Shown piece after piece: positions 1 to 64,000 of a stretch of DNA of 64,000 nucleotides (within the stretch, counting starts at the first letter, position 1; the number at the start of each line of letters is the position of its first letter). The notes under the pieces are model-generated. The model made no database searches and had not been told where the DNA came from. It worked only from the letters and a program-made list of their open reading frames with translations. The position numbers were made by a program, and so were the translations under genes. The DNA is taken from contig NC_088714.1 in assembly GCF_963576615.1 (NCBI RefSeq), forward strand, positions 6,302,670 through 6,366,669. Reading direction: 5' to 3'. This DNA comes from Watersipora subatra. Its lineage: Eukaryota > Bryozoa > Gymnolaemata > Cheilostomatida > Watersiporidae.

Positions 1-832
1 ACTTGCACTTCTAGTACAGTCAAACCTTCGATTAAAACTGTAACGTGACTTGCACTTTCCAGTACAGTCAAAGCTCCACTTACAACTGAAAGGTGACTTG
101 CAATTTCTAGTACACTTACAACTGTATGGTGACTTACACTTTCTAGTACAGTCAAGGCTCCACTTACAACTGTAAGCTGACTTGCACTTCTAGTACAGTC
201 AAACCTTCGATTAAAACTGTAACGTGACTTGCACTTTCCAGTACAGTCAAAGCTCCACTTACAACTGTAAGGTGACTTGCAATTTCTAGTACACTTACAA
301 CTGTATGGTGACTTGCACTTTCCAGTACGGTCAAAGCATTACTTACCACTGTAAGGCGACTTGCACTTTTTAGTACAGTAAAACCTTTAACTACAACTGT
401 AAGGTGACTTGCATTTTCTAGTACAGTCAAACCTTCAATTACAACAGTAAAGTAACATGCACTTTCTAGTACAGTCAAAGCTCAACTTAAAACTGTAAGG
501 TGACTTGCACTTTCTAGTACAGTCAAAGCTCCACTTACAACTGTAAGGTGGCTTGCACTTCCTAGTACAGCCAAACCTTCGATTACAACCGTAAGGTGAC
601 TTGCACTTTTTAGTGCAGTCAAAGCTCAAATTACAACTGTAAGGTGACATGCACTTCCTAGTACAGTCAAAGCTCTACTTACAACTGTAAGGCGACTTGC
701 ACTTCCTAGTACAGTCAAACCTTTGATTACAACTGTAAGGCGACTTGCACTTCCTAGTACAGTCAAACCTTTAATTACAACAGTAAGGTGACTTGTTCTT
801 TCTAGTACAGTCAAACCTTCAATCATATTTAC
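1..832. repeat. 48-bp minisatellite, about 17 copies, runs off left edge
   Basis: Tandem units of about 48 bp, each with a core like ACTTGCACTTTCTAGTACAG followed by a CAAAGCTCCACTTACAA-type half. Units differ by point changes; one shortened unit around 100-125 recurs around 280-305, so part of the array was itself duplicated. Because 48 is a multiple of 3, spurious open frames run through it. It lies in the intron after the Bcl-2-like exon at 1854-1993. A related 47-bp array (33470-34905) sits in the matching intron of the second copy. Confidence 0.95.
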
Positions 833-1853
833 AGATTAACTAAAACTTGCTAAAACAGTTAAATCTTCACTTACAATAATAGATTGACAATATTGTCAAA
901 ATCTGCTGCAATTTTAACGTTCAAAGTTAGTACCTGCAATTGTTTTACTAAACAATATTTGTTGAAATAAAAGTATAAATTTCTTTGCAAATATTCATTT
1001 CAACATACAAAGGAAAAATCCATATAATACTTTCAACAATATATATTTTACTTGGCTGTCTGCACACTAGCATTTAGATACTAGAGAAAGTTTCTAGTTG
1101 GCATCTTTGTGTTCTACATGTTACAGAGGCAGTAATATTATGGTTTGTGAATAATCTGTTTAGGTCTCATTTAGTAACTAATGGTAATTTACACAATTTT
1201 GGTTATCATTAAAGGGCTTTGAACTGCCTCGACTTTACACTCACCAACAGTTTTTTGAGTAAGTTGAACAACCTCCGGATCCAACAAATTACTGTGATGT
1301 TAAATTAGAGATGCTATACTGATGCTATACTAAGATGTATCAGTCATGACAGCTTTAAAGTCATTTTACATAGCTAATTTATAGTTGTAATTTCCCGATG
1401 TACCTTGTGTGCTTTTATTGCTAACGCAGATTCAAGGATAGTAATCATTTGGAACCAACACGGTAAACTTCACATAAGAGTGTCATCAAACATCATAATC
1501 TTTACTATAATAAAAGCTATGCCCATTTGTCTGTCCAGCTATCTATCTGTTCGTCTGTACCAAGCTAATAGGCCTAAAAAGTATGCCTCAGAAACAGCAG
1601 TTTTGCAGATGGTTTTGCGGTTGGTTTTGCGGTTGTAGCGTTAACCGCTACAACTCGTGTCCACTTTGTCAGACTACGGAATATTTGTGCAGACGCATTT
1701 TACATCTTTTGATATTTTATGGTGTATGGGAATGCCAGTGTAGTAATATTATAATAATAATAATAATAACAAGTCATAACAACAACATTCTCATCGACAT
1801 ACAAATATAAGCAACATAAAGCTGTCAACTAAGAGAAGATTAAATACACATAC
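833..1853. other. Intron sequence of Bcl-2-like copy 1; no gene seen
   Basis: No convincing coding sequence. From about 1290 to 1500 it aligns with 35040-35250 of the second copy (for example the shared ACAGCTTT-AATCATTTTACAT and CACCTTGTGT stretches). About 1505-1735 has no counterpart in copy 2 and looks inserted. A short AAT microsatellite lies at 1742-1770, matching an ATT/AAT run at 35250-35270. Confidence 0.6.
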
Positions 1854-1993
1854 TCAGGTTATCAAAGCGTTTACTTGTATACCGAATAAGATGTCTTCCG
1901 TAAGGAGTTTGGTGTTGATGATGAAGATCCTTAATTCTTCTGCTCAGCTGGAATCTATACTGAGCAAACTTTTCTCGACACAACCTATGCAAC
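1854..1993 (-). CDS. Internal exon of a Bcl-2-like gene, copy 1
   Basis: This is a predicted 140-bp internal exon. On the minus strand it is preceded by a T-rich stretch ending in TTTTTTGTAG and followed by GTATGT. The frame enters with 2 bases owed (phase 2) and leaves with 1 base (phase 1), identical in length and phases to the exon at 35357-35496. The 46 codons include the motifs LCREKFAQYRFQL and RRIKDLHHQHQTP. Their spacing resembles the BH3-to-helix-3 stretch of Bcl-2/Bcl-xL proteins (a leucine, then EF and Y, then LH-TP), but the usual Gly-Asp of BH3 is Cys-Arg here. The next exons would lie beyond the left edge of the window. Only 11 of 46 residues match the paralogous exon. The exon call is well supported by the two-copy comparison. 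The Bcl-2 assignment is inferred from the downstream exons of copy 2. Confidence 0.6.
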
Positions 1994-2736
1994 CTACAAA
2001 AAATCTGCCAATATTAGTTATATACAGTAAACTCTCCTACAACGTATACTTGCTATAATGTCAATTTCCAATGGGTTAAAAAATTTACGCACAATTCTTT
2101 CCTATTAGCCTACTATGTAAAAAGTCCACATAATACAAAGTGCCAAATCGGCGAAGGTACTAAAATTCGATTTAATGGTGACATATCATGCTATACGTGT
2201 GTATAGCATGTATAGCGTATTTTATCTATTATACATACAACTTCCATGATCAGAGATGAGATCATGAGATTATGGAATTGGCGGATGTATTGACAAAACA
2301 GAGACTAAGATGCTGCGAATTTTTCATAAATACTTAAAGGTATTTGATTGGTGCAGGTGTTACAGCGTTGGTCTATCAATCTGAATGTCTCAAGTTGGAG
2401 TATCATCGAAGGTTATCTTTTAGCTTAACTTCGACCCCTATGATAGGGGTCGAAGTTGACCCCTGATGACCCCTATGATACAGATAAATGATCAACAAGT
2501 TTACGATGAATCGATGAAACTTTTTTTTATAGGAAAAACATATATTTGCTTTTCTCTATTATAAACACATCAAAAATTTGTCATTAGTTTTACTTTGCAG
2601 AATAGACTTTGCTGTCTAAAAAAATGAACAGATCGTTGTAAATGAACGTCAAAAATATGTGATTTTCTTCAGCTTATTGCTAAATTATTGCAATCGTAGT
2701 CTATAAAACCAATTGAATTGATACAAAAAGAATGTG
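1994..2736. other. Intron/intergenic sequence with short palindromes
   Basis: No coding sequence recognised. Two perfect short palindromes are present. One is at 2187-2210 (10-bp arms CATGCTATAC, 4-nt loop). The other is at 2427-2457 (15-bp arms AACTTCGACCCCTAT around a single G). The second is followed by further GACCCCTATGAT repeats to about 2480. Confidence 0.6.
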
Positions 2737-3018
2737 GTCTATGCAAACTAACAATACTGCAGTTGCAACACAGTCAACAAACTAACAATACTGCAGTTGC
2801 AACACAGTCAACAAACTAACAATACTGCAGTTGCAACACAGTCAACAAACTAACAATACTGCAGTTGCAACACAGTCAACAAACTAACAATACTGCAGTT
2901 GCAACACAGTCAACAAACTAACAATACTGCAGTTGCAACACAGTCAACAAACTAACAATACTGCAGTTGCAACACAGTCAACCAACTAACAATACTGCAG
3001 TTGCAACACAGTCAACAA
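2737..3018. repeat. 34-bp minisatellite, about 8 copies
   Basis: Nearly identical 34-bp units containing AACAATACTGCAGTTGCAAC (with a PstI-like CTGCAG) and CACAGTCAAC. Very low divergence between units suggests recent expansion. It is followed at 3019-3117 by two copies of a roughly 55-bp unit beginning AAATTAAAAAGTTTT and containing TTTTTCCTTTTTGTATGACC. Neither array is seen in the second copy of the locus. Confidence 0.95.
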
Positions 3019-3118
3019 ATTAAAAAGTTTTAAAGTCTAGTTTTTCCTTTTTGTATGACCAAAATTGTACAACAAATTAAAAAGTTTTTAAGTCTAGTTT
3101 TTCCTTTTTGTATGACCA

Positions 3119-4211
3119 AAGGGGAGTTTGAACAAATCTTGGAAGATATTACGCAGTTAAAAAATATTTTACTGTCCTTATAATATACAATTCCTATAGT
3201 GTAAATGTTCCTAGAACGGATTATTTACATTGTATGAGTGCCAACTATATTGGACAGTTTTTGCAATAGAAATCAATGTCTGTACACTTTGTTTGCAACT
3301 GGTATTGGTTAGCAATAATGAACTGTGTAACATTAAAAAAGTAACATTAGAAAAAAGATAAAAACGACAATTGCCGAAGAGAGTCAAAATGTTTTCTGAA
3401 CATGAAATAGGTTGCTTCTGGTCATAAAAGCAAACATCAACTCGGCATTTACAAAATGTAGAAATATTTAGAATAATTCAAATGTAATACTCTGGTTAAC
3501 ATTGGGTGCATGAGACAGCAAAAGTTTAATCATATGCATGATACAACTTTTGTGATATGAACTTCATCACTACTATTCAACTCTGCTTAAAGTATAAGAC
3601 TAACTCTACCCGGAAAATCAGACGTTTTCCCGAAAAGGTGCAGAATGTGAACCGATAGCAACTCATCTCAACTATTACAAAAGTTTGAGCATTTTTTACT
3701 CCCTAAAATTATGTACTGAATGGCAAGCAATTGCGTCAGATTCAAAAGAAACTCTTGATATCAACTCTAAACTAGTGTACCTCAGCGATGTTTACTAAGG
3801 TAAAACATAAAACTTGTTAAACTAAGACCAATTAACTAGTCTATCCAAACTAGACTGAGTAGACAAACCGATGGTTTCTGTTGGCGAACACTCAGCGGGT
3901 CACACATAAAAGAATTGTGCATCCATTGCTTAACAAAACTCCTTAGGTTTTAAAAACTCAAGGTTAGGCCTCTCCCCTGACTATCGTAAAACCATACTTC
4001 CCTGTAATAAACGTATCCTTTGATAACTTGTACTACTTTCCTGCCGGTAGCAGCCATCGTTGATTTAATTTATTGATGATTAATTTATTAAACTTTCATT
4101 TTGAAATTAAAAATTTTATAAGTTATTTTAAACTGATGACATCATTACTATTTACAGTGAAAAAACAGCACATTTTTATCTTTCAAATATTTTAAGCATA
4201 GAACTTCTAGC
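3119..4211. other. Non-coding sequence shared with copy 2 (35690-36430)
   Basis: No gene recognised. About 3520-3610 aligns at high identity with 35695-35785 (shared ATATGCATGATACAACTTT and GTATAAG-CTAACTCTACC). About 3760-4060 aligns more loosely with 36085-36420. The sequence is therefore part of an old segmental duplication rather than a unique region. Confidence 0.6.
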
Positions 4212-5312
4212 TAGTCATATATCAGAGGTTATTAACATAGTCATATAGCAGTGGTAGTTAACATAGTCATATAGCAGTGGTTATTAACATAGTCATATAG
4301 CAGTGGTTGTTAACATAGTCATATAGCAGTGGTTATTAACATAGTCATATATCAGAGGTTATTAACATAGTCATATAGCAGTGGTTGTTAACATAGTCAT
4401 ATAGCAGTGGTTATTAACATAGTCATATAGCAGTGGTTATTAACACAGTCATATATCAGAGGTTATTAACATAGTCATATATCAGAGGTTATTAACATAG
4501 TAATATAGCAGTGGTTGTTAACATAGTCATACAGCAGTGGTTGTTAACATAGCCATACAACAGTGGTTGTTAACATAGTCATATAGCAGTGGTTTTTTTC
4601 AATGTCATAAAGCAGTGGTTATTAACATAGTCATATAGCAGTGGTTATTAACATAGTCATATATTAGAGGTTATTAACATAGTCATATATCAGAGGTTAT
4701 TAACATAGTCATATAGCAGTGGTTGTTAACATAGTCATATATCAGTGGTTGTTAACATAGTCATACAGCAGTGTTTGTTAACATAGTCATACAGCAGTGG
4801 TTGTTAACATAGTCATATAGCAGTGGTTGTTAACATAGTCATAAAGCAGCGGTTCTTAGCATAGTCATAAAGCAGTGGTTGTTAACATAGTCATATATCA
4901 GTGGTTGTTAACATAGTCATATAGCAGTGGTTGTTAACATAGTCATACAGCAGCGGTTGTTAACATAGTCATAAAGCAGCGGTTATTAACATAGTCATAA
5001 AGCAGTGGTTGTTAACATAGTCATAAAGCAGTTGTTGTTAACATAGTCATAAAGCAGCGGTTCTTAGCATAGTCATAAAGCAGTGGTTGTTAACATAGTC
5101 ATAAAGCAGCGGTTCTTAGCATAGTCATAAAGCAATGGTTGTTAACATAGTCATACAGCAGCGGTTGTTAACATAGTCATAAAGCAGCGGTTTTTTAACA
5201 TAGTCATAAAACAGTGGTTGTTAACATAGTCATAAAGCAGTGGTTGTTAACTTAGTCATAAAGCAGCGGTTCTTAGCATAGTCATAAAGCAGTGGTTCTT
5301 AACATAGTCACC
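4212..5312. repeat. 26-bp minisatellite, about 42 copies
   Basis: Units of 26 bp with consensus TTAACATAGTCATATAGCAG plus TGGTTG. Three variants occur: ATAGCAGTGG, ATATCAGAGG and ATAAAGCAGCGG. The AAAGCAGCGG/TTCTTAGCAT variants cluster in the right half, showing local higher-order spread. It has no counterpart in copy 2. Confidence 0.95.
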
Positions 5313-6427
5313 ATGAAAACATTTCCTTACAAAAAGTTCCGTAACTAAAAAAGTCATGTAAATGCTTGTTCATATCTGTTCCTTAGTCTTTGTCACAACA
5401 ACTGTACAAAAAATTCATTAGTTATGTTGACTTTTAGGTGCAAACAATAGGATATTAGCAAAATCTGTATTATCATCATCGAGTTGAATGCTTAGTTTTC
5501 TTCCGTAAAATTAGATGTGTGACTACTTGAGTTAAAACGTTCTTTTTTTACTCATGTGTTATATTTTATTGCTAATGTGTCATTTGAACAAGAAAATTGA
5601 AATAATTTAGATTTTAGCCATCCTACCAAATATCACATTCCTCCTTTTCCAGGCAGCTGGTTTACAGGTGTTTTGCTAATGTTTTTTTAAAGATAAGGTA
5701 TATAACTTCCCACAGTTCTGTAAAAAACTGTTTGTAGACAGGTACAAGCCAAAAACAGGCAAAGCGGCCATATCATCAAATATGGCTCCTTTCAACACGC
5801 GTTGCGTTTTTAAATTACTCATCTCCATGCAGCTTCACAAAATGTTCCTTTAGTTGTAATGGTGTGAGGCGAAAGTTTTTCAATTTTGCAGGAAAATTTA
5901 TTCGTAAAAAGTACAAAATCCATCTTGTTCTAGAATAAATAAAAGTTCATCGTTTAAAAAATTGTCTTAACATTTTTGTTATCCAGCAAAGTATAGATCA
6001 AAGTACTAAGAAATAAACTATACAAAATGCTGCACTAACAGCTACAAATTGACCACTTCTGAGTGCACTAAATGTTTCACACCAAACCTTGGATGAAAAA
6101 GTCTAACATGATCATCTGTAGTCAGGGATATATCAAGTATTGACATGAAGAGTCTGCATGTCAAGATTTTCAGGGCAGCGGCTCGTCGAGAGGTGCTCTT
6201 GAGGCCTACTCATCACACCTTTAGGGTTTGATAGACCATATGTTAAGAGCTACTGCTAACAAACATTTCTGTTTGAGCTAGGCAGAAGTAATAAAACAAG
6301 ATATTTTACAAGAACAAAAGCATCCTCTTATTAATTAAAATTAACATTGTTTATAATGATAACCTCTACTTAGCCCATGTAAAACACAAAATAAACGTTT
6401 TCAGTTTAAAAAATATCTATTGAGATT
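5313..6427. other. Non-coding sequence homologous to 36540-37110
   Basis: From about 5730 to 6260 this aligns with 36545-37090. The best stretch (about 6104-6165 against 36946-37007) is almost identical, including AACATGATCATCTGTAGTCA. On the minus strand a frame containing MSILDISLTTDDHVRLF is open in both copies. The differences near it are mostly amino-acid changing, so it is not claimed as an exon. Confidence 0.5.
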
Positions 6428-6496
6428 CTAAAGTTGGCATTTGACTAAATACTGATAAAAATAATGAAACTGAAATAAAAAATAGTTTAAAAGAAT

Positions 6497-6547
6497 GATT
6501 TTGAATATACTTTCAGAATTTGGTCGAGCTGTCTCCATGAATGTGTT
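6497..6547 (-). other. Exon-like 17-codon block conserved in both locus copies
   Basis: On the minus strand this reads NTFMETARPNSESIFKI. The block at 39502-39552 reads NRFLETIRPISENLFKI in the same relative place, 4-4.5 kb upstream of the Bcl-2-like exon. Ten of 17 residues are identical. Several differences are synonymous and others conservative (M/L, I/L). In copy 2 an acceptor-like TATTACAG precedes it and GTAAAA follows. It may be an upstream exon of the Bcl-2-like gene, but the downstream phase does not fit the next exon directly, so another exon would have to intervene. Confidence 0.3.
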
Positions 6548-6816
6548 TAAAAGCAAAACCTTTATTGCCATGTTAGTAGTGTTAGTGAGCATTTTGTCAT
6601 AATATGTGCCAAATGGCTGATAAATTTTTTTCACAAGCTCATAATTAATTTAGGATTTTACATGTTTATGAACACTTTGCTACTGAAAATGACCTCTGCT
6701 GAAAGGAAGGTTCATAGCCTTGCCCAAAAACCTAGCGCAATAGTCTAATATTTTGTGGAAAAGTTAGCATCAGCTCTGCGAATAGTTGAGCTGTAGCATC
6801 TTGTGGCTATCAAGAT

Positions 6817-7748
6817 TAGAGCTGGAATGAGACCAAAGAATGCAGGGTTGGGCCAGACTCAGGGTCAGCAATGAGGGCCAAGATTGAGTCGGGACGGGTC
6901 AGCACGCGCGAGTTTTTATTCATTTAAGGTTAAGAGATAGTTCTATTACAGCCTAATGTTATCGCATCAATAACCTAAGATAAAAGAACCCATTATCACA
7001 CCAATCATTAAATTTTGTGGCTTGGTTTATAGATGCAATCTACGATTTATGGCTAGACATTGGTGGATTAATGCTATTCAATGGGTGATAGAATGGCATG
7101 ACTTCGGCTAAAGTGTTTTTATTACAGATTTTATTTTTAACTCTGCTATTATAATCAACAAGAAGAGATTAGTTAAAAAATACTTTACAAATATAGAAAT
7201 AGATAACCTAGCATAGTAGGAAGCAAAAATCCATCACTTTTCTAAAACTTATGGCATTGGTGAAAGAAACTCAAATTAAAAACAATTAGACGCTAGGTTC
7301 TCAGACGCGCCTTCAAGTTTCTCAGGATGTCTTCATTGTAAATGCCTCAATAGTATTGAGGGGAAACTTACTTCATAGCTTAACATGATTTATCATATTG
7401 TACAAATAACTTGGTCTTTCGTGACTGGCTTCTTCATGAACTCCCAGACCATCGACATGTTGATTATTTCTTGCCGAAAACGTCGTAAAAACCTACAGTC
7501 CAAAAATAATTGTCGCAGACGTAAAGATATGGTATTGACTCACCTTGTTTTAATTTGCCTGGTCCTTCTGCGCTAGGACTATGCGCGATTATCTTTCAAT
7601 CGCACTTAAAAAGCGATATACAGTTGCATTCGTTTAGCCATAAACCTACCCGTGTCTTTGTAAAGGAAGACCCGAGGGTCGGGTGGCCCGACTCGGGCAC
7701 CTCTGATCCGGTGGGTCAAGACCGGACGAGCTACCCGTTCCAGCTCTA
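6817..7748. mobile_element. Non-autonomous hAT-type element, 932 bp
   Basis: Terminal inverted repeats TAGAGCTGGAA (left) and TTCCAGCTCTA (right) are flanked by the perfect 8-bp direct repeat ATCAAGAT at 6809-6816 and 7749-7756. The 8-bp target duplication and the AGAGCTGG-like ends are typical of hAT transposons. The ends are GC-rich and partly self-complementary (GGGTCGGG/CCCGACTC), while the interior is AT-rich and has no transposase. It must be mobilised in trans. The 3.45-kb hAT at 16114-19564 has different ends, so it is not an obvious partner. Confidence 0.85.
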
Positions 7749-7756
7749 ATCAAGAT

Positions 7757-9039
7757 TGCTGAAAATTTGTGCTACAGTACGCGGTAGTGGTTTAATGGCA
7801 GTCAATAAACTCAAGGCAGATGTAGCTAGCTGCTACAGAGAAAACTAGGTTAACAACAAACAAGAGAAAGGAAACATAACTTTTTTGAAAACCAAAGTCA
7901 CAAACAAAAGATGTGCAAAACAGGTACAAACATGATTGTACCGGTCTATGTTTCAGCCAATAACAGGTGATGAAATACTCTTCTATTCTTTATTAGGCAC
8001 CATGTCAGACTCCTATGATGCCTTTTCTGAAGTGTTGATAAAGCTTAAAGTTACAGTCAGCAATGTATAAACATATAAAGATTTATAGTACATGAGGTAG
8101 TAAACGTCACACCTGGAAATGTATAACAACATTGTTTTTAGAGGCTAAATGAGCTATAATCAAATTCTGATCAGTGCATTTTAGAATAACAATTTTGTAA
8201 TAGAAATCTGACCTTCAGATGAACGAGCAAGGAATCTAAGTCATATCAGAGATATTGCAGAATAAATAACACCAATGCCAGTAGATATTCCAGAGGAACC
8301 ACTGAATGAAATAGTTCATTCAAAGATCAAATAACTTCTGAAAAGACGTACTTCAAATAATGACAGACCAATTGCGGCAAAAAAACTCTGTTTGAATGAA
8401 CAATGTATGGAAGAAAGAACACCATTTCGACACTAAAAGCGTATAGCGCACTAACATCAAACACCACCAAACTCGTTAAACTTTAAAACAAGACATTAAA
8501 TACTTTGGATACCAATGCACTATTTTTCAAGACAATATTAATTCTAATAAAAAATAAAAAGGATGACAAGAAGTACACAAACTTTAAGGAAAATCTTCTT
8601 GTTATTTGCCATGCTGAGAAAGCACCAAACACATTGTGAGAGGCATCAAAAGTTTAGTATTTACCTCCTTTTGGGATTCACCAGAAAAAAATAAGTAAAC
8701 CACATGTTACTTTCTAATGATAAAGCTTGGGCTAATAACACATAACTGAATGATATGCTTCTAGTGAGTTTAGATCCCATAATCGCATTAGATACTAAGA
8801 CTGTGAGCTAATCACTATCAGTTTGAGCTCAAATGAGGTTTTTTAAGTTTATGGTCGATCAATAACAATGTTATTATTTCAGATTTTTACAGAAAACAGA
8901 TGACATCTATAATTTGCAGACCTCATATAAAATAGCACATGACAGGGCAACTATTCGGAACAAAATCTTGTCGAGGGGTGGCGGCATAAGCATTTAGAGA
9001 GCTAGCTTCCAACCTGCAGTTAACAATGTCTATGTGAAT
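7757..9039. other. No gene recognised
   Basis: AT-rich sequence with stops in all frames and no repeat or motif that I recognise. Confidence 0.5.
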
Positions 9040-9690
9040 GGTAGAGTCACTAGCATCCATAGACCTATGAACTAAACTAGACTGGGCAGTCTAATGCATC
9101 ACAGCTCAGCATTGCGTCCTACCTAAATAGTCACATTCTTTGCGACTGCAACGTCACTGCTTTATTCAGTTAACTCATTCCAGGCCATAACTTCAAGTAA
9201 AAAGCCATGGAGAGTGGAGCAACTACCAGCACTGTAAAGGATTCAAAGGTAAATTTTGTTCCAATTGTTTTCAAGTGTGGTTGTGAGAGGTATCTAGATA
9301 TATAGAGCAAGGAATCTTGTGGATTTCTTTCGAGATATGCATACAATTAATGGTTTTTCCAAAAAGTTTTTTATAAAGTTCATTGCTGGCACTACAATTT
9401 GAAAAGTTGTTTTGCACAAAAAGGTACCAAACTGACGGTCTAAGTATGTATTTTGTATCTAAAATTTAAAACAAATATCTTGTGCGCTTTAATAGTTATG
9501 TAAAGTTACATGTAACAACAAAGATGCCTCTTCATCCTTTCAATGTAAACAATGATGCAACATTTGCCTGACTAGGTGAAAGTGAACAAAGCAATGATGT
9601 TGCGTCACAAGAATGTGGCTATTTATGTAGGACACCACTGTTTTGCATTGCCCAGTCTAGTATAGTTAATAGGTCTATGCTGGCACCTCA
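9040..9690. mobile_element. Fold-back (long inverted repeat) element
   Basis: The left arm (about 9040-9180) and right arm (about 9560-9690) are inverted copies. The sequence ACTAGACTGGGCA in the left arm pairs with TGCCCAGTCTAG in the right. The blocks AAATAGTCACATTCTTTGCG and CGTCACTGCTTT also reappear inverted with a few changes. Arms are about 110-130 bp and the centre about 380 bp. No coding sequence is present. This is the architecture of a fold-back MITE; exact ends and target duplication were not resolved. Confidence 0.7.
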
Positions 9691-9699
9691 CGAGAAAGC

Positions 9700-9830
9700 C
9701 ACACATCTAATCAATACGCAGTGTATATTCACCACTATAAATTCTACTGTCATAAAGCCCACGACCAAAGTAATAATGGAAAAAAGAAAGGGTACTGTTG
9801 ATTGTCGAAAAAGTAGTTCTCAGCAGGAAT
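9700..9830 (-). repeat. Dispersed repeat block X, copy 1
   Basis: Reverse-complement homolog of 27410-27530. Shared pieces are ATCAGTACCCTTT, TTTGGTCGTGGGCT and ATGACAGT-GAATTT-TAGTG. It lies upstream of block Y (10277-10925); the pair recurs in inverted order at 26-27.5 kb. Confidence 0.65.
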
Positions 9831-10276
9831 TGACAAAGTATAGTGTAAATGAGACTTGTTTGAGATGATATAAAATAAATTTGAGGCAGCACGACCCTAA
9901 AAAGGTGCAACTAACAATTTATTTTGGAGGTAATGTTGGGTTGAAACCAGGTATACAAGTAATTGGTTAATTGTTGATATTACAATATTTTTTATAAGTA
10001 GGCTATACAGTATCTGTTAAATGTCACGCGGTCTAGTCTCCTCTTTTTTGCGTTGTAAGATTTGGTCATTGATAGCTAATTGAATGATGCGCTCCCTAGC
10101 GAAGTTGTTAACAAGCAAGTCATTGATGTTTCGAACACTAGAGAGAGAGAGCAACAAACGATATTCCAGCGGTCATTACGTGGTGGCCTATATCAATGAC
10201 AGCTTTAGCCGTGGTAGGAACTTGACTCTTGTGTATTGTCAAACCCCATGCTAGATCGAGAAGAATGCTTCGGCAT

Positions 10277-10925
10277 AAAGGGGCATTGTAGTTCGGCCCT
10301 AGCTTTTACATGTACATAAGCTGTAAAGATTTTCGGTTAACGTTTTAAATAGTTAAATGAAACCTTCGGTGATTGAACAAAAACACAGGCTGATAAACTG
10401 TGTACCACAATTTCGTACCTGTAAATCGGTCTACGCCTCAAACGGTCTACGTTTATTACAGAAACCTTCGAATAAATTCGATTACAAGTAAACAAGGCCA
10501 TAGACGTGAAATTAGCAAGATTTTCTCGTGAAATGCGCACTGCTAAATAGTTCTACTATCGTTCGCACGGCTTTATTGGCGTTTCAATTTTTGGTCTTAA
10601 CTTTTATTAAACCGAGCTTTTCAAGCGTTTTGTGGCAATTTTCGTCCAAATAAATCTGTCTATTTGGGTATAATCCGATCAGATGGGTAAGTTTTAAGAT
10701 AATAACGGCGGTTTAAAAAGACTTGGTAACATATTTAAATAGGTTTGTATGTGTTTTGTATCGTTATTATACTTTAACGACTCTACAAAACGATGGTTAA
10801 ATTTGTTGATGAGATTTCAAAACAAGAGTTCGTCTCATTGTTGATGAATAATTTTCATAAGTTGTGTGCACATGCATTTATCATAAAAACTCTCAAACTT
10901 CGCTCCGCTCATTTGGTCGTGGGAT
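10277..10925 (+). repeat. Dispersed repeat block Y, copy 1 (about 649 bp)
   Basis: The reverse complement of this block is at 25976-26616 with few differences. One end is AAGGGGCATTGTAGTTCGGC and the other is GCTCATTTGGTCGTGGGAT. A frame that reads through the block in both copies (with NRIYSKVSVINVDRLRRRPI on the minus strand here) is probably incidental. No terminal inverted repeat was seen, so the class is unknown: a SINE-like or rolling-circle derivative, or a segmental duplication. Confidence 0.8.
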
Positions 10926-12654
10926 CAGTAATGGTTATTCAAAATGTTAGACAGCATCATTCATAAATTGTTTGTCGTGTGCTACTGCTTGTGCTTTTTC
11001 TGTCGCTGAATCTGGGCTATTTTTTGATGATTAGTTTTGGCTGTTATATTTTCTTGCAAGTACTGAGCCAGCAGTCTCCTTTCTTGGTAATACTAAAAAA
11101 CTGCAGCAAAATGCAGCAGTATTCACAAACTTGAAAAGTATTTATTAACATATTTACCAGAGTGGGTTTGCAAATAAAGAGAACTTTAACTTTCCTATTT
11201 TGTGGCTAACTTTCCTATTTTGTAATTTTAATACTATTTCTTATAAGTTTATTTCAAAAAATATCCTTTTCTACATGTAGGCCTATACCGTAAAACCTCT
11301 AATGGAATGCCAGGGTGCTCTATTTTTCAACCTTTCCTCTGTAGTGGCGGTCAATGGGAGCGGGTGTTTACCAAAGGCTGGTGGTGTATTTTATCAAATG
11401 ACTCATCAGAATTTTCGGAAAACAAATTTAGCCCTATTACAGACAAAGCGAATTTCATTGATATTTTGCTCTTTTTTTCGGTGAAGCGATATTAAACTTT
11501 TTGGATGCAATACATTTGCTAACTTACCTCTAACTTGTCAATGTTCTTTTAATAAATGTGCATTGAAAACCCAAGAAATATCTCTACCAGCTGATGTCTA
11601 TTGCTTACAATTGACCTGCAATGATATTATAGCCTGTGTCCTTCTTTGAACTTTGTTGGGATTTTCAATTTTTATTTCATTCTAAATTTGAAAACAGATT
11701 TTTATTTTATATCTATATTTGACATTGTTGAATAGAAGCTCATTGCAATCACCGATATTCTTGCTACAGTTTGCAGCCAAAACTAGCTTTTTATGTGCAA
11801 TAGAAGTGGAGTTATGAGCATCGATCCATTGTAGGCCGTGTTAAGATAGTCGCCAGGATGCTATTAAATAACATGCTATTAATCTGCATAGTTATAAGTT
11901 ATACAATAACAATCTATCAATTGATACAAATATATATTTATGAACAAGTGACATAAACAAACTATACTTATAATACCTGGAGAAACAAAGATTAATGGTT
12001 TTAAAATAAAATATTTCCATCGTTTGCTCAGATAGTTGCGTTCTGATTGTTGCTTTTGATGGAACAAACATCGTCTGATTGTCCAATACCTTCTACAATA
12101 TTTTCTAGCCTCAATTTTTTTTGCACCGCTGAGCTATTAGATATTAGCATCCAAACAATTTTATGGCTGGGCAAAACTTTTCGTATAGTTGCCTCTTAGT
12201 TGCTGCATTTAGCACTAATGAAACGGGTAAAAGCGTGCTTGTGTAACCTTTGGTTCAAAACTTGCGAACCGGTTTTTATATGCATGACCTTCAAAATATT
12301 AAGACCGCGTTAAACAGGAACCACTATTAGCCTGAGACAACAATTATTTCCATAGAGTTGCTTTGAAAGTTCACCTACCATCGTAAATTCAAGCCGTTTT
12401 TATATATGTAGGCTACTTTGAAGTAGAAAGACCGCTTTAAACAAAGAACTACTACTAGCCTGAGACCATTACTGATTATTGCTATGATGTCGCTCTCAAA
12501 GTTTTAATGACAAGAAGGAAAAGCCTCGGAATTGGACAACGAGAGAATTAATTGTTATTGATATAAAAGATTCATTATTAATATGTTTTTGTGGACACTC
12601 TTTTACTGATCAGTTGATATTACGGGCTCGTAAATATCAAATAATGTCAAAGTG
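10926..12654. other. No gene recognised; contains a short dispersed repeat
   Basis: AT-rich with stops in all frames. About 11290-11500 (CCTCTAATGGAATGCCAGGG, TAGTGGCGGTCAATGG, AAGCGATATTAAAC) is related to the 84-bp array at 12655-12857 and to 32940-33120 (AAAGCGACATTAAACC). It is therefore a short interspersed repeat present at least three times in the window. Confidence 0.55.
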
Positions 12655-12857
12655 GCAGTCAAATAGAGGTAGCCTTCAATTGGAGAGTGGCGGTCTGTTT
12701 TTCAACCCTTCTCTCAGGGTGGCGGCCAATTGGAGGTGGCATTCAAATAGAGGTGGCCTTCAATTGGAGAGTGGCGGTCTATTTTTCAACCCTTCTCTCA
12801 GGATGGGGGCCAATTGGAGGTGGCATTCAAATGGAGGTGGCCTTCAATTGGAGGTTT
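12655..12857. repeat. 84-bp tandem repeat, about 2.4 copies
   Basis: Units of 84 bp built on TTCAATTGGAGAGTGGCGGT and TTTTTCAACCCTTCTCTCAG, ending at GGAGGTTTTACAG. The building block (GGTGGC-TTCAATTGGA) also occurs as a single copy near 11340. The open frames across it come from the multiple-of-3 period, not from a gene. Confidence 0.9.
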
Positions 12858-12889
12858 TACAGTAAATCTTAAATTTTGTGTGCCTTTAT

Positions 12890-13012
12890 GTTTATTCAGC
12901 TATAGCTATTAAAATATTGGAATGAAGAATCCGTATCCCAGAAGATTTGATCTTGGAACCTCCCATTAACCAGGCAAGTAGCTTACTAATTAAGCTACGT
13001 GAGATTCATCAG
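12890..13012 (-). repeat. tRNA-derived SINE, copy 1
   Basis: Read on the minus strand it starts with a tRNA-like head: an A-box-like CGTAGCTTAATTAGTAAGCT, then GCCTGGTTAATGGGA, then a B-box-like GGTTCCAAGATCAAATC. The tail ATTTTAATAGCTATAGCT also ends the copy at 31385. The T-loop is too long for a working tRNA. Confidence 0.7.
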
Positions 13013-16000
13013 GCAATATATGGGACTGTGTGTGTAAAAATATACTACTACTATCTGTTATGGTGCAACATCATTCTTTGCTTGCTCTCATGGATCTCAT
13101 TAATAGGATTACTCAAATTAGCCATTGGCAATGCGCCAGACTAATGGCAAGTAGCCATTAGTTCCATTGTTTATAAGCTCATTTTTAATACCCACGCAAC
13201 GTCAGGCATTCTCCTAGTACCATTATAATAACTATTTAAATAATATGCTATCTTTTATGGAAAACAGTGTTGCTAAACAAGCTACACAGTAGCAATAAAG
13301 CTAACAATAAAGATAATATCATCAGTAAAGCAGCTCTTCCTTAGTACACCTACTGATGCTTCGAGTTTTATTGTTCATTTAAAACTCTACAAGGAACAGC
13401 CACCTATAAAGGCTGAGGCAGACCCTTTACCAAGACACAAAGCACGACCCTTGGTTTGTCAAACAAGCAGCGTGATTGGTCTCAGTTACACTCAGTTTTT
13501 GGTTGGACTGTCAAACCAGATGTTTGCCCTAAAGGTGGCAAAGTCTAGATCCTACGAACATAATGAGCAAAAATGATGCAGAACCAGCTAGAGCAAAGGC
13601 TTCAGATCAGCCTCATTCAACTCACCATTTTTTCCCAGGAAAATGGAAGGACTAGTTCGTCTAGTTTCTGATGAACACCAGATGCACTTTCAATCTGCTG
13701 AGCAAGTGTTTGATTGGCTTCCTTGAGCTGTGCAGTGTCGAATTGAGTAAAACGGTAGCTGTGGCTTGCTAGCCGATGAGACCCAGCTGCGGTTCTATGA
13801 CATGATTCAGCTGTCTGCCATGCTGTGGGATGTGAAAACAGAGGAGGACTTTGTCGCGAGTTACATCAGCAAATATGTTATTTTTAGGATGCTGTTCCTG
13901 ATGACCCACCAGCACTGCCAATGAAGTTTCAGCTGCCAACGGTGTCGGTAGATAAAAGGCAGCTGAAGTGTACCAATAGGCACTTGCTGAGCAAGTGGTT
14001 ACACACATGGTGGCATCGACCCAAACAGAGATGGCTATTCCATACTGAGTCACTACAAAAACACTACTGTCTGTTGGGGTTAAGAGAGGCCAATAGAACT
14101 CCAATTGGCCACTAGCTCAAACCAGCCTTGGCCCAATTGAAACCTTGTCATGAGGTGCCTTAACTTGACTGAGCGGCCCCTACCGCTGAGCCGTAATACG
14201 ATAGGCACTTATACCAAGGTAAAAGATTACCAGGTGAAAAAAGAGCTGGCACTATTCTGCTTAAAACAGCCATGCTTTCAACAAATGAGCCAGGACAAAT
14301 GATGCTGACCCTTTATTCTTAACCAAACCCTTTGCACTCAGGCAGGTAGACAGTGTGATATCAAATAGCCTATTGCTAAACAGCATTTATCAACAGACAC
14401 CTTCAATTGACAACCAAGCTAAGATGAACCAGATTCAAAGTGAGTTTAACAACACTCTCAAAAACCTGTTGAGTTGACTGGGGCAACATACAGCTTTCTA
14501 AAATAAATTGGAATACCTCCTAAATTTTGATAGGGAAACTGATAAGAAACTTTTCCAAGGCAGTGAGGCTGATTCATAACATTTTAGAGAAAAACAAAAA
14601 TTTGTTTGGCAGCTAGTTGGCTTAAAAAGAAACTGATACCATTGCTTTGTGAAAAGCAAGCGATGTCCTGGTAGAGTCACAGTCGTGTGCCATTTTCAAG
14701 TCTGACTCTACTCATACCGAGCCAGATAAGCCCTGAAAACTAGCTGATGAGCCAAATAAGCCCACCTTTTTTAACAGAGTCATCACCATAGGAGCTAAAC
14801 AAAAACTCCAACTGTCTAGAGGTGAGGAGCCCTATGACAAGATCACTGTAGCCCCCAGGATTACTACGTCGACTAATCCATTAACTACTGACTCACTGTT
14901 ACAGAGAGCCGAAAGAAGCCTCTCATTGAGAAAGTCGCACTCATGGAAGCATCGGCTACCAAGGCTTTAAAGCTGGGGCTAAACAAGGCAGACTCTCAGT
15001 CAACCAAGCCTTCCAGAAGAACAGTCCTCTTGAAATGGTACATGCCGCAAGGCAATTGGAACCGGTTACCACAACATTTAAAGAAACAAGTATCCTAGTA
15101 CTAAATCTACAAATATGTGAGCAGTGTATGGAGAGATAGCACCACATCCTCCATTACCTTCCTGTTTCTGTTTGTTTCTGTTAGTGGCACCAAGGATTAT
15201 GCGACCAGGTTATTTAACATCAGATCAAGCTTGAGAGTGACAAACATGAGGACATGGGGTATAAAGTCAACCAATCTTGATGTATCAAGCTCACTTAGGG
15301 TTGATAATAGCTTACGAACCTGCAGTTAGCTCTGTGCACCCTCTCTTTGATGTTTGTTAGAGCTTATGAGAACAGCAGGTCAAAAGGAGCAAGCACAATT
15401 TACCCAGCTAGAACTGCCCTACTCAATAATGGCTCTCTCACAGCACATAGACCCAAACCCTAGCTGCCTCTCCAAATCCTAAACTGCCATCCAAAAAGCC
15501 AGGTTTTGGGCAAGCATCATCAGAAAGAGGCTCAGCAACTCTTGTAAAAGATTTGTGCGGTAACTTTTACCATCTCGACATGAATAACCCAGCACATTGG
15601 AGTTTATACATATACATATATTTCACTCAATTCATGCTGTTGCAATAAACTGCATGCAACATGACACAAACAGGCACAAATGGGCTCTGCCTTCTAGCTT
15701 GCACACAACATTCTTTTATAGGCGGTTAGCCACGCCTTCCATATTGGATTGGAGTGAGCTAGCTATGGTCGGCTCCTCTTGGCTTGGTCTGGTATGGGTT
15801 GGTCCTGAATTCACTTTGACACAAAGGCAATCACTCGTAGAAAGCTCCAAACCCTTGGTTGATATGGCAGCTGACTCGTAGCTAACTCAGTAAATTTAAA
15901 ACTACTATCGCAGAATGTTCATTGTCTGAAATGTTGGACCTAACAACACTACCTTTGAGCCCAGCTGATGTTGCCACTAAGAATGAGATTAAAGGCTTTG

Positions 16001-16105
16001 ATGGTCCCAAATAGATAATGGGTGGCAACCATCGGCCTAAAGCTTTTGCGAACCCAATTACCATAGTTTTCTTGATCAGGAGAAAAGCAGCAGACTGGCA
16101 GCACT
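13013..16105. other. Decayed sequence of unknown origin, host of the hAT insertion
   Basis: Only short open stretches remain, some protein-like on the plus strand (for example ADETQLRFYDMIQLSAMLW near 13770-13830 and LREANRTPIGH near 14080), each broken by stops. Base composition is less AT-rich than the surroundings, suggesting an old mobile element or pseudogene. I cannot assign a family. The hAT at 16114 interrupts it, and similar sequence resumes after 19572. Confidence 0.4.
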
Positions 16106-16770
16106 GTCTAGCTCAGGGGTGGGCCAACTTTTTGATTCGTGGGCCACAATGGGTTCTAAATTTTGGCAGAAGGGCCGGACCAGGAGCAGATGGATGGAGT
16201 GTTTTGGTAACCCCACCTCACAGGAGAAAAAAATATATATCATGTAATATGGAGAAAACATGTGCTTTAATTTCAAATGAAAATGAGCAAAAGCATTACA
16301 ACAAAAGATCTGTCTTTAAAGTCCCACAGTATTTAGCTATTTATTGAAATGAGTCTTAAAACACTGAAAATTAAATGAATAAAAAATAATTTTTTGTTAC
16401 TAACAATTTCTATTTTAAAGCACTGCTAGTTCTGTTACCTTCTGGATATCATCATCACTCTCCTCCTGACTGTATTTATTTCAAAAACAGTAAGAGATTC
16501 AGATGTACTTATCCTGCTCCTTCTATTCAGTTTGTGTCTCCAGTGCCAAAAGTCAACAATGATCAGCGCAAGGACGGAACATTGATAACGCGCCACTGCG
16601 GAGCGCGTTATATTTGATCTGGTGCACATTGTTTGTTTTGAGAACGTGCGTTCATTTGCGCACCACTTATGTGCGCTCCTTAACAGAAATAACGTGTAAC
16701 ATATAAGGCTTACTGAACTAATTATTTTCCAAAGCATTTTTTACATAATACAAAGGAGAAACTTTTACTT

Positions 16771-18590
16771 TCAGTGGGAACAGTGCTGTTGGCTCCCCTT
16801 TTTAGCCAGCGCATCAAAGTCTGGAGTGAGTTTAGTTGTAGCAATTCTCAGGATGGATCTGAAGTGTTGGTCTGTTAATTGGGATCTGTGGCTGGCCTTG
16901 TTGATGTTCATGATGCTGAACGTCTGTTCACACACGTAGGTCAAGCCAAACAACGCCAGCATCTTCTGCGCTGTCTTACGGAGATTTGGAAATGCTGCTT
17001 CATTGAGTAAAGCATAAAAGTCATTCAGTTTCAGAGAGTTGAACTTCTCTTTTAAGACTGGGTCGGACTAAAGGTCGATCAGTTCGAGCTGCAGCTCCTC
17101 TGGAGCTGTTTTGGGGTCTTGTGACAGAGGACAGGCCACCAACTGAAGTGACTTAGCAATTTTTTCAAAATCAAAAAACCGGCGGCAGAATTCTCCGTGC
17201 AGCGCATCTAGTGACTCACTGTATTTCTTCACTTTTGTGCCGGCCTCTTTCAGCTTGGCTAGTGTGGGAAAATGTGTCAACGACTTATTTAAAATTTTCC
17301 TGGAAAATAAAACCAGCTTGGATTTGAAGGCTTTCACGTTTGTGTACATGTCCTGCACAAACTGATCTTGCCCCTGTAGTTTCATGTTGAGCTCATTCAT
17401 GTGCGAAAACACGTACGCAGCAAACGCAAAGTCACACAGCCAGCTCTTGTTGCTCAGCTCAGGAAATTCGTCAGCCTTTCCCTGTAACTCTAAAAATGCA
17501 CTAATCTTCTCTTTGAGCTCCCACACTCGTTGAAACACTTTGCCCAAACTTAACCAGCGGACTCGGGAGTGATAAAGCAGGTCCTGGTGATTCGCATCAG
17601 TTTCCTCCAGAAACGTAATGAACTGACGGTGCTGAAGTCCCCTTGCGCGAATAAAGTTGACAAGTTTCACGAAAGGATTCACAACATGATTCAGCTGTAA
17701 TACCGATTTACATAGAGATTCCTGCTGGATGAGGCAGTGAAAAAAAATAACATCCTGGTCAGGATTTTCATCTTTGACTTTATTCTGGATTCTCCTCAGC
17801 AGGCCAACGTTTTTCCCCGTTAAATTCGGAGATCCATCTGTGGCGACGTTGATAAGTTTACTCTAAGGGAGCTTCATATTTTTGATGACAGCAGACACCC
17901 AGTCATACAAGTCTTCTCCCCGTGTTTGTCCTTTCAGAGACTCAATTGTCAAAAACTCCTCAGTTATTTCAAAAGTGTTGTTAATCCCTCGGATAAAAAT
18001 GAGGAGCTGAGCAGTGTCTTTGACATCGTTGCTTTCATCTAGTGCTAATGAATATAACGTGAATGACTCCGCCTTTTTATTTAAGTTGCTGGTGATATCT
18101 TCATCTATTAGTTCTACACGGCGAGTCACTGTCCTGCGCGATAAACTGATTTTTTCAAATTTGTCTTTGCTCTCTGGGCACAAGACACTTGCTGTCTCCA
18201 CCATACATTCTTTTAAAAACTCGCCTTCAGACAGAGGCTTGCTGGCCTTTGCCAATTTGAATGAAAGCATAAAACTGGCCTTGGTACTTGACTCCTGAAT
18301 GGTAGTTTGGCGGTGAAAAAAGTTTTGTTGAGCCTGTAAGTTAGCCGCCAACTTCTGAGCAGTAGCTTCCCGTTCTTTCGTTGATAGCTTGCTAGTATAG
18401 TTAGCATGCTTTGTAGTAAAGTGACGGCTAATATTATATTCTTTAAAAACCACCACAGTTTCCTGACATATCAGGCATACAGCAGACGATCAGTGTTCAG
18501 TGAAAAAATATTTAGTTGTCCACTCCTTATTGAACACTCGACATTCTCTGTCCACTTTCCTTTTCTTAGGTCCGCTTCATCTTTACAGAA
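16771..18590 (-). pseudogene. hAT transposase with BED-type zinc finger, stop-interrupted
   Basis: It catalyses cut-and-paste transposition in its intact form. The protein belongs to the hAT group that also gave the domesticated ZBED5/GTF2IRD2-type genes. Read in one frame from about 18575 it shows a basic PKKRKV nuclear-localisation-like motif, then a zinc finger (CLIC...HFTTKH) near 18400-18470. Next come the N-terminal catalytic region with LALDESNDV near 18040, the second Asp region (ATDGSPNL near 17840), VRWLSLGKVFQRVWELKE near 17540, and the C-terminal dimerisation motif CEQTFSIMN near 16925. Three in-frame stops break it, at about 18490, at 17863-17865 (TAG) and at 17068-17070 (TAG). 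All segments share one frame, so damage is almost entirely nonsense point changes. The true start is unclear because of a probable frameshift just upstream of PKKRKV. Confidence 0.88.
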
Positions 18591-18710
18591 GGACTGAGGG
18601 GTCAAAAAGCAAACGTGAAGTACCGTAATATGCAGAACCTCAACAAAGTCAATGTATCTAGAGTGTGCCATTTAGTGGGAACACATTAGAATTGCAGGGA
18701 AAAGAAAACA

Positions 18711-19467
18711 TTAAACCATAACTGTCACGAACAACTTTTATCGTATTTACTAGGTAAATCAGACACGCTGATTTCGATTTTGTACTCAAAATAAAGATTA
18801 GGCCACTAGCCTTCAAAGTCATTTAGGCTTTTTTAAAGCGTTTCAATATCCGTTTCGAAAACAACACAATCGGCATTACAAGCTCCGCCCATTAAGAATT
18901 ACAAGTCCGATTTAGAATAATAGAGATGGGTGCCTTAAAACCCATTATTATCTAAATCCAGCCTGTAAAATAATTTCATTTTTTATGAAAGGTGTACAAA
19001 CTAATTAAAACTGCTCGTAGCTTGTTACATGACATTTAAATGGGCTGAACGCCGAGAAAAATGAGCTCAAAAAGCGCGGTTTAATCACAAGCTAGAGTTG
19101 ATATCGCGCTTTTTAAAAAATGCATAGCTAAATAGCTTATCTACCTTTCAGAACAGACTGATATTATTTTTAAGGCTGAATTTAGATATTAATGGATTTT
19201 AAAACACCCATCTCTATTATTCTAAGTCGGTCTAAACATCCCTATGTAACTTCTGTTCCTAAAAAGCTAGGTTACGTCACGTATTTATGGGCGGAGCTTG
19301 TTATGGCGATCGTGTTGTTTTCGAGACCGATATTAAAACACTGTAAAAATCCTTCATTACTCTAAAATTTACTGGACTAATCTTTATTTTGAGTACAAAA
19401 TCTGAATCAGCATGTTTGATTTACCTAGTAAATACAATAAAAGTTGTTTGTGACAGTTATGGTTTAA
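18711..19467. mobile_element. Fold-back element nested in the hAT
   Basis: Long imperfect inverted arms (about 18711-18980 and 19155-19467) start with TTAAACCATAACTGTCACGA and end with its complement. Shared internal pieces are ACTAGGTAAATCAGAC, AAGCTCCGCCCAT and AATAATAGAGATGGGTG. The centre is about 175 bp and non-coding. TTAA at both outer edges is compatible with either a TTAA or a TA target site. It separates the hAT 5' end from its transposase. Confidence 0.85.
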
Positions 19468-19572
19468 CAAAGTTTATTTAATTAATTTCTTCAAGTTCGG
19501 TGGGCCGGATTGAAAGGTTTAACGGGCCGCATGTGGCCCCCGGGCCGTAGTTTGCCCATGCCTGGTCTAGCT

Positions 19573-21044
19573 AAACTGGAGTACTAATGGCTGAGCCTTA
19601 ACAGATTGAAAAAAATGGCTCACCTCTGCTACAACAAAAAAACGACGGCCAGCCTTGCTGAGGGACCAACACAGCCAAAATGAGCTGGCCTGTAGGCGGC
19701 TAAAATGAAAACATCAACTGGTCTTTGACTCAAAAAGAGAACCTGCTTATGTAAGGACCCAGGAAGCACAAATCAAAGTCAATCATCACTGGAGTTTTTA
19801 TGTGTCTGCTGTTTACATTGTAAACAATTTGTTACGATGTTATTATCACTCGAATATACATGCATTTATTGTTCACCAGCTTAAAGCAGCGAGTTCCTAC
19901 TAGTATGGAGAAGTAAATAGCTGATGTGGATCCTTTACAGTTCCTGACTCCAGCTTAATTGTTGTTTGTACTATTCTTGAGTGAGTTTTAGTATTATACA
20001 TCTAAACATATCCTTTAACATAATACTTTTATGATCATCAAAAAATATTTGCAGATCATTATGAAAACGCTTGCTTGGAACGTTACGTTACTTGTAACGC
20101 TATGGAACATCCCAGAAATGTCTTTGTTAGTTGGGTTATTATCAACTGAAACTGCATTACATATACTCGAAAACCTAGTTTAATCTGCAAAAAATCTTGC
20201 TAAAATTTCTTCAATATAAATAATTTTCACTGAACTTTGATAAGTGGCCAACAACTGAATACTGATCTTCTTCTACATAGTGATGATAGTACTAATAAAA
20301 ATACTAATACACTGGCATATGTTTCTTTTGCTTCTTTTTCAGCCATGTTTACAGTTTGTGATAAACAATGGTTTATAACAATAATAACAATAGTGAAGAA
20401 TAGGTCGCAAACATGCAATAGCCAGGTTTGGTACATCAATGTCTCTCACCAGTTCTAATCGAATGCTTCTGTTGTGAAAAAAATCACGCTCCTTAGTAAT
20501 TACATAGAATTAAATTGTGGTATCACGGATGAAACAATTATAAATTAGTTTTGCGAAAGTTTGATTAACCTTCTCCGCAAACAACCACCTTCCAATGTTG
20601 TTTAAACATGTTCCATAAATTTCCTTTGCAAGTTCTTGATTTAAAAACACATTATTGCTAGTATATGTCCCTAATTGTTTGTCCTCAATAATCACCACTA
20701 CCAGAAACAAGCGGTGAAGAGAGGCAGCCAGTTAATGACAAAGAGGGCGATGGAACAACTCAAAGTGAAATATTTGTGTTTTTCCAAACGATTGCCATTC
20801 TTCGAGAAATTATGTTACCTTTCCAAAATCAATAATCAGCTAATGATACTATTCATAACTAAAAAGGAGGAACTACTTTTACTAAAAATGATGTACATAA
20901 AAAAGTAATGCAAATATTAATTTACGTAGATATTGTTAATAGCTTAACCTAAATATAGCCAATCGAGCATTATTATTATTCAGTATGCAGAGCAAAATAG
21001 TCTATATTGAAAATTTATGGTTATACAATTTTAAGCGTAAAAGA
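19573..21044. other. No gene recognised
   Basis: The first about 230 bp resembles the composition of the decayed sequence left of the hAT. The rest is AT-rich with stops in every frame and no repeats. Confidence 0.5.
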
Positions 21045-22133
21045 TGAGGTAAAGTAAATGCATAGAAAAGTAAATTCGTGAAATAGTAAATGTGTGGAAA
21101 GTAAATCTGTGGAATAATAAATGTGTGGAAAAGTAAATGCGTGGAAAAATAAATCTGTGGAAAAGTAAATGTGTGGAATAGTAAATGTGTGGGCAGTAAA
21201 TGTGTGGAAAAGTAAATGTGTGGAAAAGTAAATGTGTGGAAAAGTAAACGTGTAGAAAAGTAAATGTGTGGAAAAATAAATGTGTGGAAAAATAAATCTG
21301 TGAAAAAGTAAATGTGTGGAATAGTAAATGTGTGGGAAGTAAATGTGTGGAAAAGTAAATGTGTGGAAAAGTAAATGTGTGGAAAAGTAAACGTGTAGAA
21401 AAGTAAATGTGTGGAAAAATAAATGTGTGGAAAAGTAAATGTGTGGAGAAGTAAATGTGTGAAATAGTAAATGTGTAGAAAAGTAAATGCATGGAAAAGT
21501 AATTGCATGGACGAGTAAATGCGCGGAAAAGTAAATGCATGGAAAAGTAAATGAGTGGAAAAGTAAATATGTGGAAAAGTAAATGCATGGAAAAGTAAAT
21601 GTGTGGAAAAGTAAATGCATGGAAAAGTAAATGTTTGGAAAAGTAAATGTGTGGAAAATTAAATGCGTGGAACAGTAACTGCGTGGAAAAGTAAATGTGT
21701 GGAAAAGTAAATGCTTGGAAAAGTACATGCATGGAAGAATAAATGTGTGGAAAAGTAAATGCATGGAAAAGAAAATGTGTGGAAAAGTAGATGCGTGGAA
21801 AAGTAAATGCATGGAAAAGTAAATGCATGGAAAAGTAAATGTTTAGAAAAGTAAATGCGCGGAAAAGTAAATGCGTGGAAAAGTAAATGCTTGGAAAAGT
21901 AAATGCTTGGAAAAGTACATGCATGGAAGAGTAAATGTGTGGAAAAGTAAATGCATGGAAAAGAAAATGTGTGGAAAAGTAGATGCGTGGAAAAGTAAAT
22001 GCATGGAAAAGTACATGCATGGAAGAGTAAATGTGTGGAAAAGTAAATGCATGGAAAAGAAAATGTGTGGAAAAGTAGATGCGTGGAAAAGTAAATGCAT
22101 GGAAAAGTAAATGTGTGGAAAAGTAAATGCTAG
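21045..22133. repeat. 16-bp minisatellite, about 68 copies
   Basis: Units AAGTAAATGTGTGGAA and variants with GCATGG, GCGTGG or GCTTGG in place of GTGTGG. The right part (21700-22130) shows a higher-order block containing GTACATGCATGGAAGAG that repeats about three times with the same order of variants. The left part shows a different block with GTGGGCAGTAAATG spacing changes. Long minus-strand frames (FHTFTFPHIYFS-like) are produced by the repeat and are not genes. Confidence 0.97.
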
Positions 22134-22937
22134 GGATTAATTGAAGGACTCAAACTAAGTTCTACAAATTTTTTAATTTATTTTGGAAATCTGAAGCTAT
22201 GCTCGAAAATCGTTTGTATTCATGTGTTTTTATCATCATAATGCGCCCAAGTACATAAATTATTACAAATCAAGTACGTAAATGTGTATGTAAACTAGTA
22301 AAATTTAAAAGACAGTAAGTATAACAATTTGACCTCTAGCTTTGTTGCTATTTCCGTGAAAAAGGATATTAGTGTTATTGATATAAAGATAATTATTAAA
22401 TCTATTTGTTTCCGACAGCATAATTCTGCCAGCTGCTGTGCTCTCTCTATATGACAGAATTGCTCAAGGCAGCAAAATCGATATATTTAGAACATTACTT
22501 TGCTGCTTGTTCAAGCCTTTGAGCCTTCGGCTTTCCGTATGAAAATTGACAGGCAGAACTTATAAATTTTGAAAACTAGACAAACAAGTAAACAAATTAA
22601 CAAAGTATTAAAAAATATTAACAAGTAACAAGATGGGAGGCAAGTGCGTGCGTGTGTGTGTAAATGTGTACGTGTGTGATTGTGTGTGGTTGTATGTGTG
22701 AGTGTGTGCATGCGTTTGTGTGTGTTATGTGTGTAATCTGTCTTTGTGCAAGACATCTTAAGCCAAAGATCCTAAAGAATCAGTCATCTATTTTTGAAAA
22801 GTCTCGTGCCAGGGGGGAGATACGAAATGCATCTGAATGACAATATATACTTCTTGTATTTAGTGTATACTTCTACTAAAGATATAATGATAGAATATGA
22901 ATGTGTAATCGAAAGAAGAAAGCTGATTTTGTCGAGT
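22134..22937. other. 3' flank of the Cys-finger gene with a GT microsatellite
   Basis: No coding sequence seen. A GT-rich microsatellite interrupted by ATs and Cs lies at 22640-22735. The region directly downstream (minus strand) of the stop at 22938 should hold the 3' UTR. I see no clear AATAAA close by. Confidence 0.6.
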
Positions 22938-23702
22938 TTATCCAACCCATCTTGGAAAGCCAGTGCAAAAGCGTGCATGTCTTGTCATTTCTCCTTGACC
23001 AGTACTCTCATAAGTACATAGGTTATTCAAGCACCAGTAAGCCTGACATAAAAGACATCGGCCAGTCAGAACTGCTATTCTCGGTTTGAAACCCTTACAG
23101 TGAAAACACATATTAGGGTTAGCATGATAATAGTGCTGGTTGAGTAAATGTCTAGCTATATTGGTACGCCTCCCAACTCCAGTGAATTCTTTATTACAGC
23201 CTGGTTCGAGGCACCAAAGTCTGTTACAGTTCGGGCACTCTCCTCTTAATTGCCCAAATATGCGAGTCTTCGGTTGTCCGCATCCACCTTGACAAACTGG
23301 CATTCCAGGCAGTGCAACAGGACCAGCAGCAACTGCTGCTGCAGCTGCGGCAGCAAGAGCAAGGGCAGCTGCAGCACCTATAGCAACAGCAACACCTGGT
23401 ACCACTGGAGGCGGAGCGGCTGCTGCACCTCCAGCAGCACCAGGTGCCACTGGAGGTGGCGCCGCTGCTGCACCAGCAGCAGCTGCTGGAGCTGCTGGTG
23501 GTGCAGCGGCAACGGCACTTCCAGCAGCACCAAACGCTGCCGGTGCAGGCGCAGCTGCAACACCGCCTCTAGCGGCAGCTACTGCAAGTGCTCCAGCAGG
23601 AGCGCGTGGAGCTACAGGTACAAATGCTGGTCCTCCTAGTGGTTGTGCAGGTTGAGCAAAGAGTATAGCTCCTTGAGGGGCAACAGGCAGACCAGGAGCA
23701 GT
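22938..23702 (-). CDS. Terminal exon: Ala/Pro-rich protein with two Cys-rich fingers
   Basis: On the minus strand the acceptor TATTACAG is followed by 254 codons in phase 0 and a TAA stop at 22938-22940. Residues 1-135 of the exon are Ala/Pro/Gly/Val-rich, coded by mixed GCA/GCT/GCC, so this is not a simple triplet run. Residues 137-246 hold two modules. Module 1 is C137-x3-C141-x14-C156-x2-C159-x4-C164-x4-C169-x15-H185-x4-H190. Module 2 is C199-x2-C202-x13-C216-x2-C219-x4-C224-x4-C229-x12-H242-x3-C246. Both share the core G-x-C-x2-C-x3-W-C-x4-C (GECPNCNRLWC and GRCLLCQAYWC). This is consistent with two metal-binding folds arising by internal duplication. I do not recognise the family; nucleic-acid binding is an inference. 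Upstream exons are not identified: a SINE and a TIR element lie directly upstream. Confidence 0.72.
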   Translation of the reverse strand, partial: TAPGLPVAPQGAILFAQPAQPLGGPAFVPVAPRAPAGALAVAAARGGVAAAPAPAAFGAAGSAVAAAPPAAPAAAAGAAAAPPPVAPGAAGGAAAAPPPVVPGVAVAIGAAAALALAAAAAAAVAAGPVALPGMPVCQGGCGQPKTRIFGQLRGECPNCNRLWCLEPGCNKEFTGVGRRTNIARHLLNQHYYHANPNMCFHCKGFKPRIAVLTGRCLLCQAYWCLNNLCTYESTGQGEMTRHARFCTGFPRWVG

Positions 23703-23825
23703 CTGTAATAGATAATAGCACAATATTAATAACATAGTGATAATATCTATTAATAGCATGTATAGTTATAATAGCATAGCATTAATCTATATGAATCGTA
23801 GTGTTCATGAGTCTGTTCAGTCATA

Positions 23826-23936
23826 GGGATTAAAATGTAGCAATGTAAAATTTGCTTCGCAAAGGATTTGATCTCGGAACCTCACAGTCTAAAAACTAGC
23901 GGTCTAAACCATTGCGCTACTATCATTCAATGACCC
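23826..23936 (-). repeat. tRNA-derived SINE, copy 2
   Basis: Minus strand: A-box-like TAGCGCAATGGTTTAGA, anticodon-arm-like GCTAGTTTTTAGACTGTG, then the B-box-like GGTTCCGAGATCAAATCC. It ends in the same kind of TTTTAAT tail as the other copies. It lies just upstream of the Cys-finger exon, probably in its intron. Confidence 0.7.
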
Positions 23937-24051
23937 ACGGTGATAACTGATTGTAATGACATTTGTTACATCAATTAAAAAACTTACACTTGAAGCGCCC
24001 TGAGTTATCAACTAACACAGTTGACCGTTTTGCATATCGTAACGATTATTA

Positions 24052-25842
24052 CCCTACAGGATGAATTTATTCGCAGAGTTATATTTCGCGAAAATTGCCA
24101 TTTCATGCATATTTGTGGACTAATTTATTCGCGGCTGAAAACTGTCACTCTCTATGAAGAGTTAACTCTATTACGTCTAGCAATAAACTTAACCCTACGC
24201 ATGCGCACATTGCGTGTTTCGTTTTCTATTTAGCTTACAACTACATGTACGGGTCGACCGTGCTAAGCTATAAATCTTTTGCTGCGTTCAGAGGTTTTCA
24301 CAAATATTCCTAGATTTGTAGGCCTTTGGTGAACCAACAATTTGTGGTAAGTAAAGAGTTTTTCACATTCACTAAATTAGTTTTTACTTTGGCTCTTCGG
24401 TAAAACGCAATATTTATTTTTTCCATCCCTACCGCTTCATTATTTGTTTTAGTGAGAGAGAGAGAAATTTTTCATCATACACGGAAGCACAATGATTGCA
24501 AGATGTCATTTTAGAAGATCACCAATCATTTAGGTCTTGAAATTGAGGTAGAAGTGACCGCAGCTGCTAACGAGGAAAATATATTTGTTTTAAAAAAGTA
24601 ACAAAACGTCTTTACGAGCACAAATCTTTGGCCAACCGGCAGAACTTTGCAATAGTAAGCCACGAGGAGAGTTCTGATGATAAATTCCTTACCAGACATG
24701 AAGTAGGGAGAGAAATGCCTTTAACATCTACCCAAGACAGCGACAGCGACAGAGCTGCTATTACCAAAATAACTAGTCAGAGAGCATCATTACACACTAG
24801 TATCCACTTATCAAAAGTTCCAGTTTAATTTTATTGCTAGACAACCGCCATATGGACTAAACCGGTTATATTTACTCCATTCACCATTGGTAAAATTTTA
24901 TTTGTATTTGAAATATTTTATTTGTACACTCAAATTTGAAATAAATTATAATATATCTATACATGAAATAAAATATATAATTTAATCATGTTTGCTGCAG
25001 CGATATCAAGGAGTTGTTGTCGATGAAGGGGTCTAGATTGACTGGTTGCTTTTCTACCAATATTCCTGCCTTGATGAATATTACTACTTGTCTCTAATTT
25101 TCGTAATCGGAGTAGGTTGTTTCATTCTCAATCTGCAGCAAACACAAACAAGAAAAACTATCAACAAGTGTTAAGGAAGTACAAAAACAATAGCTGAATA
25201 TTTAATGAAAGCGATCAGTTTTTAAACAAAATAATTAACTAATGCAGTTAATTATGGAAAAACGTACCTGCACTGCAAATCAAATACACACCATAATGTC
25301 CAGATCAGAATCATGATCGTCCTCAACTTCGGTATTAGAGATTGATGGAGCTGATTTCAATGTAAAAAGACTAGGAGAGATTTTTTGCGATGACGAAGCC
25401 ATGCCGAATAACTTGTGAAAACCTTGAATAGTTTTGTAACGTTTGACGCAATGGCAATAAAACTCGAAGCCCGGCGATGATTTTAAAGAAGTTGTAGAAC
25501 TCGGCTACGTTTAGTACTTCTGCCTAGTGGCTATTTTCGCGATGACGCAATTCTGCATATCTTTGTGACAACCTTGAATAATTTTGTAAATAAATGTGAT
25601 GCATTGGCAATGGTGTTAGCTCAAAGCCCAGACAATGATTTTAAAAATGTTTTGGAACTCAACTACGTTTAGTCTTTATATTAAAAACCAGCCTAGCGAC
25701 TAGTTTTTAATTTGATGCAGTAGTTATTCTCCCTTGTGATTAAAAATAGAACTAATTATTCACGAAATTTAATAATTCGCGAACGTGACTGTTCGCGAAA
25801 TCGCAAATTTTTATAACTAACAAATATTTTCATCCTGTAGGG
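24052..25842. mobile_element. Terminal-inverted-repeat element, 1.79 kb, TA target site
   Basis: CCCTACAGGATGAA starts the left end and TTCATCCTGTAGGG ends the right, each flanked by TA. Subterminal sequence is rich in TTCGCGAA-type motifs at both ends. No transposase is recognisable. Inside, an approximately 160-bp direct duplication lies at 25387-25545 and 25546-25710 (shared CTTGTGA-AACCTTGAATA-TTTTGTAA). A small minus-strand frame (25280-25402) begins MASSSQKISPSLF and ends at an acidic DDHDSDLDIM next to GTGTGT, which could be an exon with donor. It may be captured host sequence or a remnant of the element's own gene. Confidence 0.75.
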
Positions 25843-25975
25843 TAAGCTGGCTTAAAACACTGGTACTCTTTAGTAAAGATTTAGACTAGTTGCCTACAAG
25901 ATAAGTTAATCAAACTCATTGAATAATTATTTTATTATGTTTTATTATTATTTTATTATATAGTTTAATATAGTC

Positions 25976-26616
25976 ATCCCACGACCACACGAGCGGAGCG
26001 GAAGTGTGGGAGTTTTATGATAAATGCATGCGCACACAACTTACGAAAATTATTCATCAACAATGAGACGAACCCTCGTCAAGAAATTTCATCAAAAAAT
26101 TTAAGCATCGGAATTTAAAGTCGTTAAAGTATAATAACGATACAAAACACATTTAAACCTATTTAAATATGTTACCAAGTCTTTGTAAACCAACGATAAT
26201 ATCTTAAAACTTACCCATCTGATCGGATTATACACAAATAGACAGATTAATTTGAACGTAAATTGCCACAAAAAGCTTGAAAAGCTCGGTTTAATAAAAG
26301 TTAAGACCGAAAATTGAAACGCCAATAAAGCCGTGCGACCGATTGTAGAACTATTTAGCAGTGCGCATTTCACGATAAAACCGTGCTCATTTCATCAGTC
26401 TATGGCATTTCTCACTTGTAATCGAATTTATTCGAAGGTTTCTGTAATAAACGTAGACCGTTTGAGGCGTAGACCGATTTACAGGTACGAAATTGTGGTA
26501 CACAGTTTATCAGCCTGTGTTTTTTGTCCAATCACCGAAGGTTTCATTATTTGAAACGTTAACCGAAATTCTTTACAACTTATGTACAAGCTAGGGCCAA
26601 ACTACAACGCCCCTTC
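25976..26616 (-). repeat. Dispersed repeat block Y, copy 2
   Basis: The inverted copy of 10277-10925, starting ATCCCACGACCACACGAGCG and ending ACAACGCCCCTT. Differences are point changes and small indels, with high identity by eye. See the other copy for discussion of its nature. Confidence 0.8.
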
Positions 26617-26739
26617 ATGACGAGAACATTTTTTATTTTGCTACAGTTTTATACGCGTGAATACTCTTATTCGCTTTCTGTTAAAGATCGCTTATCAAAA
26701 CCATTCCACATTCAACGCAACCAACTTTCAAATTGTGTA

Positions 26740-27400
26740 TAGTACACAGTAGCTTGCCATTTTACTTCTAATTTTGCATTTCAGAGTTATAATAAACATA
26801 TTTCTTTATTGTTGTTGAATTACATACATTACAGTAAATTAGGCCTACAGCTTTATAACACTTTAATAACAGCTTTTATTTTGCTGCAGTTTGCAGAAAT
26901 CTTCGAGACGCATGGACGCTCATAGGTTTTCTATTATTGCTGTATTACTATATTAACAATATTGGTTATTTTAATAATATCAGTGCATTTTACTTATAAT
27001 ATTGGCCAACATTGCATTTCTCCTATTGCAAGGGAGAGATATAAACGTGTAATATTTTCCTTTCATTGTTGTTGTTTGTCATGACCAAACACTTTTTAAA
27101 TAAATTTTCTAAAAACCTATATAAATACCACTTCTCGATATTGCTACCTATTACGTTTTGAAATGTAATCAAAATTGTGTATTGTTTTTTCTATTATTAC
27201 TATATTAATAAAATTGATTCTTCTAAGAATATCAGTGCATTTTACTTCTAATATTGGCCAATATTGCATTTCTCCTATTGCAGGGGGAAAATATAAACAT
27301 CTTTTCCATTCATTATTGCTTATTGTTGTATATAATAACACCCACACCCAGTACATTACAGCTACCATTGCAGTTATCCTATTGCACTGCAGAGCCATTT
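26740..27400. repeat. Diverged tandem duplication of about 252 bp
   Basis: The segment with CAGTGCATTTTACTT-TAATATTGGCCAA-ATTGCATTTCTCCTATTGCA occurs at about 26975-27050 and again about 252 bp later (27228-27300). Weaker copies of ATTTTACTTCTAATTTTGCATTTC and TAATGTTGCATTTCTCA flank them. Repeat copies are clearly diverged. Confidence 0.7.
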
Positions 27401-27409
27401 GATTGCTAA

Positions 27410-27530
27410 TGTTGCATTTCTCAACCATCAGTACCCTTTATTTTTTTGCCAGTATCTCTGGCCATCTCTTTGGTCGTGGGCTGTATGACAGTGGAATTTC
27501 TAGTGTAGTATTATATAGTCAAATAGTTTA
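27410..27530 (+). repeat. Dispersed repeat block X, copy 2
   Basis: Inverted homolog of 9700-9830, with CATCAGTACCCTTTA, TTTGGTCGTGGGCTGTATGA and TGGAATTTCTAGTG. The order Y then X here is the mirror of X then Y at 9.7-10.9 kb, so both blocks belong to one inverted duplicated unit. Confidence 0.65.
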
Positions 27531-28499
27531 TGTATATAAATTTCATTGTTTGTCTTTTGTTGATCTTTCGTTTTCTGTCATCACTGTGTCTAGCTATAAC
27601 AATAGAAATCCAGCAAAAGAAAAACCTACACCGTACTGGAATTGGATTGTTGTTTGCAATTACAAAGTGGCAAAAATGCACATCTAACCGCAAGGTTAGG
27701 CCATTCCTATCTTATTTAGCTCATCTGCGGTATCCTGATTGCGAGTAAAACTAAACTTGTTCATTTTATTATATATTAGTATCAACTTTTGCGTTTGCTA
27801 TTTATTTGAAATTTTTTTTATTGCTATTATAAAAACAAATAATCGTTTTTTAATGACAAATTTCATTTATGTCATTTCAATTTCAAATGATTCATTACAG
27901 TGCACCTGTAATGCCAAAACTTTAATTTTCGATTTCCGGTTAATGCCAAGGGCAATCGCTAAAAATTGTAAAACAGAAAAAATGTTGGCGTGGACATTCT
28001 CGAATATGAATTGCTCTGCACTCTCTCTCGGTTTGGTCAGAAAAAGTACCCTCGTGCGCTTCACTGATGTATTTAATTGTGATATCTTGTTTTTGCTTTA
28101 GTATCCAGTATTAACTATCGAGAAGTACCAGTATCGTCGCATTAAAAATTTTGATGAATAGCGTCTGCAGCAACAGTAACCTTTTTATGAACAAACTTTT
28201 ATGTACTCTTTGTTATTATTAATCCAATTAACCTATTTGTTATTTAAACATCTTTACAGTTGTTTTAGTTTTTCTATTAATTTATTTGAACTGCACAAAA
28301 AAGTTTCTTCATGATATGAAGTTTTAAAGTTATGATGGTAAATGTTGTATATATTAAGTAAACATAACAATTATGTGCTGGGAACCTTTTATTACGCAGT
28401 CAACGACTAGCGTTCATCTATATAGACCACATTCCATTCCATCTATATAGACCACGTTCCATTCCATTCCATCTATATAGACCACATTCTATTGCTATA
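27531..28499. other. No gene recognised
   Basis: An open plus-strand frame at 27739-28101 has no recognisable motif and poor coding character. Just before the SINE, three copies of an approximately 25-bp unit CATCTATATAGACCACATTC lie at about 28415-28490. Confidence 0.5.
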
Positions 28500-28655
28500 T
28501 TCAATCTATCTACTATGTGAAAGTGAGTGTTTGTCTGTCTCTCCGGTTATAGCAATCAAATATTAGAAAAGAAAAATCTGAGTCACAGAAAATTCGATCT
28601 CAGAACATCCAGTTCTGGACACATCAAGTTTATCAATTAGACTACAGCTTTTAAC
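28500..28655 (-). repeat. tRNA-derived SINE, copy 3
   Basis: Minus strand: a GTAGTCTAATTGATAAACTT head, then a B-box-like region TTCTGAGATCGAATTTTC. A tail follows with TCTAATATTTGATTGCTATA. The B-box is more diverged than in the other copies. Confidence 0.65.
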
Positions 28656-28899
28656 TGAACATGGCAAACAATAATGGTGATAATATTCATTACACCGGTT
28701 ATAATACTTTGCACAATGACGTTGCGTCACACTAACGATTACCAGCTGGCCTCACTAGATTAAATGACTGACGTTGCACGAGTAATAAAAACAGCTTATA
28801 AACAGTTGCTGGTAATGTAATGTAAAGTTAATGCAGTAGGTAAGGTAATGCAGTGTTTATAAAATGTTTATTTATTACCAGTGCAATACAGGGCAGTCA

Positions 28900-29275
28900 G
28901 TATGAAAATTATACCTATAACATAGTATTAATAGCATAGTAGTAATAGCATAAGAGACTGGATGGGATTGAATTAATTTTCCAGTATTATCAACATTAAA
29001 TTAATACCATAAAACTAGTAACATAGTATGAATGATATTGAATTAACAACCTAGTATTATTGACATAGTAATGCAGCTTAGTAATGATAGCATAATCTTA
29101 ATACCATAATAATAATATCATACCAGATGTTACATTAGTACTATGCTATGGCATAATAGCATAGTATTAATTTCATAGTGCTAATTGTGCAGTATTATTA
29201 ATATAGTATTAATAACGCATTATTATTAGCATAGTAATAATAGCATAGTATCAATAACATAGCCTTAAAACTTGT
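28900..29275. repeat. Degenerate TAATA/CATAG low-complexity tract
   Basis: Irregular repeats of ATAGTATTAATA and ATAGCATAGTA with periods of about 12-15 bp. The same kind of tract recurs at 31700-31840 and, more weakly, at 23710-23800. No coding content. Confidence 0.75.
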
Positions 29276-29299
29276 TAAAAATGGTCAAACTGGCCGGTT

Positions 29300-30965
29300 T
29301 GGCAGTCAAGCTGCTCAGTTTCTTTACCGAATTGATGGTTACCGGACTGAGCAGTCTTTTTTCTGTCTAAGCCAACTTGGTTTGCGGTCATTTTTCTGGT
29401 CACACCGCAGTTGGCTTTTTGTTGTTAGGAGTGGTGTTAACAACTCATCTTTGTCTGGGGGGCCCTCAACTTGTAGTTCTTGGTTTGGTTCTTTTTTTGA
29501 TGCTGCAGCAGCTAGTCTCAAAATCCGTTCTGTCATTTATATAGAAACACAACAAAGTGTTGCATAAAATGGAGTCTGCTTCTGCTGATGCTTGTAATGA
29601 AGCAAGCAATGGCGTGCTGGTCTTTTGTATTTTTCAGCACAGCTGCCACATTTTCCAACGTTTGTGCAAAAAGAGCAAAGAGCATACGACTCTTACAATG
29701 CCTTTTTTCTGTCGGTCTTGAGTGGTTGGAGAAGTCAATATCCATAGAAGTTTCATTTTTAAATTTTTTGCAAAAGGGGCTCAAAATTGGCAAAAGAAAC
29801 TCAAAATTGGCAAAAGAAGCTAAACTCTGTTGCCAGCTGATTATATCCTTGTAACTAATACACGACAGTTTTTGATTGCTTAGTTGCGAGGTCATATGCT
29901 ACTTTGTATGTCATAAGGTTTAACTTGCCATAATAACTTGTCATTGAATTTCAAGGAGCTTTCTCGCCTGTAACGCCGATCTCATTCATTACTTCTTTTT
30001 CAAAACACCATTCCTTGTAACCAACAATTTCATACTATGTTAAATTGGTTTAAACTTGCTGCCACCTTTATAGCAGCTTCAAATGGCTTTGGAACACCTA
30101 TCTCAGTGGCATTATCTTTCTTGGCTAAAGTAGATTGTAGATAGTAAAAGTAAAAGTAGATTGCCGAAAGTAAATTCTTGACTATCAGTGAGTACATTCA
30201 TTTAGATGAGCTGCTCCTACAAAGATGGTTCGTTACAAGTTGTCATTCTTTATGTCATTTTGTAAAGTGTGAATAGCTGTGATCAATTCGGGCAAAATTG
30301 CGGAGTCACAAAAGAATGACACAGTAGCTGCTGTTTAGCCTTGGGTAATTCAAACAGGTTGCTTGTGGCAGGCCTTCTTGGCAACTCTCTATTATTTCCA
30401 AAAGGTAATAGTTTCGTTTGGTCACCCGGCAGTGCATAATCATCTCTGTATGTGCTGGTATCAACGTCACCATATACCACTTAGATTTTGCGTTGAAGTA
30501 GGTGGCCCTGCCTGTCTACACAAGTCAGTAGCTTTCCATCCATTTAGACAACAGGCTGTTTAAACTCCTAAAAGCACTCGTGGACAAATAAAAATTGCAT
30601 TCTCACAATGGGGTCTTCAATAATCAGGCATCCGCATATGCAGGCCGTATCAAACAGCAGTCTTCCCCAAAAAAGAAGTAACTTGTTGGGTGAGTTTGCC
30701 TGCAGCCAGCTGGGTCTTCCTAATTGTACCCAAAAAGATCAAGCTTCGAATACTTTTTGTAGTTGCGCCAAGTCATTTAACTGGCAACCTTCTGGCCATA
30801 TAAGTGTCTGGTATTCCTGCTTGGTGGGTTGAAGGTCAGCCCAACTGCTTTCAAGGCAGGCTTCTGACCACATTGCTCAGACAAAACTAAGTTAGTGGGG
30901 TCACAAGTTCTCATTGCGGCCACTAGAGTAAAAGAAACCGGAAAGACTTCTTTACATTGAACCAC
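29300..30965 (-). pseudogene. Decayed coding sequence, family not recognised
   Basis: On the minus strand several protein-like stretches follow one another with stops and frame changes between them. In reading order they are: FTLVAAMRTCDPTNLVLSEQ (about 30930), then RHLYGQKVAS and LNDLAQLQKVFEA. Next are DGKLLTCVDRQGHLLQ (about 30520) and VYGDVDTSTYRDDYALPG (about 30470). Last are AKKDNATEIGVPKPFEAAIK (about 30100) and KSRMLFALFAQTLENVAAVL (about 29690). The order, spacing and composition suggest one gene or element broken by many mutations. I recognise no catalytic motif and no flanking inverted repeat. It could be a transposon-borne gene or a processed host pseudogene. Confidence 0.35.
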
Positions 30966-31384
30966 ACCAAATATTGATCAACAGCAAAGTTGTGTTCAAG
31001 ACAGATATATGTATATTTGCTCGTAATCATATAGGACGGTCACACATATAAGCAAAGTACAAAGGTGCTTTGTCTTGTGTTCTGCACTGGCCTTCTTATA
31101 TATATATATAAATATAAACATAAATATATATATATATATAAATACATAAGCGAATGGCCTATATAGCGCAGGTATTAAACACCAGCTTATAAAGAGTGGC
31201 AGATAACACAGTTGCGTGTCACTTGCCATTAGCCTGGCACATTGCCAATGACTAATTTGAGTAAGCTACTATTCATATTACTAAAACTTTTAACATAAGC
31301 CGTGAGAGCAAGATTTAGTAATGTTGTGTAACACAGAGTGCTATGTGTATTTTAACCAGCATAAGACTTATATCCTCTAATAAA

Positions 31385-31500
31385 TCCAGTGCTGTCGCGT
31401 AACTTAATTGGTTAGATTATTGCCTGGTGAATGGGTGGTTCCGAGATCAAATCCCGCACACGACGGATCTTTCTTTCCTAGAATTTAATAGCTATAGCTA
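31385..31500 (+). repeat. tRNA-derived SINE, copy 4 (clearest head)
   Basis: Plus strand: CGCGTAACTTAATTGGTTAG (A box), GCCTGGTGAATGGG, then GGTTCCGAGATCAAATCCCG (B-box-like). The tail TTTAATAGCTATAGCTAAA follows. GTGC at the start can pair with GCAC after the B box as in an acceptor stem. The T-loop insertion rules out a canonical tRNA. An AT microsatellite (31098-31142) lies just upstream. Confidence 0.75.
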
Positions 31501-31617
31501 AACATCCGTACGATGAAATTTGAGATTTATGTATATAGATTGATTAGGCTCTACCCATACCGAATCATTCTCTTCATCTCCATAGTGGAAATCTAGCAAT
31601 TCAGATCGAGTTGAGGT

Positions 31618-31840
31618 AAACTGAGCCAAGCGAGCCAAGCGAGCCAAGCGAGCCAAGCGAGCCAAGCGGGCCAAGCGAGCCAAGCGGCCTCCCACAATAC
31701 CATTAATAATACAAGATAAATAACACAGTATTAATAGCTGGTAATAGCAACTTAGTATAAGTGCCAGAATATTAATAACATAATATTAATAGCTATATGA
31801 TAATAACATAGTATTAATAACATAGTATTAATAGTTTAGC
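31618..31840. repeat. 9-bp minisatellite plus TAATA tract
   Basis: About eight units of GAGCCAAGC run from 31618 to 31690, giving an incidental Arg-Leu-Ala frame on the minus strand. They are followed from about 31700 by a degenerate ATAGTATTAATA tract like the one at 28900-29275. Confidence 0.9.
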
Positions 31841-32337
31841 AATGAAAAAACAACCAAATACTCAGCTCGAGTTTGTCAGCCCCTACCCTCTATCAACAAC
31901 TCTATCAAGTTTTTATTAACAAATAAAAACTCATACATTATTACAGCGGTAAACATCATATTCGCTATATCTGAAACTTACTCATTAAGCAAAATATAGA
32001 ATACTATCTAGTATTTCATTTTTAATCTTCAAAGGTTTTTCAACAATATGTTTTTCTTATGACTGTCTGCACACTAGCAGAGAGATCCATGCAAAGATTT
32101 TTTATTGCTAACTTTTAGATACTGTTTATTCAAAAATCTATCAAACTTTGGTAAATAATACATTTAAGCTAATTTAGATATCTTTGAAATGCTTTTAACT
32201 AGTTTAATATTATTAAGAGCTGTCACAAATGAGTGAGATGAACATCTTCCAGCTCCAATCTACTAATTCTGAAGTTGAACCAAAGCTATCCTTATCATAG
32301 TTGCTATTGGTATTGATAACAAAAGCAGACAACTTAC
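31841..32337. other. Intron of the Bcl-2-like gene; next exon not found
   Basis: On the minus strand this follows the donor GTAAG after the BH2-like exon. The terminal exon (end of BH2 plus a membrane anchor in typical family members) should lie further left. I could not identify it between here and 28 kb. Confidence 0.4.
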
Positions 32338-32502
32338 CCATCCACCACCGTAGTTGATCACCCAATTGTGTAAGGTATCGCCAGCGAGTCCCACTCGATT
32401 TGTTGTGAATTCATGAATTAGCCACTCAAAGACATCAAAGGTCCCCTGAAGGTCATTCGCTTGTAGATACAACGTCATCTGGTTTACTGCGAACTCAAAC
32501 AG
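32338..32502 (-). CDS. Bcl-2-like gene copy 2, exon with end of BH1 and BH2
   Basis: A predicted 165-bp exon, 55 codons, phase 0 at the start. It is bounded on the minus strand by ATTTTGTAG and by GTAAGTTG. It begins LFEFAVNQMTLYL, which continues the BH1 segment from the upstream exon. After a helical stretch (TFDVFEWLIHEF) comes TLHNWVINYGGGW, which matches the BH2 pattern W-[IV]-x-x-x-G-G-W. The exon ends exactly after this Trp. In BCL2, BAX and relatives a conserved intron splits BH2 at the same residue, which supports the family call beyond sequence similarity. Bcl-2 proteins regulate apoptosis at the mitochondrial outer membrane; whether this one promotes or blocks death cannot be told. 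Confidence 0.72.
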
Positions 32503-32861
32503 CTACAAAATTCACAATAAGGCTTTATGAATTACTGCAGCCTCTCAAAAAGTGTTTATGTAGATATATAATGCGACAGTGTATCTGTTACAATCCAACC
32601 TAAAGATTTTGAGAAATCTGGAAAATCGAACGCAAGCAATAATTTTCAATGAATGCTTGAACACCCTGAATTACCTATGTGAGCAAGCATAATTATTTTA
32701 CATAACGGAAACAAAATGACCTATTTTAATAGAAAAGTTGTAATATGTCAATAGTATGCAGAAATAGAAATTTTTAATCTATAATAATTGAATAGCTGCC
32801 TCTGCCATTGCTGCTAATATTGTATGTAAATCAAACAACTATGTATACCTACCCTTATTGT

Positions 32862-32922
32862 GTTCTTACTAGGTAAAATCCAACTAACCTGTTGGGTTAG
32901 TTGGATTTTACCTAGTAAGAAC
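32862..32922. other. Perfect 28-bp inverted repeat with 5-nt loop
   Basis: Arms 32862-32889 and 32895-32922 are exact complements with no mismatch, separated by TGTTG. The left arm starts GTTCTTACTAGGTAAAATCC. It lies in the intron between the two BH1-coding exons. Such a perfect hairpin is either very recent (replication-slippage or template-switch product) or maintained. Transcribed, it would form a 28-bp stem, a possible small-RNA precursor or cruciform. No function is shown. Confidence 0.95.
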
Positions 32923-32939
32923 TAACACTTATTTATTTG

Positions 32940-33125
32940 AATGCTATAGTCCTCTATTTTTAACCCTTTCACTATTTAGTAGTGGTCAAATAGATGCATG
33001 CATTGAATTTTTGAAATATCTCTTCAGAAATTTGCGGAGATAAATTTAACGCTCTTGCGAGCAAAGCGATGTTGACAATATTTGGCTCTCTCCTTTGGAT
33101 AAAGCGACATTAAACCTTATAAATT
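32940..33125. repeat. Short dispersed repeat related to 11290-11500
   Basis: Shared pieces are CCTCTATTTTTAACCCTTTC, TAGTAGTGGTCAAATAGATG and AAAGCGACATTAAACC. The third relative is the 84-bp array at 12655-12857. The copies are too diverged to define ends. Confidence 0.6.
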
Positions 33126-33227
33126 ATACTAAAGAGACTAGTTCATGATATGCTTACACTTAGTACTGATAAAATAATCATATCCTGATCATCATTACCA
33201 ATCTGTCTAGTATCTGACAACACTCAC

Positions 33228-33355
33228 AGTTATTATTTTTATCCATGAAATATTTGCATTAGGAAATATTCTTCCCATTGCTCCATTCCTAACAGCCACT
33301 GCTGTGTTTACTGAAATTGTAGCTGGAGGCGCGATAGCTCCTGCTCCGAGTACTC
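33228..33355 (-). CDS. Bcl-2-like gene copy 2, exon with start of BH1
   Basis: A predicted 128-bp exon, bounded on the minus strand by TTGATTTTAG and by GTGAGT. It takes one base from the previous exon and ends in phase 0, so it joins both neighbours without a frame break. The 42 full codons begin VLGAGAIAPPATISVNT and end RIFPNANISWIKIIT. Joined to LFEFA of the next exon this gives a BH1-like sequence. In family members the pattern is [ML]F-x-[DS]-G-x-[IF]-N-W-G-R-[IV]-V-A-[FL]; here the Asn is Ser and Gly-Arg is Ile-Lys, so it is divergent. The insert before BH1 is longer than in vertebrate relatives and rich in small residues. Confidence 0.68.
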
Positions 33356-33469
33356 CTAAAATCAACCATCAAAACATCAGCTAGAAGTTACCATTAGCTA
33401 AAGCCTTCAATCACCTGTCAATGTCAATCACCTGTCAGTGTTTATAACGCTTGCAAGATTTTCAGTTGG

Positions 33470-34905
33470 TTACATCCTTAGAGTTACAGATGGACTCGCT
33501 ACAGTCAACCATCTTCCACAATTACAGAAGAACAACCACTTGCTAATACAGTCAACCATCTCTTACAATTACAGATTGACAAACATTTGCTAACACAGTC
33601 AAACATATTTTACAATTACAGATTGACAACCACTTGCTAATACAGTCAACCATCTCTTACAGTTACAGATTGACAACCACTTGCTAATACAGTCAACCAT
33701 CTCATACAATTACAGATTGACAACCACTTGATAATACAGCCAACCATCTCTTACCATTACAGATTGACAACCACTTGCTAATACAGTCAACCATATCTTA
33801 CAATTACAGATTGACAACCATTTGCTAATACAGTCAAACATATTTTACAATTACAGATTGACAACCATTCGCTAATACAGTCAACCATCTCTCACAATTA
33901 CAAATTGACAAACACTTGCTAACACAGTCAACCATCACAGATGGACTAGCTACAGTCAACCATCTTTCACAATTACAAAAGAACGACCACTTGCTAATAC
34001 AGTCAACCATCTCTTACAGTTACAGATAGTTTAGCACTTGCTAATACAGTCAACCATCTCTTACCATTACAGATCGTTTAGCACTTGCTAATACAGTCAA
34101 CCGTCTCTTACAGTTACAGGTACTTTAGCACTTGCTAATACAGTCAACCATATCTTACAATTACAGATAGTTTAGCACTTGCTAATACAGTCAACCATCT
34201 CTCACAGTTACAGATAGTTTAGCACTTGCTAATACAGTCAACTATATCTTACAATTACAGATAGTTTAGCACTTGCTAATACAGTCAACCATCTCTTACA
34301 ATTACAGATCGTTTAGCACTTGCTAATACAGTCAACCATCTCTTACAATTACAGATCGTTTAGCACTTGCTAATACAGTCAACCATCTCTTACAGTTACA
34401 GATAGTTTAGCACTTGCTAATACAGTCAACCATCTCTTACCATTACAGATCGTTTAGCACTTGCAAAGACAGTCAACCATCTCTTACAATGACAGATCGT
34501 TTAGTACTTGCTAATACAGTCAACCATCTCTTACAGTTACAGATAGTTTAGCACATGCTAATACAGTCAACCATCTCTTACAGTTACAGATAGTTTAGCA
34601 CTTGCTAATACAGTCAACCATATCTTACAATTACAGATAGTTTAGCACTTGCTAATACAGTCAACCATCTCTTACAGTTACAGATAGTTTAGCACTTGCT
34701 AATACAGTCAACCATCTCTTACAGTTACAGATAGTTTAGCACTTGCTAATATAGTCAACCATATCTTACAATTACAAATAGTTTAGCACTTGCTAATACA
34801 GTCAACCATCTCTTACAGTTACAGATTGACAACCACTTGCTAATACAGTCAACCATCTCATACAATTACAGAATGACAACCACTTGCTAATACAGTCAAA
34901 CAATA
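33470..34905. repeat. 47-bp minisatellite, about 30 copies
   Basis: Units contain CACTTGCTAATACAGTCAAC, CATCTCTTACAGTTACAGAT and a variable end, either AGTTTAG (middle part) or TGACAAC (both outer parts). The two unit types are arranged in blocks. It lies in the intron between the exons at 33228-33355 and 35357-35496. The shared words ACTTGC, TACAGTCAA and TTACAA show it is related to the 48-bp array at 1-832 in the same intron of copy 1. Confidence 0.96.
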
Positions 34906-35356
34906 AATTTTGATTGTCTATTGATTAGGATGGATATCTTTGGACAAACTAAACTTTATGACTTGAATAACTGATTTTTTTCAACAAGTTGAACAACTCC
35001 TCAACTCTATCTTAATGAATTAGATATTTAACTAAAAATATGGATACCTAGAGCTGCTGCTAAATAGGTAAAATTAAATTTCTAATATTGTGACAGCTTT
35101 TGAATCATTTTACATGGGTGACTTATAGTTCTAGTTTTATCCAGCTTTTCACCTTGTGTTCTTTTATCGCTAACTTTGATTTAATAGATCTGATTACTTC
35201 TGAACCCACGCGGTACACCTCATGTAGGGGTATCAGCAAGCATCACAACATTATAATAATAATAACAACAACTGTTGATAACGATAACAGTTTTTACTAA
35301 CATACAAGTGCAAAAAACATAATCGGGACAATCAGAAGCAGGGCAAATAAACATAC

Positions 35357-35496
35357 TTTTATCATCAAGGCTCTGAACGACAGAGTTGATAAACGCTATT
35401 GTAGAACCAGCTTGCTGTGGATCATAAAGATTTGCAATTCTTATGTTCAGCTGTGGTTTCAAAGGCTGAAAGGTTGCAGGGCACACTTGTTCCAAC
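35357..35496 (-). CDS. Bcl-2-like gene copy 2, internal exon (BH3 region)
   Basis: A predicted 140-bp exon between TTTTTTACAG and GTATGT on the minus strand. It has the same length and phases (2 in, 1 out) as the exon at 1854-1993. The 46 codons include LEQVCPATFQPLKPQL and NIRIANLYDPQQAG. Its exit phase matches the exon at 33228-33355, giving a continuous frame of about 144 codons over three exons. Its position just upstream of BH1 corresponds to BH3 and helices 2-4 of Bcl-2 proteins, but the BH3 Leu-x3-Gly-Asp core is not conserved. The upstream exon is uncertain. Confidence 0.66.
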
Positions 35497-37190
35497 CTGT
35501 AAAAAACCAATCGATCGATTTCAATTACAGAGGTTGAAATTTTGTTACAGTGAAAATTAGCCTTGTAGAATATGGTAATAGATGAAAAATTATTAATTAA
35601 TAATAATTAGTAATTATTATGCCATCATACCTTTTATTAAATTTGGTATAACGGCATAGAATAGTTTGTATCTTTGGTTAAATAAAGGCGAGTAAAATGA
35701 ATATGCATGATACAACTTTAGTGATATGAACATTATCACCACTATTTAACTCTGTGTGAAGTATAAGGCTAACTCTACCTTGAAAAATATATGTTACAAA
35801 AATTTAAAAGAATTTCTTAAAATAAGGTAGATAATGGTTTATGGGCAAGACATAAATGAAAGCTGTGGTATAAATTAAATTATATCATGAATGTGTAAAA
35901 TGTATAATACACCGCTAATCTTTCATCTATAGATAACTCTAGTAGAGTCAATTCTACTACTTGGTACTGTTCTATTGGCATGCAACTGGGCCAGATTCAA
36001 AGGACACAACAGACACAAGAGACACAAGAGACACAAGAGACACAAGAGACACAGGAGACCCAGGACACTCAGCAGACACGGCTGATATCAACACTAAACT
36101 GGTGTACTAGAGTGCTGCTCATTAAGATAGAACACGAGACTGTTGACTAACATCATAATTAATAGTCTAATCAAATTAGACTGAGTATACAAAGTGATGA
36201 GCCCAGGTGGCAAAAAGTCGGAAGACCATCCATGTAAAATCTCGCATTAAGTTAATTACAGAAATCAGTCATATCACCAGAAATCATCAAGAACCTTGAC
36301 ATCGTAGACAGCTTGCTGCATAACCAAAACATAGTTTTAAACTAAAACAATACCTCCCTGTGGTAAATGTAACCTTGTATAACTTCTACTACGGTTCTGC
36401 CTGCAGCCATCACTAGTTTATAAACCTTTCGTTAAAAAAATTAAAGATTTTTTATGCTCTACTAAAATGATGACATCATTACTATTTGTATAAAGAATGA
36501 TAGATGTATGATGCCCACTCGCAATCAGGGATGTAACCTTGAATCATGCTGTGAAAATCTGTTTGTAGACAGGTGAAAACGAAAAACAGGCAAAATGGCT
36601 TTTTCATCAAATATAGTTTTTGTCAGTGAGTGTTACATGTAGGTTCTTGAATTATCTACATGTATCTTCATGCAGCTTTATAAATTTTCCTTTAATTATT
36701 TTGATGCAAGACAAAAGGTTGCGCAATTTTGTAGTATACATGTACATCATTTGGGTAGGACACAAAATCCATCCTGCCCCATGATAAGCAAAAGATTTAT
36801 AATGAACACATTTGTCTAAATATTGTTGTTGTTCAGCGAAGTATAGTTCAAAGTACTAAGAAATAAACTACCCAAAATTTTAAACTAACAGCTGCAAGTT
36901 GACCACTTCTGAGTGCACTAAGTTTCTCACACTAGTCTTGGACGAAACAGTCTAACATGATCATCTGTAGTCAGGGATATATCAAGTATTGACATGATGA
37001 GTCTGTTTGTCAAGCTCTTCAGGGCAGAGGCTCCTCTGAACCCCTGAAACTGACTCAATGAGCAGTCAGGGTTTAATAGAAATCAGGTTAAGAACTACAC
37101 TACTGTTATGTAGCTAAAAAGCTATGACTAAAATTTCTGCTTTAAGAAAAGGTATTAGAGTCTAATATGAGACCGAGTACATAAAACACC
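35497..37190. other. Upstream intron of Bcl-2-like copy 2, with a 9-bp minisatellite
   Basis: No certain exon. It is homologous in blocks to 2000-6280 but lacks the 34-bp and 26-bp arrays of copy 1. About seven units of GAGACACAA lie at 36001-36060. The best conserved block is about 36880-37010. A LINE inserts at about 37190. Confidence 0.55.
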
Positions 37191-38795
37191 GGCAAAAATT
37201 TCCACTGTTAGAAAATAATTAGTGAGATTCGAAAGATGCCAGGCAACTGTAATAACTGAGATTTTAAACTCCAGCTTAACAACTTCTCAAGTACCAAGTA
37301 AAATGCAGATAGCTAAAGTAAAACCCTTGTTTAGAAAAGGTTCAAATAAAATTTGCTTTAGTTACAGACCAGTTAGTTTGCTACCAGTGCTAAGTAAGAT
37401 AATTGAAAAAGCTGTAAATAAGCAGATTATGGAATACCTTGAGAGTAATTTACTGCTTAACGATGGGCAATATGATTTTAGGAAAAAGCGCAGCACCAAT
37501 GATGCACTAATTAAATTGACTAATAATGTTTTAAAATCCTTAAACGATGGTAAAAGTGTTCTTGGCATCTTTCTAGATTTTAGTAAAGCCTTTGACGCAA
37601 TAGATTATAACATATTGTACTCAAAACTCCCCAATCTTAATTTTGACATCACCACAAATAACCGGATCGAAAGCTATCTAACCAAACGCAAACATCACAC
37701 TATTATTGGTAACACTTTATTATCCATACTAGATATAACATGTGTTGTACCTCAAGGTTCCATCTTTGGTCTAATTCTCTTTTTAATTTACATAAATGAT
37801 TCAACACATGTCACCAACTTTTTCACACCTTTACTCTATGCAGATAACACTAATCTCTTTTTCGAATCCTCTAACATAAACGAGCACATAGATTGTTTAA
37901 ATAACCAACTTCTTGCTATTCAATACTGGTGCACTTCTAAAAAACTCACCTTAAACGTTTATAAAACTAATTTCATGTTAGTAAAAATCCCCCAAAATAA
38001 ATTTCATCTAGCTAACACTCATCCCTTTTTCATTTTCAACAAAACAATTTGTCAGACAGATCACACTAAATACTTAGGTATTTTCATTGATTCTAATCTC
38101 ACTTGGAAAAAACCCATCGAATATTTACATGTACTAAAAAAACTGAGACCCTTATCAGGCTTAATCTACCGCACATCTGAATATCTACCGCGCAAGCCTC
38201 TGCTTTTGATATACATACAATTCCATGGTTAATTCTAAACTTTCAGATTGCATTGAGGCATGGGACAATGCACCTCCCACCCATCTTACAAATTTAATAA
38301 CACTTCAAAAATGCATGGCAAGGACCATCCACAACAAACCTCACACCTCACCCACACCAAACCTCTTTTCAATTCATCATCCATACTACCTACCAGTTCA
38401 CTACATTCATATCGCATTATACTTTTAGCTCCTCATGAATTTTATTGTAATTAAATTCTTCGCACAATACATCTAACCTGATTATCAAAATCCTGTCTAA
38501 ATCTACCTTAATCTTCTTCCCGTGCAGGCCATCGCAGAGTGGATTTCCAACAAGCCATTTTTTGGAATCAACTCCTTAAGTCTAGTAAAGGCATAGAGAA
38601 GGTAGCCAGTTTCAAGAAAAAACTCAGGTTGTATCTTTTAACATGTGAATAAAACCGATGACAACTAGCTATGCTATTGCGTATTATGGGCTTCATCACT
38701 CCTCCAGCTTTTTTCTTTTGCTCAACTAATTTTGTTGATGAAAATAAATCACAAATCACAACTAAATAATAATAATATGAGTAATGATAATAATA
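37190..38795 (+). mobile_element. 5'-truncated non-LTR retrotransposon (CR1/L2/Jockey-like)
   Basis: Contains the RT domain and C-terminal end described in the next entry. It ends in an AATAATAATAAT-rich tail at about 38765-38795, as CR1/L2-type elements often do. The endonuclease part is missing, the usual result of incomplete reverse transcription. It splits the homology between the two Bcl-2-like locus copies: homology to copy 1 resumes near 39480. Confidence 0.85.
37222..38652 (+). pseudogene. LINE reverse transcriptase, catalytic site mutated
   Basis: The first 336 codons (37222-38232) carry RT motifs in order: YRPVSLLPVLSKIIEK (about 37365), FLDFSKAFDAIDY (about 37575), VPQGSIFGLILF (about 37750), YADNTNLFF (about 37840) and KYLGIFIDSNLTWKK (about 38070). 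The catalytic YADD is YADN here (GAT to AAT), so the copy is dead. A frameshift near 38228 moves the thumb/C-terminal part into another frame (SKLSDCIEAWDNAPPTHL). A third segment near 38530-38652 ends FKKKLRLYLLTCE before the TAA stop, the usual C-terminus of this family. Confidence 0.88.
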
Positions 38796-39501
38796 CAAAG
38801 AGCAGTCAGAAAAATAATGATTGTTGTATAGTAAGCAAATGCTCAAAAATTGACAGCAGAATACAAATGTCGACATGAAGAAGCGCCCGCAGCAGTTCAC
38901 TAGAGTACGTGTAAAAAGCATAAACTTGCACACACAGAGAAATAGTATGATCATAAGGCAGAGCCAGTGTCTACGAGTGACAAAGTGAAGCTGCTATAGG
39001 ACCAGCTTTCAGACTGATGAAAAAGTAGAGGCAAAAAAACCAGATTTAGTACTAATCAACAAAGAAACGATAGCGTCAGATTATTGATATAGCAATCCCA
39101 GGAAGGTAAGAAGGTAAGATAAGGAAGAAATGGTAAGAAAGAAAGAAAATCAAAGAAAAATATAAAGAGCTGAGACTTTAGCTTTGAAGGCTGTAGAATG
39201 TTTACCTAAAAGTCATACTTGAAGTGATTGGAGGGTTTTAGGACAATATCCTGCTAGCTTATCTCATGTCTCGCTGAGGTCTGTATTGAACTGCCTTTGA
39301 AAACAATTCAGAAAACATTGCTGCTATGAACTGATCAGATTTTAAGGACGGCTCTTCACTAAAAGAAATCATTAAGGTGATAACTTTTTGACTCAAAGCT
39401 AAGGCCTGGACTCACTTACTACCAGACACTTGTATATAAAAACAGATTTTATAATACTAGTAATGATAAAGTTGGCATAAAAACCATTTTACCGAGTTGA
39501 A
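38796..39501. other. No gene recognised; purine-rich tract
   Basis: No coding signal. A long purine-rich strand (AGGAAGGTAAGAAGG through GAAAGAAAGAAAATC) runs from about 39095 to 39165. Confidence 0.5.
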
Positions 39502-39552
39502 TATTTTGAACAAATTCTCAGAGATTGGTCGTATTGTTTCCAGAAATCTGTT
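39502..39552 (-). other. Exon-like block, copy 2 counterpart of 6497-6547
   Basis: On the minus strand it reads NRFLETIRPISENLFKI, with an upstream acceptor-like ATATATTACAG and a downstream TCGGTAAAA. It aligns with copy 1 without gaps, 10 of 17 residues identical. It may be an N-terminal exon of the Bcl-2-like gene; the phase to the next known exon does not match directly. Confidence 0.3.
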
Positions 39553-40630
39553 TGCTGTAATATATACTGTATGATTGACAAGGTTCTGTTGCCGAACCGT
39601 CAATTTACATATTATACATGTACATGATATTTACAAATGAAGTAGAACAACAAATGGAAGTGAAGGCGATCGCTATGGAGACGGCAACAACAAACACTTG
39701 ACTAAATTATTATGTACGCATCATACTCAAAGTTTACAAGCTAAAAACGCGCGAACGGTTACCAAGTAACTTTCACTATACACATTGCACGCTATTTATT
39801 AATATTTACACACTTACCAGCATTATCAATGTTTATGTTGTTTTTACCTAGAAACATATTCCTAGAAGGATGCAGACAAGAGTGGTTGTAGAGAGTTTGT
39901 TTTAGTCACAGTAACATAGGATATCAGTAGTAACATTATTTATTGCTGTTCAATATCAAGGTCTCACCTATTATTAATAATTTTATCATACTTTTGCTAT
40001 TTATGTGTGGCGGACTCATACGGCCATTGAAATGATAATACAATTATCTTTTTAGTCTACCAATCACTGATTACGCTTGATTGCTAATTTCTGTGCCAGA
40101 TGCTGTACAGTTAACGTCTATGACCTAACGCATCCCTTTCACAAACACGTAACTACTTGAGAAAGACTGACTGGAAGAAAGATTGTTAAATAGTCTGGCT
40201 ATAGTACCTTGTGGACTACCCAGCAGTAGTTTGGTTCATAGCATCTTGTGGCTATAGCTCCAGGCGCATGATTGCTGGATAGGCACACTACAATAACTGC
40301 AGGTGGTCTAGCAATTGTGAAAGGAATAGCCATTTATTGTATGCATCAGTTATCTACTTGAGTAGGTCTCAATTTGCTAAACTAAATAAGTTGTGTCTAA
40401 AATAATAGTGCACTACATTCGGAAAATTAGTGTGTGGCAATTATGAAGCTGTCTTCTCCCTTTGCAAATACTACAGAATGTACATGTACTGTAAATGCAC
40501 ATAGAGAGGAATGCATTATGGCATAAGAAAGTATGCAGCTAACAGGGTACATATGAATAGATCTTGCAGATATCGAAAGTACATACAACAATAAGAGGGT
40601 AAATAACTGAACACGAAAACTCTTGCCGAC
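39553..40630. other. No gene recognised
   Basis: AT-rich. The sequence TAGCATCTTGTGGCTAT near 40245 also occurs at about 6795 beside the hAT insertion in copy 1, so homology between the two locus copies extends at least this far. Confidence 0.5.
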
Positions 40631-40775
40631 CTAACATCTAAATACTATATTATGGCAGGGCGCCGTGACCAGGATTGTAGCAATTGATCTTCTGGCCACC
40701 AGGGTTACAGTGCAAAGCCTTCCGTCACAGAAGTAGGTGAGGCCACCGTTGAGGACACCCAGACGATCGAGGAGA
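40631..40775 (-). CDS. Possible terminal exon in a GC-rich island
   Basis: In an AT-rich region about 130 bp are distinctly GC-rich. On the minus strand an acceptor-like TTTCTAATACAG precedes a frame of 47 codons ending in TAG. It contains LGVLNGGLTYFCDGRLC and ILVTAPCHNIVFRC, with four cysteines. A second frame from about the middle also reads smoothly (CNPGGQKINCYNPGHGALP then stop), so a one-base frameshift in a former gene is an alternative. No family recognised; a short secreted Cys-containing peptide would be one idea only. Confidence 0.3.
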
Positions 40776-41989
40776 CTGTATTAGAAAACCGAATGCAAAA
40801 AAAAGAAACAGAAACAGAACCTTAACAAAAACGAAAATATATAAAAGGAGAACACAATGATTGTTAAGGCAAAGTTGTGCTTGCACACTCTCTTAATGTC
40901 TGCATATGGATTATTGCCTATCTTACATGTATGCTGATGTATATTTATTTGTTTAAATGTGTATATCGTCGAAGTTAACACTCAGTGTTATTTCTTGACT
41001 GTCTTGTAAGCAGTAAAAGGAGCCGGCAGTGTCCTTTACAGCACTATCAGTTCTTTAGATTTAATTCTATAAGTGTTGAGGGTTTTTTACCTGATCACAT
41101 CTGTGCTGACTTTACCAAATTAAATGTTATTATTAAGTAAGTACCATCACTCTAACCATATAAACCATTATCTTGCTGTTATTAGTTAGTTTTAATACGC
41201 AGCGGTCATGGTACAATAATCTTGTGGCACTCCAATAATAATTTTGAAACTTTCATAACAGAAACTGACAATTTCCTATATCTATGATCAATATATATAA
41301 CATAAGAGAACTCAAAAATAAGCAACACACATAAACTTCTATGTTTTGTGAATGTATAAAGGGAAGTGCTTGCTCCTTAACTCTTCACAAGATAGTCAAG
41401 CAACAAATAAGCACACCGAGTGTAAAGCAACAAAAACTTTTTTTATCAACAACACATTATGTATCAATGAATGATGGCGTTCTCCTTCTTTTATGCTCTC
41501 GCTTTTCATTAGACTCAACTCTCTTTTATTGCTCGGACTCTGTAGTTATTACTTCGTCGTTTGAGTCTGTTCATTGATGACAAAGCCTTTTCTGATAGCA
41601 GGAAGCTTAGGTTGGGGTCCGGTAAACACAGTGGCTGTAGAACTGATCCCTACAGCTCTGGTCATGGGGCTCTGCCACAACAAATAAACAATTAGTTCAT
41701 TCACAAAACAGAAACTTCAGCGCTGCTGCTATTATAGTAGAGAAAGGAAATCTCGAGAATATGCATAGATGTAATATGATTGAACAAGAGGGTCAAAGAA
41801 AAAATTATATATGAACTGACACCAGGTATTTTAGCAGACAAAGTTAGAGGAATCAACAAGTTTAAACGTGAAATAATGAGCAAGCATTGGTTAAATGTTG
41901 TCTGTTCTACTACAACGATTGCAAAAAAATATAAATTTACAGAAGTATGATAAAAAATGAAAAAAACCCCAAAAAATCATGAATAATAA
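40776..41989. other. No gene recognised
   Basis: AT-rich sequence with stops in all frames. The 3' end of the Helitron should lie in or near here, but I could not identify a terminal hairpin followed by CTRR. Confidence 0.45.
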
Positions 41990-41999
41990 CAATGAAAGG

Positions 42000-43119
42000 T
42001 TACTGTTGCTGCAGAAGATATTCTTGAAAATTTGCCGAGCATACCGCTAGTGTATCACGGAAGCGCTTGAAGGTAGACAATGTTCTTTGTCTGACCGAAT
42101 GACAAGAGAATTTATAGGCCATTTTACTGCCTACTCGGGATAGCGCAACATACAGCTGTCCATGTGAAAAGCAAGGTGTTAAGAGGTGAATGCGACAGTT
42201 TTGAGGGTTTGACCTTGGGATTTGTTGATAGTCAAAGCAGATGACAGTCGAAAGGAAATTAAATACGTTTAGATCAAAATGGCACATTTGTCGGAATTAG
42301 TGGTATTCTAGGGTAAAAAACCTTTTCACCCATCGCAGCTCTGGTAAGCACTGTGGCACAAATAAGATTTGGTGATAGATTTTTGATGATCAATCTTGTT
42401 CCATAACAAAGTCAAGGTAAATCCAAATTTTGAAGAATCATAACTGGAGCACCGTCCCGTAGTTGAAGATTATGAGGAGGCATACTGGCAGGCTGTAAAG
42501 AGTTTAAGAATTCTGTAGGATAATTGACAGAGTCACTCTCTTCAACAACACAGTCTATGCTAAGAAATGAAGTTGTAGTGCCAGAGGTTTTTCAGGAAGT
42601 AGTTGATAGATGTGGTCAACAGTGTCTTTTTTAGGTGCCAGAATTACCCTTTCTTTTAGCCACTGGTGCTGAAGATAGTTTTCGTGAATACTATCTTCAG
42701 CACCAATTTCGGGTACACTTTTTGTAGTAAATTGTCTTCTGTGTCTACAATAAGTTTGCAATTTTTAGGAAGAGAGATTAGCCCAATGTTAACTGGTAGC
42801 CTTCCATCACCAATATTTAAGAGTTGTGCAGAAAACTCTCCCGAAGCGTCATCCCCTTGCAGATGCAGTTTCATATTTTTCGTTAGTTTACAAACTTCTA
42901 CACAGTGCCATATATAAGAATCCTTTAAGCAAGCTTTGAGTTTATCAGCTAGAGTTCCTCTAGGTATGACGGGTAGGGTTTGAAAAAAGTTGCCAGCAAA
43001 AAGTACACATACACCACCCATAAGCTTGTAACTGTTATAAAGGTTTTTAAGTGTGTGGTCTAGAGCTTAATTGTTGCTTTATGCGCCATTGTGCATTCAT
43101 CCCAAACAATTAATTTCGT
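42000..43119 (-). pseudogene. Helitron PIF1-like helicase, C-terminal part
   Basis: From the right: LIVWDECTMAHKATIK (Walker-B-like, about 43110), GGVCVLFAGNFFQTLPVIPR (about 43020), then MKLHLQGDDASGEF (about 42870). Next are [19 protein letters not shown] (about 42530) and LSRVGSKMAYKF (motif VI-like, about 42140). This order is that of RepHel helicases. Frameshifts and stops separate the pieces, for example between 42656 and the next frame, so no functional helicase is encoded. Its first part with the Walker A motif is at 51207-51541 beyond the inserted retrotransposon. Confidence 0.85.
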
Positions 43120-43715
43120 TGTAGCGAATCCCCTGGTTCGTAGTTATATTGTCACATACGAGTGGTGAGGCATAGTGTATATTCTATTAAAAGTTTATTA
43201 TATATGCTTGTCAACACCGTGAAACTACAATGAAACAATAACTCGATTGTCGATAAAGGTTATTGAAAGTATGCTAATTATACAGGTAGCCATCTGCAAA
43301 GCCATTTAGAAACATATAAAATAAAACACATAAAATGAAAAATATAATATTTACCTTAATAACACATCCAGGAGATTGCTAAATAGTATGTGATTCTCCT
43401 TCTGTTTAACTCTTGATTATATGTGTATGCGATAGATATTGGTGTAATGATGAAACTTAATACAGATAAAAGAAAGTATCAGCATCAAAAAATGTGGCTT
43501 AAAAACTACATGTTGTTGGCTCAAAGGCTGACAAAACAATGACACCTAATCAAGCTGTATGGCACTGTGGCAAGTCAAACAGACCACACAAGACCATTAG
43601 ACCACCCAAGATCAACTGGCATTCGCTCTGGGCAGGAACAGTGAATCACACAGGGTGACTAGATATTGCAGTGCACTATCAAATTAGGAAATTTAACAGA
43701 CAGCAGAACTTTACA
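43120..43715 (-). repeat. 3' LTR of the BEL/Pao element
   Basis: 596 bp. The plus-strand left edge is TGTAGCGAATCCCCTGG and the right edge AGCAGAACTTTACA. It differs from the other LTR at few positions, for example TGTAGCG against TGTGGCG. Confidence 0.93.
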
Positions 43716-43755
43716 CTCCCACCTTAAATTTTCATAATTTTCAACATGATTGGTG

Positions 43756-45036
43756 CTAGCACATATCATTTGATTTGACTGGTAAAAGTTTAATCAATTT
43801 CACAACTGGTCTGATTAGAAATTTTCCAGAGTTTTTTGCCTGTACACGGTTGCCTAACAGTACTTTAGCTGAGCGTATTTGTCCATCTTGAGATGTGTAA
43901 CAATCAGAAACTCGGCCTTTTAACCAGGCATTTCTTGTTGTTTGGTCATCTTTGATTAATACGATGTCACCTACTGCTATATTATTTGTTGTCTTGTGAA
44001 CCCAATTTTGACGAGAATGCAGTTGGGATAAGTATTCTGTCTTCCATCTTTTCCAGAATACATTAGCAATGTGTTGAACCGCACGCCAGCGCTTGCGACT
44101 GTACATATCGGACTCATCAAAGCTTCCAGGGGGCGGTAGGGTAACATCAGATTTCATAGTCAGAAGCATGTTAGGACTTAGAGGCATGTCTTCTTCAGTA
44201 ACCACAGATAGTGGTCTGGAGTTTATGATGGCCATGACTTCGTACATCAAGGTGCGAAGGTGGCTTGTGTCAAGCCTATCACTATGAGATTTCAAAAGAG
44301 ACTGAAGGACATTTCTAGCAGTTCAGATCATACGTTCCCAAACGCCACCCATGTGACTGGCGCTGGGAGGATTGAGTTTAAACTCAAGCACGCCTTTTTC
44401 TGTTAAATCTTGAAAAGCTCCAACAAAGTTGGTGCCCTGGTCACACCAGATTTTTCTAATAGGCCCGCGAATGGCTATAACGTTTCGAATTCCGTTCACA
44501 AAGGCTGTTGTGCTCATATCGTCCAAAACTTCAAGGTGCACTGCTCTGCTTGCAAGGCATGTTACCATGAGTCCATATCGTTTTAGCTCTGTCCTTCTAT
44601 CTTTGACCAAGAATGGTCCAAAACAATCGATCCCACAATAGCTGAAGGGAGGCGATTGGCTAGATCTTTCATGAGGAAGTGAGGCCATTTGGGGTGTTGG
44701 AGGTTTAGCTCGGTGGGATCGACAAGTAATACACTGGTGTATCAAAGAGGCTATTATACTTCTGGCACCTATTATCCAGTATCCAGAAGATTTCATCTTG
44801 GCCAATGTGAAGCATCTTCCTTGATGGGCCACTTGCTCATGAAGATGCTGAAGAAGAAGGCGAGTAAAATGCCCACTTTTGGGCAGCAGAATTGGATGTT
44901 TCTCAGAAAAACTGAGAGCTGTGCTGCGATTGAGGCGGCCTCCTATTCTCATTACTCCATTTTTATCCAGAAAAGGGTTCAGGTTGAAAACTGTACTCTT
45001 TGGATTTAGTGGCTGCTCTTTTGTCAGAGATTGCAC
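43756..45036 (-). pseudogene. BEL/Pao integrase region
   Basis: Starts with the zinc-binding part (HLHEQVAHQG and ITCRSH), then the catalytic core. Catalytic acids are visible as GIDCFGPF (about 44620), WCDQGTNFVGA (about 44440) and MGGVWERM (about 44340), so D, D and E are retained. The C-terminal extension with KRWKTEYLSQLHSRQNW (about 44010) and VGDIVLIKDD is typical of BEL integrases. Frames change at about 44323 (stop after the E motif). The protein would insert element cDNA into host DNA. Confidence 0.88.
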
Positions 45037-46640
45037 TTCTGAAAATGCTCAGCTTGTATGCATTTAACTATGTACAGGAGTGGTGCATTAATTGGCAGTT
45101 GAGTGCCCTTTAACTTGGCTACTCTATTGAGAAAGAATTTAGTGACTTTGATAGCTTTATTCCAACTAGAGAATTGCTGTAGTCGCTGATAGAGAGTTTG
45201 ACTGGGACTAGAAATCGTTTGGACACAAAGGGATTTGACTTCAGGGTCATCAGGTTTTACTTCGGGTGTCAACTGATCAGGAAATTGCATAGGTTCCTTC
45301 CAGAGAAAATCTGGACCTGTAAGCCAGTTAGATTTTAACAGCTGAGTGATAGTCAGGCCTCTTGAAGTGTGATCGGCAGAGTTTTGATCTGTAGGGACAT
45401 AGCGCCAATTTTCAGGACTTGAATTGTCTCTCACCTGCTGAACTCTATTAGTCACATAAAGATGAAACTTTTTAGTTGTGTTTTTAATGTACCCAAGAAC
45501 AATTTAAGAATCTGTCCAAAAGGTTTCTGTGGTATCAATCTTTAGCTCAGATTTAATAAATCTGGACACTTTAGCTGCGGTAACCGCTGCTTGCAGTTCC
45601 ATGCGCGGAATGGTTATGGGCTTGATTGGTGCTACTCTGCTCTTGCTCATTACAAGTGAACAATTTACTTGTCCTTGTGTGTTTACTAGTCTGAGATAAC
45701 TAACCTCACCGTAACCACGAGTACTTGCGTCACAGAAATGATGTAGCTCAGCCTTGAAGATGTCGCCAAAGTCTGTCGGTTGATAACATCTTTGGATGCT
45801 TATGTTTGTTAAGTCTAGAATAGAAGCTTTCCATTCCTTCCATAGTGACAATAAATCACCTGTCAGGGGATCATCCCAAGAAACTGAACTTCTACACATA
45901 TCCTGTAGAATGTTTTTGCCAATTAAAATATATGGCGAGAGGAATCCAAGAGGGTCAAAGATTGAGGCCACCGTAGATAGTACACCCCGTCGGGTGTCTG
46001 GTTTTGTAGCAGTGTCATGGTGAAAGGTAAAATTATCCTTTTCAGTGTCCCATAGAATACCAAGTGATCGCTCTTGGAGAAGTGGATCAGAAGACAGGTC
46101 AAGACTAGCAATGGCACGGGCGCACTCACTTCTTGGAAGTTGTGACATCACTTCGCGGCTGTTGGACGCTATTTTGTGAAGTCTTAACTGTCCGGCAGCA
46201 CTTAGTTCACGTGTCTCATGAATGAGAGAAACTGCTTCAGCCTCATTGAAGACACTTGTGAGACCGTCATCAACATAAAAGTTGCGGTGAACAAATTGAT
46301 GAGATGCAGAATGGCCAGACAATAATGAATTATATTGATCGGCGAGAAATCGAAGTCCATATGTTGCGCAAGCGGGCGAAGATCTAGCCCCGAAAAGATG
46401 CACTGTCATTTTGAAAGTAGCTAGCTTTCCATCACAATCATACCAAATAAACCGTAAATAGTCTTGGTGCTCTGGTTTCACCTTGAATTGGTGAAACATC
46501 CGTTCTATATCACCCATGAAGGCTACAGGGTTCAAACGAAATCTAAGAAGAATGCCTTGAAGATCATTCATGTGATCGGGTCCTTGTAGTAGAAAGTCAT
46601 TTAAACTGACTCCTCCCACTTTAGCAGCGCAATCAAACAC
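45024..46640 (-). pseudogene. BEL/Pao reverse transcriptase and RNase H
   Basis: The main open segment (45504-46640) has GDIERMFHQFKVKPEHQDYLRF (shown in part as GDIERMFHQF), FYVDDGLTS with the intact YVDD catalytic site (about 46280), and IFDPLGFLSPY (about 45950). The RNase H-like stretch HFCDASTRGYGEVSYLRL (about 45740) and IPRMELQAAVTAA follow. A stop at about 45504 splits the RNase H domain; it continues in 45024-45455 (ENWRYVPTDQNSADHTSRG, WLTGPDFLW). The upstream part of RT (46640-47270) is in other frames, so there are frameshifts. Confidence 0.9.
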
Positions 46641-47275
46641 AAAGCGAATACGGTCAGGCTTGCGAGGATGAAAGACACCGAAATGAGGAATTTACCAAAA
46701 GTTGGTAGTGTCGTCGGTTGCCAGAACTGCTTCCCCTTTTGTGATGATGTCAGACATAAATTCATGGTATTGCAGTTTATATATGGCATCTTTTTTAAAC
46801 TTTTTTTTAAGAAGATGAAATCTGTGCATTGCAGTGGTTTTTGTGTCAATGCTGAGCGGTTTAGCCTTGAATGGTAATGGCATTGTTATGTAACTGTTAT
46901 GTTTCTGCACAGAAGCAATTAAATAGAGTATTAAATTAGAGAAATGGTTTATTGCACACTCCAGAGACAACTGATTTGATAACAGAAAACCCAAGTATTT
47001 ATATGTTTGGTCATAGAAAAGCTTTGTAAAAAGCTACAAGCATTATTAATAGCTATAATGAGACAGTACTATATAATATTAGCTTGTATAAAGCTTTAGC
47101 TAAAAAGCATAATGTTTGTTGGCAAAGTACCAGTAATACTTGGCACTTGCATGACAGTAACCCTGCTTATCTTTATGAATTTGCTCTTTCATAATTTTTA
47201 GGAATTTGAGATCATCGATTGACATTGTCTTTATCTCATCAGCGTGATTTGTTTGAAAGTCAGAACTAAGAACTT

Positions 47276-48129
47276 TTAATATTTGTTGTTCGAATTTATC
47301 TGTGTTGGGAAGTCAGTAGTTTCTGTTTTGATTTTAAAAGAGATACATTTTCTAGTCGTTGGCTGTTGTACTGCCAAGTTTACTATTGTCCCAGATTGAA
47401 TGGTATGAGCGCAACTGTTGTAGCTGTGTGCAGAGTTTGTGGCGTTTCCCATCAAGATCCAACCCAAGTCAGTGAAACGAGCAAAGGGCTCATGGTCTTC
47501 TCTACTGATTTCTTGTCTAGATATAAACACATGTGGAAGATTGTTTCCAATCAACAATCCGAGCTCGAGGCTGGCTGCTTTTTGAGCAGAGATGAACTGA
47601 GAAGCAAGATGTTGTGTGGCCAGTTTTGCACTGATGTGGCATTGGGTATCTCTTCTGAGTTAAAAGGTATTTTGCTTGTGCTTATGCACGGTGGAAGTCT
47701 ACTTGCTCTGCTCTGATGGTAGCCACGAACCAGCAGTCCTGAGGCCGCTTGGCGCATTGAATCAGTGCCCTCAGTATCAGTAAGTGTACTAATTTTCATA
47801 GCTGCATCACAGGTCTGTACATTGAGCTTGTCAAGGGTATTTTGAGTGATGAAGGTTCGATTTGAACCGGAGTCTAGCAAGGCAAACACCAGAACTTCTT
47901 TTTCAGGATTATCTTTGGTTGAAATATACACTGATATTGTCCATGACATGATATTAGCTGGTCTGGTGTCAGAACAGTTTAGGGCCGTTGCTGATTTCAC
48001 ACTGCCTGTTTGTATTACTCCTATAGGTGTCTTACTTTTGCTGTCTTTATCTTTTACGTAGTATTCATGAAATACTGTGAGGTGCTGTTGGTTGCAATTT
48101 TCTTTATGCATTTCTCTGGAGACCGACAA
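47276..48129 (-). pseudogene. BEL/Pao aspartic protease region
   Basis: The active-site motif ALLDSGSNRTFI is near 47870, in the position expected between the zinc knuckles of gag and RT. The start of the segment includes a third Cys/His motif (HKENCNQQHLTVFH). It continues in a shifted frame toward GLLIGNNLPHVF-like sequence at 47550, so at least one frameshift separates protease from the linker. Confidence 0.8.
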
Positions 48130-49910
48130 TCAGGCATTAGGTGTCCAGGCTTAGAACATGCAAAACATAAGTTATGGCTCATGAAAAACCTTTCGGTTTC
48201 GAAGTGTATTTGCTTACCAAGCTTGAAACAAGTACCCGTCGTATGATTGTTCATGTTGCAGTTCAAGCATGGGTATTTGTTTTGTTTCAGACCATTGGCA
48301 TTGTAACTATTGTGAGACTTACCGTCAGCTGTGGTTGCTGTCGAAAAAGACATGATTTTGTTGCTTTTGTCGCTTTTACCTTTTACTGACTTATCTGTTT
48401 TTCCAAAGTCTTGATACACTTTAGTCAATGTGTTGCTTAATGTGTCAGATTCATGAACTAGAAAGTCGATGAACTCTTGGAGTGGTGGAAACTTGCTCAA
48501 TTTCTTCTCCAGTTTTGTGGCCTTTGCTGTCCATCTGTGAGCAATATGTAATGGAAGTTTTTGTATCAGCTGCTTGTTTACAGATTTAGAACCAAGGTTC
48601 AAATTACTATCACATTCTGAACAAACTTCAAAAAAGTCAATGAAGTCTTCTAACTGTTCGCCGTCATTTGCTTCAATTTTTTGCCAGCTGAGTAACTTTT
48701 CCTCCATGGCTTCCGCCACTATTTCTGGTTTGCCATATTTGGTGTCCAGTTTCTTCCAGGCAAGCATCCATGCACTTTCTGTTTTTCTATAACTGAGGCC
48801 CTCTATTTTTTGCCAGGCCTTGCCTGTAACATATTGCTGCAGTTTGAGCCATTTTTTGCCTGGTGTACATGAACTGAAATCAAAGGTTTCGAAAAAGGAG
48901 GCCATCTACTGCTGATACTTAAGTGTCTCACCCTTAAATATGGGTGGTTCATCAGGACGCTGGCAAACCGTGTTGATTGCTTCAGCAAGAGCAACAGGAT
49001 CAAAGACTGTAGTAGGGATACTAAAAATCGTCATAGGAGAACTATCTGGGGAAGCTCTTGGAAGGCGCAGTGGTGTGATCACCTCATTGGCAGGCCGTTG
49101 TGATGTTTGTCAGAATAACTCATTTGAGTCTTTTAGCTGTGTTTGTCCTGAATTTAACTTATTGGTGACAGGAGGGCGCAACAATGACTCATTGTTATCT
49201 TCCAATTCTTCTGCTATTGCTTGTGCGTAAATCTGTTCATGTTGGCGCTCAGCTTCTAACCCTGCTTTTAATTTAGCTTGTGCTATCAGACTTTTATTCC
49301 GTTGAACTTGTGCCTGAAGTTGGAGGCTTTCCTCCTCAAGTTGTTGAGATTCTATCTCGGCTTGAAGCTGGGCTTGTTTAGTTGCGGCAGCAGCTTTTGC
49401 CTCGGCCTGCATGATTTTGAGTGACTGAGAAACTCAGCTCGAGCCTGATTTACTAGACCTGGATTGTCTAGAGGAAAGAAAGAATGAATTTTTGGATTTT
49501 ATGCTTTCTATGTCTGGCTCAGCGTGCGTGGTTCTTGTTACCAACTTATTCATACGAATTTCTAACTGGTCGATAACCTTCCTGTTATCAGCAAGCACGC
49601 AATCTATTTCTACAATGTCTTCCTTGTCAGGTTGTAAGTCGCTTTCATGAGCTTCTTTGTATGCACTATGCAGTTTTGTGATATTAACTGCACCTAATGT
49701 AATTTCTCCATGCATGCTGTTAAGCTGTTCATAGGAAAGTTCAATAGAGTTATCTTGCAAGTCATTTAATGTAGCTTTGTGACTTACACTGAGATTTTCA
49801 ATAGTTGCTTGTAACTCAGACTTAATTGACTGTATTTTTAGTCTTGGTGAAAACCTCCTACTGGTAGATTCTTCACTGTGAACAGAAGCGAGTTCTTCGC
49901 TATCAGACAT
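48054..49910 (-). pseudogene. BEL/Pao gag
   Basis: An ATG at 49908-49910 starts an acidic N-terminus (MSDSEELASVHSEES). Next comes a Gln/Ala-rich coiled-coil-like stretch (AQLQAEIESQQLEEESLQLQ in the 49110-49412 piece), then the core with WLKLQQYVTGKAWQKIEGL (about 48840). CCHC knuckles CLNCNMNNHTTGTC and CFACSKPGHLMPDC follow (about 48230-48130). All three pieces share one frame, broken by stops at about 49431 and at about 48904-49110. The knuckle end shifts frame into the protease segment. Confidence 0.85.
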
Positions 49911-50612
49911 GATTTAGTTTAGGAGAAAAAGCTTGGAACTCAACTCGTATTGATTTAACCCAATGAATTCGAGGACACAACTCCAAGAAGGTGGCAACGT
50001 GATCTGCACTATGGTCAAACCTGTCAGAATTTTCAGCTGAAAATTGTTCTATTTTTTAACTTGTTTATAGCTATCTTACTAAAAAATGCCAAAATCTTTA
50101 AGACAATGCACTAGGTTTAATTACAGTAGTTTTTACTGACAGCAATCAATACAGGATTTGTTTTGAAATTCATACCACAAATTTTCTCTGCAAGAAATCA
50201 ATTGAGACTATCACCCTTGTATGATTCACTGCCCAATGACCAGAATCTGCACTAGTAGAATTGCTTAATTGCTAATGCACACTATTTAGTGAACAATTCA
50301 ACTAGCTGCGTAAAAGGATTTATAAATCATTAAAAAACAAAACACAAAACAAAGTCAATTGCTGTTGTTTAAAGAAAAAAGAAAAGGTAATGCGACTTAT
50401 CAAGTTGGAAGTCAAGATGTCTCTGGCTGCGTGGCTCTAGCTGCTCGACTCTGGCTCCTTGGCATCACTTTTCCTTTGTAAATCAACGGAGTTTCACCTG
50501 GGCTGCTGGAGGCGAAATTAATGTTCATTGATATATATATGTATATATATATGTATATCCTATATACGTCTGGCAGTCCGATTTCACTTCCGTTAGTGTG
50601 TGTAAGTTTCAC

Positions 50613-51206
50613 TGTGGCGAATCCCCTAGTTCGTAGTTATATTGTCACGTACGGGTGATGAGGCATAGTGTATATTCTATTAAAAGTTTATTATATATGC
50701 TTGTCAACACCGTGAAACTACAATGAAACAATAACTCGATTGTCGATAAAGGTTATTGAAAGTATGCTAATTATACAGGTAGCCATCTGCAAAGCCATTT
50801 AGAAACATATAAAATAAAACACATAAAATAAAAATATAATATTTACCTTAATAACACATCCAGGAGATTGCTAAATAGTATGTGATTCTCCTTTTGTTTA
50901 ACTCTTGATTATATGTGTATGCGATAGATATTGGTGTAATGATGAAACTTAATACAGATAAAAGAAAGTATCAGCATCAAAAATGAGGCTTAAAAACTAC
51001 ATGTTGTTGGCTCAAAGGCTGACAAAACAATGACACCTAATCAAGCTGTATGGCACTGTGGCAAGTCAGACAGACCACACAAGACCATTAGACCACCCAA
51101 GATCAACTGGCATTCGCTCTGGGCAGGAACAGTGAATCACACAGGGTGACTAGATATTGCAGTGCACTATCAAATTAGGAAATTTAACAGACAGCAGAAC
51201 TTTACA
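50613..51206 (-). repeat. 5' LTR of the BEL/Pao element
   Basis: 594 bp, nearly identical to 43120-43715. It should contain the promoter of the element. Directly inside it (50530-50560, minus-strand leader) is a short TATA/TG microsatellite. Confidence 0.93.
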
Positions 51207-51560
51207 TTCGTGGTCTGTAATAATTGAGCCGATCCAGTACCTTTACGGATGTTGCTAACAGGAGTCTCCAGACATCCTATATCTAATGGTAATTTAAACA
51301 TGGAATGAGACGTTCTTCCACCTCCCAGCAACGTAGCGGCTGTACCTGAAGATGCGACAGCCAGTGCGACTTGTCGGTTAGATCTGATTTTAGCAAGCAA
51401 ATGATTGAGCAAGAATGTTTTACCAGTTCCACCAGGAGCGTCCAACAAAAAGATCGCTTCACATTCATCATTCACAGCTCTTAAAACCTTTCCACAAACT
51501 AGTAGGCATTTGATGATATAGTAAAGTTTGAGCAAACTCATCGTTTTGGCATGCTTTAAA
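51207..51560 (-). pseudogene. Helitron helicase, N-terminal part with Walker A
   Basis: Contains FLLDAPGGTGKTFLLNHLL (Walker A, about 51430) and AVASSGTAATLLGGGRTSHS (about 51340), the first motifs of PIF1-like helicases. The frame runs directly into the BEL LTR, where the target duplication marks the break. The continuation is at 43119. Confidence 0.9.
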
Positions 51561-51775
51561 AAATTCTGTTAAAGTAGTCCTTGGTTGTCCTTGTGCGCGT
51601 TGTTCAATGTTGTCCTAATCGAAGTATACTTGCTGTTCCTTTTTCAGATGTACGCTAAGGTGTGTTACTGCAGGATGTCTCTGATGAATCGGCAAACTTA
51701 AAATTCTCCAAACAGCTTCATTGCTGGAAATATATTTACCAGTTTGAAAGGTAATAACTTTGTCCCTATTATTTT

Positions 51776-53493
51776 CTATACCAAAAGTTGTTGATCACTA
51801 CCTTTGTGAATGCATTTGCAAATGTATTTTGTGGATTTAACAGAATGACAATATTTCACATTGCGATGGGTGTTGAAGATTTTCGATAGAAGAGGGCAGT
51901 ATGGCACAATCCATCTGTTATTAATTTCTATTTCTGTGCCGCTCTGTTGAATGATTGCAAAATGTCCTCTCATCCCTGGCATTCGTCTTCTATATTGTGG
52001 ATGTTGATCATCAGCAGTCAGAGTGTCATGAATAAGTGCTCGCGGGTACCGTTTGGTGCATTTTTCGTCTTTCATACAGAGAGAAAGGCGATTGAGTCTA
52101 CATGGTCCATGTATCATTTGTTTTTGACGATGCTATACAGAGTTGGGTCCTCATCTTTATTTGGAATTTGGAATATCTAGATATTTGAGTTGACATGAAT
52201 TGAACGTATTTTTTCTACCAGCCATAGAAGAAGTTGACAATGAGGCAGACCTCGTTTTTGCCATTCAATTGAATAAAGGAAGCATTGCGCATCGCCAAAA
52301 TTTTTTTCCTTTGCTAGCAAGTTGAGCAGTAGTTTTACTTTTAGCCCAAACACTCTGGCTACAGTCATGTCTGTCATTAGCTGCTTGTCCATTTAGGGGA
52401 GCTTCTTTGATATCCGTCCATTTTAGATTGCACGTTAATGTTATAAATAGATCTGGCTTTTCATGTTGTCGGACATAAGTCATAGCACCTTGGACATACT
52501 CATGCATGTATTGAGGGCTACCAGTAAAGGAAGAAGGAAGAATGACTAATTGGCCAATGTTCTGTGCATCATCATTTTGCATAGCGTCTCGTAGGTGAAT
52601 GTAACTGTCAGCTCTAAGTCTTCTTTGGTTATGCCTAATATAAGACAATCTTTCACTTTCAATTTTTGCATACATGTTTGTCAGAGATTGATGGAGCATG
52701 TTTTTGCATCTGTGCAAGTGGTTTGATCCTGCATTTTGTATCATTATTCTAAAAGCATAAAAATTCATGGCAGATACTGTCTTCCTTTGTACTTGATTAC
52801 CTGTGTTTGGGTCCACCTGCCTAATTGTAAGATGATATCCATCTTTTCCTTGCCAGTATATGATTGGGTACAGTAGTGCATCGTAGGATATATGCGTTTC
52901 AGAAACTCTTGTAAGTCATGATTGCTTCTTGTGCAACACGGATACCTCTTTTATCAAAATCCTGTCCTACAATAACAATTGCTGCTTTGTTTAATTTGGG
53001 TGCATTATATTTCTGATCATGTTTGCCAGCTGGCCGCCTGTCTGCACGAATTAAAATTTTCAAACTGTCATCTGTTAGATTTTCCATGAATGTTTTAAAT
53101 TCCTGAATGGAGTTGTTGTAACGGTAAAAAAAGTCTTGCAAATCCTGGACAATGCTACGCCTGACAGCTGAGATATTTTGACATCTTTGATTCTCTTCAT
53201 CATTAGAATTGCCCATAAATAAAATTTGCAAAAACTTGTTGCTTTTGTTTTCTGCTGGCAAAAGAGATCCATGCAAATGATAAATCTCTTTTGCACTGTG
53301 AAAGTGGGCATTAAACCTTGCTCGCGAATTTCTCTTGAGGCTCCAAAAATGTCATCTGAAAACAATTGTTATATTTGCGAATATTACAGAGAAAGGGGTG
53401 AGACGATGCAGTATCTCCAGGCATTAAATTTTTTAATGGTTCAGGGGGTTCAGCAAGTAATGTTGTTTTGACGTTTCCATTGGCGTAACACAT
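51776..53493 (-). pseudogene. Helitron Rep (HUH endonuclease), catalytic residues lost
   Basis: Pieces in order: PPEPLKNLMPG (53450), NIRKYNNCFQMT (53370), LHGSLLPAENKSNKFLQI (53270), PSSFTGSPQYMHE (52530), PDLFITLTCNLKW (52460), WQKRGLPHCQLLLW (52250), MIHGPCRLNRLSLCMKD (52110) and YICKCIHKGSD (51800). The HUH motif is normally P-H-[AC]-H; here it reads PHCQ, so the second metal-binding His is lost (CAA codon). The tyrosine motif is normally Y-x-x-K-Y; here it reads YICKC, so the second Tyr is lost. The pieces lie in several frames. The copy is inactive both by frame damage and by active-site substitution. Confidence 0.88.
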
Positions 53494-53639
53494 GCCTGGA
53501 GCTTCGTCTTTCCGCTTGAATGCTCAGCAATGGCGACAAATTTTATCCATACTTCCTGTCAAGCAAAAATAATTACTCTCATAGTTAAAAGAGCATTCAT
53601 AAAAAATGCTACATTAAACTTTTCTTGCCAAGATGTACA

Positions 53640-53955
53640 TCTTCTTGCAGCAATCCTTTCTCGATCACATGCTTGTCTTGTGCACGTTGTTCGTCAGTCT
53701 CCAAAGATCTTACAAGTTTCAATCCTCTCTCTATTACACATTTGTCTTTGTGCACAATGTTCGTCAGTCTCCAAACATCTTACAGTTACAATCCTCTCTC
53801 TATTTCACGCTTGCCTTTTCTCTAGCCTTTGCTAAGCGTTCATTACTTTGCTGCTCAGTTTCCTAGGCTTTAGCAGCCGCTTTTTTCAGCGTTTTTTCTA
53901 AGTCTTTCTTCTCTTTCCTCTGATGAATCATTGCAGGTTCTTTTTTTGGAGGCAT
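53640..53955 (-). pseudogene. Helitron N-terminal basic repeat region
   Basis: An ATG at 53953-53955 begins MPPKKEPAMIHQRKEKKDLE, a lysine-rich helical start. A 69-bp tandem repeat (about 2.5 copies, with TCGTCAGTCTCCAAACATCT) follows. In many Helitrons the N-terminus carries short repeated Arg/Gln-rich units, which these may represent. Stops occur within it. Confidence 0.6.
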
Positions 53956-54124
53956 TAGACAATGTGTAGCTTTAGAGGATACATGTATTTAACAAATTAA
54001 AAAAAATATGACAGAAAATTGTGTAGTATTTTGCAGTTAAAATATTATTAGAACAATGTTTGCCAAAAATGGTTGAATGAACAATTAATAATAAAGACTG
54101 GAAACTAAGTAATAATACCAGTGT

Positions 54125-54675
54125 CGGAAAATGAATAATGTTTAAAATTTAAACACGATACTAGAATTACATTTTAAAAGTGCAAGTTGAGATAATAACG
54201 ATAAAGAAATAAAGTTTAAAAACTTATATTATAAACTTCAAAAGTTATAAGAAGTTTATAGATGTAATAAGAAAATGTAATTGGTTAGGTTTAGAAGGAT
54301 AGATGTGAAAGCTAATACGCAAAGCAAACACTGATACACAATAAATCCCACAGTAATTTTTACAGATAACTTAACAGATAATCTTACAGTAGTCTTACAA
54401 ATGTTTGTTGTAAAATTAATTACAAAGTACTAATTTGGTAGATTTATAATGGAAAAAGAGTAATGTTTAAATAATGTTTAAAGTTTAAACACGATACTAA
54501 AATTGCGTTTTAAAACTACCAGTTGAGATATTAACGATAATGAAACAAAGTTTAAAAACTTATATTATAAACTTTAAAAGTTATAAGAAGTTTATAGATG
54601 TAATAAAATAATGTGATTGGTTAGGTTTAGAAGGATAGATGTGTAAGCTAATACACAAAGCAAGCACTGATTGCA
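54125..54675. repeat. Direct duplication of about 210 bp, spacing about 336 bp
   Basis: The segment with GTTTAAACACGATACTA, AACTTATATTATAAACTT and GGTTAGGTTTAGAAGGATAG occurs at 54125-54335 and again at about 54460-54675, with point differences. No coding content. The Gypsy element starts just to the right. Confidence 0.85.
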
Positions 54676-54739
54676 AATTTTGTGGAACGCTTAATAACGG
54701 AATGATAAATGAACATGTGAAGTTCGCCTTATTCGTCCG

Positions 54740-54997
54740 TAATAATATGTATCGTAGGCCAAATTACTTGTGTACCGGTATCGTAAAAAAGGTCAGAGCT
54801 TATCGGAAAGACAGGAACTGGCCGGCCAGGGAGAGGGGTATTAACTGCTACAGCGTGATCAGAATCTCAATCCAGTTTGTGTTTGTAGCCTATTTGTGTA
54901 TAATTGCGCGCGCTTCCACCGCGGCTGTCTTTTGGCGGTCTGACGAGATCGCAATTATGAGCATTAAAATGTCACGTGCACTTAATTAATACCATTA
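54740..54997 (-). repeat. 3' LTR of the Gypsy element
   Basis: Minus-strand start TAATGGTATTAATTAAGTGC (or TG two bases earlier) and end GATACATATTATTA. It shares CTGGCCGGCCA and GCGTGATCAGAATCTCAATC (complement-independent landmarks) with the other LTR, with roughly one difference in ten to fifteen bases. Confidence 0.9.
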
Positions 54998-55233
54998 CAT
55001 CTTCCTTCCCAAGCATGATTGACAGAACGAGTATTTTTTAAAATGAGTATTAATAGTTTGACTGTAGCCTTGGGACATATTGATAGGTACAGGTTAAAAA
55101 GACAACAAATGATTAGTAGCTAACAACTATTTACAGGGGTCTGGAGTGGCCAAAGCCGACTCCCTTGGAGTGGGCCAAATGCCTACTCCATGTGGATGTC
55201 CTTGTACTTAGATGGAAGGAATTCGCGATTAGC

Positions 55234-56271
55234 TCAAGGCTGATGCTCAGAAACAGACGCAGGACTTCTGGACGATGTCGGGGGTTGAGGCAGTATTTCA
55301 GGTGTGGTTTGGCAGGAGCCTGCAACACAACTGTTATCTGTGGAAGAATACTGTGCATCAGCATTCCTAGCAGGAACTGTTACAGTAGTCATGCGAGCAT
55401 GATCAACTATGGAGTGGCCTTTATCTACAAGATAAGACCTGAGAGAGTCATGATGATCTATGATTGCATCTAGAGACCATTCTTTTTCTGCATCAGTCCT
55501 TATGAGAGCAGAGGCACCAGGCTGCATTTCAGTTAGAGTTCGTGCCTGGCGATCATAATACGCCTTTCTCATTTCTTGGTTAGCAGCCAAAGCCTTAGCT
55601 GGTTCAACAAGTACGGGTTTGAGTAGCTCAGTTGTGTTTGGTAGGTCACTTCTTATTGATCTGTTGAACAACATTTCTGCCGGACTGAGTGAACATCCTG
55701 CCACTTGCGATTCTCGATATCTCAGTAGTGACCGGTATACATTCTCCCCCTCTTCTTCACACTCCTTTAAAAAGTTTTTCATTGTCTGCACATAGCACTC
55801 AGCTATCTCATTGGACTTTGGATAGTGAGGACTTGAGGTGACAATAGTGAAGGACCATTTGGATGCAAATCTTTGCATGATTCGACTGCTGAAAGGCATG
55901 TTGTCAGCCAAGATTGATACAGGTACACCATGCACAGCAAACACAGACTTTAGTGTTAGTACCACATCCTCGGCAGTCTTTCTCTTGAGTAGTCTCAGCT
56001 CAGGGAAGTGAGAGTAGCAGTCAACAAGCACTAGATAGTCTTTGCTTTTATACTCCATGATGTCCATAGCAACTTTGTTCCAAAAAAGTCTTGGTACCTC
56101 ATGCGACATGAGTGGCTCTTTCTGTTGGCGTTTGGCAAATCTTGCACAAACGTGGCAGCCCATAATCTCATTCATTGTATCAGCAGATATTCCAGGCCAG
56201 AAGAATGACTTTTTAGCACGCTCCCGACACTTCTCAATGCCTAGGTGTCCGGCATGAAAAGATTTTAACAT
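55234..56271 (-). pseudogene. Gypsy integrase
   Basis: 345 codons open. The zinc-binding HHCC part is HAGHLGIEKC...CHVCARF. The catalytic core has D in VAMDIMEY (about 56060), D in ILADNMPF (about 55910) and E in SNEIAECYVQTMK (about 55800), so D,D,E is kept. The segment starts at an ATG directly after an in-frame TAA (about 56286) that separates it from RNase H. The C-terminal tail is Ser/Pro-rich. Confidence 0.9.
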
Positions 56272-56283
56272 TGTTTTTCTCAG

Positions 56284-56945
56284 TTAGCTGGGAACAATCG
56301 GGTGTTCTTCAAAGTAGAGCAAGCCATCTAGTTCATATATATCAGCTCTTATGACCCAATAAGGCTGTAGAAGTGTCAGAGCCTGACTTCGCACTGCCCA
56401 GTTCCAGCCATCCTTTAGGGCAGTCCTTAACAGTGGCATTGCATCATCTTCAGCATAACCATGCCTCATAGTGTCAACTGTGCCAGAATCGGCTTCCAAG
56501 CTGTGAACCATTACAATCTCCTTCTCAAGGTCAGCTTGATCGTTAGTAATTCTTTGGAGATAAGCACACGGCAGCATGTCAACAATATAAAGGTATTTCC
56601 CTAGAACATAGGTCAGCTCATATATATTGTATCGCTGAAGTCTCAGTAATAATCTCTGTAGTTTAGGGAACACTTTGTGAAGAGGTTTATTCAGTATATG
56701 AACCAGAGATTTGTGATCAGTTTTCGCATGTACCTTGCATCCATATAGATAGCTGTGGAAGCGTTCACAGCCAAACACAACAGCAAGCAGTTCTTTGTTG
56801 ATCGGGGGTAATTGCACTCAGTCTCGGTTAGGCTTCTCGATGCATAGGCAACAGGTTTACCCTTCTGTAGCAACACAGCTCCAAGACCACCCTTTGAGGC
56901 ATCAACCTGCAGATGAGCATCCTTATTTACATCAAAGTACTGCAA
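56284..56945 (-). pseudogene. Gypsy RNase H
   Basis: Begins with VDASKGGLGAVLLQKGKPVAYASR-type sequence (shown in part; about 56900). It continues in a shifted frame with NKELLAVVFGCERFHSYLYG (about 56790) and KTDHKSLVHIL (about 56720). The frame change lies near 56820, within the domain. The catalytic acids D (VDAS), E (KELLAV) and D (TDHKSL) are visible. Confidence 0.88.
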
Positions 56946-57011
56946 AACTGGTTCAGACGTGAGTAGGCGTTTGATAATTTGAAAGCTTTCCTGTTGCTTA
57001 TTTGACCATGT

Positions 57012-57908
57012 CTATTGGCTATCAGTTCTCAATAGTACCCTCAGCGGTTCTATGCAGGCTGACATGTTAGGTATATAAGCTCTGAGAAAATTTAGGATAC
57101 CAATCAACCTCTGTACTCCTTCTCGATCAGTAGGATCTGGCATGGCATTGATTGCAGTCACTTTATCGGGATCAGATTGTAAACCATCTTTCGATACTAC
57201 ATGGCCAAGATATCGCACCTCAGACTGATTAAATTGGATTTTCTGACAATTGAACTTTACATTGGCTGCTTTAACTTTTCCGAGTAACTTACGAAGATTA
57301 TCATCATGCTCTTGTTGTGTCTTTCCAGCTACAACAATGTCATCAAAATATACTGATACACCGGGCAAGTCTCCAAATATCTGTTCAACGTTCTTTTCAA
57401 AGACCTCAGCACTTGAATGGAGCCCAATTGGAAGCCTGTTAATGCAGCACTGGCCAAATAGGGTGTTGAAAGTAGTCAGCAGAATACTCTCTTTTGTGAG
57501 TGCCACATGCCAGTATCCATGTTTCATGTCCATAATAGTGTAATGCCGCATTCCATTACGCCGAAAAGTAATGTCCTACAGTGTTGGTATTCTGTGGTGT
57601 TTACACTTTACAGCTTTGTTAAGATCTTTTGGATCCACGCATATTCTCACAGAACCATCTTTCTTCTCTACACATACCATGCTACTGACCCAGTTTGTTG
57701 GTTTGTTAACTTTTGAAATAACCCCAAAAGCTTCCATACTATCCAGTTCCTTCTTCACTCTATTCATCATGCTCAGAGGTACACGACAAGGATGGTGCAC
57801 AACAGGCTCTACTTTCTCATTGATGCATATCTCATGATCTCCTTCTAGACATCCTATACCATTGAACACATCAGGGAACTCATCCAAGATTGAGGTATCA
57901 CAAATCAC
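57012..57908 (-). pseudogene. Gypsy reverse transcriptase
   Basis: Pieces 57576-57908 and 57012-57551 share one frame. Motifs: VNKPTNWVSSMVCVEKKDG (about 57720), CVDPKDLNKAVK, DMKHGYWHVAL (about 57530), LPIGLHSSAEVF (about 57430) and the intact catalytic YFDDIVVAG (about 57350). LGHVVSKDGLQSDPDKV follows (about 57210). A stop lies between the two pieces (about 57574). A TAG at about 57910 cuts off the protease. Confidence 0.9.
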
Positions 57909-59130
57909 CTAATCCATACGACAGATCAATCCAAAGAGTTTAGCTGCTATCAGACTTAAAATGGGGGCAGATTCTCATCAACTACTTTGGAGTGGATTCC
58001 ATGGCTGATACCGTTATAGTTCACAGTAAGCTGTACCACACCAATGCTGTTGATTTTCGAACGGTTGTATCCATAAAGCTTTACAGCAGTTGGTAAAAGT
58101 TTAGCTTCTAGAGAGCTGATGGTGTTTAAGGTAATACAGTTTGTTTCAGCCCCGTATCAATGTTGAATGGAATCTCCAAGACTTTCTGCTTGTGGCTTAC
58201 ATTCATAGACCAAATCCAAGATTTAACAGACTTGAGATTCAATTTGCTTGGGATAGCGTTTACCAAGCCAACAAACAGACTATTCATCTGTCTCTCAGCT
58301 TTGCTCTTGGGTTTGTGGCATACCTTTTCAAAATGATTTTTTTAGCCCACAGTTGTTACAGGTCTCTCCATAGGCAGGGCATCGGCCTTTAGCATGGCTA
58401 TATCCACAATACTTGCATTCCTTGCAAGGTTTGGGCTTTTTAGGTATAGCACCCGAGTCCCGTTGAACATAATTAACATAAGATTCAAGGGGCTCATTCT
58501 GAAGAGTATTTACAGCTGTGTCACCGGTAGATAATCTGGACATGTGCTGTTTAGTGATTTCTACAGTGCGTATGTCATCAAAAGCATTCTGTAGGTTGAT
58601 GGCCCGGTCCCTAAAAAGACGTTCTTTCACTTTAGCATCAGATAACCCAAATACAATACGACATAGCAGTATTTGATCATGCAACGTGCCAAACTTACAC
58701 TTGGTAGCTTGTGCTTTCAATCGTTTAACAAACATGTCAATAGACTCGCCATCAGCTTGATTCATTGACCAAAATACTTATCATTCATACAGCATGTTTC
58801 GTCTCGGGTTACAATATGCCTCGAATTTTTCTAATACATCAGTTAATACGTCTCTGTTTTTGCCAACTTCATACTCAAACTGGCTAAATATCTTTGTAGC
58901 CTCCTCACCAGCCTGATTAAGCAGTATAGCTACTTGACGTCTGTTAATCAGAGCATTCTCAACTAGGGTAACACTTTTCACGTCTGGCTTCAATACTAAA
59001 TCAGTTGCTAGCAAATAATTTTCAAGAAAGATCCGCCACTTTCTCTAGTTGTCAGAAACATTTCCCTCAAAAGAGAGCTTTCCAGGAGCTTTCAAGCCAC
59101 TGTTCATCATGAAAATCCCAATCAGTCACA
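57909..59130 (-). pseudogene. Gypsy gag and degraded protease
   Basis: Gag pieces at 58781-59014 (VEKFEAYCNPRRNMLYE-like end, normal for Gypsy capsid) and 58328-58765 (SIDMFVKRLKAQATKCKF, then zinc knuckles CKYCGYSHAKGRCPAYGETC and CNNCG). A stop separates them at about 58770. The protease region (57909-58327) is too broken to read clearly, but GYNRSKINSIG-type sequence near 58050 is in the expected place. Confidence 0.82.
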
Positions 59131-59192
59131 AAAGCAAACTACAGAAACAAAAAGCGGAAGCCGAAAATAACCAATTAACAGAGCAGGGTCCA

Positions 59193-59212
59193 TAATCCCA
59201 CTGCTGCCACCA
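59193..59212 (-). other. Gypsy primer-binding site
   Basis: On the minus strand TGGTGGCAGCAGTGGGATTA lies two bases after the 5' LTR end. It would pair with the 3' CCA end of a host tRNA to prime minus-strand DNA synthesis. The tRNA species was not identified. Confidence 0.65.
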
Positions 59213-59214
59213 TA

Positions 59215-59470
59215 TAATAATATGTATTGTAGGCAAATTATCTGTGTACCGGTATCGTAGTAAAGGTCACAGCTTATCGGAAGGACAGAGAATGGCCGGC
59301 CAGAGGAAGGGGTACTAACTGCTAAAGCGTGATCAGAATCTCAATCCAGTTCGTGTTTGTAGCCTAATTGTGTTTTGCGTGCGCGTTTCCGCTGCAGCTG
59401 TCTTTTGGCGGTCTGACGAAATCACAATTATGAGCATTAAAATGTCACGTGCACTTAATTAATACCATTA
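59215..59470 (-). repeat. 5' LTR of the Gypsy element
   Basis: 256 bp, homologous to 54740-54997 over its whole length. It holds the element promoter. Divergence between the two LTRs is clearly higher than between those of the BEL element, so this insertion is older. Confidence 0.9.
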
Positions 59471-59989
59471 AACGTCTGTTGAGAAAAGGAAACTGTGCTA
59501 GGTAATATACTATATCGCTATCAAAATAAAAGGTAAATAATCAATTGTGAAATATTAATATAAACAAAAGATGGTTTTATTTTTATTGAAATAAATAACT
59601 TAAAATATTGCTGTAAACAAAATAAAATCCTTAAGTACGAACAAAATCTTTGTTCGTATTTAATGATTGTGGAACGCAAATTACTAAATCAAATTCCAAA
59701 AAACATAATGTAGCTGGGAAATTCTTGTGAGCAGCTGGAATAACTTGGTAGCGGATTAAATGTAGATGTAAAATAAATAGAAAGTATGTAACCTACAAAA
59801 TATCAATCCAATGTATTTTTTTTGCTTAGTCCCCATATGGACTTAGAATTTTATTTGATGAGTGTTACACACCTTTTGTGTAATATGAAACTTTTAGTAA
59901 TTTTTTGCTTAGTCAAATTTTAATAATTTTCTTACCAAATTATCATACATATATATATTATATTATAATATAACTAATTTATTATATGT
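59471..59989. other. No gene recognised
   Basis: Very AT-rich, with a TATATA tract at 59950-59980 that may be the tail of the minus-strand LINE to the right. Confidence 0.5.
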
Positions 59990-61330
59990 AGTTAAAAAAA
60001 CCATGCCTCTAAGCTCCTTTTAAAACCTAACGTGATTTGTATAATGCGAATATAAATAGGCAGAGTGTTCCTTAAACCAGCTTCTTGATAAATTGTTCTT
60101 TTGTGGCCTGCAACGAAATATGATTTAGGTATAGGTAAGTTGAATTTAGAATTTTGAGTGAAATGGTGCTGTGAGAGATGATAATATGATCAGTAAAAAG
60201 ATATATGAGCTCTAAGCAAAGTCTGAAATTTAAGCAACTGACTAACTTTCAAAATGTTGCATTTTTTAAATAGATCCTCAGTCGAGAGATAAAAAGGTTT
60301 CTTGTTAATAATGCGAACTACTCTTTTTTGTTAAATGAATAGTTTATCAAGATAAATCAATGGAGCATTCTCCCAGGCTTCAATACAATATGAAATTTTA
60401 AAAGTGAACAAAGTGTTATGAAGTGAAATTAGAATATTTCGTGGTAAATGAAAAGATAATCGGTACAATAGGCCACTAAGTGGACATAATCATTTTAATA
60501 AGCTTTTTATATGTCATTTCCAGTTTAAATTGTTGTCAATAGTTATTCCGAGAAATTTTGTATCATCATTTAAAATAAGAGAATTTTCATTCAATTTAAA
60601 ACTCTTTTGATAGTTCTTTAAAATAATGCAATTTGTCTTCTTAATGTTGATAGCTGATTTGTTTTGTTGACACCATTTTATAAGTTCTACCAAATCAGTG
60701 TTTATAAGGTTAATGTCATCATTTAAGTTTTTTGATTTGTAAAATAAACTAGTATCATCAGCATACAATATCATCAGCATACAATATAGGCGTTAATAAT
60801 TTTAAATTAAAGTATTTGTCATTAATATATATTGAAAATAGCGTTGGTACAATTTGAATAAGTAGAATTCATCAATGTAGTTTGGGAGTGATATGGCAGA
60901 TAACTCTTTATCCATGCAATGCAATTTTTGCCAAAACCTAACAATTTCATTTTGGTCAGTGAAATGTTATGATCAATAGTGTCGAAAGCTTTACTAAAAT
61001 CAACAAAAATCCCAAGTACAGTATATCCTTGGTTAAAAGTTCCAAGAGTTTGATTTTTGAAGTTTACAACTGCATCTGTAGTCCTTATTTTTTCGAAAGA
61101 CCTATTGATAGATTGTAAGCAACTTATGTGTTTCTAAGTAGTTTAAAATCTGCTGGTTTATCATTTTCTTTAGAACTTTACTAAAAACTGAAAGAATTGA
61201 AATTGGTCTAAAACTTTCACGTTTGTTGTAAGAACCATTTTTGAAAAGAGGTAAAACTTTGGCATTTTTTATTGAAGAAGTATGAAGGTGAATATACGAC
61301 CTAATATATCGATTAGGAGTTAGCCTGGGT
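59990..61330 (-). mobile_element. 5'-truncated non-LTR retrotransposon, minus strand
   Basis: Reading leftward from 61270: NAKVLPLFKNGSYNKRESFR and PISILSVFSKVLKKMI mark the start of RT. The segment near 60960-61000 corresponds to GIFVDFSKAFDTIDHN-type sequence (seen in part). The frame at 60514-60780 gives LYADDTSLFYKS, with the catalytic YADD intact, and KFLGITIDNNLNWK. The C-terminal part (EAWENAPLIYLDKL-like, about 60375) is in further frames. It belongs to the same broad group as the element at 37190, but the copies are clearly different. Confidence 0.82.
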
Positions 61331-61339
61331 GTCCAAGAG

Positions 61340-62640
61340 TGAAACTATATCTTTCAGATCTCCAATTTTGGGTTTTGCAGTTTTTGGGGTTCCTGGCTAC
61401 ATCCTGTTGTACTTACATCAGCCGGGTTTCATAATATTTAATCTCTAGTTTTAATCCCTGTCTGGTGTAGCTTGATACCAGATGCGGATCTTCGTACCGC
61501 ATGACATAAGTTGTTATCGTCTGGGTGTTGTCGTTGACTCGAGGTTTGATGCCGTTTTTAGGATTTTAATCTGGGTTTCAATTACTGGCTTTTTAGCAAT
61601 AATCTTGAATCCTCCAATGTAACGTTCTTAATGCTCAGACAATGGAATAGGTGGGTTTTCATGTGATGGTACTAATCTCAAAGATGGGATTTGTAGATGT
61701 CATAACTCTGGGAGTTTGTTATGTAAGCCATATGGTGATGTAACTTGTTATTTTCTTTACGTCTATCTGTACATGGCTGATATCAGGTATAACAACACTA
61801 TGCAATTGTATTAATGAATCTATCAAGACAAACACCATTCCAAATCCGGATTGCCATCTAAATTGAATATGTCCTCTATGACTTTTGGGAGCTAATGCCA
61901 CATACATTCCTGTCTATCAGAGCACTATTTTGCTCATCAGCATGTATATTATTATTGCAAGTAGACAAGAGTCCGTGTAGTGCAGTTAAAAAGTTGTCGA
62001 ATGATCCACTTAGAAGCTGTGTCTGTTATAAAACTTGTACCATTCATAGATAGTTTTTACTTGTGGTGTGAAGTGCCGGGTGAATGCCCCCTTAACCTTT
62101 TCAATATCCTTGTGGTCTTCTTCAAGAAGGTTGAAAGTTCAGAATATCTCTTGACCCTGTGGTCCAAGTAGGGTTAACAGTATGGCTACTTGGATTTCAC
62201 CCCCTTTTGTTGATTTCTCTGTTGCTAGCATATAAAAGTTAATTTGTTAGAGCCATTCATGCCAGCTTCTGCTAGTCTCACTGGGGTCGCCAGCATTAAA
62301 TAGAAAGCAACCTGAAGCTCGCAAACCACCCTCTGCCATTACTATCCAGAAGCGATAATCCACACTATATACTATAGATGTCCTGACACCATGTTATATG
62401 CGGAGTTTTCTCAAGGTGGTTTTATTGTATGAATGCTGACAAGGATCATTCAAGACGACTGCTTAGCTAGGCTGCTTGATCAGTACTGATGAGTCATAAA
62501 GGTAACACCAGCTAGACCACCCACAACATTGCTTCAAAGTCACACATACTTAGTGCACATATGACAATGAATGAACCAGAATGATTCAGTATAATGCATG
62601 ACAAGCTGGTAGCTTTTACTATATTAACTAGGCTACATGT
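61340..62640 (-). mobile_element. Gypsy retrotransposon remnant (LTR end, PBS, gag)
   Basis: On the minus strand an LTR-like end with AATAAAACCACCTTGAGAAA (polyadenylation signal AATAAA) finishes in ATATAACA at about 62390. It is followed directly by TGGTGTCAGGACATC, a primer-binding-site-like sequence. A decayed gag follows, with FNAGDPSETSRSWHEWL (about 62300), ILLTLLGPQGQEIF (about 62160) and VKGAFTRHFTPQVKTIYEW (about 62090), a Gypsy capsid pattern. Stops are frequent; no pol is seen, and a LINE lies to the left. The right edge of the LTR was not resolved. Confidence 0.75.
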
Positions 62641-63147
62641 ATGTTTCGATTGGTTGCGTGTATACATGTATACTCTATACAGTTCTGACTGTTAAAAAAA
62701 GAACATCTTTTCTTTTATTACAGTAAATATGCTTAAGAACCTAAAGATTAAATAATTCTAATACTTGCTATCCATAATTTGCTTTTCTAGATAGCTTTTC
62801 ACAAATTAAACTTTGAAACTCGATAATTTTAAAGCTTATTTAAATAACCTAATATGGCTACAGAAATCTAACCTTTTGACCTAACCCTTGCAAAAGCTTA
62901 AACTGATTATACGTGTTGCGGTCACAGAAACCATGGTTAAGTCGCAAATCACGAAGTTGAGTTATCCGACTTTCAAGTTGCACCAACTGAATTTATAATA
63001 TTGGTAACGATTTTTTTAACACGTGCATCTGGACCAATCAAGGAGTGATCTTTCTGAATCTGAAATCAATTTAGCAAATAAAAGTCTTCAACCCTCGGAA
63101 AAAAACCTCTTAAAACCGTTGCTAAGCTAAACAGGAAGTACTGAAAA
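62641..63147. other. No gene recognised; possible upstream region of 63148
   Basis: AT-rich. Directly upstream of the ATG at 63148 is AACAGGAAGTACTGAAAA, containing a CAGGAAGT ETS-like word. No TATA box in a convincing position. Promoter function is a guess. Confidence 0.35.
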
Positions 63148-63267
63148 ATGGCGTCCGATAAATATAATTGTTTCTTTTTTGCCGATTTTAAAAATTACTC
63201 TGACATTTTGGACACTAATAATCTGTACTTTGGTGTTCCAACGGATGTCAAAAGCAGTAAAAGTAAA
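63148..63267 (+). CDS. Possible first coding exon
   Basis: AAAAATGGCGTC is an excellent translation-start context. The frame reads MASDKYNCFFFADFKNYSDI and continues LYFGVPTDVKSSKSK before an AT-rich inverted repeat (AAGAATAATTATT) takes over. A donor-like AAAAGTAAAAG lies at about 63263. The protein-like part is about 40 residues. No family recognised; it could equally be an isolated open frame. Confidence 0.3.
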
Positions 63268-63521
63268 AGGAATTACAATGATAATTTCCTAACAATTCTT
63301 AAAAGATTATTACATTATTTAATCATAAGAATAATTATTCGATTTTATAGGATTATTATCAGATTTAATTATAAGAATAATTATTAGAATTTCCAAGATC
63401 AAAGTATATAGTGACCGATAGTGTGCAATATGTTACTGTTATATAAACGTGTGTACTCACATGCGGTTGATGCAAAGAAGAAAGCTCTCCCAATCTCCCC
63501 ACGCCTTTATACTCCTGTAAC

Positions 63522-63612
63522 TTCTCGTACTTCCCGTAACCTCGCGTACTTCCCGTAACCTCTCGTACTTCCCGTAACCTCTCGTACTTCCCGTGACCTC
63601 TCGTAACTACCT
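63522..63612. repeat. 19-bp minisatellite, about 5 copies
   Basis: Units CCCGTAACCTCTCGTACTT with variants. It lies downstream of the Gly-rich gene's stop codon (minus strand), so possibly in its 3' UTR. The minus-strand open frame across it is repeat-derived. Confidence 0.9.
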
Positions 63613-63774
63613 GTAACTACCATGACCTCGGGCATTAGCGTAGCCCGCGGCCCACCAGCTCGATTATACAACATGCCCTTTTTCTTTTCTTTTTTTGTAT
63701 GGGCCACTAACCTTCCAGAAATACATTGGAACTCATTCATCAACTCACCTTGCTGGTGAAGTTTACCTTATGCT

Positions 63775-63999
63775 TTAACCCAGGTCTTCCTCCATCGACA
63801 CCTCCTGCGTACCATCATCACTCCCGAGCAACCCGGGGCTGCTGTCGTACTCGGCTGCACTACTCTCCTTATCTCCTCCACCTCCTTCACCACTTCCGTG
63901 ACCTCTGTCACCCCCACCGTGACCTCCTTCACCACCTCCGTGACCTCCGTCACCACCATCGTGACCTCTGTCACCACCACCGTGACCTCTGTCACCACC
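63775..63999 (-). CDS. C-terminal end of a Gly-rich repeat protein (runs off right edge)
   Basis: A minus-strand frame without an ATG inside the window gives 74 codons and a TAA stop at 63775-63777. The first about 43 residues are Gly-rich heptad-like repeats: GGDRGHG, GGDRGHD, GGDGGHG, GGEGGHG, GGDRGHG, matching a 21-bp DNA repeat. The rest is an acidic, non-repetitive tail (DKESSAAEYDSSPGLLGSDD then EVSMEEDLG). The composition change, the natural-looking tail and the stop favour this frame over the overlapping VTEV-repeat frame. Gly-rich DRG repeats occur in RNA-binding FET-type and other low-complexity proteins, but no specific family can be named from this end alone. Confidence 0.55.
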   Translation of the reverse strand, partial: GGDRGHGGGDRGHDGGDGGHGGGEGGHGGGDRGHGSGEGGGGDKESSAAEYDSSPGLLGSDDGTQEVSMEEDLG

Positions 64000-64000
64000 A

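Follow-up and report, generated by a model that had tools for sequence, protein, structure and literature searches.

The minus strand of the window, a stretch of 64,000 nucleotides from the genome of the bryozoan Watersipora subatra, carries Bcl-2-like exons that most probably belong to a gene with four or more exons, in which a Bcl-2 fold with a remodeled groove (exons 1 to 3) would be fused to a putative metal-binding module. By its sequence, this gene is one member of a large, fast-diverging family. The earlier note on this DNA had described three phase-matched exons of about 144 codons; their coordinates, splice ends and frame were borne out, but the gene was incomplete, and a fourth exon and a probable first exon are now added to it (Table 1).

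Table 1. Positions of the Bcl-2-like gene and associated features in the window
Feature	Position	Strand	Description
Probable first coding exon (tentative)	36354..36410	-	19 codons from ATG (MAAGRTVVEVIQGYIYHRE); BH4/alpha-1-like
Exon 1	35357..35496	-	46 codons; alpha-2/BH3 region, degenerate, without LxxxGD; based on splice sites and phase
47-bp minisatellite	33500..34899	.	Within the intron separating exons 1 and 2
Exon 2	33228..33355	-	Reaches BH1 ...IFPNANISWIKIIT; last codon BH1 Trp+5, phase 0
Exon 3	32338..32502	-	LFEFA...TLHNWVINYGGGW; BH1 Trp+6 to BH2 Trp; both ends in phase 0
Exon 4, with stop codon TAA	22938..23702	-	254 codons; phase-0 acceptor ATTACAG/ACT
First-exon-like stretch of neighboring paralogue	3989..4057	-	Matches the probable start exon (MAATGRKVVQVIKGYVYYREVWF)
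Exon 1 of neighboring paralogue	1854..1993	-	140 nt, equal in length to exon 1 of the gene, with the same kind of splice ends

Exon structure

Exons 1, 2 and 3, of 140, 128 and 165 nucleotides, join in phase into a single open frame of 144 codons (144 amino acids). All three are canonically flanked by AG and GT, with TTTTTTACAG and GTATGT bordering exon 1, GATTTTAG and GTGAGT bordering exon 2, and TTTTGTAG and GTAAGT bordering exon 3. Although alternative acceptors for exon 2 at 33322 and 33340 are similar by score alone, the paralogous copies favor the one that gives the exon as listed, which is therefore the probable choice. The three exons are real and form part of one gene-family copy; independent support comes from copies at other genomic positions, in which they recur with their phases and splice sites (exon 3, n = 8; exon 2, n = 7; exon 1, n = 3; further copies show the same).

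Relationship to Bcl-2

Taken by itself, the 144-residue product gives a sub-threshold match to the Pfam Bcl-2 profile (E 0.0053 and 0.004; 17.7 bits against a cut-off of 31.4), and its best PDB match, BFL-1, reaches E 0.038. Pairwise alignment with BFL-1 yields 25 identical residues out of 88 at E 2e-7, a value for that single pair. The joined exons have no match in NCBIfam; addition of either of two trial downstream exons produces bcl-2 matches, but weak ones (E 0.03 and 0.023), and since these arise with both, neither exon is singled out. A direct database search with the 144 residues returned 17 candidates, none at E≤10, using a tool whose length window of 79-252 residues excludes the 398-residue product of exons 1 to 4. 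Exon 3 folded alone is helical, and a fold search with it gave no Bcl-2 match.

A profile of six members, namely the product described here and five paralogues, gives a different result. Against the PDB it reaches E 2.7e-5, with the Bcl-2 family accounting for 59 of the 60 matches listed; a Pfam Bcl-2 match is obtained for all six members (best E 3.2e-5), and hhalign against canonical Bcl-2 proteins returns 95.9% with E 5.2e-9. The Bcl-2 membership proposed in the earlier note, sub-threshold for the single product, is thus clear at the level of sequence once the paralogues are included, and the core would be expected to adopt the helical Bcl-2 fold.

That the resemblance might be due to chance is suggested by the sub-threshold single-sequence scores and by the failure of the single sequence to align with a BOK-only alignment in hhalign (3%), yet this reading is scarcely credible in view of the six-member profile results and of a decoy test within the window. 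Exons 2 and 3 together score 13.0 bits on a Bcl-2 profile, whereas the best of the remaining 22,901 exon pairs with consistent phases scores 8.6 bits (the total was 24,176 pairs, from which 872 with a stop at the junction were removed; another 403 that overlap the real exons were set aside). One of 20,000 shuffles attained the score of the complete 144-residue product, and none of ten shuffles yielded a Pfam Bcl-2 match.

Intron positions, which the family has in common with genes of the same genome that carry WGR, likewise argue against chance. The gene pair L006/L007 on C9, which keeps WGR, has a phase-0 intron in BH1 between Trp+5 and Trp+6 and another intron after the BH2 tryptophan, as does the family. 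The third exon had been said to end exactly after this tryptophan, where BCL2 and BAX are also split; the phase-0 intron at GGW is indeed present here, in the copies and in other Bcl-2 genes of the genome, and GGW followed by GT occurs only once on the two strands of the window, at the end of exon 3. According to passages in PMC8998228, an intron at this site is general in animal Bcl-2 genes. A specific kinship with BOK was considered but is not supported: the BOK introns in BH3 (approximately LG/D) and before BH1 (approximately AG/ITW), whose positions were taken from isoform P0053 versus P0002 and are ambiguous by one codon, are absent here, and the intron at GGW is the sole one shared.

The exon structure also bears on whether the gene could encode a pro-apoptotic effector of the BAX, BAK or BOK type. 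Its BH motifs are split over several exons, as is usual for pro-apoptotic genes, whereas pro-survival genes usually carry them on one exon (passages in PMC8998228 and PMC7022251). This reading is nevertheless very unlikely. BAX-like and BAK-like genes were found elsewhere in the genome, BFL-1/A1 provides the closest solved sequences, and a tree separates the family from BAX, BAK and BOK (support 99); in it the C9 pair, whose BH1 intron is at the same position, clusters with the pro-survival-type genes of the genome (support 88). Moreover, the gene lacks the LxxxGD of BH3, which is required in pro-apoptotic members, and no membrane-anchor exon was found.

The BH3-binding groove

The BH1-like and BH2-like motifs are both present as first described. 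In BH1, SWIK stands in place of NWGR, and the glycine after the tryptophan, which is typical of the Bcl-2 family though not found in all members, is an isoleucine. This glycine is absent from all 28 family copies read, with Asn, Pro, Tyr, Cys or Ser elsewhere in the family and weak BH1 matches (3-11 bits) in several C8 and C5 copies, among them L036, L037, L041, L047, L049 and L056; it is retained in six of six other Bcl-2 genes read in the same genome. BH2 reads YGGGW here, and GGW, RGW, NGW or KGW in the copies.

The BH3 motif LxxxGD is absent, as had been noted, and exon 1 reads VVQSLDDK instead. A motif scan for a better BH3 exon upstream, extending to 47 kb, matched a loose core seven times and a longer pattern four times, and all of these matches were judged to be due to chance; several lie in transposon ORFs, and the most BH3-like is within a 23-residue ORF at 43.6 kb.

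With the BH1 glycine, which lies at the BH3 groove, replaced, the groove would be remodeled. The earlier guess that groove binding may be altered is supported by analogy with human BCL2, in which the G145A mutation causes loss of BH3-protein binding (passages in PMC6901440 and PMC5841437).

The cysteine-rich fourth exon

A C-terminal membrane anchor is usual, though not universal, in the Bcl-2 family, and an anchor exon had been anticipated to the left of 32338. The next exon found there instead encodes an Ala/Pro-rich linker followed by two Cys-rich repeats, CxxxC..CxxC..CxxxxC..HxxxxH and CxxC..CxxC..CxxxxC..HxxxC, so that the last exon found is, by its sequence, no usual membrane anchor. 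Exon 4 of this copy does include an Ala-rich hydrophobic stretch of 21 residues (mean 2.36); a matching stretch is not evident by eye in the Cys-rich exons of other copies. Scans for a phase-0 terminal exon, either hydrophobic or family-like, that could supply an anchor gave only undistinguished candidates, at 31737, 28164, 28808, 25350 and 30515, the last of which (30426-30515) was taken for a repeat because it matches L026 in the opposite orientation.

Together the two repeats would form a putative metal-binding module. It has no significant match to a known family (best Pfam E 0.02, in one of seven members); IBR_1 appears in six of the seven, with a best Pfam E of 0.11, and the best PDB match is at 0.28.

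Exon 3 is probably spliced to exon 4 in the mRNA; alternatively, the Bcl-2-like gene and a separate Cys-rich gene might be a pair that was duplicated side by side. Such an arrangement could account for the gaps of 3.5-12 kb between exon 3 and the exon-4 homologue downstream in all eight copies of the C7 array, and for the many ORFs with Cys-rich matches on C6, C9 and C11, for which the count of exon-3-type loci is zero. It is distinctly unlikely when all loci are considered. A Cys-rich exon lies on the same strand within 15 kb downstream in 26 of 41 exon-3-type loci (28 strong, 13 weak), and solely on the other side or strand in one of the 41. For the set of 28 loci, such an exon follows downstream within 15 kb at 16, against 0.04 expected, and 12 have none of E≤1e-8 over that distance. 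A phase-0 acceptor is found at the start of each of the eight Cys-rich loci examined (one extra copy, plus the partners of seven of the eight array members); two of these loci, L061 and L065, have no in-frame methionine ahead of the Cys-rich part. Moreover, about 190 nt separate exon 3 from the Cys-rich exon, with sites that match in phase, in two copies on C5. A single protein with both parts is therefore the preferred reading.

Start exon and coding constraint

The start-exon stretch, conserved in all four copies compared (the gene here, the copy at C7:6298k that reaches into the window, L023/L028 and L024), may encode the BH4/alpha-1 helix, but its junction in this copy is out of frame: the donor GAG/GTATTG is of phase 0 and does not fit the main acceptor of exon 1. 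In L028 and L024 the corresponding donors, ACAG/GTAACT and ACAG/GTAAGT, are in frame with exon 1; the donor here is shifted by 4 nt relative to those two. A candidate join of the first exon through an internal acceptor of exon 1 was considered by eye. A block near 35681-35803 was also examined as coding and set aside; it is conserved, but 1-2 nt indels between copies indicate that it is probably non-coding.

Because the start exon is out of frame with exon 1, this copy may be partly broken, and it could be a decaying pseudogene of the family. We consider this unlikely: exons 1 to 4 comprise 398 codons with no internal stop, their splice sites are intact, dN/dS against the nearest paralogue is 0.31, which signals coding constraint, and the donor of that paralogue is shifted in the same way.

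At least 28 related loci (E≤0.01) were found in the W. subatra genome, and an array of eight copies, the present gene among them, spans 300 kb on C7. This wider family, including the neighboring paralogue at the window's left edge, whose exons 2 and 3 lie outside at C7:6302139 and 6298529, escaped the earlier note and is not visible from the window alone. For some other paralogue pairs dN/dS is near 1, and it rises to 1.12.

Possible function and comparison with known systems

In the protein proposed here, the Bcl-2-like core would be followed by the linker and then by the double Cys-rich, zinc-finger-like module where the membrane tail usually sits. We give about an even chance to its acting as a soluble adaptor, with neither standard capture of BH3 helices nor a pore of the BAX/BAK type. 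The Bcl-2-like domain would contact cell-death partners or paralogues either via the remodeled groove or by another of its faces, and a target would be bound by the Cys-rich module; a role in regulating cell death during stress or immunity would fit with the tandem expansion and the fast change of the proteins. A broader and more tentative possibility is that dozens of such bryozoan genes, partly in tandem and fast-changing, constitute a novel two-domain class that has given up the canonical BH3 groove family-wide and provides diversified adaptors of death or immunity, sensing targets through the Cys-rich module.

If the proposed two-domain protein is right, an animal would have made of the Bcl-2 core a family that is large and diversifying and joined it to a Cys-rich module, dropping a glycine whose change to alanine alone stops BH3 binding in human BCL2. 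The capacities of a Bcl-2 fold that has no standard groove would become testable, as would the use of apoptosis regulators as a diversified repertoire in a colonial animal, one that regularly degenerates and rebuilds its zooids. Among the literature matches listed, none describes Bcl-2 genes in a bryozoan.

Of the known proteins, BFL-1/A1 (BCL2A1) is the best PDB match of both the single sequence and the family profile, and is collinear with the product from a point ahead of BH1 as far as GGW. The BH3 region of BFL-1 is likewise not known to carry LxxxGD, but BFL-1 differs in keeping NWGR and in having no Cys-rich tail. The C9 pair shares the intron positions, yet it keeps WGR, has GGW in BH2 of one gene and GEW in the other, and groups with pro-survival-type genes. 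Expansion of a cell-death regulator has a parallel in the massively expanded IAP family of bivalves, molluscs being lophotrochozoans as well (PMC7831173), although the IAPs are an unrelated protein family. The BCL2 G145A mutant is altered at the same position as the family, but there the change was engineered into a protein that is standard in other respects. Natural replacement of the BH1 glycine is described, in passages of PMC8998228, for Trichoplax Bcl-2L4 and mouse Boo, for which an altered groove or selectivity has been proposed or reported; these have Arg and Ser at this position, whereas the bryozoan family is expanded and has six different residues.

Recognition of the Bcl-2 core

The three minus-strand exons proposed in the earlier note (Table) proved to be exact in position. 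Each is bounded by AG and GT, and together they form one open frame of 144 codons. Bcl-2 was the sole Pfam family returned by the joined product, with an E-value of 0.0053 and 17.7 bits, below the 31.4-bit cut-off. Exons 2 and 3 alone matched profile positions 28-98 of 100 (E 0.004), and Pfam Bcl-2 was returned neither by any exon alone nor by the reversed sequence. It was likewise found in none of ten shuffled controls, and only one of 20,000 shuffles scored at least as high as the 144 residues on a ten-member Bcl-2 profile built from seven human sequences and three BOK proteins. Furthermore, none of 22,901 alternative exon pairs with consistent phase in the window equalled exons 2 and 3 in score, and a PDB search with the 144 residues placed BFL-1/A1 on top (E 0.038; five of seven rows).

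Single-sequence results were nonetheless partly against Bcl-2. Alignment of the 144 residues to eight BOK proteins by hhalign reached 3% and was spurious; exon 3, folded alone by prediction, was helical and matched no Bcl-2 structure; and no protein scored in a large database, where lengths of 79-252 amino acids were considered. Most weight was therefore placed on the paralogues, with which the Bcl-2 homology, weak by profile search of the single gene, becomes firm at the sequence level. A six-member profile retrieved BFL-1 as its best PDB match (E 2.7e-5), and 59 of 60 rows were Bcl-2 family members, the sole exception being MARK2 (E 1.2). Pfam Bcl-2 matched all six members (best E 3.2e-5; bits displayed for the first member only), and hhalign of the family against eight canonical proteins (two of W. 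subatra, three BOK and three human) gave 95.9% and E 5.2e-9, with a collinear alignment that starts ahead of BH1 and reaches the GGW of BH2. In a tree of 21 sequences, the members from contigs C7 (which holds the window, at 6302670-6366669), C8 and C5 separated from all others with a support of 99 (62-94 within the group), and this tree did not tie them to BAX, BAK or BOK. By sequence, the studied gene is grouped with the Bcl-2 core by descent.

The Pfam Bcl-2 model marks five places in the W. subatra genome at E<=0.001 (Table). In the two genes read on C9, the BH1 exon ends in WGRIIL or WGRLAL and the next begins with V, a phase-0 split between Trp+5 and Trp+6, and that next exon ends in GGW before gtaagt or GEW before gtaagc. 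The studied gene is split at the identical residue and phase (SWIKIIT, then L). The C9 group also holds three near-alike BH4-like exons (TTREILLDY[IV]RY[RK]LL) and two BH1-to-BH2 exon pairs.

A multicopy family with altered BH1 and BH3

Genome searches scored 53 places at E<=10 (56 in all) with the 144 residues, and 57 at E<=1 (65 in all) with a C8 member assembled from a pair of exons separated by about 10 kb. Restricted to E<=0.01 (24 of 53 and 43 of 57 rows), they give at least 28 exon-3-type loci (C8 16, C7 9, C5 2, C1 1) and at least 21 exon-2-type loci, which are loci rather than proven genes. Eight loci, every one on the minus strand, form an array on C7 at 6.298-6.599 Mb. Among the copies read, eight share the splice sites and phase of exon 3, seven those of exon 2 and three those of exon 1. 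Coding constraint is evident against the nearest paralogue, with a dN/dS of 0.31 (Nei-Gojobori, exons 2 and 3); values across 21 copy pairs ranged from 0.15 to 1.12, with exon 3 truncated by the calculation in five of the seven copies.

The replacement of NWGR by SWIK, recognised in the earlier note, has counterparts in the other copies: Gly follows the BH1 Trp in none of 28 exon-2 copies read (8 on C7, 18 on C8 and 2 on C5, six of the C8/C5 matches being weak at 3-11 bits), and its place is taken by Asn (9), Pro (7), Tyr (6), Ile (2), Cys (2) or Ser (2). The Trp itself is retained in 24 copies, and all six other W. subatra Bcl-2 genes read carry the Gly. The reported absence of LxxxGD from BH3 was also borne out. 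In the BAK-like gene (C11:4629831-4629995), the BH1 Trp is replaced by Met (LSMGRIVALLQFG).

At the equivalent site of human BCL2, G145A abolishes binding of BH3 proteins, according to passages of PMC6901440 and PMC5841437. Natural replacements, Arg in Trichoplax Bcl-2L4 and Ser in mouse Boo, are described in a part of PMC8998228 as pointing to altered function or changed BH3 selectivity.

A Cys-rich last exon

A membrane-anchor exon had been expected left of 32338; no usual one was found there, and comparison with an array copy instead located a Cys-rich exon, whose linker of 126 residues includes 59 Ala and 22 Pro. Its 128-residue Cys-rich part matched 117 genomic places at E<=1 (130 scored), of which the 39 with E<=1e-8 were used for a neighbourhood test. 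At least one such place follows on the same strand, no more than 15 kb downstream, at 16 of 28 exon-3 loci, where random placement on the same chromosomes predicts 0.04, and at 10 of 13 weaker loci (E above 0.01); none does at 12 of the 28. One further locus has such a place solely on another side or strand, and 26 of the 39 places are thus accounted for.

All eight C7 array copies have a downstream Cys-rich exon. Copy 6475k has a partial match at 3.5 kb, the closest to it, and a whole one at 5.5 kb. Eight Cys-rich loci were read, seven that accompany array copies and one additional copy, and each begins with a phase-0 acceptor. In two C5 copies about 190 nt separate the exon 3-type exon from the Cys-rich one, and the facing ends are both in phase 0. 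The module has no significant relative in Pfam or PDB; only its Cys/His spacing suggests that it is zinc finger-like.

Additional copies of the exon, with stops in their matches, adjoin two array genes (C7:6420553 and 6471380/6471606) and suggest partial duplications. Apart from the counted Bcl-2-like loci, the domain recurs, sometimes twice per frame, in many more open reading frames of about 285 residues (C6 36-41 Mb, C9 19.5-20.9 Mb, C11, C8 4-6 Mb).

The 5' end and surrounding sequence

The donor of a short upstream ATG exon (MAAGRTVVEVIQGYIYHRE) joins exon 1 in frame in two array copies. In the studied copy and its left neighbour it lies 4 nt later and a direct join is out of frame, which makes this exon a tentative start for the studied copy, itself perhaps not intact. 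A block in the intron upstream of exon 1 is conserved in four aligned copies and, because of small indels among them, is probably non-coding.

The intron that separates exons 1 and 2 consists largely of a minisatellite. The transposable elements include Pao/BEL (Pfam Peptidase_A17), Gypsy-like (RVT_1), hAT-type transposase, non-LTR-like reverse transcriptase and PIF1-helicase (Helitron-like) pieces; six of the reading frames were tested, the remaining labels being assigned by eye. One Pao reading frame of the window shares 95% identity with a W. subatra protein across 90% of its length.

Table. Features of the window and Bcl-2 genes elsewhere in the genome
Feature	Position (strand)	Remarks
Exon 1	35357-35496 (-)	
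Exon 2	33228-33355 (-)	
Exon 3	32338-32502 (-)	
Exon 4	22938-23702 (-)	phase-0 acceptor, Ala/Pro-rich linker, two Cys-rich repeats, stop; 254 codons
ATG exon	36354-36410 (-)	BH4/alpha-1-like; upstream of exon 1; conserved in 4/4 copies compared
Intron block	35681-35803	
Minisatellite	33500-34899	47 bp, ~30 units
Other tandem arrays	1-823; 2744-3023; 4212-5310; 21051-22129	48; 34; 26; 16 bp
Transposable elements	43759-49913 (-); 55237-59044 (-); 16774-18489 (-); 37219-38229 (+); 60517-61344 (-); 42003-43066 and 51173-53351 (-)	degraded
Pro-survival-type genes	C2 (L001), C3 (L002)	BH4 to BH2 on single exon
BAX-like gene	C3	
BAK-like gene (L004/L010)	C11	
Bcl-2-like gene group (L006/L007)	C9:62298500-62318300	two genes read

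Interpretation

Together, the sequences present a Bcl-2-homologous core with an altered BH1 and a lost BH3 signature, followed by an in-register Cys-rich last exon and repeated in many copies. The BH1 Gly, BH3 and the usual membrane anchor were each sought and not found, and the gene is therefore not classed among the canonical multi-BH proteins. The most fitting name for the group is a Bcl-2-like, Cys-rich fusion family, of which the literature matches listed hold no earlier description. We infer that the core and the Cys-rich exon form one protein, that it contains a helical bundle and that it binds metal. The chances seem about even that this product would act as a soluble adaptor, its Bcl-2-like domain having given up the standard mode of BH3 helix capture. 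Involvement in stress responses or immunity is a more doubtful proposal, drawn from the tandem, fast-changing pattern, for which the expanded IAP genes of bivalves (PMC7831173) offer the analogy.
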